In this document: in pieces, positions 1 through 64,000 of the stretch
Layout of the letters: each line of letters begins with the position of its first letter
Position numbering within the stretch: the stretch's first letter is position 1
NCBI GenBank assembly: GCA_030765065.1
Contig: CM060978.1
Coordinates: 218,817,498-218,881,497, forward strand
Direction of reading: 5' to 3'
Length of the DNA stretch: 64,000 nucleotides
Origin: Deroplatys truncata
Lineage: Eukaryota > Arthropoda > Insecta > Mantodea > Mantidae
The notes under the pieces: model-generated
What the model saw: the letters and a program-made list of their open reading frames with translations, nothing else
Databases searched by the model: none
What the model was told of the DNA's origin: nothing
Made by a program: the position numbers and the translations under genes

Positions 1-41
1 ATATTCTTAATTCTGCTCAAGTCTTAGTAAATTGTATATAT

Positions 42-47
42 GACAGG
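42..47. repeat. Polinton target-site duplication, left
   Basis: GACAGG directly before the first TIR base; identical to 17087-17092. Six bp is the Polinton integrase signature length. The left host flank (1-41) is too short to interpret. Confidence 0.95.
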
Positions 48-807
48 AGTAGAAATAATATGTATGTTTGAGCCCACATAGAGATGCCGACAAGCGATAA
101 AGTTCTTTGTTCTACGCTGACAAGCCCCGCCCCCTCCCTTTGAGGGCTCACATGCCGCCAGGTCTCGTGTCGTTAGGCCCCGCCCCCTCTCGCTTTGTGT
201 GCTCACAATGCCGACAGTGTCTGTGCTAACAGGTCCTACCCCCTCTCCCAATGCGTTCTACTGTGGCGTCCTGACTTGAGGGAATTGTTTTCTCGAGTCC
301 TGCCGCCCCCCGGCAAATTAATTAGGTAATGTTCGTCAAACATTTTTTTTATGATTACTAAGGTCTGCAGATTGCATCCTCGAGCAATTAAGTTTTTTGA
401 TTAATGAATTGTTGACTGGAGCGTGAGTATAAGTAGTCTGCTCACGGTAACAGTCTGTCATGTAATGAAACACTGCAGCCTTCTTCTTCTATCTGGGGAA
501 AGCGCTTGTCCATTAGCTGAACATGTTAGACGCTTTCACAACATTAATAGGCTTTTAAGTTTACATTCCGGATCTGTTTACATACATTAGCGATCAACGA
601 CATACTTCCGTCTGGAGGTAACGGTGACACACATTAGCTGACCCGTTAGACGCTTTCACTCCATTAGCGAACAAGAGCCCGGCATGTAATGAAAAAACCC
701 GTAACCTACTTCTGTCTGATGGTAACGGTGACCTCTATTAGCTGACATCTTTAGACGCTTTCACCTCATTAGCGAACAATGCCAGTAATTGTTTTCCTAA
801 GTGCTCT
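48..807 (+). repeat. Polinton left terminal inverted repeat
   Basis: 760 bp matching the reverse complement of 16326-17086. The outer ~250 bp are GC-rich with CCCCGCCCCCTC-type blocks; the inner part carries three degenerate subterminal repeats. By eye the two arms differ at about five single bases (near 65, 84, 117, 150, 263) and two indels (2 bp near 208, 1 bp near 250). No gene lies inside. The polymerase TATA box starts 37 bp inside the inner edge. Confidence 0.95.
485..780 (+). repeat. Degenerate subterminal repeats inside the TIR
   Basis: Three related blocks start near 485, 605 and 708. Each contains CTTC(T/C)(A/G)TCTG, then ATTAGCTGA, TTAGACGCTTTCAC and, in the last two, CATTAGCGAACAA. 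GTAACGGTGAC occurs in the last two. The right TIR has the same three in inverted order. Repeated subterminal words of this kind are often binding sites for a transposition or replication protein; that role is inferred here. Confidence 0.7.
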
Positions 808-843
808 ACAAACTCTCAACGCTTCAGCTTTAGCGGGGGAAAT

Positions 844-959
844 TATATAAAAGCAGTAGCTTCTCCAATGATTTTCACAGTATCGTAAGAACACTGCGAT
901 CTAAGCACTCTGCAAGCTTTATTCTTTCAACGTGGAAATTACATCGAACATCATGTCTG
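844..959 (+). promoter_or_regulatory. Polymerase gene core promoter and first exon
   Basis: TATATAAAAG starts at 844, the only strong TATA box between the TIR and the first coding exon. A TCACAGT initiator-like word lies about 30 bp downstream near 875-880. The first ATG after it is at 953; after ATG TCT G the exon ends at a consensus donor (GTAAGTTG at 960). Start site and exon end are inferred from these signals. Confidence 0.65.
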
Positions 960-3503
960 GTAAGTTGTATCACCAATTCATCTTCATTAAAAAGTTAACT
1001 TATTACTTAGTACATTTAACTTATATTTGCGTTCTTGTTTTTAATGACGGCCCTTTTATTTGTAAATAGCTGAGTATTCTAAAAGTTAATAGCTAGACAG
1101 TTGAATTTTTTCTGAAATGTGAACAGTTTAGTTAAGTATTCATTTTAGACAAGCTTATTCTACATTTAATAGCTAACTGCGCGAATTCTCAAAAAATGTG
1201 AATAATTTAGTTAAGTATTCGTCTTGTTGAGAAATTATTATTCCAGATATTTAAATACAGGGTTTCACAGAGTGAATTATATTCCTTTCTAGACAAAATA
1301 CAATTACTTGTTTACCCTACGATTCGAATAAAGAATGTTCTGTATAAATATTCTTCCGAGGGTAAGCGGCGGTATTCGATCCAGGGACTTCATGTTTGCA
1401 TGCATTGAGCGAACATTCATCAGTTAATGAGTTTAGTTAAGTTTTCATTTTAGGCAAGCTTATTCTACATTGAATAGCTAACTGCGCGAATTCTCAAAAA
1501 AATGTGAACAATTTAGTTAAGTATTCGTCTTGTTGAGTAATTATTATTCCAGGTATTTAAATACAGGATTTCACAGAGTGAATTATATTCCTTTCTAGAC
1601 AAAATACAATTACTTGTTTACCATACGATTCGAATAAAGAATGTTCTGTATAAATATTCTTCCGAGGGTAAGCGGCGGTATTCGATCCGGGGACTTCATG
1701 TTTGCATGCATTGATCGAACATTCATCAGTTAATGTTTCATTCCTCTAGTGCATTTTATTTAGTAAAAACATCCAGCCTGTTTCCATCACGTTAAAAAAG
1801 AGATATTTTCCATGAGTGTGTCGAATAATACAAATGCTTAATTTTGTCATAGAAATTTCTCAGGTGTTTAAAAATACATCGACATTTCCCTGTATAAGCA
1901 ATACGCAATAAAGTAAATTAACTTAATAATATAACTTTTCTTAAAAAAGTAAATAAATAAATAAATAAATAAAAATCTAACGTGTAAATTAATTACGTTT
2001 TCAGCATTCAGTTCTACTAACGTAGCTGAGGCATACATCCAGCTCCAGCAGGATCGTTCCTCAAATACAGCCATGATTCAGACACCAGAACAATCAAATG
2101 GTAAGCATTCTTCAGAGTTTAAAAAAATTAATGTAACAATTCATATTAACTTCTTGTTCATATTCTTTATTATTATATTATTATTATTTCCAGGATGCGG
2201 ACTTTATTTTGAGGTCTGTCATCCATCGATCGCTGCACAGGCACCTCCAGGCTTCCAAACCTTCCTGGTGCCAAATCATCATGGATGGGGCTCTGGCCCA
2301 TACATGCAGCAACACTCGAATGGTAAGAATTTACAGACCTGTGTTTGAGCAATTGTAACTAAAAATTATTTAATAGCAGGTATACAAGGGCGATTCTAGC
2401 ATACAAAGACCTACCTACGACAGCATAGAGTTCTGGATTGTATAAGCAGAAAAGGATATATTTAAGGAGAGTTTCTCACCACATATGCAGTCACATAACT
2501 CTACCGGTATCCTAGAATACCGTGTATTTTCACGCCTGTGTTCAAAACATCTATTTTTCACGTATAGCGTATAGATTCTTTAGAACTCTGTACTTAAACA
2601 TGCTATACTATTAATATTATTATTATTAATATTATTTATTTTTTCCAGGAAATGGACTTTATTTCGGGGGCGGCATCGCTCAACATGCAACCGCTGCACC
2701 GGCACCTCCAGGCCTCGCAACCATTGCACCTGCACCACAACGCTTCGCGACCGCTGCACCACCACCCCCAGGCTTCCAGACCTTCCTGGTACCAAATCAG
2801 CAGGGGTGGGGCTCTGCCCCTTACATGCAGCAAGCACCGAACGGTAAGAGTTTTTCAATATTTTATGAACTTCTTGCTTTACACATTCTATATTATTATT
2901 AATATTATCATTATTATTATTTTTTCAGGAAGTGGACTTTATTTTGGGATGAGTCAGCCATTGTCCGCTGCACAGGCACCGTCTGGCTTCCAAGCCTTCA
3001 TGGAGTCAAATCAGCAGGGTTGGGTCCCTGTCCCATACATGCAGCAACCACCGACAGGTAAGAACATGTTTCAAAATTTTATGAAGTTCTTTTACACATT
3101 TTATATTATTATTAATATTGTTATTATTATTTCCAGGAAGTGGTCTTTATTTCGGAGACGGGTTTGTTCCTCACGCACACTCTGCACCACAAGCTTTCCA
3201 TGCATCAAATCAGCAGGGGTGGGGTCCTGCCCCGTACATGCAACAACCACTGAATGGTAAGAACCCTTCAACATTTTATGAACTTCTTTTACACATTCTA
3301 TACTGTTATCATTATTATTATTAATATTATTATTTCCAGGAAGTGGACTTTATTTCGGGCGCGGTATCGCTCAACATGCGAGCGCTGTACCATCAGCCTT
3401 CCCTATACAAAATCAGCAGGGATGGGGGTCTGACATTAGTGTGCAGCAACAGTCGAATGGTAAGAATCCTTCAACATTTTACGAAGTTCTTTTACACATT
3501 GTA

Positions 3504-3547
<44 letters not shown>

Positions 3548-6500
3548 CAGGAAATGATCTGGGTGACGCTGGAAGCCAGCCTATGGACCTGGCAACACAG
3601 GGATCAGCATCGCCAGAGATTGGTGAAGACTCGACCACTGCACGGTCCGCCTCCTCATCGCTCGACACTCTGGAGGAAGTTATACAAGGTGAACCATCGA
3701 CCTCCTCAGTCGCAGGCAATGAAACCTCTGCACCATCGACCTCCTCAGACGCAAGCGATGAAGCCGCTGCACCGTCAACCTCCTCATCATCATCCAATGA
3801 TGTAGAACCAGTTAATAGAAAGAGAGGACCGACATCGGATGGGAGGGAACAGCCTACAATAAAAAAAGCCAAGGTTAGTGCTAGCAATTGCCAGGGTCTG
3901 GAGTGCAATACCATACAATCGGCATTCAAGGGACGTATTTTTAATAGTAGAATAGAAAATACATTAGAAATACTCGAGCCCAGAGTCTTTTTAGATGAGT
4001 GCAAGGAGCTTATTATTAAAGAAGTGGAAAACGTTTTGCAGAAAAGCAGGAGTGGATTAAAGATGCATTGTTCCATGGAACTTGAATATTTAATCCACAA
4101 ACCTGATGAAGAGAAGTGTCTTTCCACTGGCTTTAATTCTAAGCCTGTACTGATTCTTCCATCAAGCGACCTCAATCAGATCTTCTCTTCAATTGCGGGG
4201 GATATTTTGGAAAACATTTCTAAATTTGAGGGGGGAGCATCGTCAAAGTCCTTGTCAAAGATACTCAGCCTGGTGATGGGCTTTACACAGTACGATCCTT
4301 TACACGCAGGTTCATACATTGAACTACCTCAGAAAATTAGGCATAAGTATGCTGTTATAAACATAAAGAATGAAGACAACTTCTGCTTCGCATGGTGCAT
4401 GCTTGCTTCTAAATACCCTGTTAAACGTCATGGATATAGAACCACAGTATATCCCTTTGAACTGCTTTTCAAAGCATTCAATTATGAAGGTATCGAATTT
4501 CCGGTACCCTTACATCAAATTGAATGCTTTGAAAAGCAGAATAATGGAGTATCCATTTCACTGTTTGGTATAGAGGAGAATGACAACATTATTCCCCTAT
4601 ACCAAACACCTGAAAAGAAGCAGCACCATGTAAACATGCTATATATTGAAGAGGATGATAAGTCGCACTATTGCCTCATTAAAGACCTGTCCAGACTAGT
4701 AAGGAGCCAGACAACGAAGAACTGTCGAAGGATGTGGGTATGTGAGGCATGCCTCAAGAGATGCACCAATGAAAAGGCTCTGGAAGCACATAGGAAATGC
4801 CAACTGCTTAAAATGCCCCAACAGGATGAACACCTTGAATTTAAAGCATTCTCTAAAAGCGTTCCTGTTCCTTTTGTTATATACGCAGACATTGAATCTG
4901 TTCTGGCGAAGGTTCACTCTTGCGAGCCCTCAAGCAGCTCGAGTTGGACCCGAGCCATTCAAGAGCATGAAGCAATGTCTATTGCCTTAAAGGTGGTATG
5001 TAGGCATGACGAGGCCATGTCAAAATTCTCCCTCTTTAGAGGTCCGAATGCCGTCGATGACTTTATCAAGCAATTAAAATCAATTGCTGATGACGTCATC
5101 AATGTGTATTCCAATCCTAAACCCCTGGATTTAACCCTTGAAGAGCAACAGAATTTTGACAATGCCTCTGAGTGTCATATATGCCTTACTGCTTTCACTG
5201 TGAGCGATTTGCGTGTGAGGGATCACGATCATGTGACAGGGAAATATCTGGGTGCTGCTCATAATAGATGCAATTTGAATAGAAAGGTCCCTGATTTCAT
5301 ACCGATCTTTTTTCATTGTCTATCTAATTATGACAGCCACTTCTTGATAAGACGCCTGGCATATGATAATAAGCCCATATCGTGCATCGCTCAAAGTGGT
5401 GAAAGGTATATAGCGTTTAGCAAACGGTACAGGAACATCAGCTTCAGGTTTCTGGACAGCTTTAAGTTTCTTGACGATAAGCTGGCCAGTCTGGCTGACA
5501 TGCTGGAGGAAAGTGACTTTAAAATAACAAGGGCAGAATATCCTGTTGAGGAGCATTTTAAGCTGGCGAAGAGCAAGGGAATATTCCCGTATGATTATGT
5601 TTCAAGCCTAGACATACTCAAAGAAACTTCTCTACCACCGAAGGATGTCTTCTACAGCACTCTCACTGACAGTCACATCACAGACGAGGAATACAGGCAT
5701 GCTGAAAAAGTCTGGGATACCTTTAATATCCAGAATCTCGGAGAATACAGCGATCTATACCTGAAAACAGATATACTGCTCTTGGCGGATATTTTCGAAA
5801 AGTTTCGAGATCTCATCCTAGGGATGTATAAACTTGACCCAGCATGGTTTTATACATTACCAGGACTCGCCTTTGACGCTATGTTGAAGATAACTAAGGC
5901 GAAACTTTCCTTAATATCTGACAAGAGCATGCTGGAATTTTTCGAGTCGGGAATTAGAGGCGGACTGTGCACAGTGGTGAAGGGCTATACCAAAGCTAAC
6001 CACAGGTACATGTCCAACTTTGATCAGCATGCTCCTGTTAAACACCTGTCCTATTGGGACATAAATAACTTATATGGAGCTTCTATGGGGTCTGCCCTCC
6101 CGTACAAGAATCTGAAATGGCTCACCAGAGAAGAAATTGATAGTATAAACTTCGCTGAAATCAAAGAAGACTCGAAAACTGGTTATGTGCTAGAGGTTGA
6201 TATCGAATACCCCGACCATATCCACGACGCCCACAACGAGCTTCCTTTCTGCCCACAGAGTGCGATACCACCGAATGGCCAATACAAGAAACTGCTTGCG
6301 ACATTAGAACAGAAAAGCAAATATGTCTTGCACTACAGGGTGATGCAGCAGTGTATTGAACAAGGTCTAACTGTGAGACATATTCACAGAGTGGTATCCT
6401 ACGACCAGTCTAACTGGTTGAAAACATATATCGACGTGAACACAGAGAAAAGAATTCAGGAAAAGTCAAAATTTGGCCAAAACTTATGGAAAAAGATGAA

Positions 6501-7269
6501 TAACGCCGTATATGGGAAATTTATAGAAAATGTGAGGAAATACAGTGATTTCAAAATAGTTGGAAGCTGGAAACAGGCAAAGAAGTTGATAGCACGCAGC
6601 ACTTACCTACGCACCATAATTTTTGAGGAAAATCTTGTAGGAATCGAGCTGGGTAGAGAGGAAGTGCACATGAACAAGCCAATCTACATAGGACACGCAA
6701 TTTTGGACATTTCAAAATTTATCATGTACGACTTCTTTTACAATATCATGAAACCAAATTTAAAAGACTTGCTGCTGAATTACATGGATACAGACTCATT
6801 CATTTTTGAAACGAGTTCTGATATCTATGATTTCATCAGGGAGAACCCCCAATATTTCGATACTTCAAACTTCGAAAAGGATAATGCATATGGTATTAAG
6901 CAAGCCAATAGGAAAAAGATTGGGTTGTTCAAGGATGAATTGGGCGGCTTGGTTATGGAGGAGTATGTTGGTATAAGAGCAAAGTTATACGCCTACAGAT
7001 ACGGAGGGCAGACAATTAAGAAAGCTAAGGGCATCACCAAGGCAGGCATGGATAAAATCGATTTCGGCCATTATTTTGAATGTTTAAAAGACCATAGCCT
7101 AAAAATTTATTCGATACAAAAAACATTTCGGAGTAAACACCACAAAATTACAACAATTGAAACAAACAAATTGGCTTTGAAGGGGGGTGACGATAAGAGG
7201 AAGTTGATGGAAGGAAGCTATAAGACTGTAGCGTGGGGCCATTATTCCCTTAGACCCGGTGATTGCTAG
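953..7269 (+). CDS. POLB: Polinton protein-primed-type DNA polymerase B (8 coding exons)
   Basis: Replicative DNA polymerase of the element. Proposed coding exons: 953-959, 2005-2100, 2194-2322, 2649-2843, 2929-3057, 3137-3256, 3340-3459 and 3551-7269, all introns phase 1, giving about 1,504 residues. The last exon holds the catalytic part: a C2H2-like segment (WVCEACLKRC), ExoI YADIES (D codon at 4888), a Cys/His cluster CHICLTAF..RDHDHVTGKY, ExoII NYDSHF, palm motif A WDINNLYG, motif B KKMNNAVYGK and motif C YMDTDS (6781). All key residues are present with no stop. The ATG at 3343 gives a long open frame but reads repeat exon 3340-3459 out of its spliced frame and then runs through an intron; only sequence from 3551 on belongs to the polymerase. 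Splicing is inferred from consensus sites and unbroken phase. Confidence 0.9.
960..2004 (+). other. First intron of the polymerase gene
   Basis: Donor GTAAGT at 960, acceptor TTTTCAG ending 2004. Both joined exons are phase 1 and the frame stays open across the junction. At ~1,045 bp it is far longer than the other introns, mostly because of a 305-bp tandem duplication. Confidence 0.7.
1126..1735 (+). repeat. 305-bp tandem duplication in the first intron
   Basis: Copy 1 is 1126-1430, copy 2 is 1431-1735, beginning GTTTAGTTAAGT(A/T)TTCATTTT. They differ by scattered substitutions and a 1-bp indel. Each includes a CGGTATTCGATCC stretch loosely resembling a Pol III B box. Confidence 0.85.
2194..3459 (+). 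repeat. Array of five homologous symmetrical exons
   Basis: Exons 2194-2322 (129 nt), 2649-2843 (195), 2929-3057 (129), 3137-3256 (120) and 3340-3459 (120). Each follows a (TTA)n/pyrimidine acceptor, starts GA(A/T)GTGGACTTTATTT or close, and ends in a phase-1 G before GTAAG. All lengths are multiples of three, so any subset can be joined without changing frame. The peptide repeat has GLYFG at its start, an Ala/Pro-rich middle with PPGFQ, then NQQGWG and YMQQ before the junction Gly. The second unit has an internal duplication of the Ala/Pro section. No known domain recognised; it looks disordered. Introns are 79-93 nt except 2323-2648. Confidence 0.85.
2380..2506 (+). pseudogene. Probable decayed sixth repeat exon
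   Basis: Inside the one long intron of the array (326 nt versus 79-93). It follows TTTAATAGCAG, and its 3' end, ACATATGCAGTCACATAACT then CTACCGGTATC, resembles the conserved YMQQ..NG|GTAAG exon end. At 127 nt it is two short of the commonest exon length and the donor is no longer GTAAG. The middle is barely recognisable. Confidence 0.4.
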
Positions 7270-7382
7270 TGCCTAAACTTTTAAATAATGTATATATTGT
7301 GTAAAATAGATATCAAATGTGTGAGGGTTTTTTGTGTAACACTTTTCCCTCAAAAAAGAAAGAAAAATATGAATGCTTTTAA

Positions 7383-7429
7383 AATAAAAATACTCATGAT
7401 TTTACAATCATAAAACTTTAGTCTTTATT
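7383..7429. terminator. Convergent polyadenylation signals
   Basis: AATAAA (7383-7388) serves the rightward polymerase gene ending at 7269; TTTATT (7424-7429), read on the other strand, serves the leftward integrase cluster ending at 7443. Between them ATGATT-TTAC-AATCAT (7395-7410) can form a 6-bp hairpin. Confidence 0.6.
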
Positions 7430-7442
7430 AATTCTTCACATA

Positions 7443-8325
7443 TTACACCAAGTCCTTTATATCAATCCATTGAGTATCTGGAAAACCATACCACTTTACA
7501 AGAACTTTGTTTCCACGTTTACGTATAACCTTTTCTACTAAATATGTATTAGGATAGTTAGTCTTTTTTAGTTCATGTCCATAAAAGCCACCTTTTATGA
7601 TTTCACCATTCCTATCCTTTAGTATGTATGTTGTAGGCTTGGTACGGTTCACACGAAATACTTTGAAGATTTCAACGCTCCAGTTAGATTCATAACCCTT
7701 TTCAAAATGTCCTTTATGTTTAGATATCCTGACATAATCACCAACACTAAACTTCCTTGAAGCCATCTTCTCTCTTCGTTCTTGATTATAATTATACACA
7801 GTCAGAAGAAGATCGTTGTTTTTCACTTCATTAGGTTTCATGCGGATAGTTGAATGAAAAGTATCATTGTACTTTACAAGGATTCTAGGTAAAAGATCTA
7901 GCCACTTGTATGAGCCTTGGACTAAAAACTCTCGGTACATCATATTCTTCAAGGTTCGAATTAAACGTTCAACAGCCGCAGCCTTCACATTGGTATAGGT
8001 GCTGTAGTTTGTTATAAAATTCTTTCCCGTTGTCACTTTGAATATTCCGGGGAGGGACATCCATTTCTTGTAATATATCATCCATTGCCTTTGCAACATT
8101 AACTCCGCTCTTATCCTTTAAGGGTTTTGCATATGCCATTTTAGAGTAAAAGTTGATTGCGATCAGAATGTATTTGAAATTTTTGTTCACTCTTGCATAT
8201 GGTATCATTTCAATCAAATCAATTTGTAATAAATCGTTCATACCTTTGCTGATACTTTTGCGTCGTAAATAGTTCCTCCTTGCCGAACCGTGAAGCTCTC
8301 TGGCGATATTCTGTTTGGCTGTCAT
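7443..8325 (-). pseudogene. INT: Polinton integrase (DDE, chromodomain), frameshifted
   Basis: Retroviral-type integrase that would insert the element and make the 6-bp duplication. The first frame (8325 to ~8015) has the catalytic Asp in LLQIDLIEM and the second in IQSDNGKEF. The other frame (~8015 to 7443) has the catalytic Glu in AAAVERLIRTLK, an SH3-like GDYVRISKHKG region and a C-terminal chromodomain-like YLVEKVIRKRGNKVLVKWYG. The change of frame sits just after the second Asp, where the family usually has about ten more residues before the Ser-Thr-Tyr stretch, so a small deletion not divisible by three is the likely lesion. The ATG at 8325 overlaps the preceding gene's stop as ATGA. 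Confidence 0.9.
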
Positions 8326-9134
8326 GCTATAACTTTAGATGCTTTCAACTCCCTGATAATTTCCTCAATCTCTTGAGTGTGACTATTATTACCAGCACCC
8401 CTCGATGCAATTAGTAACCTCAGCCTATTCACTAATGTGTTAGGGTTTCTCCAGAAAACGTAGTCAACCTCCTTATCAGACTTATGCTCCTTCCATGTCA
8501 GTCCTAGACCTGAATGTGTATTGAGCAAGGGGCGTATTATATTCTTGTATTTATACGATTTACCAGATTTCAAACGACCGTGTCTGGTGTAACCAGATCT
8601 ATGAAGAAAAGTACTTTTCATAATCTTAGCGTACGTCTCCAAGTCTTCACTGGTGTATGCAGAAATCTGAGGCGTTCGCTTAAAGATGAGCTCCGTCAAC
8701 CCGTCTGTAGACTCATACGTTTCATCACCTATCAATATTTGATTATTTATAAAATGAATATCTTTATTTCCAAGCATATAACTTCCATCCTGATATCTCA
8801 CCCCGTACAATGTATCAATGCGGTCCTTGTCTTTTGAGCGAACGTGTTGAAGGAAAGTAGAAATACTTGTAGAATCATCATCTTCATTCTTGACTGTCTC
8901 CACAGCCAACCCTCGTTGACTGTCCAAAATATCCTTGAGGGGAGCGGTTACAGGCTTCAAAGCTTCGGACATGATATGCTGAGTCTCAAACCTGAGACCT
9001 TTTAGAGCTCTCAGTTTTTCTTTTACAGCCCTGGTATGCTCGGCTACAGACTCTTTAAGTCTTATGCTTTCACTATCCATCTTACAAATGACGTGAAAAT
9101 AGACGATTACATTCAATTTATAGTCTGCGTCCAC
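8322..9134 (-). CDS. Conserved Polinton hypothetical protein
   Basis: Up to 270 residues with no catalytic motif I can name. The N-terminus is charged and helical; the central part has YGVRYQDGSYMLGNKDI, then a Tyr-rich segment with DGLTELIFKRTP and a basic stretch near GRLKSGKSYKYK. The pattern resembles a hypothetical protein found beside the ATPase and integrase in other Polintons and adintoviruses. The first ATG (9134) lies within the upstream gene; the second (9080, MDSES) avoids that overlap and may be the real start. The stop overlaps the integrase start as ATGA. Confidence 0.75.
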   Translation of the reverse strand: MDADYKLNVIVYFHVICKMDSESIRLKESVAEHTRAVKEKLRALKGLRFETQHIMSEALKPVTAPLKDILDSQRGLAVETVKNEDDDSTSISTFLQHVRSKDKDRIDTLYGVRYQDGSYMLGNKDIHFINNQILIGDETYESTDGLTELIFKRTPQISAYTSEDLETYAKIMKSTFLHRSGYTRHGRLKSGKSYKYKNIIRPLLNTHSGLGLTWKEHKSDKEVDYVFWRNPNTLVNRLRLLIASRGAGNNSHTQEIEEIIRELKASKVIA

Positions 9135-10221
9135 CTTGAGTTCTCATCGTATCGATAGCCTTAGCTAACATCTCTATCGAAGTTCTCAGTTGCTCGGTTT
9201 CTTTCTTATGTTCCTGCGTATGTGACTTGAACGCTTCAGCAAAGATTGCCGTATTAGCGTACAGGCTTCTGGTTGATTCTTCTAGACTTGTCATTTGCTG
9301 CACATTAGTTTTGTAAGCGTCCATCATCATATTTACATTTTCCTCCACTTTCTTAAGTTTATCATTGCATGAATCAGTTTTGAGAGTATTCAAAACCTCT
9401 GTCTTTAACTGTCCGACTGTAGCCTCTAAATCTGAAACTCGCTTCATCGCTAACTTTTCTAAATTGCTAATTTTCTGATTGCAAAGATTCTGAAGATTTG
9501 TTTTTTCTCTATCAAGCTCTGCGGTAACTTGTTTAATGGAGTCCATTACAGAATCCACTCTGTCTTTTGTAGAGGTTGTTAGAGTATCCACTTTACTCGT
9601 AGCTTTATTCAGATTTGCTGTGATGTCTAGCAGCTTTTCACCTATTTGCATCTCGATTTCCTTTGGTAAGTACCTATTTAACTGCTGTCGCGTCTCGTTC
9701 GATTTCCTAATGATCATAGCTCTAGCATATCTTTTATTTACAGCATCTGTATCTCCGAGAGGATCTGCTATATCAGTGATTCTCTTGTTGTCGAATATAA
9801 TGTTACCATTACTATCTCTCGTCTGCGTGCGTGAATTGACATATCCAGTGATGAACTTTTTATTCACAACATCGTTATCGTGAACAGGATCTAGCAATAC
9901 CTTCAATCTAACTTTATCAATCACAATGTTATTTTCCTTATCTCTCTTGAGGATATATCTTGAAATCAATTCATCGAACAGGGTCTTGGCCATAACCTCA
10001 ACATTGTTAGCAGCTTGCTGAGAGAAATCTTGCATTCTAATTTCGAGAGCATCCACATAATTCTTATTGGAAGCATCATGATTATCTTCAGGATCGTGAA
10101 CGTTACACAATCTCTTATTCTTGAATTGATAATTTCCTTTGACGTCTCTATTTATGATAAAACGATCAAACACTCTTCTAACTGGACCAGTTCTCTGAGA
10201 ACCGAACCTATCGATGCTCAT
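9118..10221 (-). CDS. Fibre-like protein: DAVNK repeats plus long coiled coil
   Basis: 367 residues. Three repeats of the tail-fibre type lie at residues ~34-56, 102-123 and 144-165, with cores HDPEDNHDASNKNY, LDPVHDNDVVNKKF and ADPLGDTDAVNKRY, each after a short (D/N)K.R(L/I) strand. From ~180 to 360 the protein is polar, heptad-like and nearly free of Pro, as in a long coiled coil. In phage tail fibres this repeat marks short trimeric segments between strands; a fibre or attachment role here is inference from that pattern and from its place in the virion gene set. The ATG at 10221 is 6 nt after the ATPase stop. Confidence 0.75.
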   Translation of the reverse strand: MSIDRFGSQRTGPVRRVFDRFIINRDVKGNYQFKNKRLCNVHDPEDNHDASNKNYVDALEIRMQDFSQQAANNVEVMAKTLFDELISRYILKRDKENNIVIDKVRLKVLLDPVHDNDVVNKKFITGYVNSRTQTRDSNGNIIFDNKRITDIADPLGDTDAVNKRYARAMIIRKSNETRQQLNRYLPKEIEMQIGEKLLDITANLNKATSKVDTLTTSTKDRVDSVMDSIKQVTAELDREKTNLQNLCNQKISNLEKLAMKRVSDLEATVGQLKTEVLNTLKTDSCNDKLKKVEENVNMMMDAYKTNVQQMTSLEESTRSLYANTAIFAEAFKSHTQEHKKETEQLRTSIEMLAKAIDTMRTQGGRRL

Positions 10222-10227
10222 GGTTAA

Positions 10228-10944
10228 CTATGAATGATCATTTTCTTTTTTGTCGAGCTTAATATATACATCAAAACCATTCCTATATCGTCCCTCATTC
10301 ATGTGAAATTCAGGAACTAACACAACAAAGGGTCTTCCTTCTGTAGAGCTCTCCCAAACGTTCTTACATAGATCTTTAAATTCGTTGTAGGTCATGTCGG
10401 TATTTACATAATCTTCGTAAATGTGCTTTAAGTTTAAATTGTCTTGCCTGAAGAGTATTATCATGTTTGTATTATCGCGAATTAAATGTTTTGGAACTTT
10501 AGCATAGGACTGCGCTAGATATACAGAGTCGACATTTCGATGTCTACCCATACTGTAAAAGGATGCTATCTTTTCCTGCTTTTCAGTGATGACGTCATCA
10601 AATATAAAGATTGAATTTTCTTCGACTTCAGAAGGATGCAAAACATCATCACCGTTGTCGAAGGTGTTCACTTCTATACCTTCGATGTTTCCAAGCACTT
10701 TAATTAGATATTGGTACTTTGGTTGATAGAGAGACTTTGAATAAATATATAAATTTTTAAAACGTAGTCCATTCTCATGGAGTAGCATATTGAGTAATAC
10801 GTTTGTTTTCCCTGCACTGGAGCTCCCTAAAATAAGAGCTCTGACATTAGATGGAAATAACTTGCCATGACGATCACTTCTAAAGTCACTTTCAAAGTCT
10901 AATACCTGAATAGGTAGAGAGCAGTGCTGCTTAACAAGCTCCAT
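10228..10944 (-). CDS. ATP: A32/FtsK-like genome-packaging ATPase
   Basis: 238 residues, intact. Walker A is GSSSAGKT (residues 40-47) and Walker B SIFIFDD (111-117), followed by RHRNVDSVYLAQSY in the sensor position. This is the fold and size of packaging ATPases of Polintons, adintoviruses and the poxvirus A32 group, which would pump genome into the capsid. It is the first gene of the leftward block, with a TATA-like stretch about 40 bp upstream on the minus strand. Confidence 0.93.
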   Translation of the reverse strand: MELVKQHCSLPIQVLDFESDFRSDRHGKLFPSNVRALILGSSSAGKTNVLLNMLLHENGLRFKNLYIYSKSLYQPKYQYLIKVLGNIEGIEVNTFDNGDDVLHPSEVEENSIFIFDDVITEKQEKIASFYSMGRHRNVDSVYLAQSYAKVPKHLIRDNTNMIILFRQDNLNLKHIYEDYVNTDMTYNEFKDLCKNVWESSTEGRPFVVLVPEFHMNEGRYRNGFDVYIKLDKKENDHS

Positions 10945-10978
10945 GTTAACAACTAACTTATAACATGTATGTGCATTG

Positions 10979-11068
10979 TTTATATATATTACCGTTTGTA
11001 AAAGTAGTTAATGATTGACTGCAATGATATAAAAGGGTTAATGCATTCAATTACTCGTTTAGTCTATC
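10979..11068. promoter_or_regulatory. Divergent promoter between ATPase and virion gene blocks
   Basis: On the plus strand TATAAAAGGG begins at 11028, with TTTAGTC about 31 bp on and the first ATG at 11069. On the minus strand an ATATATATAAAC stretch at about 10989-10979 lies ~35-40 bp before the ATPase ATG. Two short divergent promoters in ~120 bp would drive both multi-gene blocks. Confidence 0.6.
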
Positions 11069-11794
11069 ATGAGAGCTAAGAGAGGGAGGTCGTTGCAGTA
11101 AAAGCGCGGCTCTGGAATTATTAATTCTATAATTAATTCGCTCCCCTTTGAAGCTCACTTACCTGGATATAGATATTGCGGGCCTGGTACTAAATTGGAA
11201 AAACGTCTAAAAAGAGGAGACCCCGGAATTAACCAATTAGACACAGCTTGCAAACAGCACGACCTCGCGTACGCTGAGAATAAGGACACCGCTTCAAGAC
11301 AAATAGCGGATAAGATTCTTGCAGAGAAGGCTTGGAAACGTGTGCAGTCATCAGATTCAACTTTTGGTGAAAGGTTAGCTGCAAGGCTAGTAACTGCAAT
11401 CATGAAGGGAAAGGTTGCAGTGGGAGCCGGAAAGAGGAAGAAGAGAGGAGGGTTTTTACCATTGATTCCCATCATTGCTGCTTTAGGCGCTGCAGCAGGT
11501 GGCGCTGCTCAGATAGCCTCTGCAGTCAATAAAAAAAAGGCTGCTGATAGACACTTGGCAGAAGTTGCGAGGCATAACAAGGCGATGGAGACCCGAGGAA
11601 AGGGGCTCAGGAAGGGTAGGTGTAAGAAGAGGAATAAAGGAGGTTTCTTACCTGCAATGCCGCTGATGTCGTCTTTAGCCGCTGCATCTAAAATAGCAAG
11701 GTCTTTGAAAAAAAGAGGATCTAAAGGCGAGGGTTTAAAGAAGAAGGCAAAAAACGGAGGAAGAGGATTGTACATATACCGGAGGAAGCCCTAA
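11069..11794 (+). pseudogene. PLA2-domain / pX-like virion protein with an early stop
   Basis: From the ATG at 11069 the frame meets TAA at 11099-11101 and then stays open in the same frame to 11794. The open part has the phospholipase A2 signature as in parvovirus VP1: the calcium loop YCGPGT and the catalytic ACKQHDLAY. It then has two Gly/Leu/Pro hydrophobic blocks set in Lys/Arg-rich sequence, GGFLPLIPIIAALGAAAGG and GGFLPAMPLMSSL, resembling adenovirus pX (mu). Family members start with a short basic Gly-rich leader, which fits the 11069 ATG, so the TAA is probably a nonsense mutation. No downstream ATG precedes the PLA2 core. Its end overlaps the protease frame. Confidence 0.8.
11749..11755 (+). 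promoter_or_regulatory. Candidate -1 ribosomal frameshift site A_AAA_AAC
   Basis: The heptamer is in the correct phase for the PLA2/pX frame (gcA AAA AAC). A -1 slip here enters the protease frame, which is open from 11725 but has no ATG until 11857. I see no strong downstream hairpin or pseudoknot by eye, so this rests on heptamer phase and gene layout. Confidence 0.4.
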
Positions 11795-12123
11795 GTAACG
11801 TAGCCCTCGAATATTACGCTAAACGTTTAAAAATTCCTTATTTTAGAGGGGTTTATATGATTGACAAACTTCCTTTAAAACCGCACTGCAAAGAGAGACT
11901 TATTACCAATCTCGATACATCGGATAATGAAGGAACACACTGGGTTGCTATAAGGAAAGAAGGTGATGTCGCATACTACTTTGATAGTTTCGGTAATTTG
12001 AAGCCGCCTCCTGAGATTGAGAAATATCTACAAGGCGTTAAAATCTACTATAATACACAGAGATACCAGAATTTCGATTCAGTCATCTGCGGACACTTGT
12101 GCTTGCAATTTCTTTTATCCTAG
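11770..12123 (+). CDS. PRO: Adenain-like cysteine protease
   Basis: Maturation protease of the adenovirus/Polinton type, expected to cleave virion precursors. The triad is visible: His in EGTHWVAIR (codon 11938), Asp in YYFDSFG (11983) and Cys in ICGHLCLQF (12088), with a Gln/Asn-rich YYNTQRYQN stretch before the Cys. The domain clearly begins upstream of the only in-frame ATG (11857): the usual N-terminal helix (EEALSNVALEYYAKRL) is encoded from ~11782. The frame is open back to 11725 without ATG, so translation needs a frameshift from the overlapping pX frame, splicing or a non-AUG start. Ends 19 nt before the minor capsid ATG. Confidence 0.85.
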   Translation, partial: VHIPEEALSNVALEYYAKRLKIPYFRGVYMIDKLPLKPHCKERLITNLDTSDNEGTHWVAIRKEGDVAYYFDSFGNLKPPPEIEKYLQGVKIYYNTQRYQNFDSVICGHLCLQFLLS

Positions 12124-12142
12124 AAGCTGCTTCATCGTCAAG

Positions 12143-12853
12143 ATGAGTTATACAGTTACAGTGAGTGGGTCAGACACTGTTATTTCAACGTATCTAAACC
12201 CTCCTCTACAGCTAGATCCTCCAGGTCATTATGAGATTGCTCTCTTGAATTTTGAGACATTCTATTCAATACCAAATGTCGATGGAAGTAATAATAGATT
12301 TCATTATATTCATAATGGTAAACCTGAAGCCATTGTCATCCCTCATGGAACCTATGAGATTGCCGATATCAATACATTTCTAAAGGATAAACTAGAATTG
12401 AATGATGAAGTCTTCTTCATAAGGCCTAACAATAATACAATGAAGGCTGAAATTAAATGTCCTTATACAATAGACTTTTCTAAGGAAAGATCTATTGGTT
12501 CGCTTCTAGGATTCACAGACACTAAAATAATTCCTGCTGGAGAAGCGATCGAATCTGACGATCTTGTGAATATATTTAAAGTGAGTATCATACGTGTGGA
12601 GTGCAGTATTGCAACAGGCTCTTTCATTGACGGTAAAAGCGGACATTCGCTCTACGAGTTTTTCCCTTCTGTTCCGCCAGGCTATCATATCTCTCAAGAA
12701 CCTTCGAACCCAATATATTTACCGGTCATAGATACAAACTATATAGACCAGATCACTATTCGAGTGGTAGATCAACACGGGAAGGCTATCAACTTCAGGA
12801 ACGAAGTTATCACTACAGGACTCCACATAAGACGTAATGGCAATACATTTTAA
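12143..12853 (+). CDS. Minor capsid (penton-type) protein
   Basis: 236 residues from the ATG at 12143 (MSYTVTVSGSDTV), intact. The family-typical run is present: YEIALLNFETFYSIPNV near the N-terminus, then IPHGTYEIADINTFLKDKL, matching the minor capsid/penton single jelly-roll of Polintons and adintoviruses. Position between protease and major capsid gene is the usual one. An ATG at 12017 in the same frame lies inside the protease gene and lacks family character. Function is inferred from family resemblance. Confidence 0.8.
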   Translation: MSYTVTVSGSDTVISTYLNPPLQLDPPGHYEIALLNFETFYSIPNVDGSNNRFHYIHNGKPEAIVIPHGTYEIADINTFLKDKLELNDEVFFIRPNNNTMKAEIKCPYTIDFSKERSIGSLLGFTDTKIIPAGEAIESDDLVNIFKVSIIRVECSIATGSFIDGKSGHSLYEFFPSVPPGYHISQEPSNPIYLPVIDTNYIDQITIRVVDQHGKAINFRNEVITTGLHIRRNGNTF

Positions 12854-12980
12854 AAGTCACCTCAAATACTATAATAGACGACGTACACAGCGATCGAAGC
12901 ATATTACCTCTCCAACTTCCGAGGAGTTAACACGTGCTAACCGCAAGTTCCTCGAAGAGTTAGGTTACAGGACGCTATAA
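12837..12980 (+). CDS. Small basic protein between the capsid genes
   Basis: 47 residues: MAIHFKSHLKYYNRRRTQRS, then SKHITSPTSEELTRANRKFL and a short tail ending in Leu. It overlaps the last 17 nt of the minor capsid gene, and its stop overlaps the major capsid ATG as TAATG. Basic N-terminal half, acidic/polar helix after. The two tight overlaps and absence of other coding sense here argue that it is real. Function unknown; a DNA- or capsid-cementing role is only a guess. Confidence 0.55.
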   Translation: MAIHFKSHLKYYNRRRTQRSKHITSPTSEELTRANRKFLEELGYRTL

Positions 12981-14190
12981 TGGACATCTTAAACGTGACA
13001 GAAGTTCCAGCCTTTGACGACAAGATCACCAAGGAGGAGGAGCATATTTTTCTTCCATACAACACCTCCGCTCTGGATGTAAACGATGAAATTAGAATAC
13101 CATGCCAAGCTGAAGATTTGTATACGCTACCTAACAAGAGTTATCTCTACATCGAAGGTGCTCTCACCAAGGTAGATGGATCGCCTACTACAGCGAAGCT
13201 CGCTAATAATGCTATAGCCTTCATGTTTGATGAGATACGTCTAGATATGAATGCTACAACTATAGACAGAACAAGGAATCCTGGAATTACTACAACTATA
13301 CGAAATTATGTGACTCTCAACCCTATGGAATCGAATCGTCTGCTGAATGCTGGATGGGCCTATCCTGGTGAAGAAGTTGATATAGTACACGCTACGAATG
13401 GAGCTTTCAATGCTGTAGTCCCTCTCTCGATGCTCCTAGGATTTGCTGATGACCACAAGGAACTTATACTCAACAGTAAGTTTGAATTGATTTCATAAGA
13501 TCCAAAGATTCTAGAAACTGTGTCCTGAGTTCGAATGGAGAGGAAGCTAATGTAAAGTTAACTAGAATCGAATGGAGGATGCCTGTAATTCGCCTTTCCG
13601 ATGCTGAAAGAGTTCACATTCTAAAAATTGTCAAGTCTGATAAACCTCTACACCTTGCCTTTCGATCTATGGATCTTCATACCCAGCCTGCTGTACCCCA
13701 GACAAGATCTTTCACGTGGAATGTAGCAACAACATCTAAGCTCGAGAAACCTCGCTTCATCATAGTGTGTGCTCAGACTGCAAGATTGGGTGATTATAGC
13801 AAGAACAGTTCCGAGTTTGATCACTGTAACATTACTAATATGAGACTATTCCTCAACAGTGAATGCTACCCCTACCATGATTTGAACTTGGACTTTAAAA
13901 ATTCAAAGTTTGCTTCACTATATGAAATGTACTGTAAATTTCAAAGTTCCTATTATGAAAGAGAGAATTATCCTCTCTTGAAGAGAAAGGATTTTCTTCA
14001 CCGTGCACCATTATTCGTAATAGACTGTTCTCACCAACCCGAGGAGGTTATAAATGGAGCTGTGAACATCAGAATCGAGATTCAAGCATCTGTAAATATA
14101 CCAGCCCAGACGTCACTGTACTGTCTGATTCTACACGACAAAGTATTTACCTACAAACCTCTTTCTCACGTGATGCAAGCACTTATATAA
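12980..14190 (+). pseudogene. MCP: Major capsid protein (double jelly-roll type), frameshifted
   Basis: About 400 residues in two frames. The first (12980-13498) has FMFDEIRLDMNATTIDRTRN, NYVTLNPMESNRLLNAGW and VPLSMLLGF, as in Polinton major capsid proteins. The second, open from near 13490 to 14190, carries the C-terminal half (EWRMPVIRLSDAERVHIL, RSFTWNVATTS, LYEMYCKFQSSYYERENYP). Frames swap near 13490 as expected from loss of one base; family similarity continues across, so an intron is unlikely (the only GT..AG option would be ~39 nt). This copy would yield a truncated capsid protein unless the reference has an error. Confidence 0.85.
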
Positions 14191-14252
14191 TTATGCATAC
14201 GTTTGGATGAATGGTTTTTGTAAAGGAATGTACAAGGATACGTTTTATGAAT

Positions 14253-14258
14253 AATAAA
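14253..14258 (+). terminator. Polyadenylation signal of the virion gene block
   Basis: AATAAA 63 bp after the major capsid stop, between it and the convergent gene ending at 14272. Confidence 0.55.
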
Positions 14259-14271
14259 TTGAATTCATATA

Positions 14272-14754
14272 CTAAAACACTCTTTTATTGACTTTAGCAT
14301 ACATTTCAAGCATTTTCCTTCTTCCCCTCCTACTCCCTGAAAAACTAATTGCTCCTGACTTGCAAAAATCATTTAAAATATTCAAATGTCTTTCAATATA
14401 GGGCGATAGCCGTTTTAGGTTCCTTACACCCTCAATGCCTAAAGATATTACATTATTATTTAAACACGTATTTATGAAATGAATTGAACTGTCAAAAAAT
14501 ACAATAATATTGTATGCATAAATTACATTGTCACAATATTCATCACACGCAAACTTTTTTTCTTGGCTTAGGTAATCTTCAATCATTGAAATGTTTTTGG
14601 ATATTATATCCCAGTCTGATTTTGTAATATAAACAATTGATTTATCACTTTCACAATTTATGTAGAGGGATGGAATGTCATAGTATAGTCCAATGTTCAC
14701 GGAATGGGAGGGGGAGATGCTGACGTCATCAAACGCCTGTGATTGATTCTCCAT
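14272..14754 (-). CDS. Unrecognised 160-residue protein
   Basis: ATG at 14754, in a frame different from the last exon of the Cys-rich gene and overlapping its end by 26 nt. The sequence is ordered-looking: YYDIPSLYINCESDKSIVYI, TKSDWDIISKNISMIEDYL, YNIIVFFDSSIHFINTCLNN, and a basic tail GSRRGRRKMLEMYAKV. The strand-turn-strand then Trp-containing helix faintly recalls PC4-like single-strand DNA binding domains, but I do not claim that. It may be the 3' cistron of the leftward transcript, or use another splice form. Confidence 0.5.
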   Translation of the reverse strand: MENQSQAFDDVSISPSHSVNIGLYYDIPSLYINCESDKSIVYITKSDWDIISKNISMIEDYLSQEKKFACDEYCDNVIYAYNIIVFFDSSIHFINTCLNNNVISLGIEGVRNLKRLSPYIERHLNILNDFCKSGAISFSGSRRGRRKMLEMYAKVNKRVF

Positions 14755-15645
14755 GCTCCTCCGGGGTATCTTCAATGAATAAGAAGACCCTAGGACCCTC
14801 GTTGAGTATCCTCCTCTTACAACTCCTCTTCTGCTTTCTCTTCCCAGTCTCGTTCTGCCTCTTCCTCCGCTCCCTCCTCGCACCCCTGCAACATATATTC
14901 AAAACAATGTTAGAAATAGGTTTAGTTAATGATTTCATGCCTTCTGAAAGAGAAAATACAAATATTAGAAAAATCCTCTCCCATTGCCACACAAAAAAAG
15001 TACTATCAAAGCGTGTCATACTCACTTCAAGGGTTTGCGCGTTTCTGCGTGTATCTCGGGCGAGCAATCTGGAATCGTCTGATTTATCCCATCCTGTAGC
15101 ATCGTTGCTTTATCATCATCAGAGGTAGTAGTAATGGCTGGTAGTGGAGCGCCATCCTCATCCATAGGCTGTGTATGGCGCTCTGCGATTGGATATTCCA
15201 CTATATCGACAATACGTCTCTCAGGATCCAGCTCCTCTATTGGCACGGGTACCTTAGGCTCAGTCATTCGCAGTCTGTAATAATTTAATTTTAGGTTAGA
15301 CATAGAGTAGCATTAGAAGCAGTAAATGAAAATGTAATTTAACGTTTCTTCTACTTACTCGAGTTTTCTCCTCCTGCGTTGGTAGACGTCGCAGTTGTCG
15401 TTACATAGGAAGAATGATGTCATGCGTTCATGCTGGGCCGGGTTAGTACAAAGTATAGAATGCATGTATCCCGTGCACGACTCTGTATCACATTCTGTTA
15501 GATGTTTCGAGACGAGGACATCGTCAACTTCCTCGACATCGCTAAGGTCGTCCACATCATCACCCATGCGATTTTCACTGAAAGAATAAAATAATTTCAA
15601 GTTAGTTTTCATTTAACATACGTACAATATATTACCGAGTTATAG

Positions 15646-15685
<40 letters not shown>

Positions 15686-15893
15686 CTTACATGTTCGCTC
15701 CTCGATAAACAGGACAGCTCTCTGTACACACTTCCAGTGTAGTCATCTGATCATGATGCGATGGTTGAGTACACAACACTGAATGCATTAAACCATTGCA
15801 TGTTTCGGTATGGAAGTATACGTAGTGAAAATAATCTTCTCCGCACTCGCTCCAGTAATCATTCATCTCAGATGCACGATTATCACCAGCCAT
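14729..15893 (-). CDS. Spliced Cys-rich protein with duplicated exon
   Basis: Four exons on the minus strand: 15893-15691, 15577-15359, 15274-15026 and 14885-14729. All three introns are phase 2 with GTAAGT or GTGAGT donors and CAG acceptors; total about 275 residues. Exons 1 and 2 each encode a TE(T/S)C.G.MHS(V/I)LCT module followed by H..MT....C...C.VY, so exon 2 (219 nt) looks like a copy of exon 1. Exon 3 is acidic/Pro-rich. Exon 4 is strongly basic (RRERRKRQNETGKRKQKR), nuclear-localisation-like. The Cys/His pattern suggests metal binding; no known family recognised. The start (MAGDN) is chosen over the ATG at 15905 because it follows the promoter-like region more naturally. Confidence 0.65.
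15645..15682. repeat. (TA)n microsatellite in an intron
   Basis: About 18 TA units inside the first intron of the Cys-rich gene (15690-15578), close to its donor. Confidence 0.9.
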
Positions 15894-15903
15894 TTCGATT
15901 ATC

Positions 15904-15955
15904 ACTGAACGAACAATAAATTGATCGCTCTGGCTGCCGACGTTCCTTATATACT
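15904..15955 (-). promoter_or_regulatory. Promoter of the leftward Cys-rich gene
   Basis: On the minus strand TATATAAGG lies at about 15954-15946 and TTCAGTG, an arthropod-type initiator, at 15909-15903, with the ATG at 15893. The TATA-initiator spacing (~48 bp) is longer than usual, so the true start may lie between them. Confidence 0.45.
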
Positions 15956-16325
15956 GATGACTGTGACGTCACGCGGCTGTGGAGGGGGATGAATGCATGT
16001 TGAGACCTGTTATTCGTCTCCAGGCAGAGCCCAGCTGTCTATTTTTTGAATACAATCACCTTTTTTAATAACATTTATAATATTTAACTATAATGTTATC
16101 CGTATTTATTTTACTTTTAATAACATATGTAGTATTCACCAATCAATGAGACGCTTCTGAATTATGAATACTTTATTCGCAATATTTTATTGAAAGAAAT
16201 AAGAACTATGAAACTTAATCATTAATTATCAGGGAAAAAATTGTCTAGACTTGGGTTTTTCCACGGTTTGTGATGGAAATTCTACGAGCTAAAAGGTATT
16301 TACATTGAGTGTCTGGGGGTTTTTC
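15956..16325. other. Gene-free stretch before the right TIR
   Basis: AT-rich, no open frame of note, no repeat recognised. It separates the Cys-rich gene promoter from the inner edge of the right TIR. Confidence 0.6.
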
Positions 16326-17086
16326 AGAGCACTTAGGAAAACAATTACTGGCATTGTTCGCTAATGAGGTGAAAGCGTCTAAAGATGTCAGCTAATAGAG
16401 GTCACCGTTACCATCAGACAGAAGTAGGTTACGGGTTTTTTCATTACATGCCGGGCTCTTGTTCGCTAATGGAGTGAAAGCGTCTAACGGGTCAGCTAAT
16501 GTGTGTCACCGTTACCTCCAGACGGAAGTATGTCGTTGATCGCTAATGTATGTAAACAGATCCGGAATGTAAACTTAAAAGCCTATTAATGTTGTGAAAG
16601 CGTCTAACATGTTCAGCTAATGGACAAGCGCTTTCCCCAGATAGAAGAAGAAGGCTGCAGTGTTTCATTACATGACAGACTGTTACCGTGAGCAGACTAC
16701 TTATACTCACGCTCCAGTCAACAATTCATTAATCAAAAAACTTAATTGCTCGAGGATGCAATCTGCAGACCTTAGTAATCATAAAAAAAATGTTTGACGA
16801 ACATTACCTAATTAATTTGCCGGGGGGCGGCAGGACTCGAGAAAACAATTCCCTCAAGTCAGGACGCCCCAGTAGAACGCATGGGAGAGGGGGTAGGACC
16901 TGTTAGCACAGACACTGTCGGCATTAGGTGAGCACACAAAGCGAGAGGGGGCGGGGCCTAACGACACGAGACCTGGCGGCATGTAAGCCCTCAAAGGGAG
17001 GGGGCGGGGCTTGTCGGCGTAGAACAAAGAACTTTATGGCTTGTCGGCATCTCTCTGTGGGCTCAAACATACATATTATTTCTACT
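16326..17086 (-). repeat. Polinton right terminal inverted repeat
   Basis: 761 bp, inverted partner of 48-807. Ends TTATTTCTACT against the target duplication GACAGG. Carries mirror copies of the three subterminal repeats. Confidence 0.95.
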
Positions 17087-17092
17087 GACAGG
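17087..17092. repeat. Polinton target-site duplication, right
   Basis: GACAGG directly after the right TIR, matching 42-47. The uninterrupted host site would read TGACAGGAAATAGCGG. Confidence 0.95.
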
Positions 17093-17213
17093 AAATAGCG
17101 GCTTGCTACTTCCCTTGACATTTCCAAGGGATGTCATTGTGTCATAATTTCCTGAGGAGTACGTGTTTTTCTGCAGACTCTTAGCTGCACCTTAAACCGC
17201 GTTACGTCACATA

Positions 17214-17525
17214 GAATGTTCTAGAACATTGACGTATCGAGTTATGATTGGCCGCTATATTTCAAACCCAGGGCGGTGGCAGACCATATTTGGTAAATAG
17301 ATGCACTGTATTAGCATGAACCCCTCTAGGGTATTCAACTCTATATAAGCAAGTCCTCAAGCTCTGCTCGGGGGACTTTGTGTTGTAACTTAGCCGGGAC
17401 CACTATGGTACCCGTCGACGGCCGCGGCACGGCCGCTACGGAGGGTTTCATTTGGCACCACTAGCGGCTTGACAAAGTCATGCTGAGTATTGGCTCTCCT
17501 CATCCACGACGAGACGTTTCTCAAG
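17214..17525 (+). promoter_or_regulatory. Heat-shock-type promoter and non-coding first exon of a host gene
   Basis: GAATGTTCTAGAACATT (17214-17230) holds three alternating GAA/TTC units and most of a fourth, the heat-shock element pattern. ATTGG (17247) is an inverted CCAAT box, and TATATAAG (17342) is a TATA box with a start expected near 17373. Downstream GC-rich sequence ends at a good donor, CAAG|GTAAGC (17525/17526). The only ATG in that exon (17404) opens just 19 codons. No coding exon was recognised further on, so the gene may be non-coding, lie beyond, or be disrupted. Confidence 0.5.
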
Positions 17526-18544
17526 GTAAGCATTATAAAATAAATTGTTAATAATAATGTTAGCTAGTACCATCGTCATCCCTGATCCTGTAAACCGTAC
17601 TATCGCACGTAGAAATGTAACCCTTTAGAATATAGTCAGACCGCTCTAGCCAATTATCTCTCCTTTAGCTATTCCCTCCAGTGTCGCAACTTAGCACGTG
17701 ACAATACTTAAGTCACATGATTTATTCCAGTGCAAAACTGTGCCTCTCATAAAAATGGGACGTTTAACATTAATTTCTTCATGGATATGAGCAAAACTAA
17801 TAACCTTGGACAGAGGAAACCAACGTTTCAGATTGTAACCTTACTGTCGTATTTCCCATTAACAGTATTATAAAACTCCTGTGTAAAATGTACAAGATCT
17901 GGAAACGTAAACATTATTTTTATCCTAATCATATAACCTTACACGGAAAATTACGCAGACTTAATTATTTTGAACAGGAAGTTTGTGTTATTCTTAATGT
18001 GAAAAGTAGCAACACATTTTAAAGTTTAACTAGATTTGAAAAACCTAATGCACGGCCGGGATTCTCTCACCTCTAAGCTATCATAGAGCATTTAACCTTC
18101 CTATATGATGCAAGACCCTAGTACCCAGTACACCTACAAGGCGGTCTTCTAATTTTTCTTCAGATGCAACTTGCGATGTTGCAAGTGCTTTTGTATTTTC
18201 GAATTTGTTAACCATTTAATTTGTTTTAATATAAGAATAATGGATGTTTCTGACTAACCATGTGTAGGCTAGTAGGCTAATGTGGTTGGAATATGAAATC
18301 ATACTTGAAAATTATAAATCTCAGAAATGAATAACACGTTTAACATAACAAGCCGCAATTGAGATATGATATCTCGAGTATTTGAGATCACGTTGAGGGT
18401 TCATCGGGACACTTGAATCAGATGAGAGGGCTTGATGCACACACGGGTATCTCACCCCGATAGCTCAAGCGTGAAGACAATGGGCACGGATCGCTCGAGT
18501 CTGGTTATGCTACTGAATATTTCAAGTCTGATTTTCCATTTTGT
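17526..18544. other. No gene seen (possible intron of the promoter above)
   Basis: Low-complexity AT-rich sequence without convincing coding signal or acceptor linked to an open frame. Confidence 0.5.
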
Positions 18545-18625
18545 GCCAGCACAACCGAGCAAGTTGGCTCCATGGTAACATGTGAGGCTCGCATACGGGA
18601 GATCGAGGGTTCGATCATGTCGACA
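18545..18625 (+). repeat. tRNA-derived SINE head
   Basis: AGTTGGCTCCATGGTAACAT matches a Pol III A-box region; GAGATCGAGGGTTCGATCAT carries the B box. Layout is tRNA-like and similar to the fragment near 35.7 kb. It abuts a family A copy. Confidence 0.6.
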
Positions 18626-18637
18626 GCCCACTCTTAC

Positions 18638-19486
18638 CTTTTTACTTTTAGTGGAGAATGTAAGTATGGGAAGTATTGTATTCCACCTAAAAAATCGATA
18701 CCGAGATTTCACCGGAAATATATGTTTTGAGGACCCTGAATCCAAAAAAGCATTTTTGGAAACGTCCGTGTGTGTGCCTTTGTGTCTGTCTGTCTGTGTG
18801 TCTGTGGACAGCATAACTCAGAAACGAACAGTCGGATAAACACCAAACTTGGTATTTGGGTGTAGTATCTTCCACAGATATGACACGAAGATTTTTAAGA
18901 AAATCCCCCCACCCCAGATTACAAGGAACATTTTCCCAAATTTTTAATTTTCTCAAAAATGGCTCAAACGATTTTGATTAAAATATCATATGTTTAAGAT
19001 ATTTTCATGACAAATGAAATGTATATCTCGAATTTTCTGGGAATGTCTACAAAGTATTCTTCATTGTGAACAACTTTTGTATAACTGGTAAACCATAAGA
19101 GATAGACAAAAACTTTACTACACAAAACATGTAGATCACGTTAAAATACACAATTTATGTCATATACTTTTCTTTTTAGTGAACCATTGTCGAGATATTG
19201 CTTGTGATTCCCTTAAATTTTCCAATACTTCTACGTTTTCTCAAATTCCTTATTCATTTTTTTTGTCCTGTAATGCAAAGGGAGTGGAATACTCCACATA
19301 GCAACCACCTCTTAAAAGATTTGACTATCGCTTAAAGCCTACCAATTCCCCTTATATCTACAAGAAAATTAGCAATAAGATTAACATCTCGATATCTCGA
19401 TTAACATGAAGCATATGGAGAAAAAGCGTTTGTAAGAATAGTTTGTACAAGAGTAGAGAAAGTCATGTGAGTGTAACATATCAGAC
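18638..19486 (+). mobile_element. Family A repeat, copy 1
   Basis: Unidentified ~0.85 kb interspersed family. The left end is a degraded TTTTTACTTTCTCTACTACG; then come a TGTGTCTG-type microsatellite, AACACCAAACTTGGTATTT, and the right end GAGTAGAGAAAGTCATGTG followed by AGTGTAACA(T/C)ATCAGA. No coding capacity. Confidence 0.8.
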
Positions 19487-19489
19487 TTT

Positions 19490-20190
19490 TTGTGTTGTTC
19501 CCTGGTTGGTATGCGAATGCTTGGTTTCTTATCGACTTCCTTTCCCTCATCTCCCTTTAAAGCAGTTTCCTTCTCAAGTTTCAGGTGTGCTTCTAAGTTT
19601 CTTGGCGTGAGCAGGTGCCGGTCCTAAAGCGCGTATGCTTGCTCTACGAAAAGCGTATTCATCGTAGACACTAGAGGGTTACCTGTTTGCAAGCTTGTTC
19701 ATCGTCCTCTTTGGGCAGCTCTAGCAGTGGGTCGAGCCATAGAAGTAGGAAATGTTTGAGACTTCCGCACATCTCTGTGACCTGTCAGCCTGCGGGTTTA
19801 GTCTCCTGTGGTTCTATCGCTTCCTCCCTTCCTCCTCGGGGAGGTAGCCGCAATTTATTTATGAAGTTAGCAATGTTCGAGTTGGTCCCGTGTGTTACAT
19901 ATCCCATAACCTATAGTGTCCCCACATGGTCACTGAGAAAAGTAGCAATAAGGTCACTACATATAATTGCCTTTTTCGGTCCCTATTGATGTATTGCTTC
20001 TTCATGTTACCGAAGTACCTTCCTCTCTTAGACCATGAATAAGTTAACAGTAAGCATGTTTAAGTTCAGATGCTGCATTTTGTATGAAAATGTCCCATAC
20101 CATACTTCCTGAGCTGAATAATTTATATTCAGAGCATGTTTTTAAACAGCTCCGAGAAATCGAGCGACAAGCCTTGCTAGTGAATATGAC
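19490..20190. other. No gene seen
   Basis: Moderately GC-rich in part, with short open frames only; nothing recognised. Confidence 0.5.
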
Positions 20191-20193
20191 TAA

Positions 20194-21258
20194 GGCCCGG
20201 TTTCAACAAACGCGATTAAAGTCTAGAATAGTAACTCCAGAGTAACATTAACCCCGTGGTTGTTACTCCCGAGTGGCATATATTCGTTTCACCATGCTTG
20301 TGTGGAGGTTAAAGTACTCTTGAGTTAGTACTCCAATAATTATACCAGAAAAGTGCCGATCGCGAAGTTTCTCATAGTTTATGAGCAAAGCTTACAGCTA
20401 TTTTTTTCGCCATTTTAAGGAATTTAGTGCGAGGAAATGAAAGTTTTTACAGGTTAAAGTTTCGTAGAAAGAATTAAACGAAAGTACTGGTAAGTAGAAA
20501 TACATGGTACTAGTTAATATTTTCGAAAAAAGTTAACACAAACTTTCGTTATAATCAAATTATCCTGCTAACTTATACTTTTTGTGTGTTAAATTTACAG
20601 AATCGTGTCAGCGAAAGAGAAGTCCAAATTGGCATTCTTCTGAAACTGCTTTCTGTGCTAGAAGAATTTATAAGTGTGTTAGAGAACAAGAGAACAGATG
20701 GTTCAACTATGCGCCAGAAGAAGGATACATGGGAGAAGGCTGCAGAAAAATATAATGCTGGCACCACTATGGGACACAGAACTGCAGTTAATATAAAGGC
20801 AGAGTGGGAGCTGCTAAATAAACTGCAAAGAAGGATTTAGCCAATAAAAGAATAGCTGCAATAAGACAGGTGATACATTTGTTTTCTTTTTAATGTGCAA
20901 CATGAATATGTTCTATTCCTTCTTCTAATTTGTAGGTGGTGGACTTCCAAGGTCAGATCATAGTGATGATCCGGTATTCACCAAAGTACTCAGTCTCATT
21001 GGTAAAAATCCTCATCTTCATCGCTAGAACTGTCCTCAAAAACCATTCTCATCTATCCTGCAGCGGTGCAGCCATTGTGCTAGTTACTCTGTACTTTATT
21101 CTACAATATTTCGCCGAGTAACGTTACTCTCTCATTTACCCTAGCATGCGCAATTTATTCCAGAGTAAGTTGCCGGTGAAACGCTCAAAGGGCTTACTCG
21201 CGAGTAAACCACGTTTTACTCGAGAGTAAAAGTTACTCTCGTTTGGTGAAACCGACCC
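20194..21258. mobile_element. PIF/Harbinger-type element, non-autonomous
   Basis: Inverted ends GGCCCGGTTTCAACAAACG and CGTTTGGTGAAACCGACCC are flanked by a TAA duplication (20191-20193 and 21259-21261), the 3-bp TWA signature of this superfamily. AGAGTAAC-type words recur inside both ends. At 1,065 bp it lacks a transposase but keeps part of the accessory Myb-like gene. Confidence 0.8.
20586..20840 (+). pseudogene. Harbinger Myb/SANT-like accessory protein fragment
   Basis: About 84 residues with EREVQIGILLKLLSVLEEFI, then ENKRTDGSTMRQKKDTWEKA and a NIKAEWELLNKLQRR end, the pattern of the Myb/SANT-like DNA-binding partner in PIF/Harbinger elements. The domain begins before the first ATG (near 20601 after CAG), and only this domain remains. 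Confidence 0.6.
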
Positions 21259-21261
21259 TAA

Positions 21262-21883
21262 ATATAACATACTGTTCAATCAATGCACATTTCAGAAATT
21301 TGGCACATAAAAGACAATCCGCAGTTGCCAAAAGTATCAAAAACAGAATAGCACGCAGTCTAGATGGCATAAATATAAAACCACTAAGGGTTTAGGTAGC
21401 ATTTAACATAATCCATTTACATTAATTTTGAAAAGTTACAAATTATCTGAATCTTGGGCAGTATCTCAGACAATCCCAACATTTAAAATGGGAGAGAAAT
21501 TATCCTAAAGGTATGGAGGCACACGCTTTTCAAACACGATCTAGAGCCTATATGTAGAATACAATTATTGGTACTTTAAAACCGATAATCAAAGTTATTT
21601 TAAAATATGAATAATCCGGCTATAGCAGAGGAAGATTATACAGCCACAATACTTGGACGTAAAAATATGTTTTCTAAATGAGTCCAGAATTCAATCTAGA
21701 CACTTATTTTGTTTTTATTGATTTAGAAAGGGTATTAATTGTATGAATAAAAACATTTTATACTACAAATGTACGATTTCAATTTTAAAGGTGAATGTAA
21801 TTACCTCTATCAATTCTAGTACATAGAAACACCTATGTTCCAGTAGAGGAACACCAAAGGCAGAAGATATATAAAGAAATATA
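21262..21883. other. No gene seen
   Basis: AT-rich, no repeat or coding signal recognised. Confidence 0.5.
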
Positions 21884-23217
21884 CGAGCTGTGATCAAAAA
21901 GTTTCCGAAATGGTTTCACAACAATGCTGACGCTGATGTTTCTTTAATTCCTACTCAGACTGTACATGCAGCGCTCCTTCCCGATAAAAATGAGAGGTCA
22001 CGTGTCTTCCTGTGACCATGTAGTGACGAGGTAAACGCTCTGAAGTGAATACGTGTTTTGCATGAGCTGCGATTTTTCCGCGTAGCAAAAATGTCAGATT
22101 ACGAAGAAGAAAGAACGAACATCAAATTTTGCTTTAAACTCGGTAAACCTGCAACAGAAACCTATGAAATGTTAAGAATAGTTTATGGGGAGGAAGTTAT
22201 GGGCAAACCTCAAGCGTTTGAGTGATTTTCGAAATTTAAAAGTGGTGTGACATCAGTTAAAGATGCAGATCTTTCGGGGCGACCCTGTTCCAGCAAAACT
22301 GATGAAAATATCAATCAGGTGAGGGAAATGGTCTTAAATGATAAGCGCATTACAATAAGAGAACTTTCTGACTCATTAAGACTGTCCTTTGGAAATGTTC
22401 AAATCATTTTGAAAGACAATCTGGACATGAGAAGAATCGCCGCCAAGTTCGTGCCCCGCCTGCTTTCAAACGACCAAAAGGAAAGCCGTGTGATTGTCTT
22501 CACGGACCTTAAAGAAAAGCTACAAAATGACCCACAGTTTATGGAGAAAATTATTACTGGTGATGAAACATGGATTTATGGGTACGATCCAGAAACGAAG
22601 CAACAATCTTCACAATGGAAGAGTCCTTCATCTCCACGCCCGAAAAAGGCCAGACAAATACAATCCAAAGTGAAGTCAATGATGATTGTGTTTTTGACAT
22701 TAAAGACATTGTACATAAGGAATTTGTGCCACAGGGTCAAACAGTGAATCAAGTGTTCTACAAACAAGTGCTGCAAAGATTAAGGGAGAATGTGCGACGC
22801 AAACGTCCGGAGAAATGGAGGAGTAGTGACTGGTTCCTGCATCATGGCAAGGCGCCCGCGGACAAAGCCCTTTCTGTTCGCCAATTTTTGGATAAAAATA
22901 GGATGAATACTGTTCCCTATCCCGCCTATTATCCAAATTTGGCACCAGCGGACTTTTTTTATTTTCCCGCGACTTAAAATGCGGCTCCGAGGACATCGTT
23001 TTGAGGACATTGTAGTCATCCATCGCGAATCGCAGAAGACGCTGAACATGTTGAAAGAAGAGGACTTCCAGAGGTGCTTCCAGTGGTGGCAGAAGCGCTG
23101 GGACAAGTGTATCAACTCCCAAGGAGACTACTTCGAGGGTGACAGTGCAGATTAGACAAAACAAACTGTTGTGTAGTATTTATGACGTCATTCCGGAAAC
23201 TTTTTGATCACACCTCG
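21884..23217 (+). mobile_element. mariner element, complete ends
   Basis: 1,334 bp with inverted ends CGAGCTGTGATCAAAAAGTT and AACTTTTTGATCACACCTCG, flanked by TA (21882-21883 and 23218-23219). The size is typical of mariner. Confidence 0.9.
22091..23155 (+). pseudogene. mariner transposase, degraded
   Basis: Starts ATG at 22091 (MSDYEEERTNIKFCFKLGK). An in-frame TGA at 22223 sits where the family has Trp in the EWF segment. The paired helix-turn-helix region and first catalytic Asp (TGDETWIYGYDPETK) follow in the original frame; near 22680 the frame changes and the rest (VHKEFVPQGQTVNQVFY, WFLHHGKAPAD, YYPNLAPADFF) is in another frame. The usual catalytic Asp in HHD is Gly here, and a further frame change lies near 22970. 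Not functional. Confidence 0.88.
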
Positions 23218-23219
23218 TA

Positions 23220-26200
23220 TACGCGATCTCATAAGAAATGATATAAAGAAATCACTCCGGGGATGCAGCCGATAATTTCAACTTAATGTGTTGAACTACG
23301 TCAAGGATACGGAATAGTATATTCTGTAACAAGGTGGCAAGTGCATATTTGCAGAACGAGGAAGAAGTTTGAAAATGCGAGACAAAATCAGTAAAAGGTA
23401 AGATGGTTGCTTGCACCGAAAGAGTTATATTAAATGTTGCATGAATTAATCCTAAGTAAATGTTGTAAATAAAGGGAAATAAAGACGCTACGAATAAATT
23501 GTAAAATTCAATTGTTAAATATGATTATATTGCATATATGCCACAATAAATATCAGTTTGAGGATTAAATACATTTTACTAACCTCCCGGTAAAAAATAT
23601 AAAACGCATGGTATACAAGAATTTTAACCATCCACGTATGACAGCATGAGCGGAAAGTGGATAAAGGCACTATAATCAAAAAATAAAATAATACCCTCCC
23701 TACATGCAATCTCTCAACAATAAAAAATCACAACTTAAGGATTTATACAGAAAAGATTAAAGCTATGGCACCTGGGAGGGGATAACCGTAAGGTCGAAAA
23801 TATGCGTTGAAAATAAATAAAAAGAAACAAACAGCTAATTTTAATTATTTCATTTACTAAGTAAATTTTTTCATTGATAAAAGCACAGAGAATAAATATA
23901 TTTAAACACATGTGTAGGAATGAAAGAGCCTCAACGAAAATGTTACAAACAATAGAATTAAAGGTACTCATGCATGGTAGTGAATCATAAACAAAGAAGA
24001 AAGAGATATATAGTTTAGGAAAGTCAAATGTTTTGAAGATATCTAACAAGAAACGAACGTAGCGTGAATAATATTAACGTTATAAATCAAGGGATAGTAT
24101 TAAAGCACAAAAATTAATTGCTAAGAACACCTAAAACGTATAAATAAAAATGGCGCTATTTCTAATACAAATATCAACCAAGAACAGAAGCTTTACTCAT
24201 AAAATAATCTAAGCAACGGACAGAATACGAAGTTGGAGCACGCATTTGCCTAAATGCTGAAATGAAGAAGCAGAAGAAACCATGAACCAGTTGTTTGAGA
24301 GTTTATAGTGTGTATTGCTGTGGTATAAAAGGAAATTTTAGAACAACTTCTAGGATATAAATAAATGTTACATTAACTTAACCCTCTCTTCCTCTAATTC
24401 CCAAACTGGCTTTTATATCCCACTCCACTACAGTCTGGTAGGCTCGGTGAACCTAAGTAATGCTTCTGTGTACCTGCCCTGGGTAGGGCTTAACCACAGA
24501 GATGGTAGGAAGGTTGTAGGGTGTTGATGTTTGGGTTTTAAGATGGTGGTTTCATAGGAGGTAGCTTCTATATTTTTATAGGCTCAATGGTGTCGTGTCA
24601 GGAGCAGCCGATGGTGCATGTGATTCCAAATGGATTGAATGTGTTAAATTTTGAATGGGCACTATATAAGGGGAGAGGGGAGTACCTACAGTCAGCATTA
24701 TGCTGTTGGTGTGTTTTTTTCACCGGCACGACAACTTAAGCGACTCGAATGCCGTGATCATTAGTGTAATACGAAGTGGACTGGCTGTCCATTTAAACCC
24801 AAACGTTGCAAGTTGGAATCCCAGCAACTGAGTCAAATGTGCCTGTGGTAAAGGAAGGGGAGGGCCCAAGTAAAATAACTGGTGTAATGCCACGCTTGGA
24901 TGCTGACGGGGTTACATTTATCTGCAGTTGCATGGAATTTGCTATTTATTATTAAAACGCAATACAGTTTTATTGCCAAAATATTAATATTCGTGCAATA
25001 TAAAACAGCTGAAATAGACTAATTCTATTGTTAAGGATAGTATAATATGAAATTAGAAAAAAGCGCATTACGATTCTAAAACTAAACAAAAAAATAACCT
25101 CTGCAACATATATTATACACAGACTTTAAAGGGTTAACCGTGATAGAAGTTCCCCTGGGCATTCTTTGCATGCATTACGTATTTGATGAAAAAAAACATC
25201 AACATTTGTTGGAACAGCATTCCCTACCTGATGCTTCATGTTGTATGCTTGCATCCAAGACAGGAGTGTCTAAGGAGCTCTCCAAGGATAAGCTATACCT
25301 GGATTCGTACTCTCTTTTCTTTCTCAAGAGAACAACACTGTCACGTTGTACCATCTTCTGGCGCACCCAGATCATTTCTCTAATTCATTGTCTGGCTTTA
25401 AAACTTTCAGTGTGTGCGAATTACTTCCTACTGTTATTTGAAGTGATGCCGAACCTTCTGCACTTTTAGACATTTCTCACAACACAGGGGTGTAGTCGCC
25501 AATATTTTGAGCAGAAATATTAACCTATTTAAACGTTTTGTATTTTATTCTCCTAAAACAAGCCTAAAATTAAGCTATTGGACTCGGATAATCCGTAGGC
25601 GATTAAATTTTGCCATGGTGCGTCTAAATAATAATTTTGATACGTAGGTAATGTTAAATTCGTAGACCTGTTTATTCTTTCTGTGTTGTATAAATACATT
25701 TTAGAAGTATGACAGTTTTTCACAAGAGAGTGCATAAAAATAAAATAACTTCATTGTTCCTTTTGTTAAATCTTTACTGCCCTAACATAAGATTTATCCA
25801 AGCATTATAGATCTGCATTATCATCAAATTGTAATGAATGCATGCAAAGTTTCTAACGCGAAGGAAAACAGATATTTTTTTCGAAAATAGAAGTATAGAC
25901 TATAACCACAGAAAGCAACAGCAGCTTGAGTAATAAACAAACCAAACCGAGAAAATCTAAAAGCGGGATTATATACAAAATACTGCTAATATGCGCAGTG
26001 GGGTTTTCTCTAAATAAATTATAGAATAAAGACTTAGCGATATTTAACAATATTAATGAATAATAATACAGACAGCCTAAATGATAAAGTCCACAACAAA
26101 GTAGTTAAATTAAAACTCCTCTAATTGCCAAAAATAAATCTTTATATATCAAATTAGTCAAATTAGTTCCGCTTAAAACGGTTTATAGGAAATTGCCGCT

Positions 26201-26540
26201 CATTTGAGTATAACAAGATGCATACGAGATTAGAAGCGTTGTATGAGGGTAAAACTATGCAGGATGATTTATGTGAAATATTCAAGGATGATCAAAATGA
26301 ACAGGAAATCGTTATTAATGAGGTTTTACTGTAATTAAAATAAGCTAATATTGTAATGTCAGAATTTCCGCCAGGAATAATGACATCCCAAAAAGTGAGA
26401 CCAAAACAGTGAAAGAAGATAAAGTAACTGAACAACTAAGGCATTTCAATTATATAGAACTATGACCAAAATATGAGAAATGAGCAATGACATTCGTAAT
26501 TTGCAGTCAGATAAAACAAATCTAAAATAAATAATAACAA
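23220..26540. other. Long gene-free stretch
   Basis: AT-rich. Short open frames (for example 25140-25469) have no recognisable domain. At 24720-24940 a moderately GC-rich segment with AAGTTGGAATCCCAGCAAC recalls a tRNA T-arm, possibly an old SINE, but I see no A box. Confidence 0.5.
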
Positions 26541-27426
26541 AAAAAATCTGATGTGTTACACTCACATGACTTTCTCTACTCTTGTACAAACTATTTTTAC
26601 AAACGCCTATTCTCCATATGCTTCATGTTAATCGAGATATCGAGATGTCAATCTTATTGGTAATTTTCTTGTAGATGCAAGGGGAATATGCTAGGTTTCA
26701 AGCGATAGTCAAATATTTTAACGCTGGTTGCTATGTGGCGCATTCCATTCTCTTTGCATGTCCAGGACATACAAAAAGGAATAACGAATTTGAGAAAAGT
26801 ATAAGTACTGGAAAATTTAAGGAAATAACAAGCAATATCTCGAAAACGGTTCACTCAACAAAAGAAATGTATATGACATAAGTTGTGTATTTTAACGCGA
26901 TCTACATTTTTTGCGTAGTAAAATTTTGTCTATCTCTTATGGTTTACTAGTTATGCAAAAGTCGTTCACAATGAAGAATACTTTTGGAGACATTCCCAGA
27001 AAATTCGAGATATACAGTTCATTTCTCATGACATTATCTTAAACATATGATATTTTCATCAAAATCGTTAGAGCCATTTTTGAGAAAATTAAAATTTTCG
27101 AAAAACGTTCCATCTAAAGGGTAGTCTGGGGTGGGGGGATTTTCTTGAAAATCTTCGTGTCGCATCTCTAGAAGATACTGAACCAAAATACCAAGTTTGG
27201 TGTTTATCCGACTGTTCGTTTTGGAGTTATGCTGTTCACAGACACACACACACACACACAGACACACGCACACAGACACACACACACGGACATGTTTCCA
27301 AAAATGCTTTTTTTGGATTCAGGAGGTCTCAAAACATGTATTTCCGGTGAAATCTCGGTATCGAATTTTTGGGTGGTGGAATACAATACTTCCCCTACTT
27401 ACTATACGTAGTAGAGAAAGTAAAAA
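26541..27426 (-). mobile_element. Family A repeat, copy 2 (full length)
   Basis: Begins AAAAAATCTGATGTGTTACA then CTCACATGACTTTCTCTACT; ends ACTATACGTAGTAGAGAAAG plus TAAAAA. Contains a CACACAGACACACG microsatellite at 27240-27295. One of the best preserved copies. Confidence 0.85.
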
Positions 27427-27775
27427 GATTGGTATGTGCATAAAAACCAAAAGGTATAAGCAGAACAGAAACGAAACCTTTGCCATCAGCTTTCAAGAGT
27501 GTAAAGCAGTAAAACTTAGAAATGGAGAAACTAGCCAAGACATTGAAATATATGCAATAATAGCCAAATCGTAGGGCAAAGATGGAAGAAACAAAATAGT
27601 GCTTCCAAAACAAATAATTACCTAGGAGAAAGTCAGATTTGAAAATATGTATTATTATTATTACTATTATTATTCAATTTTCATTTCTAAATACTTACAC
27701 ACAAGGATAGGTGATGTTATATTGAAATAGGTGTATTGTCATTACGTTATTAGCACCACGCTTTGGGCGCCAATT

Positions 27776-28697
27776 TGGAGTAGGTTGTATTGTTGTATTG
27801 TAGTTCCAGTGTTGAGGAGCCAAATTTGATGAAGCAACTGCCCCACGTATAGTACAAAGTTTCCGGTGGCCTTCGCCCCAAGTTTACTTTCTGGTTGCCT
27901 TCGCCCCAACGTTTAGGAAGCAACTTTGTATATTAATGTTTCTTTAAATATTATATATATATATGTTTGCCTCGGCTGCGTCAGTATTAATTTGTAGAAA
28001 CATGTATATCTTATCAGGGGGTGATGCGGCTAAAGAATGTAGGCTTATTCAAATTATAATTTTTACTTCACTCCTTTTATTAATCCTTCACAAGATTAAA
28101 TAACACTTCACTGATATAGAGAGCTGTGAGATTATTTATTAATTACTTGCACTTTTTAACACGTAAACGTTATATTATTCTCGCCGTAACGAATTTTATA
28201 TGTCTCACACTGAATACGTACCGAGCGAATGAACTGCTCAGGTACGTTGCCTTCTAGCGACTGGCGTTTACCGCTTGAGTTTGTAAATTTCTCTATTTCA
28301 AGTCTCTGATTGGCTAATTTTTCTCCAATAGAATACTTTTATTTAACATTCAGATTTTTCTAGTTTTGAATTGGCTATTTATAAACTGTTTTAAATATTA
28401 CATTATTGTTTCCAAGAATTAATAGTAGCATTATTAAACTTTCCAATTCATTATTGCCTCAAGGTTACCTCATTGTTAGCAACTTTCGGCTTCTATTCTC
28501 ACAGATCCTACATTATTAAATTACTTAATACATTCACATAACATTATTATATATGTACACAAAAATATAAACATAATACAATGACTGTTACATATGTTTT
28601 ATATATATTTTTCACATATTGCTTTAAGGCGGGCTTGTTAATTTTTTATATTATATAATTAGCCTGTAACCATTTAAGTGTTAAAAATACTGCCTCA
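27776..28697 (-). mobile_element. LTR (family B) with adjoining primer-binding site
   Basis: 922 bp, TG..CA on the minus strand, homologous to 36073-37050 in the opposite orientation. Directly outside its 3' end (minus strand) is TTGGCGCCCAAAGCGTGGTGC (27753-27773), a tRNA-complementary primer-binding site, so this is the 5' LTR of a truncated retrotransposon. Contains two ATTGG/CCAAT-type boxes. Confidence 0.65.
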
Positions 28698-29605
28698 ATA
28701 TGCATAGGTAACGATAATGGTTATAGTAAAAAGGTAACAATTTTCTTAAAATGCACAAAAACATAAGATTTATTTTATTGCAAGGAGCAGGAGCACCGTA
28801 CGGTTAGCAGATTGCAGGGAATTGCTTTCTGTATGTACGATTCAACTGTTTACAGGAGACAGAAGCAATAATTACGTGACCATTGTTCCACTTCCTCGAA
28901 TTTCACGTTATCTGTCAACAAAAGAACCAATCTACATTCATGGCACGTTTTTCGATGCAGCGTTGATGAGGTGTTTGCGGCATGAAACAACTCCTCCCAT
29001 TATTTCAGCAGAAGGTGTTATTATGCACAAGAAAGAAACAGTTAATACAATGTAAATAAAAGAATGTTACGTAAGGACAGAAGTGATTTATTGCACGAGA
29101 GTTATAGAATATGGCATGAAATAGTTGCCAGATGGTAACGGAAATCAGCATGTAAAGATGGTATTGAATTACAAGTGAAGCGAAAAAGCTTGCTCAGTTG
29201 AAAACTGTGAAATATAAATACAGCTTTAAGCTGTATATTTCTACATTCCTTTTCTTTTATTTTTACTGAATTGGCCTTCATTGAAAACCTTTAAGTCAGA
29301 GTTCTTGAATATATAAAAAAGCGCAATCATAAGAGGGCGGGCGTCCTTTGAACCAAATTCCTGTAAGGAAAAGTGGGCTGCTTTTAAAAAGTATTGGAGG
29401 TTTCGGTAGGTCTTAAGCACCTTATTATATGTCGTGTTGAAAAAAAACTCCTTCTACTCAAAATGCCCTCTCTTTACTCATTTTAATTCCGTTGCGTCAT
29501 TTACAATACTTCAGCGCTCAGCGTGTTTCAAAGTCGATGTCATCACACCACACAGTCGAGGAACGTCAGTTAGGGTGAATTGGGTATTCTAAACCAAATA
29601 GGATA
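28698..29605. other. No gene seen
   Basis: AT-rich. A 77-codon open frame at 28822-29055 has no recognisable domain. Confidence 0.45.
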
Positions 29606-30612
29606 TATTCTCACGGACTTGGAACGTGATCAGGTGGTTTGGTGTCACTTGTGTCAGAAGTTTGTGCGCGAGATTTCCACACTCCTAAGCATCCCTAACT
29701 GCACTGTTTCTGATGTGATAGTGAAGTGGAAACGTGAAGGGACATGTATAGCAAAAATGCGTACAGGCCGAGCTCGTCTGTTGACTGACAGAGACCGCCG
29801 ACATTTGAAGAGGGTCGTAAAGAGTAATAGGCAGACATCTATCCAGACTATCACACAGGAATTCCAAACTGTATAAGGATCCACTCCAAGTGCTATGAAC
29901 TTAGGCGTGAGATGAGAAACCTTGGATTCCATGGTCGAGCGGCTGCTCATAAGCCACACATCAGGCAGGAAAATGGCAAACGACGCCTCGCTTGGTGTAA
30001 GGAGCGCCAACATTACACGACTGAACAGTGGCAAAACGTTGTGTGGAGTGACGGATCACGGTACACAATGTGCGATCCGATGGAAGGGTGTGGGTATGAC
30101 GAATGCCCGGTGAACTTCATCTGCCAGCATGTATAGTGCCAACAGTGAAATTCGGAGGTGGTGGTGTTATGGTGTGGTCGTGTTTTTCCTGGAGGGGGTT
30201 TTCGGGGATGGCGATTGCATCTTTAGACACGATCGAGCACCTGTTCATACTGCACGGGTTGTGGCGGAGTGGTTACACTACAATAACATCCCTGTAATGG
30301 ACTGGCCTGCACAGAGTCCTGACTTGAATCTTATAGAACACCTTTGGGATGTTTTGGAACGCCGACTTCGTGCCAGGCCTCACCGAGCTACATCGATACC
30401 TCTCGTCAGTTCCGCAGTCCGTAAAGAATGGGCTGCCATTCCCCAAGAAACTTTTCAGCACCTGATTGAAAGTATGCCTGCGAGAATGAACGCTGTCATC
30501 AAGGCTAAGGGTGGGCCAACACCATATTGACTTCCAGCGTTATCGATGGAGGGCGCCACGAACTTGTACGTCATTTTCAGCCAGGTGTCCGGATACTTTT
30601 GATCACGTAGTG
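29606..30612 (+). mobile_element. Tc1-like element, 5'-truncated with internal deletion
   Basis: Right end ATACTTTTGATCACGTAGTG next to TA. Homologous to 60018-61254 but lacking the left terminus and about 100 bp between GTTATGGTGTGGTCG and TTCGGGGATGG. Transposase pieces remain: helix-turn-helix WKREGTC..RTGRARLLTDRD, the catalytic Asp segment (HDRAPVHTA) and AQSPDLNLIEHLWD. Several frame changes. Confidence 0.85.
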
Positions 30613-30742
30613 TATTATTTCTAACCCTCTAGCGTTAGAAACAATACCTTACAAATTATCCACCCTAGCAAACAGCGCAAAAAGACCAACCTGTTGATAA
30701 CGTAGACCAGCAACGCTGGAACACTGCGCCAAGTGTCATCAG

Positions 30743-31969
30743 TAGGCTTCGGACATGACTTTAGGTTAAGTTAACTTCTATTGTACTGCCACTTTGTTTA
30801 CAAGCGAGCGGAGAGGAGAGAGGCAGTAGTCTCGTGCCCTACCGAGCTCATGCTGTGCTGAGTACTGTGTACGCTATAGGTCTATGTGGGCACAGAAGTA
30901 CACCGTTCTTAGTAAACTTAAGCTTTTATTACAGAGTATAAATAAGACTAATAAAATAATAAATCTGAACTGTGGCAGATTAAATAATCAGTTTCATGTG
31001 TGATTTACATGCCTTGGCAACTATTACAATGGATTTCAATATATTTTCTTAATGCATCAAAATCAAAACGTCTTCTCAAGCTCAAAAAGGTTTATATCTT
31101 GAGAAGCCACGTTCCACATCACATGGTGTTACCAGTGCAAAACGAAACTGACGACTGTCACACACTTCTGGGAAACGCAAGCATTTTCATTATGTAGAAT
31201 AATGTTGTTCTTAAGATTAACAATATTATTATTAATGCCTATGGGACATAATTGCATATCCTGAGTTTTTATCTAAAACATGCTTCAGTTTCTGCTGTGC
31301 TATTTCAGCAGGATAACATTTGTCTACTTCTGTAAAGTGTTGTGTCAAATTATCGACATGTTTCAAGAACTCTGGTATTACCATCTATGACAAAGACAAA
31401 TAACACTTGCGTAAAGTAAATTCACAAGGAAAACTCATAGCTGCAGATTTCTCCAGAAACCTTTTAAATGCAGAATTTTGCAGGTTATTAAATAGTATAT
31501 TTGTGCTTACCATCATGTCAGACGAATCCCTGTAAGCTTCGGTTTGGCTACTGGGTTCATGGTTTCAAATGAGGATAATATACACTCACCACTTCATTTC
31601 TATGAAGCAACGTAATATTTTGTGTGTGTTTCTTAGATTTACATTGTGTTGCAATAAAATCCCTTCTATGTCCTTTGATTTAAATCAAGCATACTTTACA
31701 AAATATATTTTCCCTTCCTACATCAAAAAAACTCACGTCCATATTCATTTACCAGTAAGATAGTCTTCTTATTTGTTGTTTTCGGCATGTTTCGTCAGCT
31801 AACAACGGCCGGAATTCGTAACTTCAGAACAGGCTATACATATACTGATCGCTTGTTTAGGGTGAATGGATGGTAATGCTTGGGGAAGGGAAGTTTCTAT
31901 GAAACCCTGTGCGCACGTAACTGTTTTCCAGTCAAAGTGCAACGTAACAGCAACCGTGTCCGAAGCCTA
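30743..31969. mobile_element. hAT-type non-autonomous element
   Basis: 1,227 bp with inverted ends TAGGCTTCGGACATG and CGTGTCCGAAGCCTA, flanked by a perfect 8-bp duplication GTCATCAG (30735-30742, 31970-31977). The TSD has T at position 2 and A at position 7, the hAT preference. No transposase seen inside. Confidence 0.85.
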
Positions 31970-31977
31970 GTCATCAG

Positions 31978-32488
31978 ACGTATTAGCACAAAGTACATAA
32001 CGCAGGACTCATGATATGCCTATAGTTTTAGCTGTGGCAGGAAGAAAGAGTGATTGCCTTCCATGCCATCCGACTGAGCCAATCTCCCTGTTTTTTTATT
32101 TTTTTCTTTCCTCTGTAAACATTATTTATTCAGTGCTATTACACAGTTTTGTTAAACATTATTATACAAAATCACATAAAATGTGTATATGTGGTACTGC
32201 CCAGCAATAGTCTCAAGGTTAGTTGTACATATTTTAGTTAATTCAAGAGGAGGTTACTGTTCGAACGTCTTTTGAGTGTTCGGCGATGAGGAACAAGAGG
32301 AATGTAAATTTGACGGAGTAATGTACTGTGGTATTGGAGGCACAGTCTGTGCACATTCTTGTTGCTGGCGCGGAAGTTATGGAGAATCTCCGGAAGTCCT
32401 AGGTCGGCATGCAGAGTGATGTGAATGCAACAGCGTGCTCCAGTAAGTAGGTTAAGTGCCTATTTTGAATTTTCTGAACTCGGTTTAT
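31978..32488. other. No gene seen
   Basis: Nothing recognised apart from short open frames. Confidence 0.45.
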
Positions 32489-32734
32489 CTAGTAAGACAA
32501 GGAAGATCCCCAAATAGAGCAACTAAACTGCTGTATGGATCGTATGAGGGACGTGTGCATAAATAAGAGCTTGTAGTGCAGAGGTAGTGGAGACTGTGCA
32601 CATAGCAGGTGCTTCACTTGATGGATCCTGTGATGAAGTTTCTGAATTAAGCTGGTAATATGAAGACCCCAAGTGAGTTTGCTGTCCAAGGTAAAGCCAA
32701 GATACCTGGTAGATTCTGTGAATGTACTCCTCAC
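32489..32734 (-). pseudogene. Non-LTR (jockey-like) reverse transcriptase fragment
   Basis: About 80 residues with RYLGFTLDSKLTWGLHI and a LLFMHTSLIRSIQQFSCSIWG end, the region just after the RT domain of jockey-clade LINEs. Both ends are broken; family A copy 3 abuts it at 32736. Confidence 0.75.
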
Positions 32735-32735
32735 A

Positions 32736-33465
32736 TAAAAATCTGATGTGGTGCATTCACATGGCTTTCTCTACTCTTGTACAAACTATTTTTACAAACG
32801 GTTATTCTCCATATGCTTCATGTTAATCGAGATATCGAGATGTTAATCTTATTGTTAGTTTTCTTGTAGATGCAAGGGGAATTGGTAGGCTTTAAACGAT
32901 AGTCAAATATTTTAAGAGCTGGTTGCTATGTGAGTATTCCATTCTCTTTGCGTTACCAGGACAAAAAAAAAAAGAAGAACGAATTCCCATTTGAGAAAAA
33001 GTGTAAGTATTGGAAAATTTAAGGGAATAACAAGCTATATTTCGAAAATGGTTCACTCAACAACAAAAATGTATATGACATAAGTTGTGTATTTTAACGC
33101 TATCTACATTTTTTGTGTATTAAAATTTTGTCTATCTCTTATGGTTTACCAGTTAAGCAAAAGTCGTTCACAATGAAGAATACTTTTGGAGACATTCCTA
33201 GAAAATTCAAGTATACATTTTTTATTTGTTATGTAAGTATCATAAATATATGATATTTTAATCAAAATCGTTGAGTCATTTTTGAAAAAATTAAAATTTT
33301 CGAAAAATGTTCCATTTAAAGGGTAATCTAGAGTGGGGGGATTTTCTTGAAAACCTTCGTGTCGTATCCCTGGAAGATACTGAACCTAAATACCAAGTTT
33401 GGTGTTTATATGACTGTTCGTTTCTGAGTTATGCTATTTACAGATAGACACACAGACACACACGG
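32736..33465 (-). mobile_element. Family A repeat, copy 3 (truncated)
   Basis: Begins AAAAATCTGATGTGGTGCAT; stops in the ACACAGACACACACGG microsatellite. Confidence 0.8.
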
Positions 33466-33994
33466 CATTTGTATGTGAGAGTAACAATTATGAATTTTAG
33501 GAGGATTCATTAGGACGTACCAGGTAGGTAAACACTATCACAGAAAAAATCACGCTGTATAAGGTGTGAAGTGAAACAACCAGAGCGAGAGAAAGAAGCA
33601 GAGCTGTGATGAAGAGCGTTATTTCATTACAAACAGATGTTCACTTCGCGCAGTTCCACAAATGAATAGCCTGATATTACACCCTCGGTGCAAGACGTAA
33701 CGCACGTGAAACATTGCTCCTCATACTTTCTGCACACTATCATGTCAAGTAATAAAGAAATAAAAATCTGCAAATATTTCATCATGGCGTTTTTTTACCT
33801 GATAAGACACGCTGATTTTCGAATAGGAAAATGCGACTGATTTGAGTTATAATATCCAGAGCTCGCATTCAACAACCAGTCGTATATAGGCTTGTATAAT
33901 TCATCCGCGTATTTCTAGTTGTTAGTTATCTTTTGAATTAACTAATTAAATTATGTAAGATGAAAGCGATAATCTCAAGGGACTCTTGATAAAA
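33466..33994. other. No gene seen
   Basis: AT-rich, nothing recognised. Confidence 0.45.
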
Positions 33995-34590
33995 CAAAAC
34001 ATTTCAGGGAGCCACGAAGATTTTCAAGAAAGTCACCAACTCAAAACCACCATTTAAATGAAAAAATCTTTATTTGTGAGTTCCTCAAAAATAGTTCAAA
34101 TGATTTATGGTTTAAGGTTTAAGTTAAACTTAGGTTTAAGTTATTTGCATGACAAACAAATGTATATATTGGAAGGCTGGGAAGTTCTTTTCATGCTTAA
34201 TGTCCTTTATACAACTGGTAAACATAAGATATAAACAAAGTCTTACTTTACAACAATTTAGATTTCCTTAAAGTATAAAGTTTGTCATTTTTATGTCAAA
34301 TAAAATTTTAGTGACGTTAACAATTTCCGAGATATTCATTATTGGTTCGAAATTCCAAATACTCTACGTTTTTTCAAATCATAAGTGGCATTCATTTTTT
34401 TTCCTCCTGGTCTTGCAAAGAGCAAGGAATTCCAAAGCTATTACTTTCTCTTCTTATTCCTAAAACGAAAAGTATACATTTTAATCAAATTTTATCTCGA
34501 TTAATAAAAAGTCCAAAGAATAATAAACTTTTGTCAGAATAGTTTCTAGAAGAGCTAGCAGAGAAAGTCATGTGAATGTAACGATTTTTT
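33995..34590 (+). mobile_element. Family A repeat, degenerate 3' part
   Basis: Starts near CCACGAAGATTTTCAAGAAA and ends AGCAGAGAAAGTCATGTGAA. The next copy starts within a few bases (34593), giving a head-to-tail pair. Confidence 0.65.
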
Positions 34591-34592
34591 AT

Positions 34593-35110
34593 ACTTTCTC
34601 ACCATGTACCTAGCAGTTGGAGAAAATGTCGTACTCCACCCAACCATTCGATATCGATATTTCACTGCATATGTATGTTTCGAGGCCCCCTGAGGAATAA
34701 AATTAGAAAAAGATCTATGTGTACGAGTGCGTGTGCGCGCGAGTCTTTATGTTTCTGTAAACAGCATAACTTAAGAACGTTAAGTCGAGTAAATACCAAA
34801 CTTGATATTTTAGTTCAGTATCTTCCAAAGATGCGGCACAACGATTTTCAAGAATATCTCTGCTCCAACTACGCTTTGAATTAGAAAGATGTTCGAGGAT
34901 TTTTTTATTCTCACAAAAATGACTAGAAACATTCTGATTATATACCACATATATTTAAAATATTTAGATGACCAAATGTATATCTTTAATTTTCTGGAGA
35001 AATTCTCTTCAGTTGGAGGGACACTTGTATAACTTTTATAACGAGTAAACGATAAGCAACAGTCAAAATCATACTTCACAATGAATCTAGATATCTTTAC
35101 AACATTCAAT
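34593..35110 (+). mobile_element. Family A repeat, degenerate 5' part
   Basis: Starts TTTATACTTTCTCACCATGT; contains AACAGCATAACTTAAGAACG and ACCAAACTTGATATTTTAG. Fades near 35110. Confidence 0.65.
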
Positions 35111-35524
35111 GCATCTCAAGTAACGTTTCTGTGTATGGAACATTTGTGTTGCTAGACCGAGTTGGCAACACCGACAGTGTTCTACATTACTGATGCTTTG
35201 GCCTAGATGCAGTATTTAGGGGGATATAGGATGTACGTATTAATCGGAGATGGACACTTCGCGCACTGCGACCATCTTGATCTATTATAGCTACACCCAC
35301 GGAAGCAGGGATGAAGTGAAAGTAGCCTTAGGAGGTCCCAAGCCTGCAGGTATCAGATCCATAGAGACGCGCAGTAATCCATAACATTTCCAGGTCAAAC
35401 ACCCGTGCACCAGGTATCCCAAGAGAGAGGTGCTAACAGGCGTGACAGCTCACTCAGGCGATCACGAGGAGAAATCCTTCCAATGCGCATGCTTCACGCC
35501 ATCTGCCCGGCACCGACAGCACGC

Positions 35525-35745
35525 AGGACCTGAAGGCACACCTGAAACGTGAAGTGGATATGAAAGGAGAGGAAATGGGGGAAAGGAGAAATCGTGCTAG
35601 AATACACCACTGTGGCATTTGCCTTGACGACCAGGGGAAAACCACGAAACCCATAGTCAGAGGTAGGTGGGCACCAGTCGAACCCGCGACCTCTCGAATA
35701 CGAGTCTCACACGATACCGCAGAGCCAATTCGCTCTGTGTATTTA
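35525..35745 (-). repeat. tRNA-derived SINE
   Basis: Minus strand: A box in ATTGGCTCTGCGGTATCGTG and B box in GTCGCGGGTTCGACT, then a body with TTTCGTGGTTTTCCCCTGG and GGCAAATGCCACAG, a layout common in insect SINEs. The tail is unclear. Confidence 0.6.
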
Positions 35746-36072
35746 TAGGGTATCTGTGGAGGGAGTAATGCCCGATTTCACAGCTTAAGCTTAAAGTTTG
35801 AATAGGACCTAAACGGAGGCTTGAGCTGCAATGGAGTTTTATAGTGCATAATTCAAGCGCTTGACTTAAATCGTACTGAGCTGTAGTTTAAACTAAGGAG
35901 TCGCCAGGTTAACTGAAGAAGATAATATTAGTAATAAGGAAATGCTAACTATTTTAACCCGCATGCACAACAGAAGACCATCTAGTGTTTATAATGTGTC
36001 CAAAGCATTTTAACATATGGAATAGCCGAGAATTCTACGAGCGATTTTAAGTAAACCGTCAGCAATGATGGT

Positions 36073-37050
36073 TGAGGAAGTATTTTTAACACTTAAATGA
36101 TTTCAGTCTGGTTGTATAATATGTAAATTCAATAACAGCCTGCCTTGAAGCAATATGTGTATGTAATAATCTTTAAAATGTATGTAACATTCATTGCATA
36201 TGCTTATATTATTGTATACACGTCCAATAATGTTATGTGAATATATTACGAAATTTAATAATGTAGGAGCTGTGAGAAATAGGTCAAAAGTTGCTAACAA
36301 AGAGGTAACAATGAGGTAACCTTGAGTCAATAATGAGTAAGAAAGTTTAACAGTACTACTTGTGATCATTGAAGCAAAAATAATGTAATTTTAGTGACAG
36401 TTTAAAAATAGCCAATCAACAACCAGAAAAAGCTTTAGTTAAATGCAGGTATTCTATTGGAGTAGGATTAGCCAATCAACGACTTGAAATACAGAAATTT
36501 ACAAGTTTAGATGGTTGAAATCAATTCAGTTGCCTCCAAACAGTGCTCATAACCAGACGTGTTGCCTGCAGACAGTGATTGTAACCAGACGCAAGAAGTG
36601 TCCTCCAGAAATATAACATGTATTCGTGTGAGACGAAACATAAGTTTACGTGTTAAAAAGTGCAATTAATTAAAAAGAATCTCACAGCTCTCTATATCAG
36701 TGAAGTATTATTTAAACTCGTATCAAGTATTAATAAAAGAAGTGAAGTAAAATTATAATCTGTGTAAGCCTACATTCTTAGTCGTACCAAAACCCTGCCA
36801 AGAGAAACCTGTCTCTAACGCAGCCGAGGCAAACATAAATATTAAAGATTTACAGTATTTTTTTTTAAACTTGGGGCAAAGGCCACTTGAAGGTACATTT
36901 GGGGCGAAGGCTACCGGAAACTGTTTACTATACGTGCGGTTGCAACTACTACAAGTTCGGCTCCCCAACAGTTGAAATATAATACAAATCCTACTTAAAA
37001 TCGGCTTTTCGTACGTAGCAGCAAACAACGTAAAGAACAATTCTACTTCA
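36073..37050 (+). mobile_element. LTR (family B) with adjoining primer-binding site
   Basis: TG..CA, 978 bp, homologous (inverted) to 27776-28697. Followed at 37053 by TTGGCGTCCATACGTGGAGC, a mutated primer-binding site, and a short leader to ~37160 before similarity ends. A 5' LTR remnant. Confidence 0.65.
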
Positions 37051-37159
37051 AATTGGCGTCCATACGTGGAGCTAAATAAATAAACAACTCCGACAAAACA
37101 CCTACTTCATGGTGCCAGAAATTATTGATAATACAATTAAACATAAAACCGACAGGTAA

Positions 37160-37775
37160 GAAGAAAACTTAATTTGGCATGCGCTTAGCTTTAAATTTAT
37201 GATTATTTCATACTTTTATCGTATACATTGCCGCACTCATTGAAATCACATTTACATATAAAGTATTGCTTTCTATTTCAGTAACAAAGCGCCCTCGTCA
37301 GAAACAATGCTTTTTTTAACATTGACGACGACATTTTTGCAGGCTGAGGGCAGCCCGAAGGAGTGTTATGTATGTACCTACCCTAAATTGGGCTTAACCA
37401 TGTATAGAGAGGAGTTGGGGTTTACAAGGTGTCGGGTGAAATTTAGGCAGGAGAGTAAAAGGAGTTAGTAAGATTGATCTTCGACGGTTCCCGGTCATGG
37501 TGCAGCGACCCTTGTGCACCGCTGGTGAATATAAGCTTTTCAGAATGTTTTTATTGGGGTTGTTAAAAATATTGATGTCTAAGCAACACTTAGAGGGATT
37601 GTATAGGTTTAACGTTAAGATCATACGCAAAAGAAAGCGTGCTAATTGCAGCTGGAGATTTTTCCAGCATCTCAAAACTTACAGCATGCAGAGCTAACAA
37701 AATTGTTTCACACACTGTTTCACAAATCCACCCTTCGTATCGCAATTTTTCCCCACCTTTAGCTTTTCTTCTTTA
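37160..37775. other. No gene seen
   Basis: Nothing recognised. Confidence 0.4.
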
Positions 37776-38666
37776 TGCGAGGGCTGATCAATAAAGACTG
37801 AGACTAATTTTTTCCTGTAGCTTTCTTGAGTTTCCTGTCTCTACCATGAATATTTGAAAAGAGCGGGGTTTCATGTATAATGTTCATAGACGGCCGCACT
37901 CTTGTATCGGTAGGTTGGTAGTAATGCTGTATATTGTTGACCCTACTTGAATTTCGCATACCACTCGACACGAGAGGAGCAATAAAATTTTGCTTTCGTT
38001 TAAATCATACAGCCTCTGAAACTTTGGAAAAGCTGAAGCAAGCATGCGGTGAAGATACACTACCTCGTATCAGTGTTTAGGTGGTTCAAAGACTTCAAAG
38101 TAGAGCGAGTCCCGTGTGCTAAGCAAGGTGGGCCTGGTGCTTCGGCTTCTGCTATGACTGAAGTCAACATCAACACAGCTGCTGTGATTGTTGTTCTTTC
38201 TCACATACTGTTACAGCAGCGTACTACACGTCAGTATTGGCTACACTGAGGGAGCACATTGCAAGGAAACATCCAGAACTTCATCAGAATGGGTGGCGAC
38301 TTCATCACAACAACGCATGGCCTCACGTCGCAAATCAAGTCCCGAAATTCAACATCACCTGCGTACTGATCCGCCTTATAACCCCAATCTTGCTCCCTGT
38401 GATTTCTTTTTTATTCCCATCACTAAAGGCAAAGCTACGGGGCATTCGATTTGAGAGCACTGAAGCGTACTGAGGAAAAGTGAGGCGATTCTCAAAGACC
38501 TGACAAAGAATGGCCTGCACCATGTGTTCGAGGACTGGCAGAGGCGCTATAAAAAGTGGCTTCAAGTAGGAGGGGACTACTTTGAAAAATATCATGTCAA
38601 CATTGAAATGGAGTAATAAATACTCTGAACAAAAAATCATTCTCAGTGTTTATTGATCAGCCCTCG
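37776..38666 (+). mobile_element. Degraded mariner element
   Basis: Inverted ends GAGGGCTGATCAATAAAGAC and TTTATTGATCAGCCCTCG with TA beyond. Inside are broken transposase pieces, such as RLNHTASETLEKLKQACG near the start and WRLHHNNAWPHVA near 38300. A large internal deletion removes the middle. Confidence 0.75.
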
Positions 38667-39261
38667 TAGTATGAGTAATTTATTCGTTTGCTTGCACTCT
38701 TATCACATGCTTATGCTGCTTTACAATTTCTACGAGAAGTTGACTTCTTGAGAAGTAAAGCTCTACGGTTTGACTCTGATTTTTTGGCCTTTTTAATTTT
38801 ACATGGCTAGGGAAGCTACAAAAGCTTATTTTAGGAGCAGCGTCGCGATAAACAGAAAATGAGCCTGGGCAAGCGTTATCAACCTTATTCTTCCGTGGAG
38901 TTGTTCAGCTCAGTAAAGCCGAACCTGGTTGCCACTGTGAAACTCGCAAGCTTAAGTCAGAGGTTAGGCCTTGCTCAAAGAGACTCCGCAGCTTAGTAAA
39001 GCTTCGACTTACGTTTAAATTGTTAAACAGACCCTAAGCGTCACTTGTTCAAAGTCTAGCCGAGAGCCTGCAACGAAGCAGGTGTGATGCTCGTTTACCA
39101 AACATCAACAGCTCGTCCCAGCACACAATGTGGAGTGCATTACAACTGTGAAATACAGGATTGTTAAATTGTATTTGGTGCGAACATTCCTTTCATTATG
39201 TTTATTTATGCCTTTATTACGCTTTCCTTTATTAAGTTCTATTTTGAAAAGCTTAAGCAAA
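38667..39261. other. No gene seen
   Basis: Nothing recognised. Confidence 0.4.
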
Positions 39262-40111
39262 AGTCTGATGTGTTACACCACATAACTTTCTCAACTCTTG
39301 TGCAAACTATTTTTACAAACGCTTATTCTCCATATGCTTCATGTTAATCGAGATATCGAGTTGTTAATCTTATTCCTAATTTTCTTGTAGATGCAAGGGG
39401 AATTGGTAGACTTTAAGCGATAGTCAAATATTTTAAGAGCTGGTTACTATGTCGAGTATTCCATTCTCTTTGCATTACCAGGACGAAAAGAATGAATAAC
39501 GAAATCCCATGTAAGAAAAAGTATAAGTATTGGAAAATTTAAGGGAACAACAACTAATATCTCGAAAAGGGTTCACTAAACAAAAAAATGTATATCACAT
39601 AATTTGTGTATTTTAACGCGATCTACATTTTTTGTGTAGTAAAATTTTGTCTATCACTTATGGTTCACCAGTTATGCAAAAGTCGTTCACAATGAAGAAT
39701 ACTTTTGGAAACATTCCCAGAAAATTCGAGATATACATTTCATTTGTCATGAAAATATCTTAAACATGTGATATTTTAATAAAAATCGTTACAACCATTT
39801 TTGAGAAAATTAAAATTTTCGAAACATCTTCCATGTAAAGGGTAATCTGGGGTGGGGGAATTTTCTTGAAAACCTTCGTGTCGCATCGCTAGAAGATACT
39901 GAGCCTAAATACCAAGTTTGGTGCTTATCCTACTGTTCGTTTCTGAGTTATGCTGTTCACAGACACAGAGATAGACACACAAACACAGACACACACACGG
40001 ACATGATTCCAAAAATGCTTTTTTTTGTATTCCGGTGAAATCTCCATATCGAAGTTTTGGGTGGAATGCAATACTTCACCTACTTACTAAACGTAGTAGA
40101 GAAAGTAAAAA
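39262..40111 (-). mobile_element. Family A repeat (full length)
   Basis: Begins GTCTGATGTGTTACACCACA; ends ACGTAGTAGAGAAAGTAAAA. Confidence 0.85.
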
Positions 40112-40644
40112 TGACCACTCAAAGATTAAGTGCACTGATTTATGAATCTAATGTAAACCCATGGTTAATAAAATAGCATTCACAGTTTTACATTTTAAGT
40201 TTTTGAATGTCTGAGTAAACTTAAAGCTTGGAACAGGAATGCATTGATATAATAAGGTAAGTGTATTTATATAGGGGTGAAGAGAGCAGTTGCTAAGAAC
40301 GTGAGAGTTAAACTTCAAGGTTATAATATGGCTAATAATAAAGGGTTTGGTGTAGTTGAAGTTGAGAGATGAAGTGCCGCGGGGTAAATGAATATTGCTT
40401 TACTTTATGAGCGAAATATTCCATATTGCAGTTATTTATTTGTAGTAAAAGCAAAGTGTATACCATTTATTATTTACATTATTTTTTAATAAATTCAATT
40501 TTGTTATTATTACTAACTAGGCAAGGTGATTCATATAGTATTTCAATATGAAGCAGTCCTCATCCTGTAATGGAGTCAATTAGACGTTATGGGTATGCAC
40601 CTCACTCAGCCTTAAAGCATAACATAAGTACACAATCAGCATTC
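40112..40644. other. No gene seen
   Basis: AT-rich, nothing recognised. Confidence 0.4.
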
Positions 40645-41336
40645 CTGCATCAGACATTTCGAGATATTGCTTATTGTTGGTTTGAACTTTACATACTTTT
40701 TATTTTTTAAAGTGCTATCACTGTTCAGTTGTGAAGTCAGCATATAGCAACCCGCTTTTAAACATTTTACTGCAGCTTTGATTTCCAAATTCCCCTTGTT
40801 CTAATACGACATTAGTAATGAAACCATTTCTGCAAATGCTTATTTGTATTATCTTGAAGCCGATAAAAGTATAAGCCTTTGTAAGAATGGTTTGTAGAAG
40901 GTGGGCAGAGAAAGTCATATGAATACAATACAGCATATTTCAGAATGTGATGTGTTACTAATTTCTCTACCACCTACTTCTTGAGTAGTAAAGTAGTAAA
41001 TGGAAGGAGATTTCAATTGAAATACATGCTTTGAGATCACTTGAATCCAAAAAAAAAAAAACATTTTTAGAAAAATCGTGCAATATACCTCAAAACAAAA
41101 GTTCTGATAAACACCAAACTTGATATTTATGTTCATTGGCTTCTATACATATGCCACGAAGATTTTCCAGAAAATCCCCCACGACAAATTGATCTTTACT
41201 GCGAAAAGTATTCGTAATCTTTTATTTTCTCAAAAATGGCTAGCGGTTTTGAACAAAATATCACATACTTAAGATATTGACAGACAAATAAGATATATAT
41301 CTTCAACGTTATGGAAATAGGATATGAAGGCTGTTG
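40645..41336 (+). mobile_element. Two degenerate family A pieces, head to tail
   Basis: 40645-40930 is a 3' end (GCAGAGAAAGTCATATGAAT); 40945-41336 is a 5' start (TTTCTCTACCACCTACTTCT ... AACACCAAACTTGATATTTA), adjacent as at 34590. A Tc1 fragment follows. Confidence 0.55.
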
Positions 41337-41394
41337 TTATTCAGCTTTATCTCGCGATGTGAAATTAATATAGAATCTCAAGGCCAGCATACAG

Positions 41395-41968
41395 CGACCC
41401 ACTTAGGTAGTGGGTGGAAGTGGTGGTGGTGGTGTTATGGTGTGGTCGTTTTTTTCCTGGAAGGGGCTTGCATCCCTTGTTGTTTTGCGTGGCACGATCA
41501 CAGCGCAGACCTACATTGATATTTTAAGCACCTTCTTGCTTCCCACTGTTGAAGAGCAATTCGGGGATGGCGATTGCATCTTTCAACACGATCGAGCACC
41601 TGTTCATACCTAATGGGCTGTGGCGGAGTGGTTACACGACAATAACATCCCTGTAATGGACTGCCCTGCACAGAGTCCTGATTTGAATCCTATAGAACAC
41701 CTTTGGGATGTTTTGGAACGCCGACTATATGCCAGGCCTCACCGAGCTACATCGATAGCTCTTCTCAGTTCCGCACTCCGTTACGAATGGGCTGCCATTC
41801 CCCAAGAAACCTTCCAGCACCTGATTGAAAGTATGCTTGCGAGAGTGAACGCTTTCATCAAGGCTAAAGGTGGGCCAGCACCATATTGACTTCCAGCATT
41901 AGCGATGGAGGGCGCCACGAACTTGTACGTTATTTTCAGCCAGGTGTGCGAATACTTTTGATCACGTA
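41395..41968 (+). mobile_element. Tc1-like 3' fragment
   Basis: Homologous to the 3' half of 60018-61254. Keeps [28 protein letters not shown] and AQSPDLNPIEHLWD, with a stop replacing the residue after HDRAPVHT. Ends ATACTTTTGATCACGTA. Confidence 0.8.
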
Positions 41969-42004
41969 TTATAGCCCAAGAAATCAGATTACAATTAAAG
42001 AACA

Positions 42005-43310
42005 CGATGGAAATAATGCGGTATACAGATTAACTACACTATATAGCGTTGAGTTAATGCATTATTGTTCACTTCAGAAGTCTGCCCGTCATTTACTTTA
42101 TATTATGCTCTCGCTTTCATCTTGTAGTAATCCACGTAGCCCACGACGTACAGGGATGCCAGCTTTCATATAACCTATTGAGATCGCATATGGCATCCCT
42201 TGCCCAGGTAGCCATTTTTGTTTACTTTTCGCTTTCAGTCTGTTTGCAGATTACGTGACACGCTGTAAATACTCACATTTCATTGGTCAAAGCCATAAAA
42301 TCATTGCCAAACCTTTGATCGTTTAGAGCATGTCCTTATTTGTTTTCAAGACTTCCAAAGACTTTAAAAGTATTGGAAGCAATTTGACAAGAAAAGTTGT
42401 GAAATTGTGATAAATCTTGGAAAGTCTTGTAAAGCGTTGAATTTGACAAAAATTTAATCATGCACAAGTAAGAGTATTACAAGATTGGATTATGATAAGA
42501 ATATATGGATAAGGAATGGATTAGGGAATTGTATTTACATGTATTAAGTCTCTTGTACACGATCAAACTTTTTTTTCAATTCAAGAGTTTACAAGAGAAA
42601 TTGTCAAACATTTTTCAATATGTGATAAGATTGGACAAGACTTGACAATGTTATAAATGTGTATTGACAAGCTGTCTTTTTTCAAGCTGAAACCCTTCAG
42701 AACACATTAATAAATAATTTATCACGCACAAAGCAATTTACTATTTGCTTCAAAGTATAACAATTTGCAATGAAATATTGTTTTTTACTAATATTATATA
42801 GCACTTTCAGATAATAATTATTGAATACAATGGAAATAACACCAACTGATTTAACCACACTCTATAACACTGCATTAATGTATACTTAGTTTGAAATCTG
42901 CCTGGCAATCATTTCTTCATATGCCTTCATCTGCTTCATCTTATGGTAATCCATGAATCCCTCGACGTACAGACATGACCAGTTTATCTATAACCTAATC
43001 AGTTCGTATACGACATGCCTTGGCCGGGTAGCCATTTTTGTTTACTTTTCGCTTTCAGCCATGTTGTAGATTTCGTGACGCACTGTAAATACTAGCATTT
43101 CATTGGCTAAAACCATCAAATCATTGTCAAGTCTTTGGTCGTTGAGAGCATGTCCTTATTTGCTTTCAAGACTTTCAAAGTGTTTAAACGCATTGGAAGC
43201 AATTTGACAAGAAAAGTTGTGAATCTGCTACAAATCTTGAACAATATTGTAATGTTTTGAATTTGACAAAAATTTGATCGTGTACAAATAGCTTTAAGTA
43301 AGTATTAGTA
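42005..43310. repeat. Direct duplication, ~0.8 kb period, with inverted sub-ends
   Basis: Blocks ~42005-42490 and ~42830-43310 share GTAGCCATTTTTGTTTACTT, CATTTCATTGG, AGAGCATGTCCTTATTTG and GAAGCAATTTGACAAGAAAA. The sequence at 42552 (TTGTACACGATCAAACTTTT) is the reverse complement of that near 43265-43287, so parts behave like ends of an unknown inverted-repeat element. No coding. Confidence 0.6.
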
Positions 43311-44867
43311 AAGTACCGAGGTAAGCTAAGCTGTAGATCGATATATAAAACATAATACTCTAAAAGTAATTCAGTTATTCTAATTATTCAGTTTTATTTT
43401 GTAAACACCTGATATAATTGTACACATGTTTTAAAACTATTATAAAACTAAACACATTGAATTATAATAGAAACATTCCTTGTTACAGCACTTAAGAACA
43501 TTCCAAGGAATTTTGAAGACCTGATATGTTAGTGTGACCTTTGAACTTGCTTTTCATTTACCAATATTGAAATTTTTTATGTGCATAGCACTAGGATATT
43601 AGCAAGATGTGCAGCGGCAATAGTTGGACGATATGTATTCTTAATAGCGTTCTGGAGGAGAAAGAGTTTGTAATCGTAATAAATAGGCTCACATTGGATC
43701 TTGAGGTATCGGCAGGCCATTCAAAATGTCCTGACGGGCCATACTAGGCCCGCGAGGCTAGGTTTCTCGCCCCTGTTCTCGTGTGGAAACACAGAACTCA
43801 GAAATAAGCTCCTTTCTCTATTTTGGTCATACTGGTGGATTTTCTGTGTAAATAATCCTCCTTATTTACTTTTGACTCGAATATAATATTATATAATAAG
43901 TATTATATGAGTATGTTGACTTTAGGAACTTTTCAACAATGCAAGAGAAGTAAGAAAAAGAGCGAAGTGTAATTCACATGCCGATTACAGCTTTCAGAAC
44001 GGAACATAAAAGCGGCTAGTCATCTGATGCAGATGTTGAATTTACTTAAGGTGGAATTTATCTGCAAATAAGCAAAAACGGTTTAGTTTTTCTGTGTGGG
44101 AGAGAGCTTGCGCAAACATTGGAAATGAACAGAGATGTTAAAAAATGGCAAATCGAGAGTCCTCGTGGAAATACCGCTCTGTTTATGTTGAACCTGTTCT
44201 GTTTTTATTGCTTGCGGTTTTGTAGTAGCGCAAAGAGGCTATTTATTCTTGTGGTCGTGTGTGCAGCCATCCAGAAGTAAGAGAGGCAGGCTTTATGGGG
44301 ACTACCGACGTGCTTCGTGTTTTATTTAGAGCAGCCATCTCTCAAGAAAATATCTACAGATCATTTCTGCATTATGAATAACTTTCCAAGAAGAATGTTT
44401 GCAGCACAATATTTATCCGTTTAATTGCAGTACCGTCAACACGAGAGAAATATATTCCGGATAATTAATTACCTACTTCAAACACAACGCTAAAATTGAA
44501 ACATGTATAATTTCCATTGGTATAATTATGTCTTCACTAGCACGTCTTAAATCTAGTCGCAGAGCAGATAAAAGGACAAAATAAACACTATATACTTTAA
44601 TGAATTTGGTGCGGTCTTTGAGGTCACAATTTTCGTTGGTTATTGCAAATTCGATTACAGTTGTCAACGACACAATGCCTTTTAGTTTAGACGCACACAA
44701 AGGGTTCCCATTATATGTATCTCTTCTGAAACGCAAATAATAACAGTATAAAATTGCTGCGCCCTGAATGACCACACCACGTTTTTTGTGTAATTTTTTA
44801 TCTGCATAAACTTTTAATTCTGTTCTGATAATGATTTGTTCTAAATATATACATATATAAAGCCTTT
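43311..44867. other. Gene-free stretch
   Basis: AT-rich. A 100-codon open frame at 44473-44775 (minus) has no recognisable domain. Confidence 0.45.
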
Positions 44868-44959
44868 CAACAAGAGTGTCCTATCTTTGAACTTAAATAA
44901 AGCACGTTCTATAAATGGTAGAGGTAAATATTTTTTCATTTTGGAACATAATTATGTCA

Positions 44960-46073
44960 TTACGTGTGGAAGAGAACATCAGTTAAGTGACCGCCGCGAC
45001 TTCGTTGGGTTGCGCGTATACGGTTGACCCAGTTTTCAATGACAGAAGAACGTAAATTAGGTCCAACTTCACGCATAACACGCGTGATGTTATTCATAAG
45101 ATCATTTACTGCTTCTGGCTTGTTAACATTGAACTCGACATTTAACATAACCCCACAAGAAGTAATCCAACGGCGTTAAATCACATGACCTCGGGGGCCA
45201 GTCAACATCACCACCACGGGAAATGATGACACCTCTGAACTTCTCCTTCAAAAGATCTATTGTTTCGAGAGCAGTATGACATGTGGCACCATCTTGCTGG
45301 AACCAGATGTTTCCGAGATCTATACCATGCAATTGAAGCCAAAATAGTCCCTTATAAGAGCCCAGTATCTTTCTCCATTGGCAGTTAGAGCTTCTCCATC
45401 TTCATGGAAAAAATATGGACCAATGATTCCACCATACCAAAATCCACACCACACAGTAACTTTTTGGGGATAAAGTGGTCATTCTTGAATCTGCATTGGA
45501 TTATGATTGCTCCAATAGCGGCAATTTTGTTTGTTAACACAACCATCCATCCAAAAGTGGGCTTCGTCTCTCAAGATGATTTTGCGACAAAAATCCGGGT
45601 CAACTTCCAATAGCTCCATAACCCAGTCAGCGAATACACGGCACAACCTATGGTCGTTGGGCTTTAGTTCTTGACTCAATACCATTTTGTAAGCGTGAAA
45701 CTTTAAGTCTAGATGCAGAATTCGATAAATTTTTGGTCGGCGAAAGCCCAAATTCTTGCACTCGACGTGCAATTGTTTTGTTTCCGTTCTCACATACACT
45801 CTCACGAAGAGCGCCTATGTTTTCGTTGGAGCGCTTACATCGATTACGTACAGGCGTTCTTTGATCGCTGACAGAACCACTTCTTTCAAATTTATGGATC
45901 AAACGCCGAATCGTTCTCTCGCAGGGACGATTATGCACACCGTAAACTTCACGTAATACACGGAAGGTTTGGCGAACAGAGGATTCATTTTGGTAATACA
46001 GTTTCATATTTCTACGCCTTGCTGAATGCTTTAACCTTCCATGGCTATTTTTCAATAGCAATTGCAACCACAT
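44960..46073 (-). pseudogene. mariner-like transposase, frameshifted
   Basis: Pieces in order on the minus strand: helix-turn-helix with RPCERTIRRLIHKFERSGSV (before 45870), a catalytic Asp in ILRDEAHFWMDGCVNKQNCR (45590-45500), the second in IWFQQDGATCHTA (~45300) and the third in SCDLTPLDYFLWGYVK (~45165). They lie in three frames, so it is inactive. Motifs fit a Tc1/mariner DDD-type clade common in insects. Confidence 0.8.
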
Positions 46074-46114
46074 GAAAAAAATGACTGTTGTAACTCAATA
46101 ACAACGGCAGCTAT

Positions 46115-47004
46115 CACATGAAAATCTGATGTGTTACACTCACATGACTTTCTCTACTCTTGTACAAACTATTTTTACAAACGCTTATTCTCCATATGCT
46201 TCATGTTAATGGAGATATCCAGATGTCAATCTTATTGATAATTTTCTTGTAGATGCAAGGGGAATATGGTAGGTTTTAAGCGATAGTCAAATATTTCAAC
46301 GCTGGTTGCTATGTGGCGCATTCCATTCTCTTTGCATGTCCAGGACATAAAAAAATGAATAACGAATTTGAGAAAAAGTATAAGTATTGGAAAATTTAAG
46401 GGAATAACAAGCAATATCTCGAAAACGGTTCACTCAACAAAAGAAATGTATATGATATAAATTGTGTATTTTAACGCGATCTACATTTTTCGTGTAGTAA
46501 AATGTCTATCTCTTATGGTTTACCAGTTATGCAAAAGTCGTTCACAATGAAGAACACTTTTGGAGAGATTCCCAGAAAATTCGAGATATACATTTCGTTT
46601 CTCATGAGAATATCTTAAACATATGATATTTTAATCAAAATCGTTGGAGCCGTTTTTGAGAAAATTAAAATTTTCGAAAAATGTTCCATGTAAAGGGTAG
46701 TCTGAGGTGGGGGATTTTCTTGAAAACCTTCGTGTCGCATCTCTGGAAGATACTGAACCTAAATACCAAGTTTGGTGTTTATTCGACTCTTCGTTTTTGA
46801 GTTATGCTGTTCACAGACATACAGACACACAGACAGACACACAGACACACAGACAGACACACACACGGACATGTTTCCAAAAATGCTTTTTTTGGATTCA
46901 GTGAGTCTCAAAACATGTATTTCCGGTGAAATATCGGAATCGAAATTTTGGGTGGAATACAATACTTCCCCTACTTACTATACGTAGTAGAGAAAGTAAT
47001 AAAA
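46115..47004 (-). mobile_element. Family A repeat (full length), nested
   Basis: Begins GAAAATCTGATGTGTTACAC; ends ACGTAGTAGAGAAAGTAATA. Lies between the transposase and right end of the mariner-like element. CAGACACACAGACAGACACA microsatellite at 46815-46868. Confidence 0.85.
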
Positions 47005-47029
47005 ATAAGACACTCTTGTTGAAAGACCC

Positions 47030-48510
47030 TTTTCATCTAACTGAGATGCGATTCTAGTTTAAAAGCAGCTAATAATCCTTTGACTCAAGGATACTACAAT
47101 TGATGAATGCTTGTATATTTCAGGAAACAATAAAGGAATGGTAAGAGGAATTAGCTTATAGCGATTATAACGAAACTGAAGAATTCATTTATCTTACCTT
47201 AAATGAACATTGCACATTTGAGATGTAATTATTCTACGTGAGGATGGTCTTGAAAATTCAGTACACCCAAATTTTGAATCACAATACTTTGGGTGATGAT
47301 CTATGTGTTTTTGTTTCTTTTAGAAGTCAAAACATGTTAGTATAACAATCTTTTTAACTCAATGTTGTTAAAATGTAGTTCTAATAGATTTCTTGTATAT
47401 TTTTTCCTGACTCTTTTTGAAATATTGTTTGTATGTGAATGATATACATATTTTCGCTAATCGTTGTTTTAATTCTAAAAGCGTAATCGATTATATCCAA
47501 AACTAAGTTCTGAACATTACTCCCTACCAGCAATGAGCCGTCTGCATGACCTCACCACGGTTGTAGCCTCCCAAGCATGCCACCACCTTAATCAAAGTAT
47601 ATTTCGTACACTTGACAAAACATGTGGCAGTGACTGTTACATATTTAAATTATTGTGTATAAAAAGTTAAGATTTGCCTTTCTTTTGGTCTGTTAACAAA
47701 GTACATTCCAGCAGCATGTCTTAAATCTTCTTAATGACATCAGTTGAGCGCTTTTTTGTATTTCTAATATACATTTTATTCAGATAACAGTTTTCCGGAA
47801 AGTAGATGCTCTATCGTACATTGTTTTCTTTCAAGTGTCTAGTTAATAAATTATTAAGAGCCATTGAAGATAAATTAAAACAAATATGGTAGAGAATATA
47901 TTGCATTCGATCCATTCTATATCAGTATTTCACCGCAAATATTCCCTCAACTTAAAAACGTATTCTCAAACAATATCCGTGTGGGTGTTTACGTCAAATA
48001 AAAGAGAATACCAGCATTCCAAATTAAGACAGGAACCTTTTAAGAATGCAAAAGGAATATTCTCAGAGGATTCTCTCCCCCCTCCAAGAAAAATGCATTG
48101 CATTGATTTTTATTTTAACAAAACTTGCTGGAGCGAGTTTTATTACAATATCATATACGGATGTATTGGAATAATGAATGATATATATATATATATATAT
48201 ATATATTTTGAGCTTTATGTAATTGTAAAGCGCTCTTTACTTAACAGGTTTTACTGCATTGGGTAAACCAAAATAGGCAAAACGTTAGTAGAGGTAAAAT
48301 TTAAATAGGATTACAAATCCACATTTTATGTCAAATAAATATGTTTTTAGTGCTAAACACTTTCACATATTCGCTTAGTTGGCTTGAATTTTCCAAATGT
48401 TTGAACGAAACCACCTTTTGTTTTTTTTTCGCGAGAACCCGTGCAAATATTAGGGTCTGTGGTCCTTTTAAGAATGTGTTACCGTAGTATGGAGTTAAAA
48501 CCTGAAGCTT
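47030..48510. other. Gene-free stretch with an (AT)n run
   Basis: Nothing recognised except (AT)n at ~48180-48206. Confidence 0.45.
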
Positions 48511-48969
48511 ATGTATATGGACACTGATTCATTCATTCATCGTGTAACTACAGACGATGAGTACCATTACAAGCTACGTTTTCTTGAGTACATAGATACA
48601 GCTGATTATGTTACAAGTCGTATATGTTATTCAGTTCTAAACAAGAAGGTGCTTGGAGAATTTAAAGATGAGGCTAATGGTAAAATCATCCAGCGGTTTG
48701 TCCGACTACAACCAAATATGTATGCACTAGATATCCACGGCTCAACGTTAAGAAATATTAAAGGCATAAAACGTAGTGCTATTAAACAGTAAAGCTATTC
48801 AGACTGCCTTAAAACCCTTGAAATCATAAGAACGGCATTGAATCTTATCCTGTCCCGAGAGCAAGTGAATAAAATCACATTGACTTCTTTTGATGACAAA
48901 AGAGTCACTGCTACGGATGGAATAACGACATATGCATATGCGCATTACAGCATTACAAACAGCGCATAA
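48511..48969 (+). pseudogene. Relic of a second Polinton-type DNA polymerase B
   Basis: Encodes the polymerase C-terminal end: motif C YMDTDSFI, then KKVLGEFKDEANGKIIQRFV and LQPNMYAL. After an in-frame TAA at 48790 the same frame continues with SFDDKRVTATDGITTYAYAH and ends at 48969. The order matches the end of Polinton polymerases (KDEAN ... DDKR ... YGH), but the wording differs from the copy at 953-7269, so it derives from another lineage. Nothing upstream of motif C is preserved. Confidence 0.75.
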
Positions 48970-49369
48970 GAGAATGTAATTCGAGGATGAAGATTTGCTC
49001 CGTGAGTCTACAACTTAAACAAATGGAAGTTTGTCCATGTGCTGTGTATACACCTAGCAGACACCTGATGAATAAAGAAGAATAAGAAGATGGAAGGGAT
49101 GGCGTTGACCCTGCCATTAGGAGCAATCCTGGTGTAAGTCTCAAGCCTAGATAAAGGGGAGAGTCGCCTACCCTTATAATCCTTATCTAATGAAGCAATG
49201 ACTAATTGAGCATGCGGATGAGCTAATTAATACTACTTCTATATACCCTTACTCTAACCTCATACACTGTTTATCCCTCTCTGTCTCAGTCCCTGTTTAA
49301 CATATAAAAGTGTTATAACATTGGCTAAGAAATGTTTATAAAGAATTGAATTACGCCGTATATGACCAT

Positions 49370-50320
49370 GAATACCTGTGACACTATCTGAATTACCTGT
49401 TAAAATGACTTAAATATCTGTCATACCACCCAAATCATGCGAAATTATCCTAAATAGCCTTATAACGAATCGCTACGCTGAATTGCCATGAACATCAGCG
49501 ATACTACTCTGTCTTAAATACCTCCCTACGATAGTGTCTTAATTACCATTGAAATCATACGGTGCTATGCTACGCCCCCTCCTGAAATTAGTCTGCCTAT
49601 GAGACTAAATGAATTACATTTTAAAATGAGTCGAATAACTTTGATACAATCTGAATCACCTGCAATTACATTAAATAGTTGTGATACAAATCGCTGATCG
49701 AAATTATCACGGGTATCTGTGAAACTATGCTGATTCCCTAAATACCTGCTAAATTACCTGTGAAATACGAAACTATGCTATGTCCAACCACTGGAATCAA
49801 TCCTCCTGTGATACTAGCTGAATTAGCCTAAATATCTACGATACTGGATGAATTACCTGTGAAATCATACACAGCTATGATCCGCACCCTCCCTGGAATC
49901 TAGTACTAGCTGAATTAGTCTAAGCACCTATGATACTTGAATTATCCTAAATATCTATGATAATATCTGAATTACCTGTGAAATCATACGGAACTATGCT
50001 ATACCCGCTTCCCGGAATCTGTCCCACCCTGTGATACTACCTGAATAACCCTAAACACCTATGATACTACCTGAATTATCTGTGAAATCAAACGGAGCTA
50101 TACACACCTAAACCATGGAATCTTTCCTCCTGTGATACTACCTGAATAACCCTAAACATCTATGTAACTACCTGAATTATCTGTGAAATCATACGGAGCT
50201 ATACACACCTAAACCATGGAATCTTTCCTCCTGTGATACTATCTGAATTACCCTAGAAACCTATGATACTACCTGAATTATCTGTGAAATTATGTACAAC
50301 TATGCTACACCTAAACTGCG
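49370..50320. repeat. Degenerate ~100-bp minisatellite
   Basis: Units carry CTACCTGAATTA(C/T)CTGTGAAATC, then ATACGGAGCTATAC and CCTGTGATACTA. The spacing between the last two clear units is ~101 bp. Left units are more diverged than right. Confidence 0.75.
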
Positions 50321-50389
50321 AAATATGCTTGCCTGCTAAATGTTGGACGGTGCTCTCCTGGAGAAGCTTGAATATTATACGTCCATCAA

Positions 50390-51705
50390 CACTAACCTCC
50401 GTAAGACTTATCATCGTTTTCCCTACCTCTCAAATATAAACGCATTTTCCCCTCCAACTCTCTCCTAGCATAGGATCTCTCCCCGTTCTCCCCGTCTCTC
50501 TTATGTATACGCATACTCTACCATTCATCCCCTCCTAACCTAATACCTCTCCGCGGTTTGTTTTTTCTCTCATATAAAACACATTCTACCTTTAACCGTA
50601 TCTATCCTAGCATCTCTCCACGTTTTACTTATCTCTCCCGCAAAAAGACAAATACTACGCTTAAACTCTGTTTAGCCTAGCATCTATCGACGGTTTCCTA
50701 TCTCTTCCATACAAACGCATACTCTACTCCTCAACCTCTGTCTAGCCTAGCACTTCTCGTATTCTGTACCTCTCTCATATAAAGCGCATTCCCCCCTTCT
50801 TCTACCCCTGTCCAGCTGAGCATCTCTCCTTTGTTTCCAATCTAACCCATATAAAACACATTCTATCTTTAACATCTGTCTATCCTAGCATCTCTCCAGA
50901 TTTCCCTATCTCACACGTATAAACGACATACTCTACCCTTTAGCTCTGTCTAGCCTAACACCTCTCCTCGCATTTCCTATCTCTTTCGTATAAAGCGCAT
51001 TCCCCTCCTTCAGACTCTGTCTAGCCTAACATCTCTCCCCGTTTCCCTATATTTCCATATAAAGCATACTCTACTCCTCAACACTGCCTATCTTGTACCT
51101 CTCTGCTTATCCACCTCTCTCATATAAAGCACATTCCCTCCGTCAACCCCTGTGCAGCCTAGCATCGGCCCTCGTATTCCGTATCCTTTCCCATATAAAC
51201 GCACTTCCTCCTTGAAGGCTCTCTCAACCTATCACTACCCTCGTTTCCCCTATCCTTTCCCATATAAACGCATTTTCCTCCTTGAAGGCTCTCTCAATCC
51301 AACATCTACCCTCGCATTTTCTATCGTTTCCCATATAAACCCATTTTCCTCCTTGAAGGCTCTCTCAACCTATCATCTACCCTCGTTTCCCCATATCCTT
51401 TCCCATATAAACGCATTTTCCTCCTTGAAGGCTCTATCAATCCAACATCTACCCTCGCATTTCCTATCGTTTCCCATATAAACCAATTTTCCTCCTTGAA
51501 GGCTCTCTCAACCTAGCATCTACCCTCGTTTCCCCTATCCTTTCCCATATAAACGCATTTTTCTCCTTGAAGGCTCTCTCAACCTAGCATCTACCCTCGT
51601 TTCCCCTATCCTTTCCCATATAAACGCATTTTTCTCCTTGAAGGCTCTCTCAACCTAACATCTACCCTCGTTTTCCCTATCCTTTCGCATATAAACGCAA
51701 AATAC
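50390..51705. repeat. ~70-bp tandem array, graded in divergence
   Basis: Unit words: CCATATAAACGCATTTTCCT, CCTTGAAGGCTCTCTCAACC, TAGCATCTACCCTCG. The period is 70-71 bp at 51180-51705, where units are nearly identical; to the left units are increasingly diverged. Open frames here are by-products of the repeat. Confidence 0.85.
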
Positions 51706-51734
51706 TATGCCAGGTCTCTTCTATTTAAACTACT

Positions 51735-52188
51735 TGTATAGCTTAAGTTTTCTGGGAATAGCGTCCAAAGTTTACCTCATTCGGAAGGATAACGATAAAC
51801 GTTAAGCGATAGGCGAAAAGTGCTACACAAGAAATGTAAGCCTCTAAAACACAATTTACTTCTTATAAGTTTTTATGGCATAAACCATTTCTGGGATATG
51901 CATTGTTAAAGGTTCGTATTGTTCATTTCTTGGTCATTCTTTAAAGTCCTGTTAACATTTGTTTTCTCGAATTACATAGAAAAATTATGGAATTTTAAGG
52001 ACAACATTTAGCGCCCAGCTGTTAAACATTTGACTATCGCTGTTCTCTTTGTATCTATAACGAAATGTGTAATGTAGCTATTTGTGCAAACGTTTATTTG
52101 GATTAAAATGTAGTAGATAAAAGATAAGCCTTAGTAAGAATAGTTTGTATATTCACTAATAAACGACATTGAGTAGGGAAGGTCATGT
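51735..52188 (+). mobile_element. Family A repeat, 3' part, cut by an LTR element
   Basis: Degenerate copy ending GTAGGGAAGGTCATGT at the LTR; it resumes after the LTR element as GCATATAACACGTCAGATTT (56517-56541), reproducing the family A end. Confidence 0.7.
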
Positions 52189-53138
52189 TGAGAGTGTTTT
52201 ACTTATAATGTTTGTGTATTTGTTAGCCCCACATTTGGTGTTAGCAATTTGTGGCAGTATTAGCATTTTGTTTAAAAAAATGCTAGTTATTTTATTTAAT
52301 TTTGGTTCTTTGTCCTCCGGCTAGCTATTATCCTTTTGGTCAAGCACTTCTCTATATACAGGTTGTGTAAACGGAAAGGAATCTTTTATCCAAAGATAAC
52401 ACTGATGAAGAAATTTGTTTTACACTTTTATTGTCGAACACATTAACTATCACATTTACACATTGATCTTGACACTCACCAAACTGCAACTGTTATAATA
52501 ACTTCATTACTGATAATTCTTAATTCGCGTACTTCAACTTTTTGTATAATTAACTTTATAACGCTTGAGATTTCTCATAACTCTGTTACGCGTAACCTGC
52601 AAATTGATATCCGACGTGTGCCGTACAAATACTTTCGACGAACTGACGGGAATGCGACGTGTAGTGTGCAAAGAATTTTGATGAACTGACCGACTGAAGG
52701 CGACGTGTAATGTACAAAGAATTTTGATGAACTGACGGGGTCTACCTCTAACCTACTCTTTTTATACTCCTACACTCCGACATGCCTAAAGATTATAACT
52801 GAACTGCAATTGGCTAATAAAACTCGCCAACATTAGCGTCTATTTTTATATCCAATGAAAATTATGAATACATATGCTCTAGGGAAATGTTCCAGAAGAT
52901 TCTAAGAAAAACGCGCCAATATTACGTAACTTCCTCGTTTCCAATAATGATAAACAGCTCACCCCCTCGCTGCATTATTGCACGCTATTATTGTCAGTTT
53001 CAATAAGGCAGTATAAACTTACTTCCCAACAATAATTACAATCAATAAACATCTCAAATCAATGTCACATAATAAAGCATATTCATATTACAATCATTAT
53101 TTACATTTAAGTAATTTGTGATACAAATTACTGCATCA
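52189..53138 (-). repeat. 3' LTR
   Basis: 950 bp. On the minus strand it starts TGATGCAGTAATTTG and ends AACACTCTCA. The polypurine-like AGTGGGGCATA precedes it. Confidence 0.85.
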
Positions 53139-53924
53139 TATGCCCCACTAGAAACATAATTATAAATATTTACAACTTGTTTGGAAATTTTATAATTGGG
53201 TTTTTAGTCTCCTAAATCTTGGAACACACGCTATCACTTTCACTTAACACTTCACACGCATTTAACACATTACATATTTTTTTGTCTTTATCTTGCCACT
53301 ACTTACTGGCTCTGGTCTAATGTGTTTAGACTTTAATCTGACATTACAAATTTTTTATAGCAAATACTGTACCCTGAATTATTTAATTACTATTACAAAA
53401 TTGGTTTATTTTCTTAGATTGTTGACAAAAATTTATGCATTCAAGAATTTTTGTAATTATTAAACATTTACCAAAAATATTTACCCTGTACACAAATATA
53501 TTTACATCTATTAAATCTAGACACTGTTTCACATTTTCTGTTTGCTACATAAGTATTTTTTTTAATTATTTTTACCCAATTTTTGTTGTTTTGTATTTTA
53601 TATTCACAATACTCTTGGAATTATATATAAGTACTTTTACTTTAATATCATATTAAGTTTCAATCTTTATATTCTTAATTTCAAATACTGTTACAGTTAC
53701 CCAAAAAAAATGTTTTTAAACATTTCCCCTTTTTTTATAATTAATTTCTCTTTACCTATGACATATATAAATAGTTAACCCTCTTACGTTCCAATACATT
53801 TCTCTGCAAGTCATCTTTAACTATCCAGCATTTACTTTACATCTCACTGCTATTCACCCTCCTGGATCAAATTGTCTATGGCTAAACATTACTCGTAGCC
53901 GTATCCTAACCTTCAAAAAATTGT

Positions 53925-54858
53925 TCATGAATAACCTCTTGTATTCATTTCGTCCCATGATACCATTTGTAACCAATCTAAAGTTTTCTGAACAACACAT
54001 CTTTTAACAACTTTCATTTTCAATTCTTCTACTATCTCTTTAATCTGAGAGTACTCTGACAGATCTGTCATAAGCTGTACTGGATTGGAGTTTTCAATTT
54101 GAACATCTTGGTACTTGTTAGTTTTAGAAGTTAGCTTTTGATTATTTACAGGCAAAACTTTAACTTCTTCGTACAATTTGTTTCTTTGCATTTCTGATTC
54201 TTTCTGAATTTCAGATATCTCCCCACTGAAATTAACTTGCGCCTGATTCACATCTACATTCATAACCTCTTTCATCTCTCTTATCTCACTTGAAATACTA
54301 CTCACTTGGCTTCCTAACTCTGTACATTCTACATTAACATGTTCAATTTTAGTATTAACCTCACTTTTTTTGGTTTGATATTTCCCTAATCATTTCTGAC
54401 ATTTTCTTTGAAACTTCTCCTATCTCACTTGCTATTATTTCCTTTTCATCACTCATTTTTGGCATACTACTATCTAGCTTCATAACTTTCTTTTCAATTT
54501 CTTCACTGCTTTGATCTACTTTTTGCTCTAATATCTCATTTCTTTTACCAATTTCTTCCCTGTTTTGTTCAAAGCTCCTACGAATATCTTCCCTTAATTC
54601 CCTATGATTCTGATCTATTTTCTCACCAATATTTCTCAGCATTTCCATAATCATACTAGTATCAAAATTAACATTTCCTGCTATTCTATTTTGACTTTCT
54701 GCACTAACATTTTCTCCCTCAAATCCTACATTGTTTGAGCTATTTTCTGTAACCTGTATTGAATTACAGCTAACTGTTACACTATCCCTTTCCATCATTG
54801 TTTCTTCTGTATTATTAGTGGACATAGTTTTCTTTATCCTACCACTTCTCAAGTACAT
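53925..54858 (-). pseudogene. gag-like coiled-coil protein, frameshifted
   Basis: Begins ATG at 54858 (MYLRSGRIKK); long Glu/Lys/Ile-rich helical stretch; the frame breaks in an A-run near 54365 and continues as SSISSEIREMKEVMNVD to 53925. No nucleocapsid zinc knuckle seen. Position after the 5' LTR and leader suggests Gag, but the sequence itself is only coiled coil. Confidence 0.5.
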
Positions 54859-54998
54859 TTGATTGTTACAATTTTGTTTTCTAAAAAAAATTACTATACT
54901 CTGACCTTTGTGATGCTGTCTGTTGCTGTTACTTTGATGTCCAGCTTCCTGCCCCTCTCTCCTAGATTATATGTTGCTTCTGCGTTGTATTACGATGA

Positions 54999-55559
54999 AT
55001 CCACGTCGTTTTGGTGTTTTGTAGTTGAATTCCCCCGTTGCCTTTTAATCTCGGAATTACGATGTCCAATCATCCGCGTAGTCTGTCATTCCTATAGTTG
55101 TTTCTGGAATCTGCGTCTTGTAGTTCAATTTACTGCTCCATTCGCTCCACGTCCTGATTCCTTTGCTCCTTCCTGGTTATTTCACTCCTTTCCTGGTCAC
55201 TCTGCCCCACGTTCTGGGTGCCAATTTGAAGTAACGTTTATTTGTATATGTTTGTTTTTGTAGCCCCACGTTGGGCGCCAATTTGAGAGTGTTTTGTAGT
55301 TGAATTACCCCGTTGCCTTTTAATCTCGGAATTACGATGTCCAATCATCCGCGTAGTCTGTCGTTCCTATAGTTGTTTCTGGAATCTGCGTCTTGTAGTT
55401 CAGTTTACTGCTCCATTCGCTCCACGTCCTGATTCCTTCTCGCTTTCCTGGTTATTTCACTCCTTTCCTGGTCACTCTGCCCCACGTTCTGGGCGCCAAT
55501 TTGAAGTAACGTTTATTTGTATATGTTTGTATTTCTTAGCCCCACGTTGGGCGCCAATT
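54999..55559 (-). repeat. Tandemly duplicated leader with two primer-binding sites
   Basis: About 275 bp, 54999-55283 and 55284-55559, each ending on the plus strand with GCCCCACGTTGGGCGCCA (55263-55280 and 55539-55556). On the minus strand this is TGGCGCCCAACGTGGGGC, a tRNA-type primer-binding site. A third weaker copy (CCCCACGTTCTGGGTGCCAA) lies near 55203. Confidence 0.8.
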
Positions 55560-56512
55560 TGAGAGTGTTTTACTTATAATGTTTGTGTATTTGTTAGCCC
55601 CACATTTGGTGTTAGCAATTTGCGGCAGTATTAGCTTTTTGTTTAAAAAAAATACTAGTTATTTTATTTAATTTTGGTTCTTTGTCCTCCGGCTAGCTAT
55701 TATCCTTTTGGTCAAACACTTCTCTATATACAGGTTGTGTAAACGGAAAGGAATCTTTTATCCAAAGATAACACTGATGAAGAAATTTGTTTTACACTTT
55801 TATTGTCGAACACGTTAACTATCACATTTACACATTGATCTTGACACTCGCCAAACTGAAACTGTTATTATAACTTCATTACTGATAATTCTTAATTCGC
55901 GTACTTCAACTTTTTGTATAATTAACTTTATAACGCTTGAGATTTTTCATAACTCTGTTACGCGTAACCTGCAAATTGATATCCGACGTGTGCCGTACAA
56001 ATACTTTCGACGAACTGACGGGAATGCGACGTGTAGTGTACAAAGAATTTTGATGAACTGACCGACTGAAGGCGACGTGTAATGTACAAAGAATTTTGAT
56101 GAACTGACGGGGTCTACCTCTAACCTGCTCTTTTTATACTCCTACACTCCGACATGCCTAAAGATTATAACTGAACTGCAATTGGCTAATAAAACTCGCC
56201 AACATTAGCGTCTATTCAAATATATCCAATGAAAATTATGAATACATATGCTCTAGGGAAATGTTCCAGAAGATTCTAAGAAAAACGCGCTAACATTACG
56301 TAACTTCCTCGTTTCCAATAATGATAAACAGCTCACCCCCTCGCTGCATTATTGCACGCTATTATTGTCCGTTTCAGTAAGGCAATATAAACTTACTTCC
56401 CAACAATAATTACAATCAATAAACATCTCAAATCAATGTCACATAATAAAGCATATTCATATTACAATCATTATTTACATTTAAGTAATTTGTGATACAA
56501 ATTACTGCATCA
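55560..56512 (-). repeat. 5' LTR
   Basis: 953 bp, direct repeat of 52189-53138. The primer-binding site begins 3 bp beyond its minus-strand end. Confidence 0.88.
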
Positions 56513-56800
56513 ATGTGCATATAACACGTCAGATTTTTAATACACATCCACAAAGGATGGACGCTTACGATACATGAAATGAGATGAAATGATAGTTAAT
56601 AAAGAAAATTTGGGAAGGACACGTTTCAGGTCTAAGTTTGACGTACCTCCCCGGCATTTGCCAGTCATCAGGACATAGGAAAATCTGAAGAAGGAAAAAA
56701 AATCTCAGTAGGGCAGATGAACTTGGCGGGAACTGAAGGGAGGATCTCCTGTTCATGAGTATAGTCTGAACGACCTCGTTCATCCGTGTCAGTCCTCCTC

Positions 56801-56810
56801 GCTCTCTCTG

Positions 56811-56855
<45 letters not shown>
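56801..56855. repeat. (CT)n microsatellite
   Basis: Long CT run with a few TG interruptions. Confidence 0.9.
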
Positions 56856-56858
<3 letters not shown>

Positions 56859-57224
56859 CAGTTTTCTAATACTAAGGTTTACCTATAATGAGAACGGAAC
56901 TGTCTCGTACGGATATACTACATCTATGCATTTGAAATATAGTTGCATTTCTATGCAAACTAAGCGCAGCGCACCACGTAATGCATATTAAAAACTCCGA
57001 AACCCATTTTCATTTACATGCATAAGCATCGCAGGTATTAAACATAACAAAGGAAACCTAGGGTAACAGAATCTCTCTGCTTCGGTACATGCATATTGTT
57101 TTGTTTTTAAGCTGTTACATTTCTGTCAACAAAAATAAAGCGATACTTTTAAAACAAGTCTGATCTACAATATTATTTGCTACAACCATAAACAATTTAA
57201 ACATAAAAGCTATACAACATTAGT

Positions 57225-58147
57225 TTTTTACTTTCTCTACTACGTATAGTAAGTAAGGGAAGTATTGTATTCCATCAAAAAATTCGATACCAAGATTTCA
57301 CCGGAAATACATGTTTTGAGATCCCCTGAATCCAAAAATTTTTTTTGGAAACATGTCCGTGTGTGTGTCTGTGTGTCTGTATGTGTGTATGTGTGTCTGT
57401 CTGTGAACAGCATAACTCAGAACCGAACAGTCGGATAAACACCAAACTTGGTATTTAGGTTCAGTATCTTCCAGAGATGCGACACGATGGTTTTCAAGAA
57501 AATCCCCCCCCCAGATTACCCTTTACATGGAACATTTTTCGAAAATTTTAATTTTCTCAAAAATGGCTCTAACGATTTTGATTAAAATATCATATGTTTA
57601 AGATATTTTCATGACAAATCAAATGCATATCTTGAATTTTCTGGAAATGTCTCCAAAAGTATTCTTTATTGTGAACGACTTTTGCATAACTGGTAAACCA
57701 TAAGAGATAGACAAAATTTTACTACACAAAAAAATGTAGATCGCGTTAAAATACACAATTTATGTCATATACATTTTTGTTGTTGAGTGAACCATTTTCG
57801 AGATATTGCTTGTTATTCCCTTAAATTTTTCAATACTTATTTTCTCAAATGGGAATTCGTTATTCATTTTTTTGTCTTGGATATGCAAGAGTTATAATCT
57901 GTGGCAAAGGGAATGGTGCTGCACCTAGCAACCAGCTATTAAGAGATATGAATGAGCTTAAAGGCTACTGTTTTTCTATATTGCCCTCGTAAATATATTT
58001 TCCCCTTACATCTACAAGAAACTTAGCAATAAGATAGACTGTGCAAATGTTTATCTCGATTAACATGAAGTAGATGGAGAATAAGAGATTGTAGAATAGT
58101 TTGTACAAGAGTAGAGAAAGTCATGTGAGTGTAACACATCAGATTTT
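57225..58147 (+). mobile_element. Family A repeat (full length, longest)
   Basis: Begins TTTTTTACTTTCTCTACTAC; ends GAGTAGAGAAAGTCATGTGA then GTGTAACACATCAGATTTTT. Carries an extra ~70 bp near 57890-58010 relative to other copies. Confidence 0.85.
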
Positions 58148-58997
58148 TTATTCCCTAAAGCTATTAATGATAAGCTCTGCCATTGGATTACACACAGCAG
58201 GCAGACGCAGTACCTCATTGTAGGTATTATATCTATTATCTATTAACATTTATTAGTCAGAAGTTCCTGCAAAAAAAACTACGCTACAATAATTCCTTTT
58301 AAGCAAAGATGTGACACCGATGATGCAGTAATATAGTCTCCTACTTGCAAAAATTTAAGCAGACATCTGCGAATATTTATGAAATGATAAATACCTTAAA
58401 ATAATTATTCTGCATTATTGTACATTTCAAGTACTTTCGCTTAGTAAGGTTTCGTCTTTTTGTGATTTCCCATTTATTTATGCATAACCTAGTGAAAGCG
58501 AATGGATATCACGTGTTATTTGTATAAAATTTGGGATATACATTTTATTCTTTATAACAATACCTCATAAAATACATTCTAAAGTATAAAATAATATACA
58601 TTTGCAGATATAAAACATTAATACAGAAATTTCCTTAACAACGTCTCTTGCATCCATAAAATATCTGTCATGTGGATACATAATTTAGGATATTCGACTT
58701 TGCAATTCTGGTTTTTGTTATTCATAGATAAACAAGCAGGCAGACAGATAGAGGAGAGGCAAGCACGCATGCGCATAGTCGACACACCAAACCTAGGCAC
58801 AAAATATTGTGCGCACGTGACTAGTCCCTTTAGAATTAATCTTGGGGGGGGGGCTCTCAGGAACACGAAACGTATACTTCCAAAGAAAACTCAGTATATG
58901 GCTTTTGGTCAAAAACATTCCCTTTCCTTAGATTTGGGTAGAGAAATTAAAGATACACATAGCGTAATGCAAAATACTAGTTCAAATAGATCATAGT
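58148..58997. other. No gene seen
   Basis: Nothing recognised. A 108-codon open frame at 58670 has no domain. Confidence 0.4.
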
Positions 58998-59280
58998 TTG
59001 TTAGGTTTCCTTCACTGCTAATTTCTCTGCTCCTTACATAGGGTGTAACAAGTATTGAATTCTACCAAAAATCTTATATCTGTGTTTCATTAATAATGTA
59101 TGTTTTGAGATACCCTGGATTCAAAAACAGAATTTTTAGAAAACGGCCCGAATAGCATAACTTAAAAACTGAAACTGGAATGAATACCTACACTCATACT
59201 TAAATGAGACGCGTTTTTAAGACTGGAAGGTGAAGATTTTTAGGAAATTCCCCCAAAGTCATCAAGTATTTAGATGAGCA
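58998..59280 (+). mobile_element. Family A fragment
   Basis: Degenerate start: TTTCTCTGCTCCTTACATAG ... TATGTTTTGAGATACCCTGG. Confidence 0.5.
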
Positions 59281-60017
59281 GTGTTTTATTATAAAATTCC
59301 TTACTTATAGTAAGCATCAACACTAATTATTCTATTCCACCTAAAAGTTCGTTAATGAGATTTCACCGAAATACATTTTTAGGTCTCCTAAGTTAAAAAA
59401 AAATTAGAGAACATCTAGCATGTCTGTGTGACATTGTCTCTTTGTGTGTGTCTGTGAACAGCATACCTCAAAATCAAAGGTTGTTTAAATACAAAACTTC
59501 GCATTTAAATTCAATAGATATCTACCAGGGATGCGACATGAATATACAGAAGAAAATCTCTCCATCCCAAAACTACGCATTGCTTGGAATAACATTCATT
59601 ATTTCTTATTTTCTCAAAGATTACTAACAATTTTGTTTAAAATATCACCTGTTTAAGATATTTTCATGACCAATAAAATGTATATCTTGAATTTTCTGCC
59701 AATAGACTGTGATGTCCACTTCATTCTAAATCATTTTTGCATGGTTGATGAACCCTAAGATACAAGTATAGACATTATTACCACACAAAAATATAAATCT
59801 CGTTAAAGCACACAGTTTATGTCAAATACAAATGTATGTGTCGTTAAGCGATTCCGAGACATTCGTTGTTGGTTTGAATTTTCGAACACATTTTCTAGTG
59901 ATAAGTGACTATTCGGTTTTTTCGTGGTTATGCAAAGAATGTGTAGTTTCAAAACCATCTCATAGTGATCCACTTTTCAAAAAGACTCTCGCTTTAGTCT
60001 ACTGTAACCTTCTTATA

Positions 60018-61254
60018 CATTACGTGATAAAAAGTATCCGGACATCTGGCTGAAAATGACGTACAAGTTCGTGGCGCCCTCCATCGGTAATGCTGGAAGT
60101 CAATATGGTGTTGGCCTACCTTAGCCTTGATGACAGCGTTCACTCTCGCAGGCATACTTTCAATCAGGTTCTTGGGGAATGGCAGCCCATTCTTCACGGA
60201 GTGCGGAACTGAGGAGAGGTATCGATTTAGGTCGGTGAGGCCTGGCACGAAGTCGGCGTTCCAAAAGATCCCAAAGGTGTTCTATAGGATTTAAGTGAGG
60301 ACTCTGTGCAGGCCAGTCCATTACAGGGATGTTATTGTCGTGTAACCACTCCGCCACAGCCCGTGCAGTATGAACAGGTGCTCGATCGTGTTGAAAGATA
60401 CAATCGCCATCCCCGAATTGCTCTTTAACAGTGGGAACCAAGAAGGTGCTTAAAATATCAATGTAGGTCTGCGCTGTGATCGTGCACGCAAAACAACGAG
60501 GGGTGCAAGCCCGTTCCAGGAAAAACACGAACACACTATAACACCATCACCTCCGAATTTCACTGTTGGCGCTACACACGCTGGCAGATGACGTTCATCG
60601 GGCATTCGCCATACCCACACCCTGCCATCGGATCACCACATTGTGTACCGTGATTCGTCACTCCCCACAACGTTTTACCACTGTTCAATCGTGTAATGTT
60701 GACGCTCCTTACACCAAGCGTGCCGTCGTTTGGCATTTTCCTGCGTGATGTGTGGCTTATGAACAGCCGCTCGATCATGGAATCCAAGGTTTCTCACCTC
60801 ACGCCTAACTGCCATAGTACTTAGAGTGGATCCTGATGATGCTGTTTGGAATTCCTATGTGATGGTATGGATAGATGTCTGCTTATTACTCTTTACGACC
60901 CTCTTCAAATGTCGGCGGTCTCTGTCAGTCAACAGACAAGGTCGGCCTGCCCGCTTTTGTGCTGTACATATCCCTTCACGTTTCCACTTCACTATCACAT
61001 AAGAAATAGTACACCTAGGGAGGTTTAGGAGTGTGGAAATCTCGCGCACAGACTTCTGACACAAGGACACCTAATCACCTGACCATGTTCGAAGTCCGTG
61101 AGTTCCACGGAGCGTCCCAGTCTGCAGTTTCACGATATCTAATGACTACTGAGGTCGAGGATAATGAGTAGGAGGTAGTAGGTGGCAGCACAAAGCACCT
61201 AAGATGAAAAACGTATGTTTGTGGGGGTGTCTGGATACTTTTAATCACATAGTG
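60018..61254 (-). mobile_element. Tc1-like element, complete ends
   Basis: Ends CATTACGTGATAAAAAGTAT and ATACTTTTAATCACATAGTG, flanked by TA (60016-60017, 61255-61256); 1,237 bp. Confidence 0.9.
60160..61090 (-). pseudogene. Tc1-like transposase, frameshifted
   Basis: Helix-turn-helix region LCQKSVREISTLLNLPRCT and VKWKREG..RAGRPCLLTDRD (61070-60855). The first catalytic Asp region lies near 60650 (GTGACGAATCACGG on the minus strand). The second is in [15 protein letters not shown] and the Glu in SPHLNPIEHLWD (60534-60160), where Asp of SPDLNP is His. At least two frame changes. Confidence 0.85.
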
Positions 61255-61375
61255 TACATACAACGAAATATGTTAATATGTAATGATTAACAAGAAGAAG
61301 AACCAGAATAGATTTTGTAAAAATAGTTTTTAAAAGAGTGAGCAGAAAGACCATGCAAGTGTAACACATCAGTTT

Positions 61376-63279
61376 CTTTTTACTTTCTGAAACATTGGCT
61401 CTAATAGCTTTAATTAGCATGTACTTAAGATATTGCTGTTACAAATAACAATTTGATTTTGATTTTTTAATAGCCTATGAAGTCATTCGAAGAGTGAGCG
61501 AGAATATTTACTCGAGATATGCTGCCTGTTTGAGAGCAGAAGGTCTTCACTTCCAGCATCTATTATAAGGTAAGGATTTTAGTCCGCCTCTGCCGACGTA
61601 ATTTCCCCCGCGACTGCCGGCTATCTCGCGGAGTTACAGAGGCCGCGAGTGGGCTCGAATATAATTTAACTACCCTATATGTTTTAAATATCTTAATGTC
61701 ATCAAATTACTAATTATTAACCTGAAATCTATCGTTCTCATTCTAAACATCATTTTTGCGTTAGCAAGTTATCAGGTTTCGGTTAGGTAAGGGCAGAATG
61801 ACAGGTGCTTCCGTTCTGATGGTAACGGGAGTGGATTGGGAGGGCGAGTCGTCATGTACGTGGGACGAACGAACAGCACCGCTAGAGATATGAAACTAGC
61901 ATACATTGTTGAAAACAAGCAGCAATTTTTACTCTTGAAGCTTAAACCTAAGCCTATCATTTTTTCCATTAAAATACGGTACTCCTGTAAAGGCTGTGAT
62001 CAACTGATCAATAATTTCTGAAACATGGTGTTAACAGAACTTTAGGATGAAGTGAACACAATATTGAATAAACGCACTTTGCACCAGAATAATGTTAATT
62101 TTTCTTGAAATGAAGTGTACCTACACATCCTTCACATTACAGGAATTTTGTTTGCATTTTTCACCTGAGTGAATTTGCTCACATAACTGGGTATTGCGTA
62201 ACAATCTCGTACATGTGTACATGTGAAATATTTAGATTACACTTCAGAATCTCTGTACTGACAATTGTGATATCTAAAACATTTGTTTTATCACATCACC
62301 AATAATGATTTAGTTTTTAAAAGGAACCCCCCATTCCTGCATTCGATCCCGGAATACTCATAGCAAATTATACAATTTAAGATATGACTTTTACTTTTAT
62401 GCAGCTTTCCTTTAACACTTTAAATATACAATCCATGTATTATGTACTTCTTCATTGGAATCGTTCCAGTGATTTAATTTTTCAGTTACAATCGTTTTGA
62501 TAATACAATATTTGTCAAACAGTTTTGCTCTATCAATTTTTACAATGCTTGCTTTTTGAATCAATGGTATAATTGATTCTATATAGCCCCACTGTAGTTC
62601 CTTTTCCAAACTGGCCCAACAGAGTGAACTATATCTGAAAACAGTGATTCCATGAATCCAAATATAGAATTAATGAACATAGGAATAAACCTACTGTGAG
62701 CAGCTTGAATAATTCATAACAAGATATCTACTAAATCTTTCAGTTTTCATTAACATTGAACATATTTTTCACTTATTACTATAAAACAAACAAAAAATGT
62801 CAAAATCCTTGCATAAACGTTTATGTTGTAATGATTTATTCGTGATCGATTACTGTTTAAAACATCAAACTAATTTTACAAATATTATTTTTTAACATAA
62901 TGCTTTCACACAAAGGAATCACCATACATACAAAGGAAAGAAATGAGGACTATGTAAATCCTATGGTGGCCATAGTCTAATAGGATGCTTTATGTGAAGC
63001 TATAAAATATTAATAATTGATCCAGGGAGACAACGCTAATTCGAAATACGCAGTTTCCTTACAACTAACTCATTCACATAGAACGATACGCAGGATGGAA
63101 CATTTAAGTTGAGACTGTACAATATGTCAAAAACTTAAGTGTTGTAGAAAGAAATATCTTTAACGAACGTTGCTTGATATTACAGGGGAAAGTAAATGCA
63201 ACTAGTCATGTTTTGTTTGGAGGACGTTATGATGGTCATTTTAAGATGAACTGAATTTTTTTAAATGTGTGTGAAGTCC
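61376..63279. other. Gene-free stretch
   Basis: AT-rich, except a GC-richer patch at 61575-61650. No coding exon or known repeat recognised. Confidence 0.45.
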
Positions 63280-63800
63280 TGTATGCACGTTCTCCCGAAC
63301 TTACTATATGTGGTTCTCAGGACTTTCAGTAGTACTCTTAGTTTTGCAATTCCATTTGTTTTCCATCACCGTTCAAATGTGCTCTGTGATTCTAAGATTC
63401 CGTAATTTAGCAGGCCATGGGAGAGGAGAAATGATGCTGTTCCATCCCATTCTAGATGCTTTCGAAGTGTGAGCGTTGCAGTTATCATGAACACAATTAA
63501 TGAGAGTGAACACATCGGATCCTACAAGAACTCCACGTGATCCTCAGAATTAAATGGAGAAACCGGAATTTTCGCATCATCCATCCTCCAGAAAGCGACG
63601 CTGATTCTCCACTCTTTGCAGTTGTCACTACGTATTCTGGGTTGAAGCGTGTCGTGTATAGTGGTCTTATAAAATCGTTCCCACTTCGTCAGAAGAAATA
63701 GCTTTCTCATCTGTCCATAACACCGCGTTCCAGAATTCTTTCGGCATTGGGAGAAACTCGAACAGCTTGATGTTTTCTATGAGGTTCTTCTTTCCGGCAG
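63280..63800 (-). pseudogene. Old Tc1-like transposase relic
   Basis: Minus-strand pieces: a VLWTDEK-like segment near 63720, MRKLFLLTKWERFYKT (63710 on), and around 63490-63360 a DNCNAHTSKAS then PWPAKLRNLRITEH string resembling DNA.PH ... PWPA.SPDLN..EH. Multiple stops and frame changes; no termini found. Confidence 0.45.
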
Positions 63801-63845
63801 GCCTCCTGTGATGGATATCGCCATCACCAGACACTTCGCCGAGAG

Positions 63846-64000
63846 ATGGGAAGAAGAATCACCGCCGTGTTGCCGAACACACTTAAGATGAAGCCGCCGC
63901 TGCTGTCGCTGCTGACACCGGTTCCAGCCAACGGCAACTCGCCGGCCGCTCCCCTAGCATCTGCCAAGAGCGCGGCCCCTCCACCGCAACTACCAGGAGC
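63846..64000 (+). CDS. Possible 5' part of a host exon (runs off window)
   Basis: From ATG at 63846 (MGRRITAVLPNTLKMKPPLL) the frame is open to the window end in strikingly GC-rich sequence rich in Pro/Ala/Ser. Nothing recognised. The base composition shift is the main reason to list it; it could equally be a GC-rich regulatory region. Confidence 0.25.
   Translation, partial: MGRRITAVLPNTLKMKPPLLSLLTPVPANGNSPAAPLASAKSAAPPPQLPG

What the first reader, a model, noticed from the sequence alone, without database searches (positions are those of the whole stretch)
2194..3459. Expandable exon cassette array fused to a Polinton DNA polymerase
Five homologous exons, each in its own intron pair, all phase 1 and all a multiple of 3 nt, encode a GLYFG..NQQGWG..YMQQ repeat and splice in frame onto the polymerase catalytic exon at 3551. 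The unit copied is exon plus intron, since each intron ends in the same (TTA)n-TTTCCAG tract. This would let the element vary repeat number by recombination or exon skipping without breaking the polymerase. Aromatic/Gln/Gly-rich repeats of this sort are often disordered and self-associating; a role in protein priming, nuclear import or forming a replication compartment is speculation. I know of no description of such an array in Polintons.
Basis: partly seen in the sequence, partly recalled or inferred. Interest (0 to 1): 0.88.

Follow-up and report, generated by a model that had tools for sequence, protein, structure and literature searches.

The report
Shuffling exon array on Polinton polymerase
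A virus-like jumping gene carries, in front of its DNA-copying enzyme, a row of small repeated exons whose number and type differ between copies in the same genome because of recombination, with the reading frame kept open, so it shows how a mobile element can vary one end of its replication protein.

Summary
The window carries a 17.0-kb Polinton (48-17086; long terminal inverted repeats, 6-bp target-site duplication). Before its polymerase exon lie exon 1, exon 2 and five homologous exons at the stated coordinates, all internal ones 3n and phase 1, with GT-AG introns. The window's own genome holds at least 117 copies of a polymerase fragment; I read the array in 33. It is coding by evolutionary signature: dN/dS 0.37 between two array haplotypes, 3n gaps in exons but mostly not in introns, all array exons open in 29 of 33 copies. 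It varies: four or five repeat exons, five structural types plus one further mosaic. Crossovers can be placed inside a repeat exon and inside an intron. Between terminal repeat and last repeat exon two haplotypes are about 80-90% identical in most windows, while polymerase and capsid-side stretches are about 99% identical, so an N-terminal module was exchanged. It sits in front of a domain whose predicted fold matches the published terminal-protein domain of Polinton polymerases. My reading: a charge-depleted, aromatic, FG-like tail on the replication primer, varied by homologous recombination. Splicing was not seen as RNA; function is inferred.

The parts
42..47 (.). Target-site duplication GACAGG, left copy (right copy 17087-17092)
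   Evidence: Read directly beside the repeat ends
48..813 (+). Left terminal inverted repeat
   Evidence: Pairs with 16321-17086 with about nine differences
844..881 (+). Promoter-like TATATAAAAG (844-853) and TCACAGT (875-881)
   Evidence: Sequence; TATATAAAAG present in 32 of 32 copies in which exon 1 was found. Names of the motifs are recalled.
953..959 (+). Coding part of exon 1 (ATG TCT G); 5' end of the exon unknown
   Evidence: Sequence and donor GTAAGT
2005..2100 (+). Exon 2, 96 nt (117 nt in 19 of 32 other copies)
2194..2322 (+). Exon 3, repeat exon, 129 nt
2513..2519 (.). Place in intron 3 that corresponds to the B-to-A crossover of copies L038 and L039
2649..2843 (+). Exon 4, repeat exon, 195 nt, with inner sub-repeats
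2929..3057 (+). Exon 5, repeat exon, 129 nt
3137..3256 (+). Exon 6, repeat exon, 120 nt
3340..3459 (+). Exon 7, repeat exon, 120 nt; 3410-3421 corresponds to the crossover site of type B copies
3551..7269 (+). Exon 8, polymerase exon
   Evidence: Open frame; 722 relatives at E up to 0.001, 120 listed; fold match to phi29 DNA polymerase
3817..3873 (+). Nuclear-localisation-like stretch RKR...KKAK in the acidic, Ser/Thr-rich linker
   Evidence: Sequence; the motif is recalled, not from a call
3901..4302 (+). Terminal-protein-like domain with Y-family little-finger fold
4321..4716 (+). vOTU-like region; Cys codon 4384-4386, His codon 4666-4668
   Evidence: Cys and His invariant in 33 of 33 aligned proteins; domain assigned from PMC11071308
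16321..17086 (-). Right terminal inverted repeat

Best explanation
The array is the spliced N-terminal extension of a Polinton polymerase with the layout terminal-protein domain, vOTU protease, exonuclease, palm. Shown by sequence: a TATA-bearing promoter region just inside the terminal repeat, a tiny first exon, exon 2 and four or five symmetric phase-1 repeat exons that would splice in frame to the polymerase exon; the repeat exons are under purifying selection. Also shown by sequence: copies have lost and swapped repeat exons by homologous recombination in the repeats and in their introns, and the frame survives because the units are 3n and phase 1. Inferred: the product is a disordered, almost uncharged tail of about 210-230 residues with spaced Tyr-Phe-Gly and Gln/Gly/Trp stickers, attached to the terminal protein. 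If the vOTU cuts between terminal protein and polymerase, as proposed in print, the tail would stay with the primer on the 5' DNA ends and could hold ends together, gather them in a replication body, or contact nuclear pores. My shares: gene structure and recombination about 0.8; tail staying with the terminal protein about 0.6; any single one of these functions below 0.3.
For: Exact 3n, phase-1, GT-AG structure. dN/dS 0.37 over 221 codons between haplotypes, Fisher p 1.7e-5; exon gaps 3n in 2 of 2, intron gaps not 3n in 20 of 24. Array exons open in 29 of 33 copies; 143 of 147 repeat exons 3n; 160 of 179 intron lengths not 3n. Acceptor before the polymerase exon reads TATTCCAG in 33 of 33 copies. 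Haplotype block 813-3410 against about 99% identity on both sides. Chimeric last exon in type B and intron crossover in L038 and L039. Polymerase fold, terminal-protein-like fold, vOTU Cys and His invariant in 33 of 33. Residue make-up 1-3% charged and 13-14% aromatic in the four types counted.
Against: No RNA or peptide evidence. A pattern search for one spliced junction type in the genome found 0 matches, which was the only such test. Exons in the other copies were found with patterns that require AG before and GT[AG]A[GA] after them, so their donor and acceptor conservation is partly by construction. The polymerase exon has its own in-frame ATG ten residues in. One within-array exon pair has a ratio above 1. 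The Foldseek list for the terminal-protein part has no match at E up to 0.001, best 2.2e-3. Neither cleavage by the vOTU nor any function of the tail was tested.
Confidence: 0.7

Rival explanations
1. The array exons form a separate small protein, or a leader that is spliced on only sometimes, and the polymerase is normally translated from its own start codon in exon 8. The array would be a gene beside the polymerase, not part of it.
For: There is an in-frame ATG ten residues into exon 8, well before the conserved domains; relatives and the two viral-contig loci have polymerase frames without this array.
Against: Exon 7 and exon 8 keep matching phase; the acceptor at 3551 is kept in 33 of 33 copies; read on past exon 7 without splicing, the frame meets a stop just after the acceptor (sequence); nine of the ten residues before that ATG are the same in the divergent type C copy L031.
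Confidence: 0.12
2. The repeats vary as a neutral by-product: tandem, near-identical introns in a high-copy element recombine, and any in-frame product is tolerated because the region is a spacer. The exchange of the block says nothing about its use.
For: Crossover points fall in shared sequence of the repeats and in an intron; the region is low in complexity; over a hundred near-identical copies give many partners.
Against: Purifying selection on the exons; make-up and the YF motif are kept, the latter in 58 of 59 distinct repeat-exon peptides. This bears on the cause of the variation, not on the anatomy, so it can be true together with the main explanation.
Confidence: 0.5
3. The repeats are non-coding tandem DNA that only looks like exons.
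For: Tandem repeats are common, and no RNA was seen.
Against: dN/dS 0.37 with p 1.7e-5 and 3n-only exon gaps; open frames in 29 of 33 copies; homologous segments each framed by splice sites but in different genomic frames.
Confidence: 0.04

Closest known systems
Polinton/Maverick protein-primed DNA polymerase with N-terminal terminal-protein and vOTU domains (PMC11071308: abstract and passages read)
   Same: Polymerase fold near phi29; little-finger-like fold in the place of the terminal protein; invariant Cys and His of the vOTU.
   Different: An intron-separated repeat array in front. Intact vertebrate Mavericks are reported to have no introns (PMC8097293, passages). None of the 120 listed relatives shows the repeat; several have C2H2-like fingers at the N-terminus (sequences printed), and Rho_N was found in 1 of the 19 aligned.
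Other N-terminal additions to such polymerases, for example the helicase fusion of the Oxyrrhis marina polinton-like virus (PMC12721341: abstract and one section read)
   Same: An extra part is fused ahead of the polymerase.
   Different: There it is one folded helicase domain; here it is a variable row of low-complexity exons.
FG domains of nucleoporins such as Nup98 (PMC9579204: start of abstract in a search listing)
   Same: Charge-depleted, Gly/Ala/Pro/Gln/Ser/Asn-rich, spaced Phe-Gly motifs.
   Different: No Pfam match for any of the five exon peptides at E up to 1; units of about 40-65 residues coded by single exons; no test of binding or cohesion. A resemblance only.

Membership tests
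Polinton/Maverick | Protein-primed family B DNA polymerase | tested here: met
   Model of 1185 residues, phi29 DNA polymerase first in PDB, E 3.3e-19; adintovirus PolB among the top five viral models. Pfam alone gave no DNA polymerase match to the window's protein.
Polinton/Maverick | Retrovirus-like integrase | tested here: met
   rve, E 9.9e-9, above cut-off; the coding region is split over two frames in this copy.
Polinton/Maverick | FtsK-like packaging ATPase | tested here: met
   Pox_A32, E 1.6e-7, above cut-off, 10231-11007
[quoted passage not shown]
   DJR-like domain, E 8.3e-30 and 5.5e-73 in two neighbouring frames
Polinton/Maverick | Minor capsid protein and cysteine protease | tested here: inconclusive
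   No Pfam match in 12002-12850 and no protease match among the ten frames scanned
[quoted passage not shown]
   48-813 with 16321-17086; GACAGG on both sides
Polinton polymerase with terminal-protein and vOTU domains | N-terminal terminal-protein domain with little-finger-like fold | tested here: met
Polinton polymerase with terminal-protein and vOTU domains | vOTU protease domain | tested here: inconclusive
   Cys and His invariant in 33 of 33 proteins; the fold list was filled by the other domain.
FG-nucleoporin-like tail | Charge-depleted low-complexity sequence with spaced FG motifs | tested here: met
   1-3% charged in four types counted; GLYFG in 4 of 5 repeat exons of the window
FG-nucleoporin-like tail | Cohesion or binding of transport receptors | not testable with these tools
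   Needs purified protein

The most novel reading that the evidence does not exclude
The array and its promoter are a variable cassette of the element, like the variable tips of phage fibres or surface antigens: introns serve as recombination pads, symmetric exons as exchangeable units, and the resulting tail stays covalently on the genome ends with the terminal protein, where it sets how ends cohere, where replication happens, or how host factors see the DNA. New tail types rise with bursts, as the B type may have done.
Probability: 0.25. Interest if true: 0.88.

Novelty: new variant of a known kind. Interest (0 to 1): 0.72.

Why it matters
Polinton genes are reported as intronless in intact vertebrate elements (PMC8097293, passages). 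Here one replication gene has an intron-separated repeat array in front of the terminal-protein domain, and many recent copies of the element preserve the natural recombinants. That makes exon-array loss and exchange directly readable, and gives a concrete, testable question: what does a low-complexity tail do on the protein that primes and caps a linear DNA genome?

Tried and rejected
Chance or simple tandem DNA: rejected on dN/dS, 3n gaps and open frames.

A fast-evolving array instead of exchange: rejected as the sole cause, because introns and promoter of the same block are diverged too (introns 11-12%, promoter with exon 1 about 16%) while stretches on both sides are about 99% identical, and because crossovers can be placed.

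Retention of intron 2, which is open and 3n in this copy: rejected, because it is 80 nt in the 19 copies with the 117-nt exon 2.

Spliced retrocopies in the genome: a gapped pattern for one junction type gave 0 matches; other junctions were not tried.

The array elsewhere: no relative in the viral contigs with the single protein; two distant loci with an alignment, whose polymerase frames start with ATG and, in the first 300-330 residues that I printed, show no such repeats; a motif pattern matched none of the 120 listed of 722 relatives apart from one GWG; an exon profile gave no protein at E up to 10 among 180 candidates. These searches are limited: the profile search sees only proteins of similar length, and many catalogued relatives look like unspliced frames. 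One protein search was left unused.

No OTU chain appears in the fold list; by that tool's own note this is no evidence against the vOTU domain. A profile search of solved structures gave only zinc-finger chains.

Genome-wide census of array types and identification of the host from its COX1: not obtained. COX1 matches were located, but no stretch could be fetched.

Papers: eight searches; none of the titles and abstract starts listed there describes an exon array in a Polinton. Passages on introns were read in PMC8097293 and PMC12220804. Kapitonov and Jurka 2006 is not held and was not read.

Full report
WHAT IS THERE. The window lies in an unnamed 4.29-Gb assembly of 818 contigs. The host was not identified; polymerase relatives with names are mostly from insects. 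Positions 48-17086 are a Polinton: inverted repeats of about 765 nt at both ends with about nine differences, flanked by the 6-bp duplication GACAGG; integrase, packaging ATPase and double jelly-roll capsid matches; and a polymerase exon of 1238 codons from 3553. The predicted structure of 1185 of these residues (pLDDT 81.8) puts phi29 DNA polymerase first in the PDB (E 3.3e-19) and an adintovirus PolB third among viral models.

THE ARRAY. Exon 2 and the five repeat exons are 3n and phase 1, and the repeat exons sit in different genomic frames. A 203-nt exon-plus-intron unit is found independently by a tandem repeat finder. A TATA box and an initiator-like site lie directly inside the terminal repeat, about 110 and 80 nt before the end of exon 1; the TATA string is present in 32 of 32 copies in which exon 1 was found.

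COPIES IN THE SAME GENOME. A 346-residue polymerase fragment has 117 scored matches, 116 of them without an inner stop; this is a lower bound. I read the array of 33 copies: the window, 20 from the top of that list, and 12 picked further down it. This is a sample leaning to the closest copies, not a census. Five structural types appear. A: exon 2 of 96 nt and repeat exons 129, 195, 129, 120, 120 (12 copies, among them three broken ones, L029, L033 and L034, and one further mosaic, L036, whose exon 5 is B-like). B: exon 2 of 117 nt and 129, 189, 189, 129 (15 copies, one with a frameshift, L027). C: 117 and 129, 189, 189, 120 (2). D: 117 and a B-like exon 3, then 195, 129, 120, 120 as in A (2). 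E: as A but with a 189-nt exon 4 whose front is B-like (2). Exon 2 and all repeat exons are open and 3n in 29 of 33 copies, 16 of these with four and 13 with five repeat exons.

RECOMBINATION. Compared with the window, B copy L013 is 94-100% identical in the terminal repeat, about 80-90% in most windows from 813 to about 3410 (down to 55-74% where exon content differs), and 99-100% from there into the polymerase. At 8462-13459 two B copies are 99.4 and 99.0% identical to the window, and an A copy is 98.4%. So a block of promoter plus array has been exchanged. The last B exon matches the B-type exon 5 of L036 up to the shared codons of NQQG, and exon 7 of the window after them: an unequal crossover that removed the units between and kept the frame. 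L038 and L039 cross from B to A in intron 3, between window positions 2513 and 2519 (p 3e-33 and 8e-34, best of all possible single break points, not corrected for that choice). L040 and L041 carry a B-like patch over the end of intron 3 and the front of exon 4. L031 and L032 are B-like through the array but have a linker only 85% identical to the window over its first 300 nt, while their polymerase fragment is 98% identical, so another exchange point lies further on. A tree of distinct repeat exons groups them mainly by position in the array; the B copies' last exon falls with exon 5 and their second long exon with exon 4 of A.

CODING CONSTRAINT. Between haplotypes, 221 codons of exons 2-6 give dS 0.304 and dN 0.112; this pools the window against L013 for exons 2-4 and against L036 for exons 5 and 6. 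Within the window the five repeat exons give pooled pS 0.49 and pN 0.27; one of the ten pairs (exons 3 and 5) has a ratio above 1, at 1.19. Exon gaps are 3n in 2 of 2 cases, intron gaps in 4 of 24.

HOW IT MAY WORK. The repeat exons code for 209-231 residues with 1-3% charged and 13-14% aromatic ones in the four types counted, which resembles cohesive FG domains. YF is kept in 58 of 59 distinct repeat-exon peptides. By position the tail would stay with the terminal protein if the vOTU cuts as proposed. From there to cohesion of ends, a replication body or pore contact is inference, and I hold no single one above 0.3.

UNEXPLAINED. Introns differ less between haplotypes (about 0.12) than synonymous sites do (0.30), and the introns after exons 4-7 are 87-91% identical over their first 55 nt while the exons that they separate have pS between 0.36 and 0.61 in most pairs. 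Gene conversion in introns, base-composition effects on mutation and bias of the counting method could each contribute; I did not separate them.

COMPARISON. The listed relatives have 35-43% identity to the polymerase and other N-termini, with C2H2-like fingers visible in several and Rho_N in 1 of 19 scanned. None of the 120 listed has the repeat. Introns are reported absent in intact vertebrate Mavericks (PMC8097293, passages). Other N-terminal additions to such polymerases are known (PMC12721341). I therefore call this a new variant of a known kind.

Noticed in passing
window 12941-14190 and 7443-8334: The capsid protein and the integrase are each spread over two overlapping frames in this copy, so this copy may be broken in both or read them in an unusual way.
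   Followed up: no
window 1125-1735: Intron 1 holds a 306-nt tandem duplication, 96% matching; B copy L013 has intron 1 about 300 nt shorter.
   Followed up: partly
window 2844-3550 introns: Introns between the repeat exons are more alike than the synonymous sites of the exons.
   Followed up: partly
G000, 117 scored places: At least 117 polymerase copies, all in the listed range of 97-100% identity, point to a large recent spread of this Polinton.
   Followed up: partly
window 11102-11794: One frame matches both a phospholipase A2-like domain and adenovirus protein X.
   Followed up: no
window 49934-51699 and 55014-55571: Tandem arrays with units of about 101, 70 and 275 nt in the flank.
   Followed up: no
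G000, 99 places: Many COX1-like stretches across the chromosomes, nearly all with inner stop codons of the standard code, mostly TGA, look like numerous nuclear copies of mitochondrial DNA.
   Followed up: no
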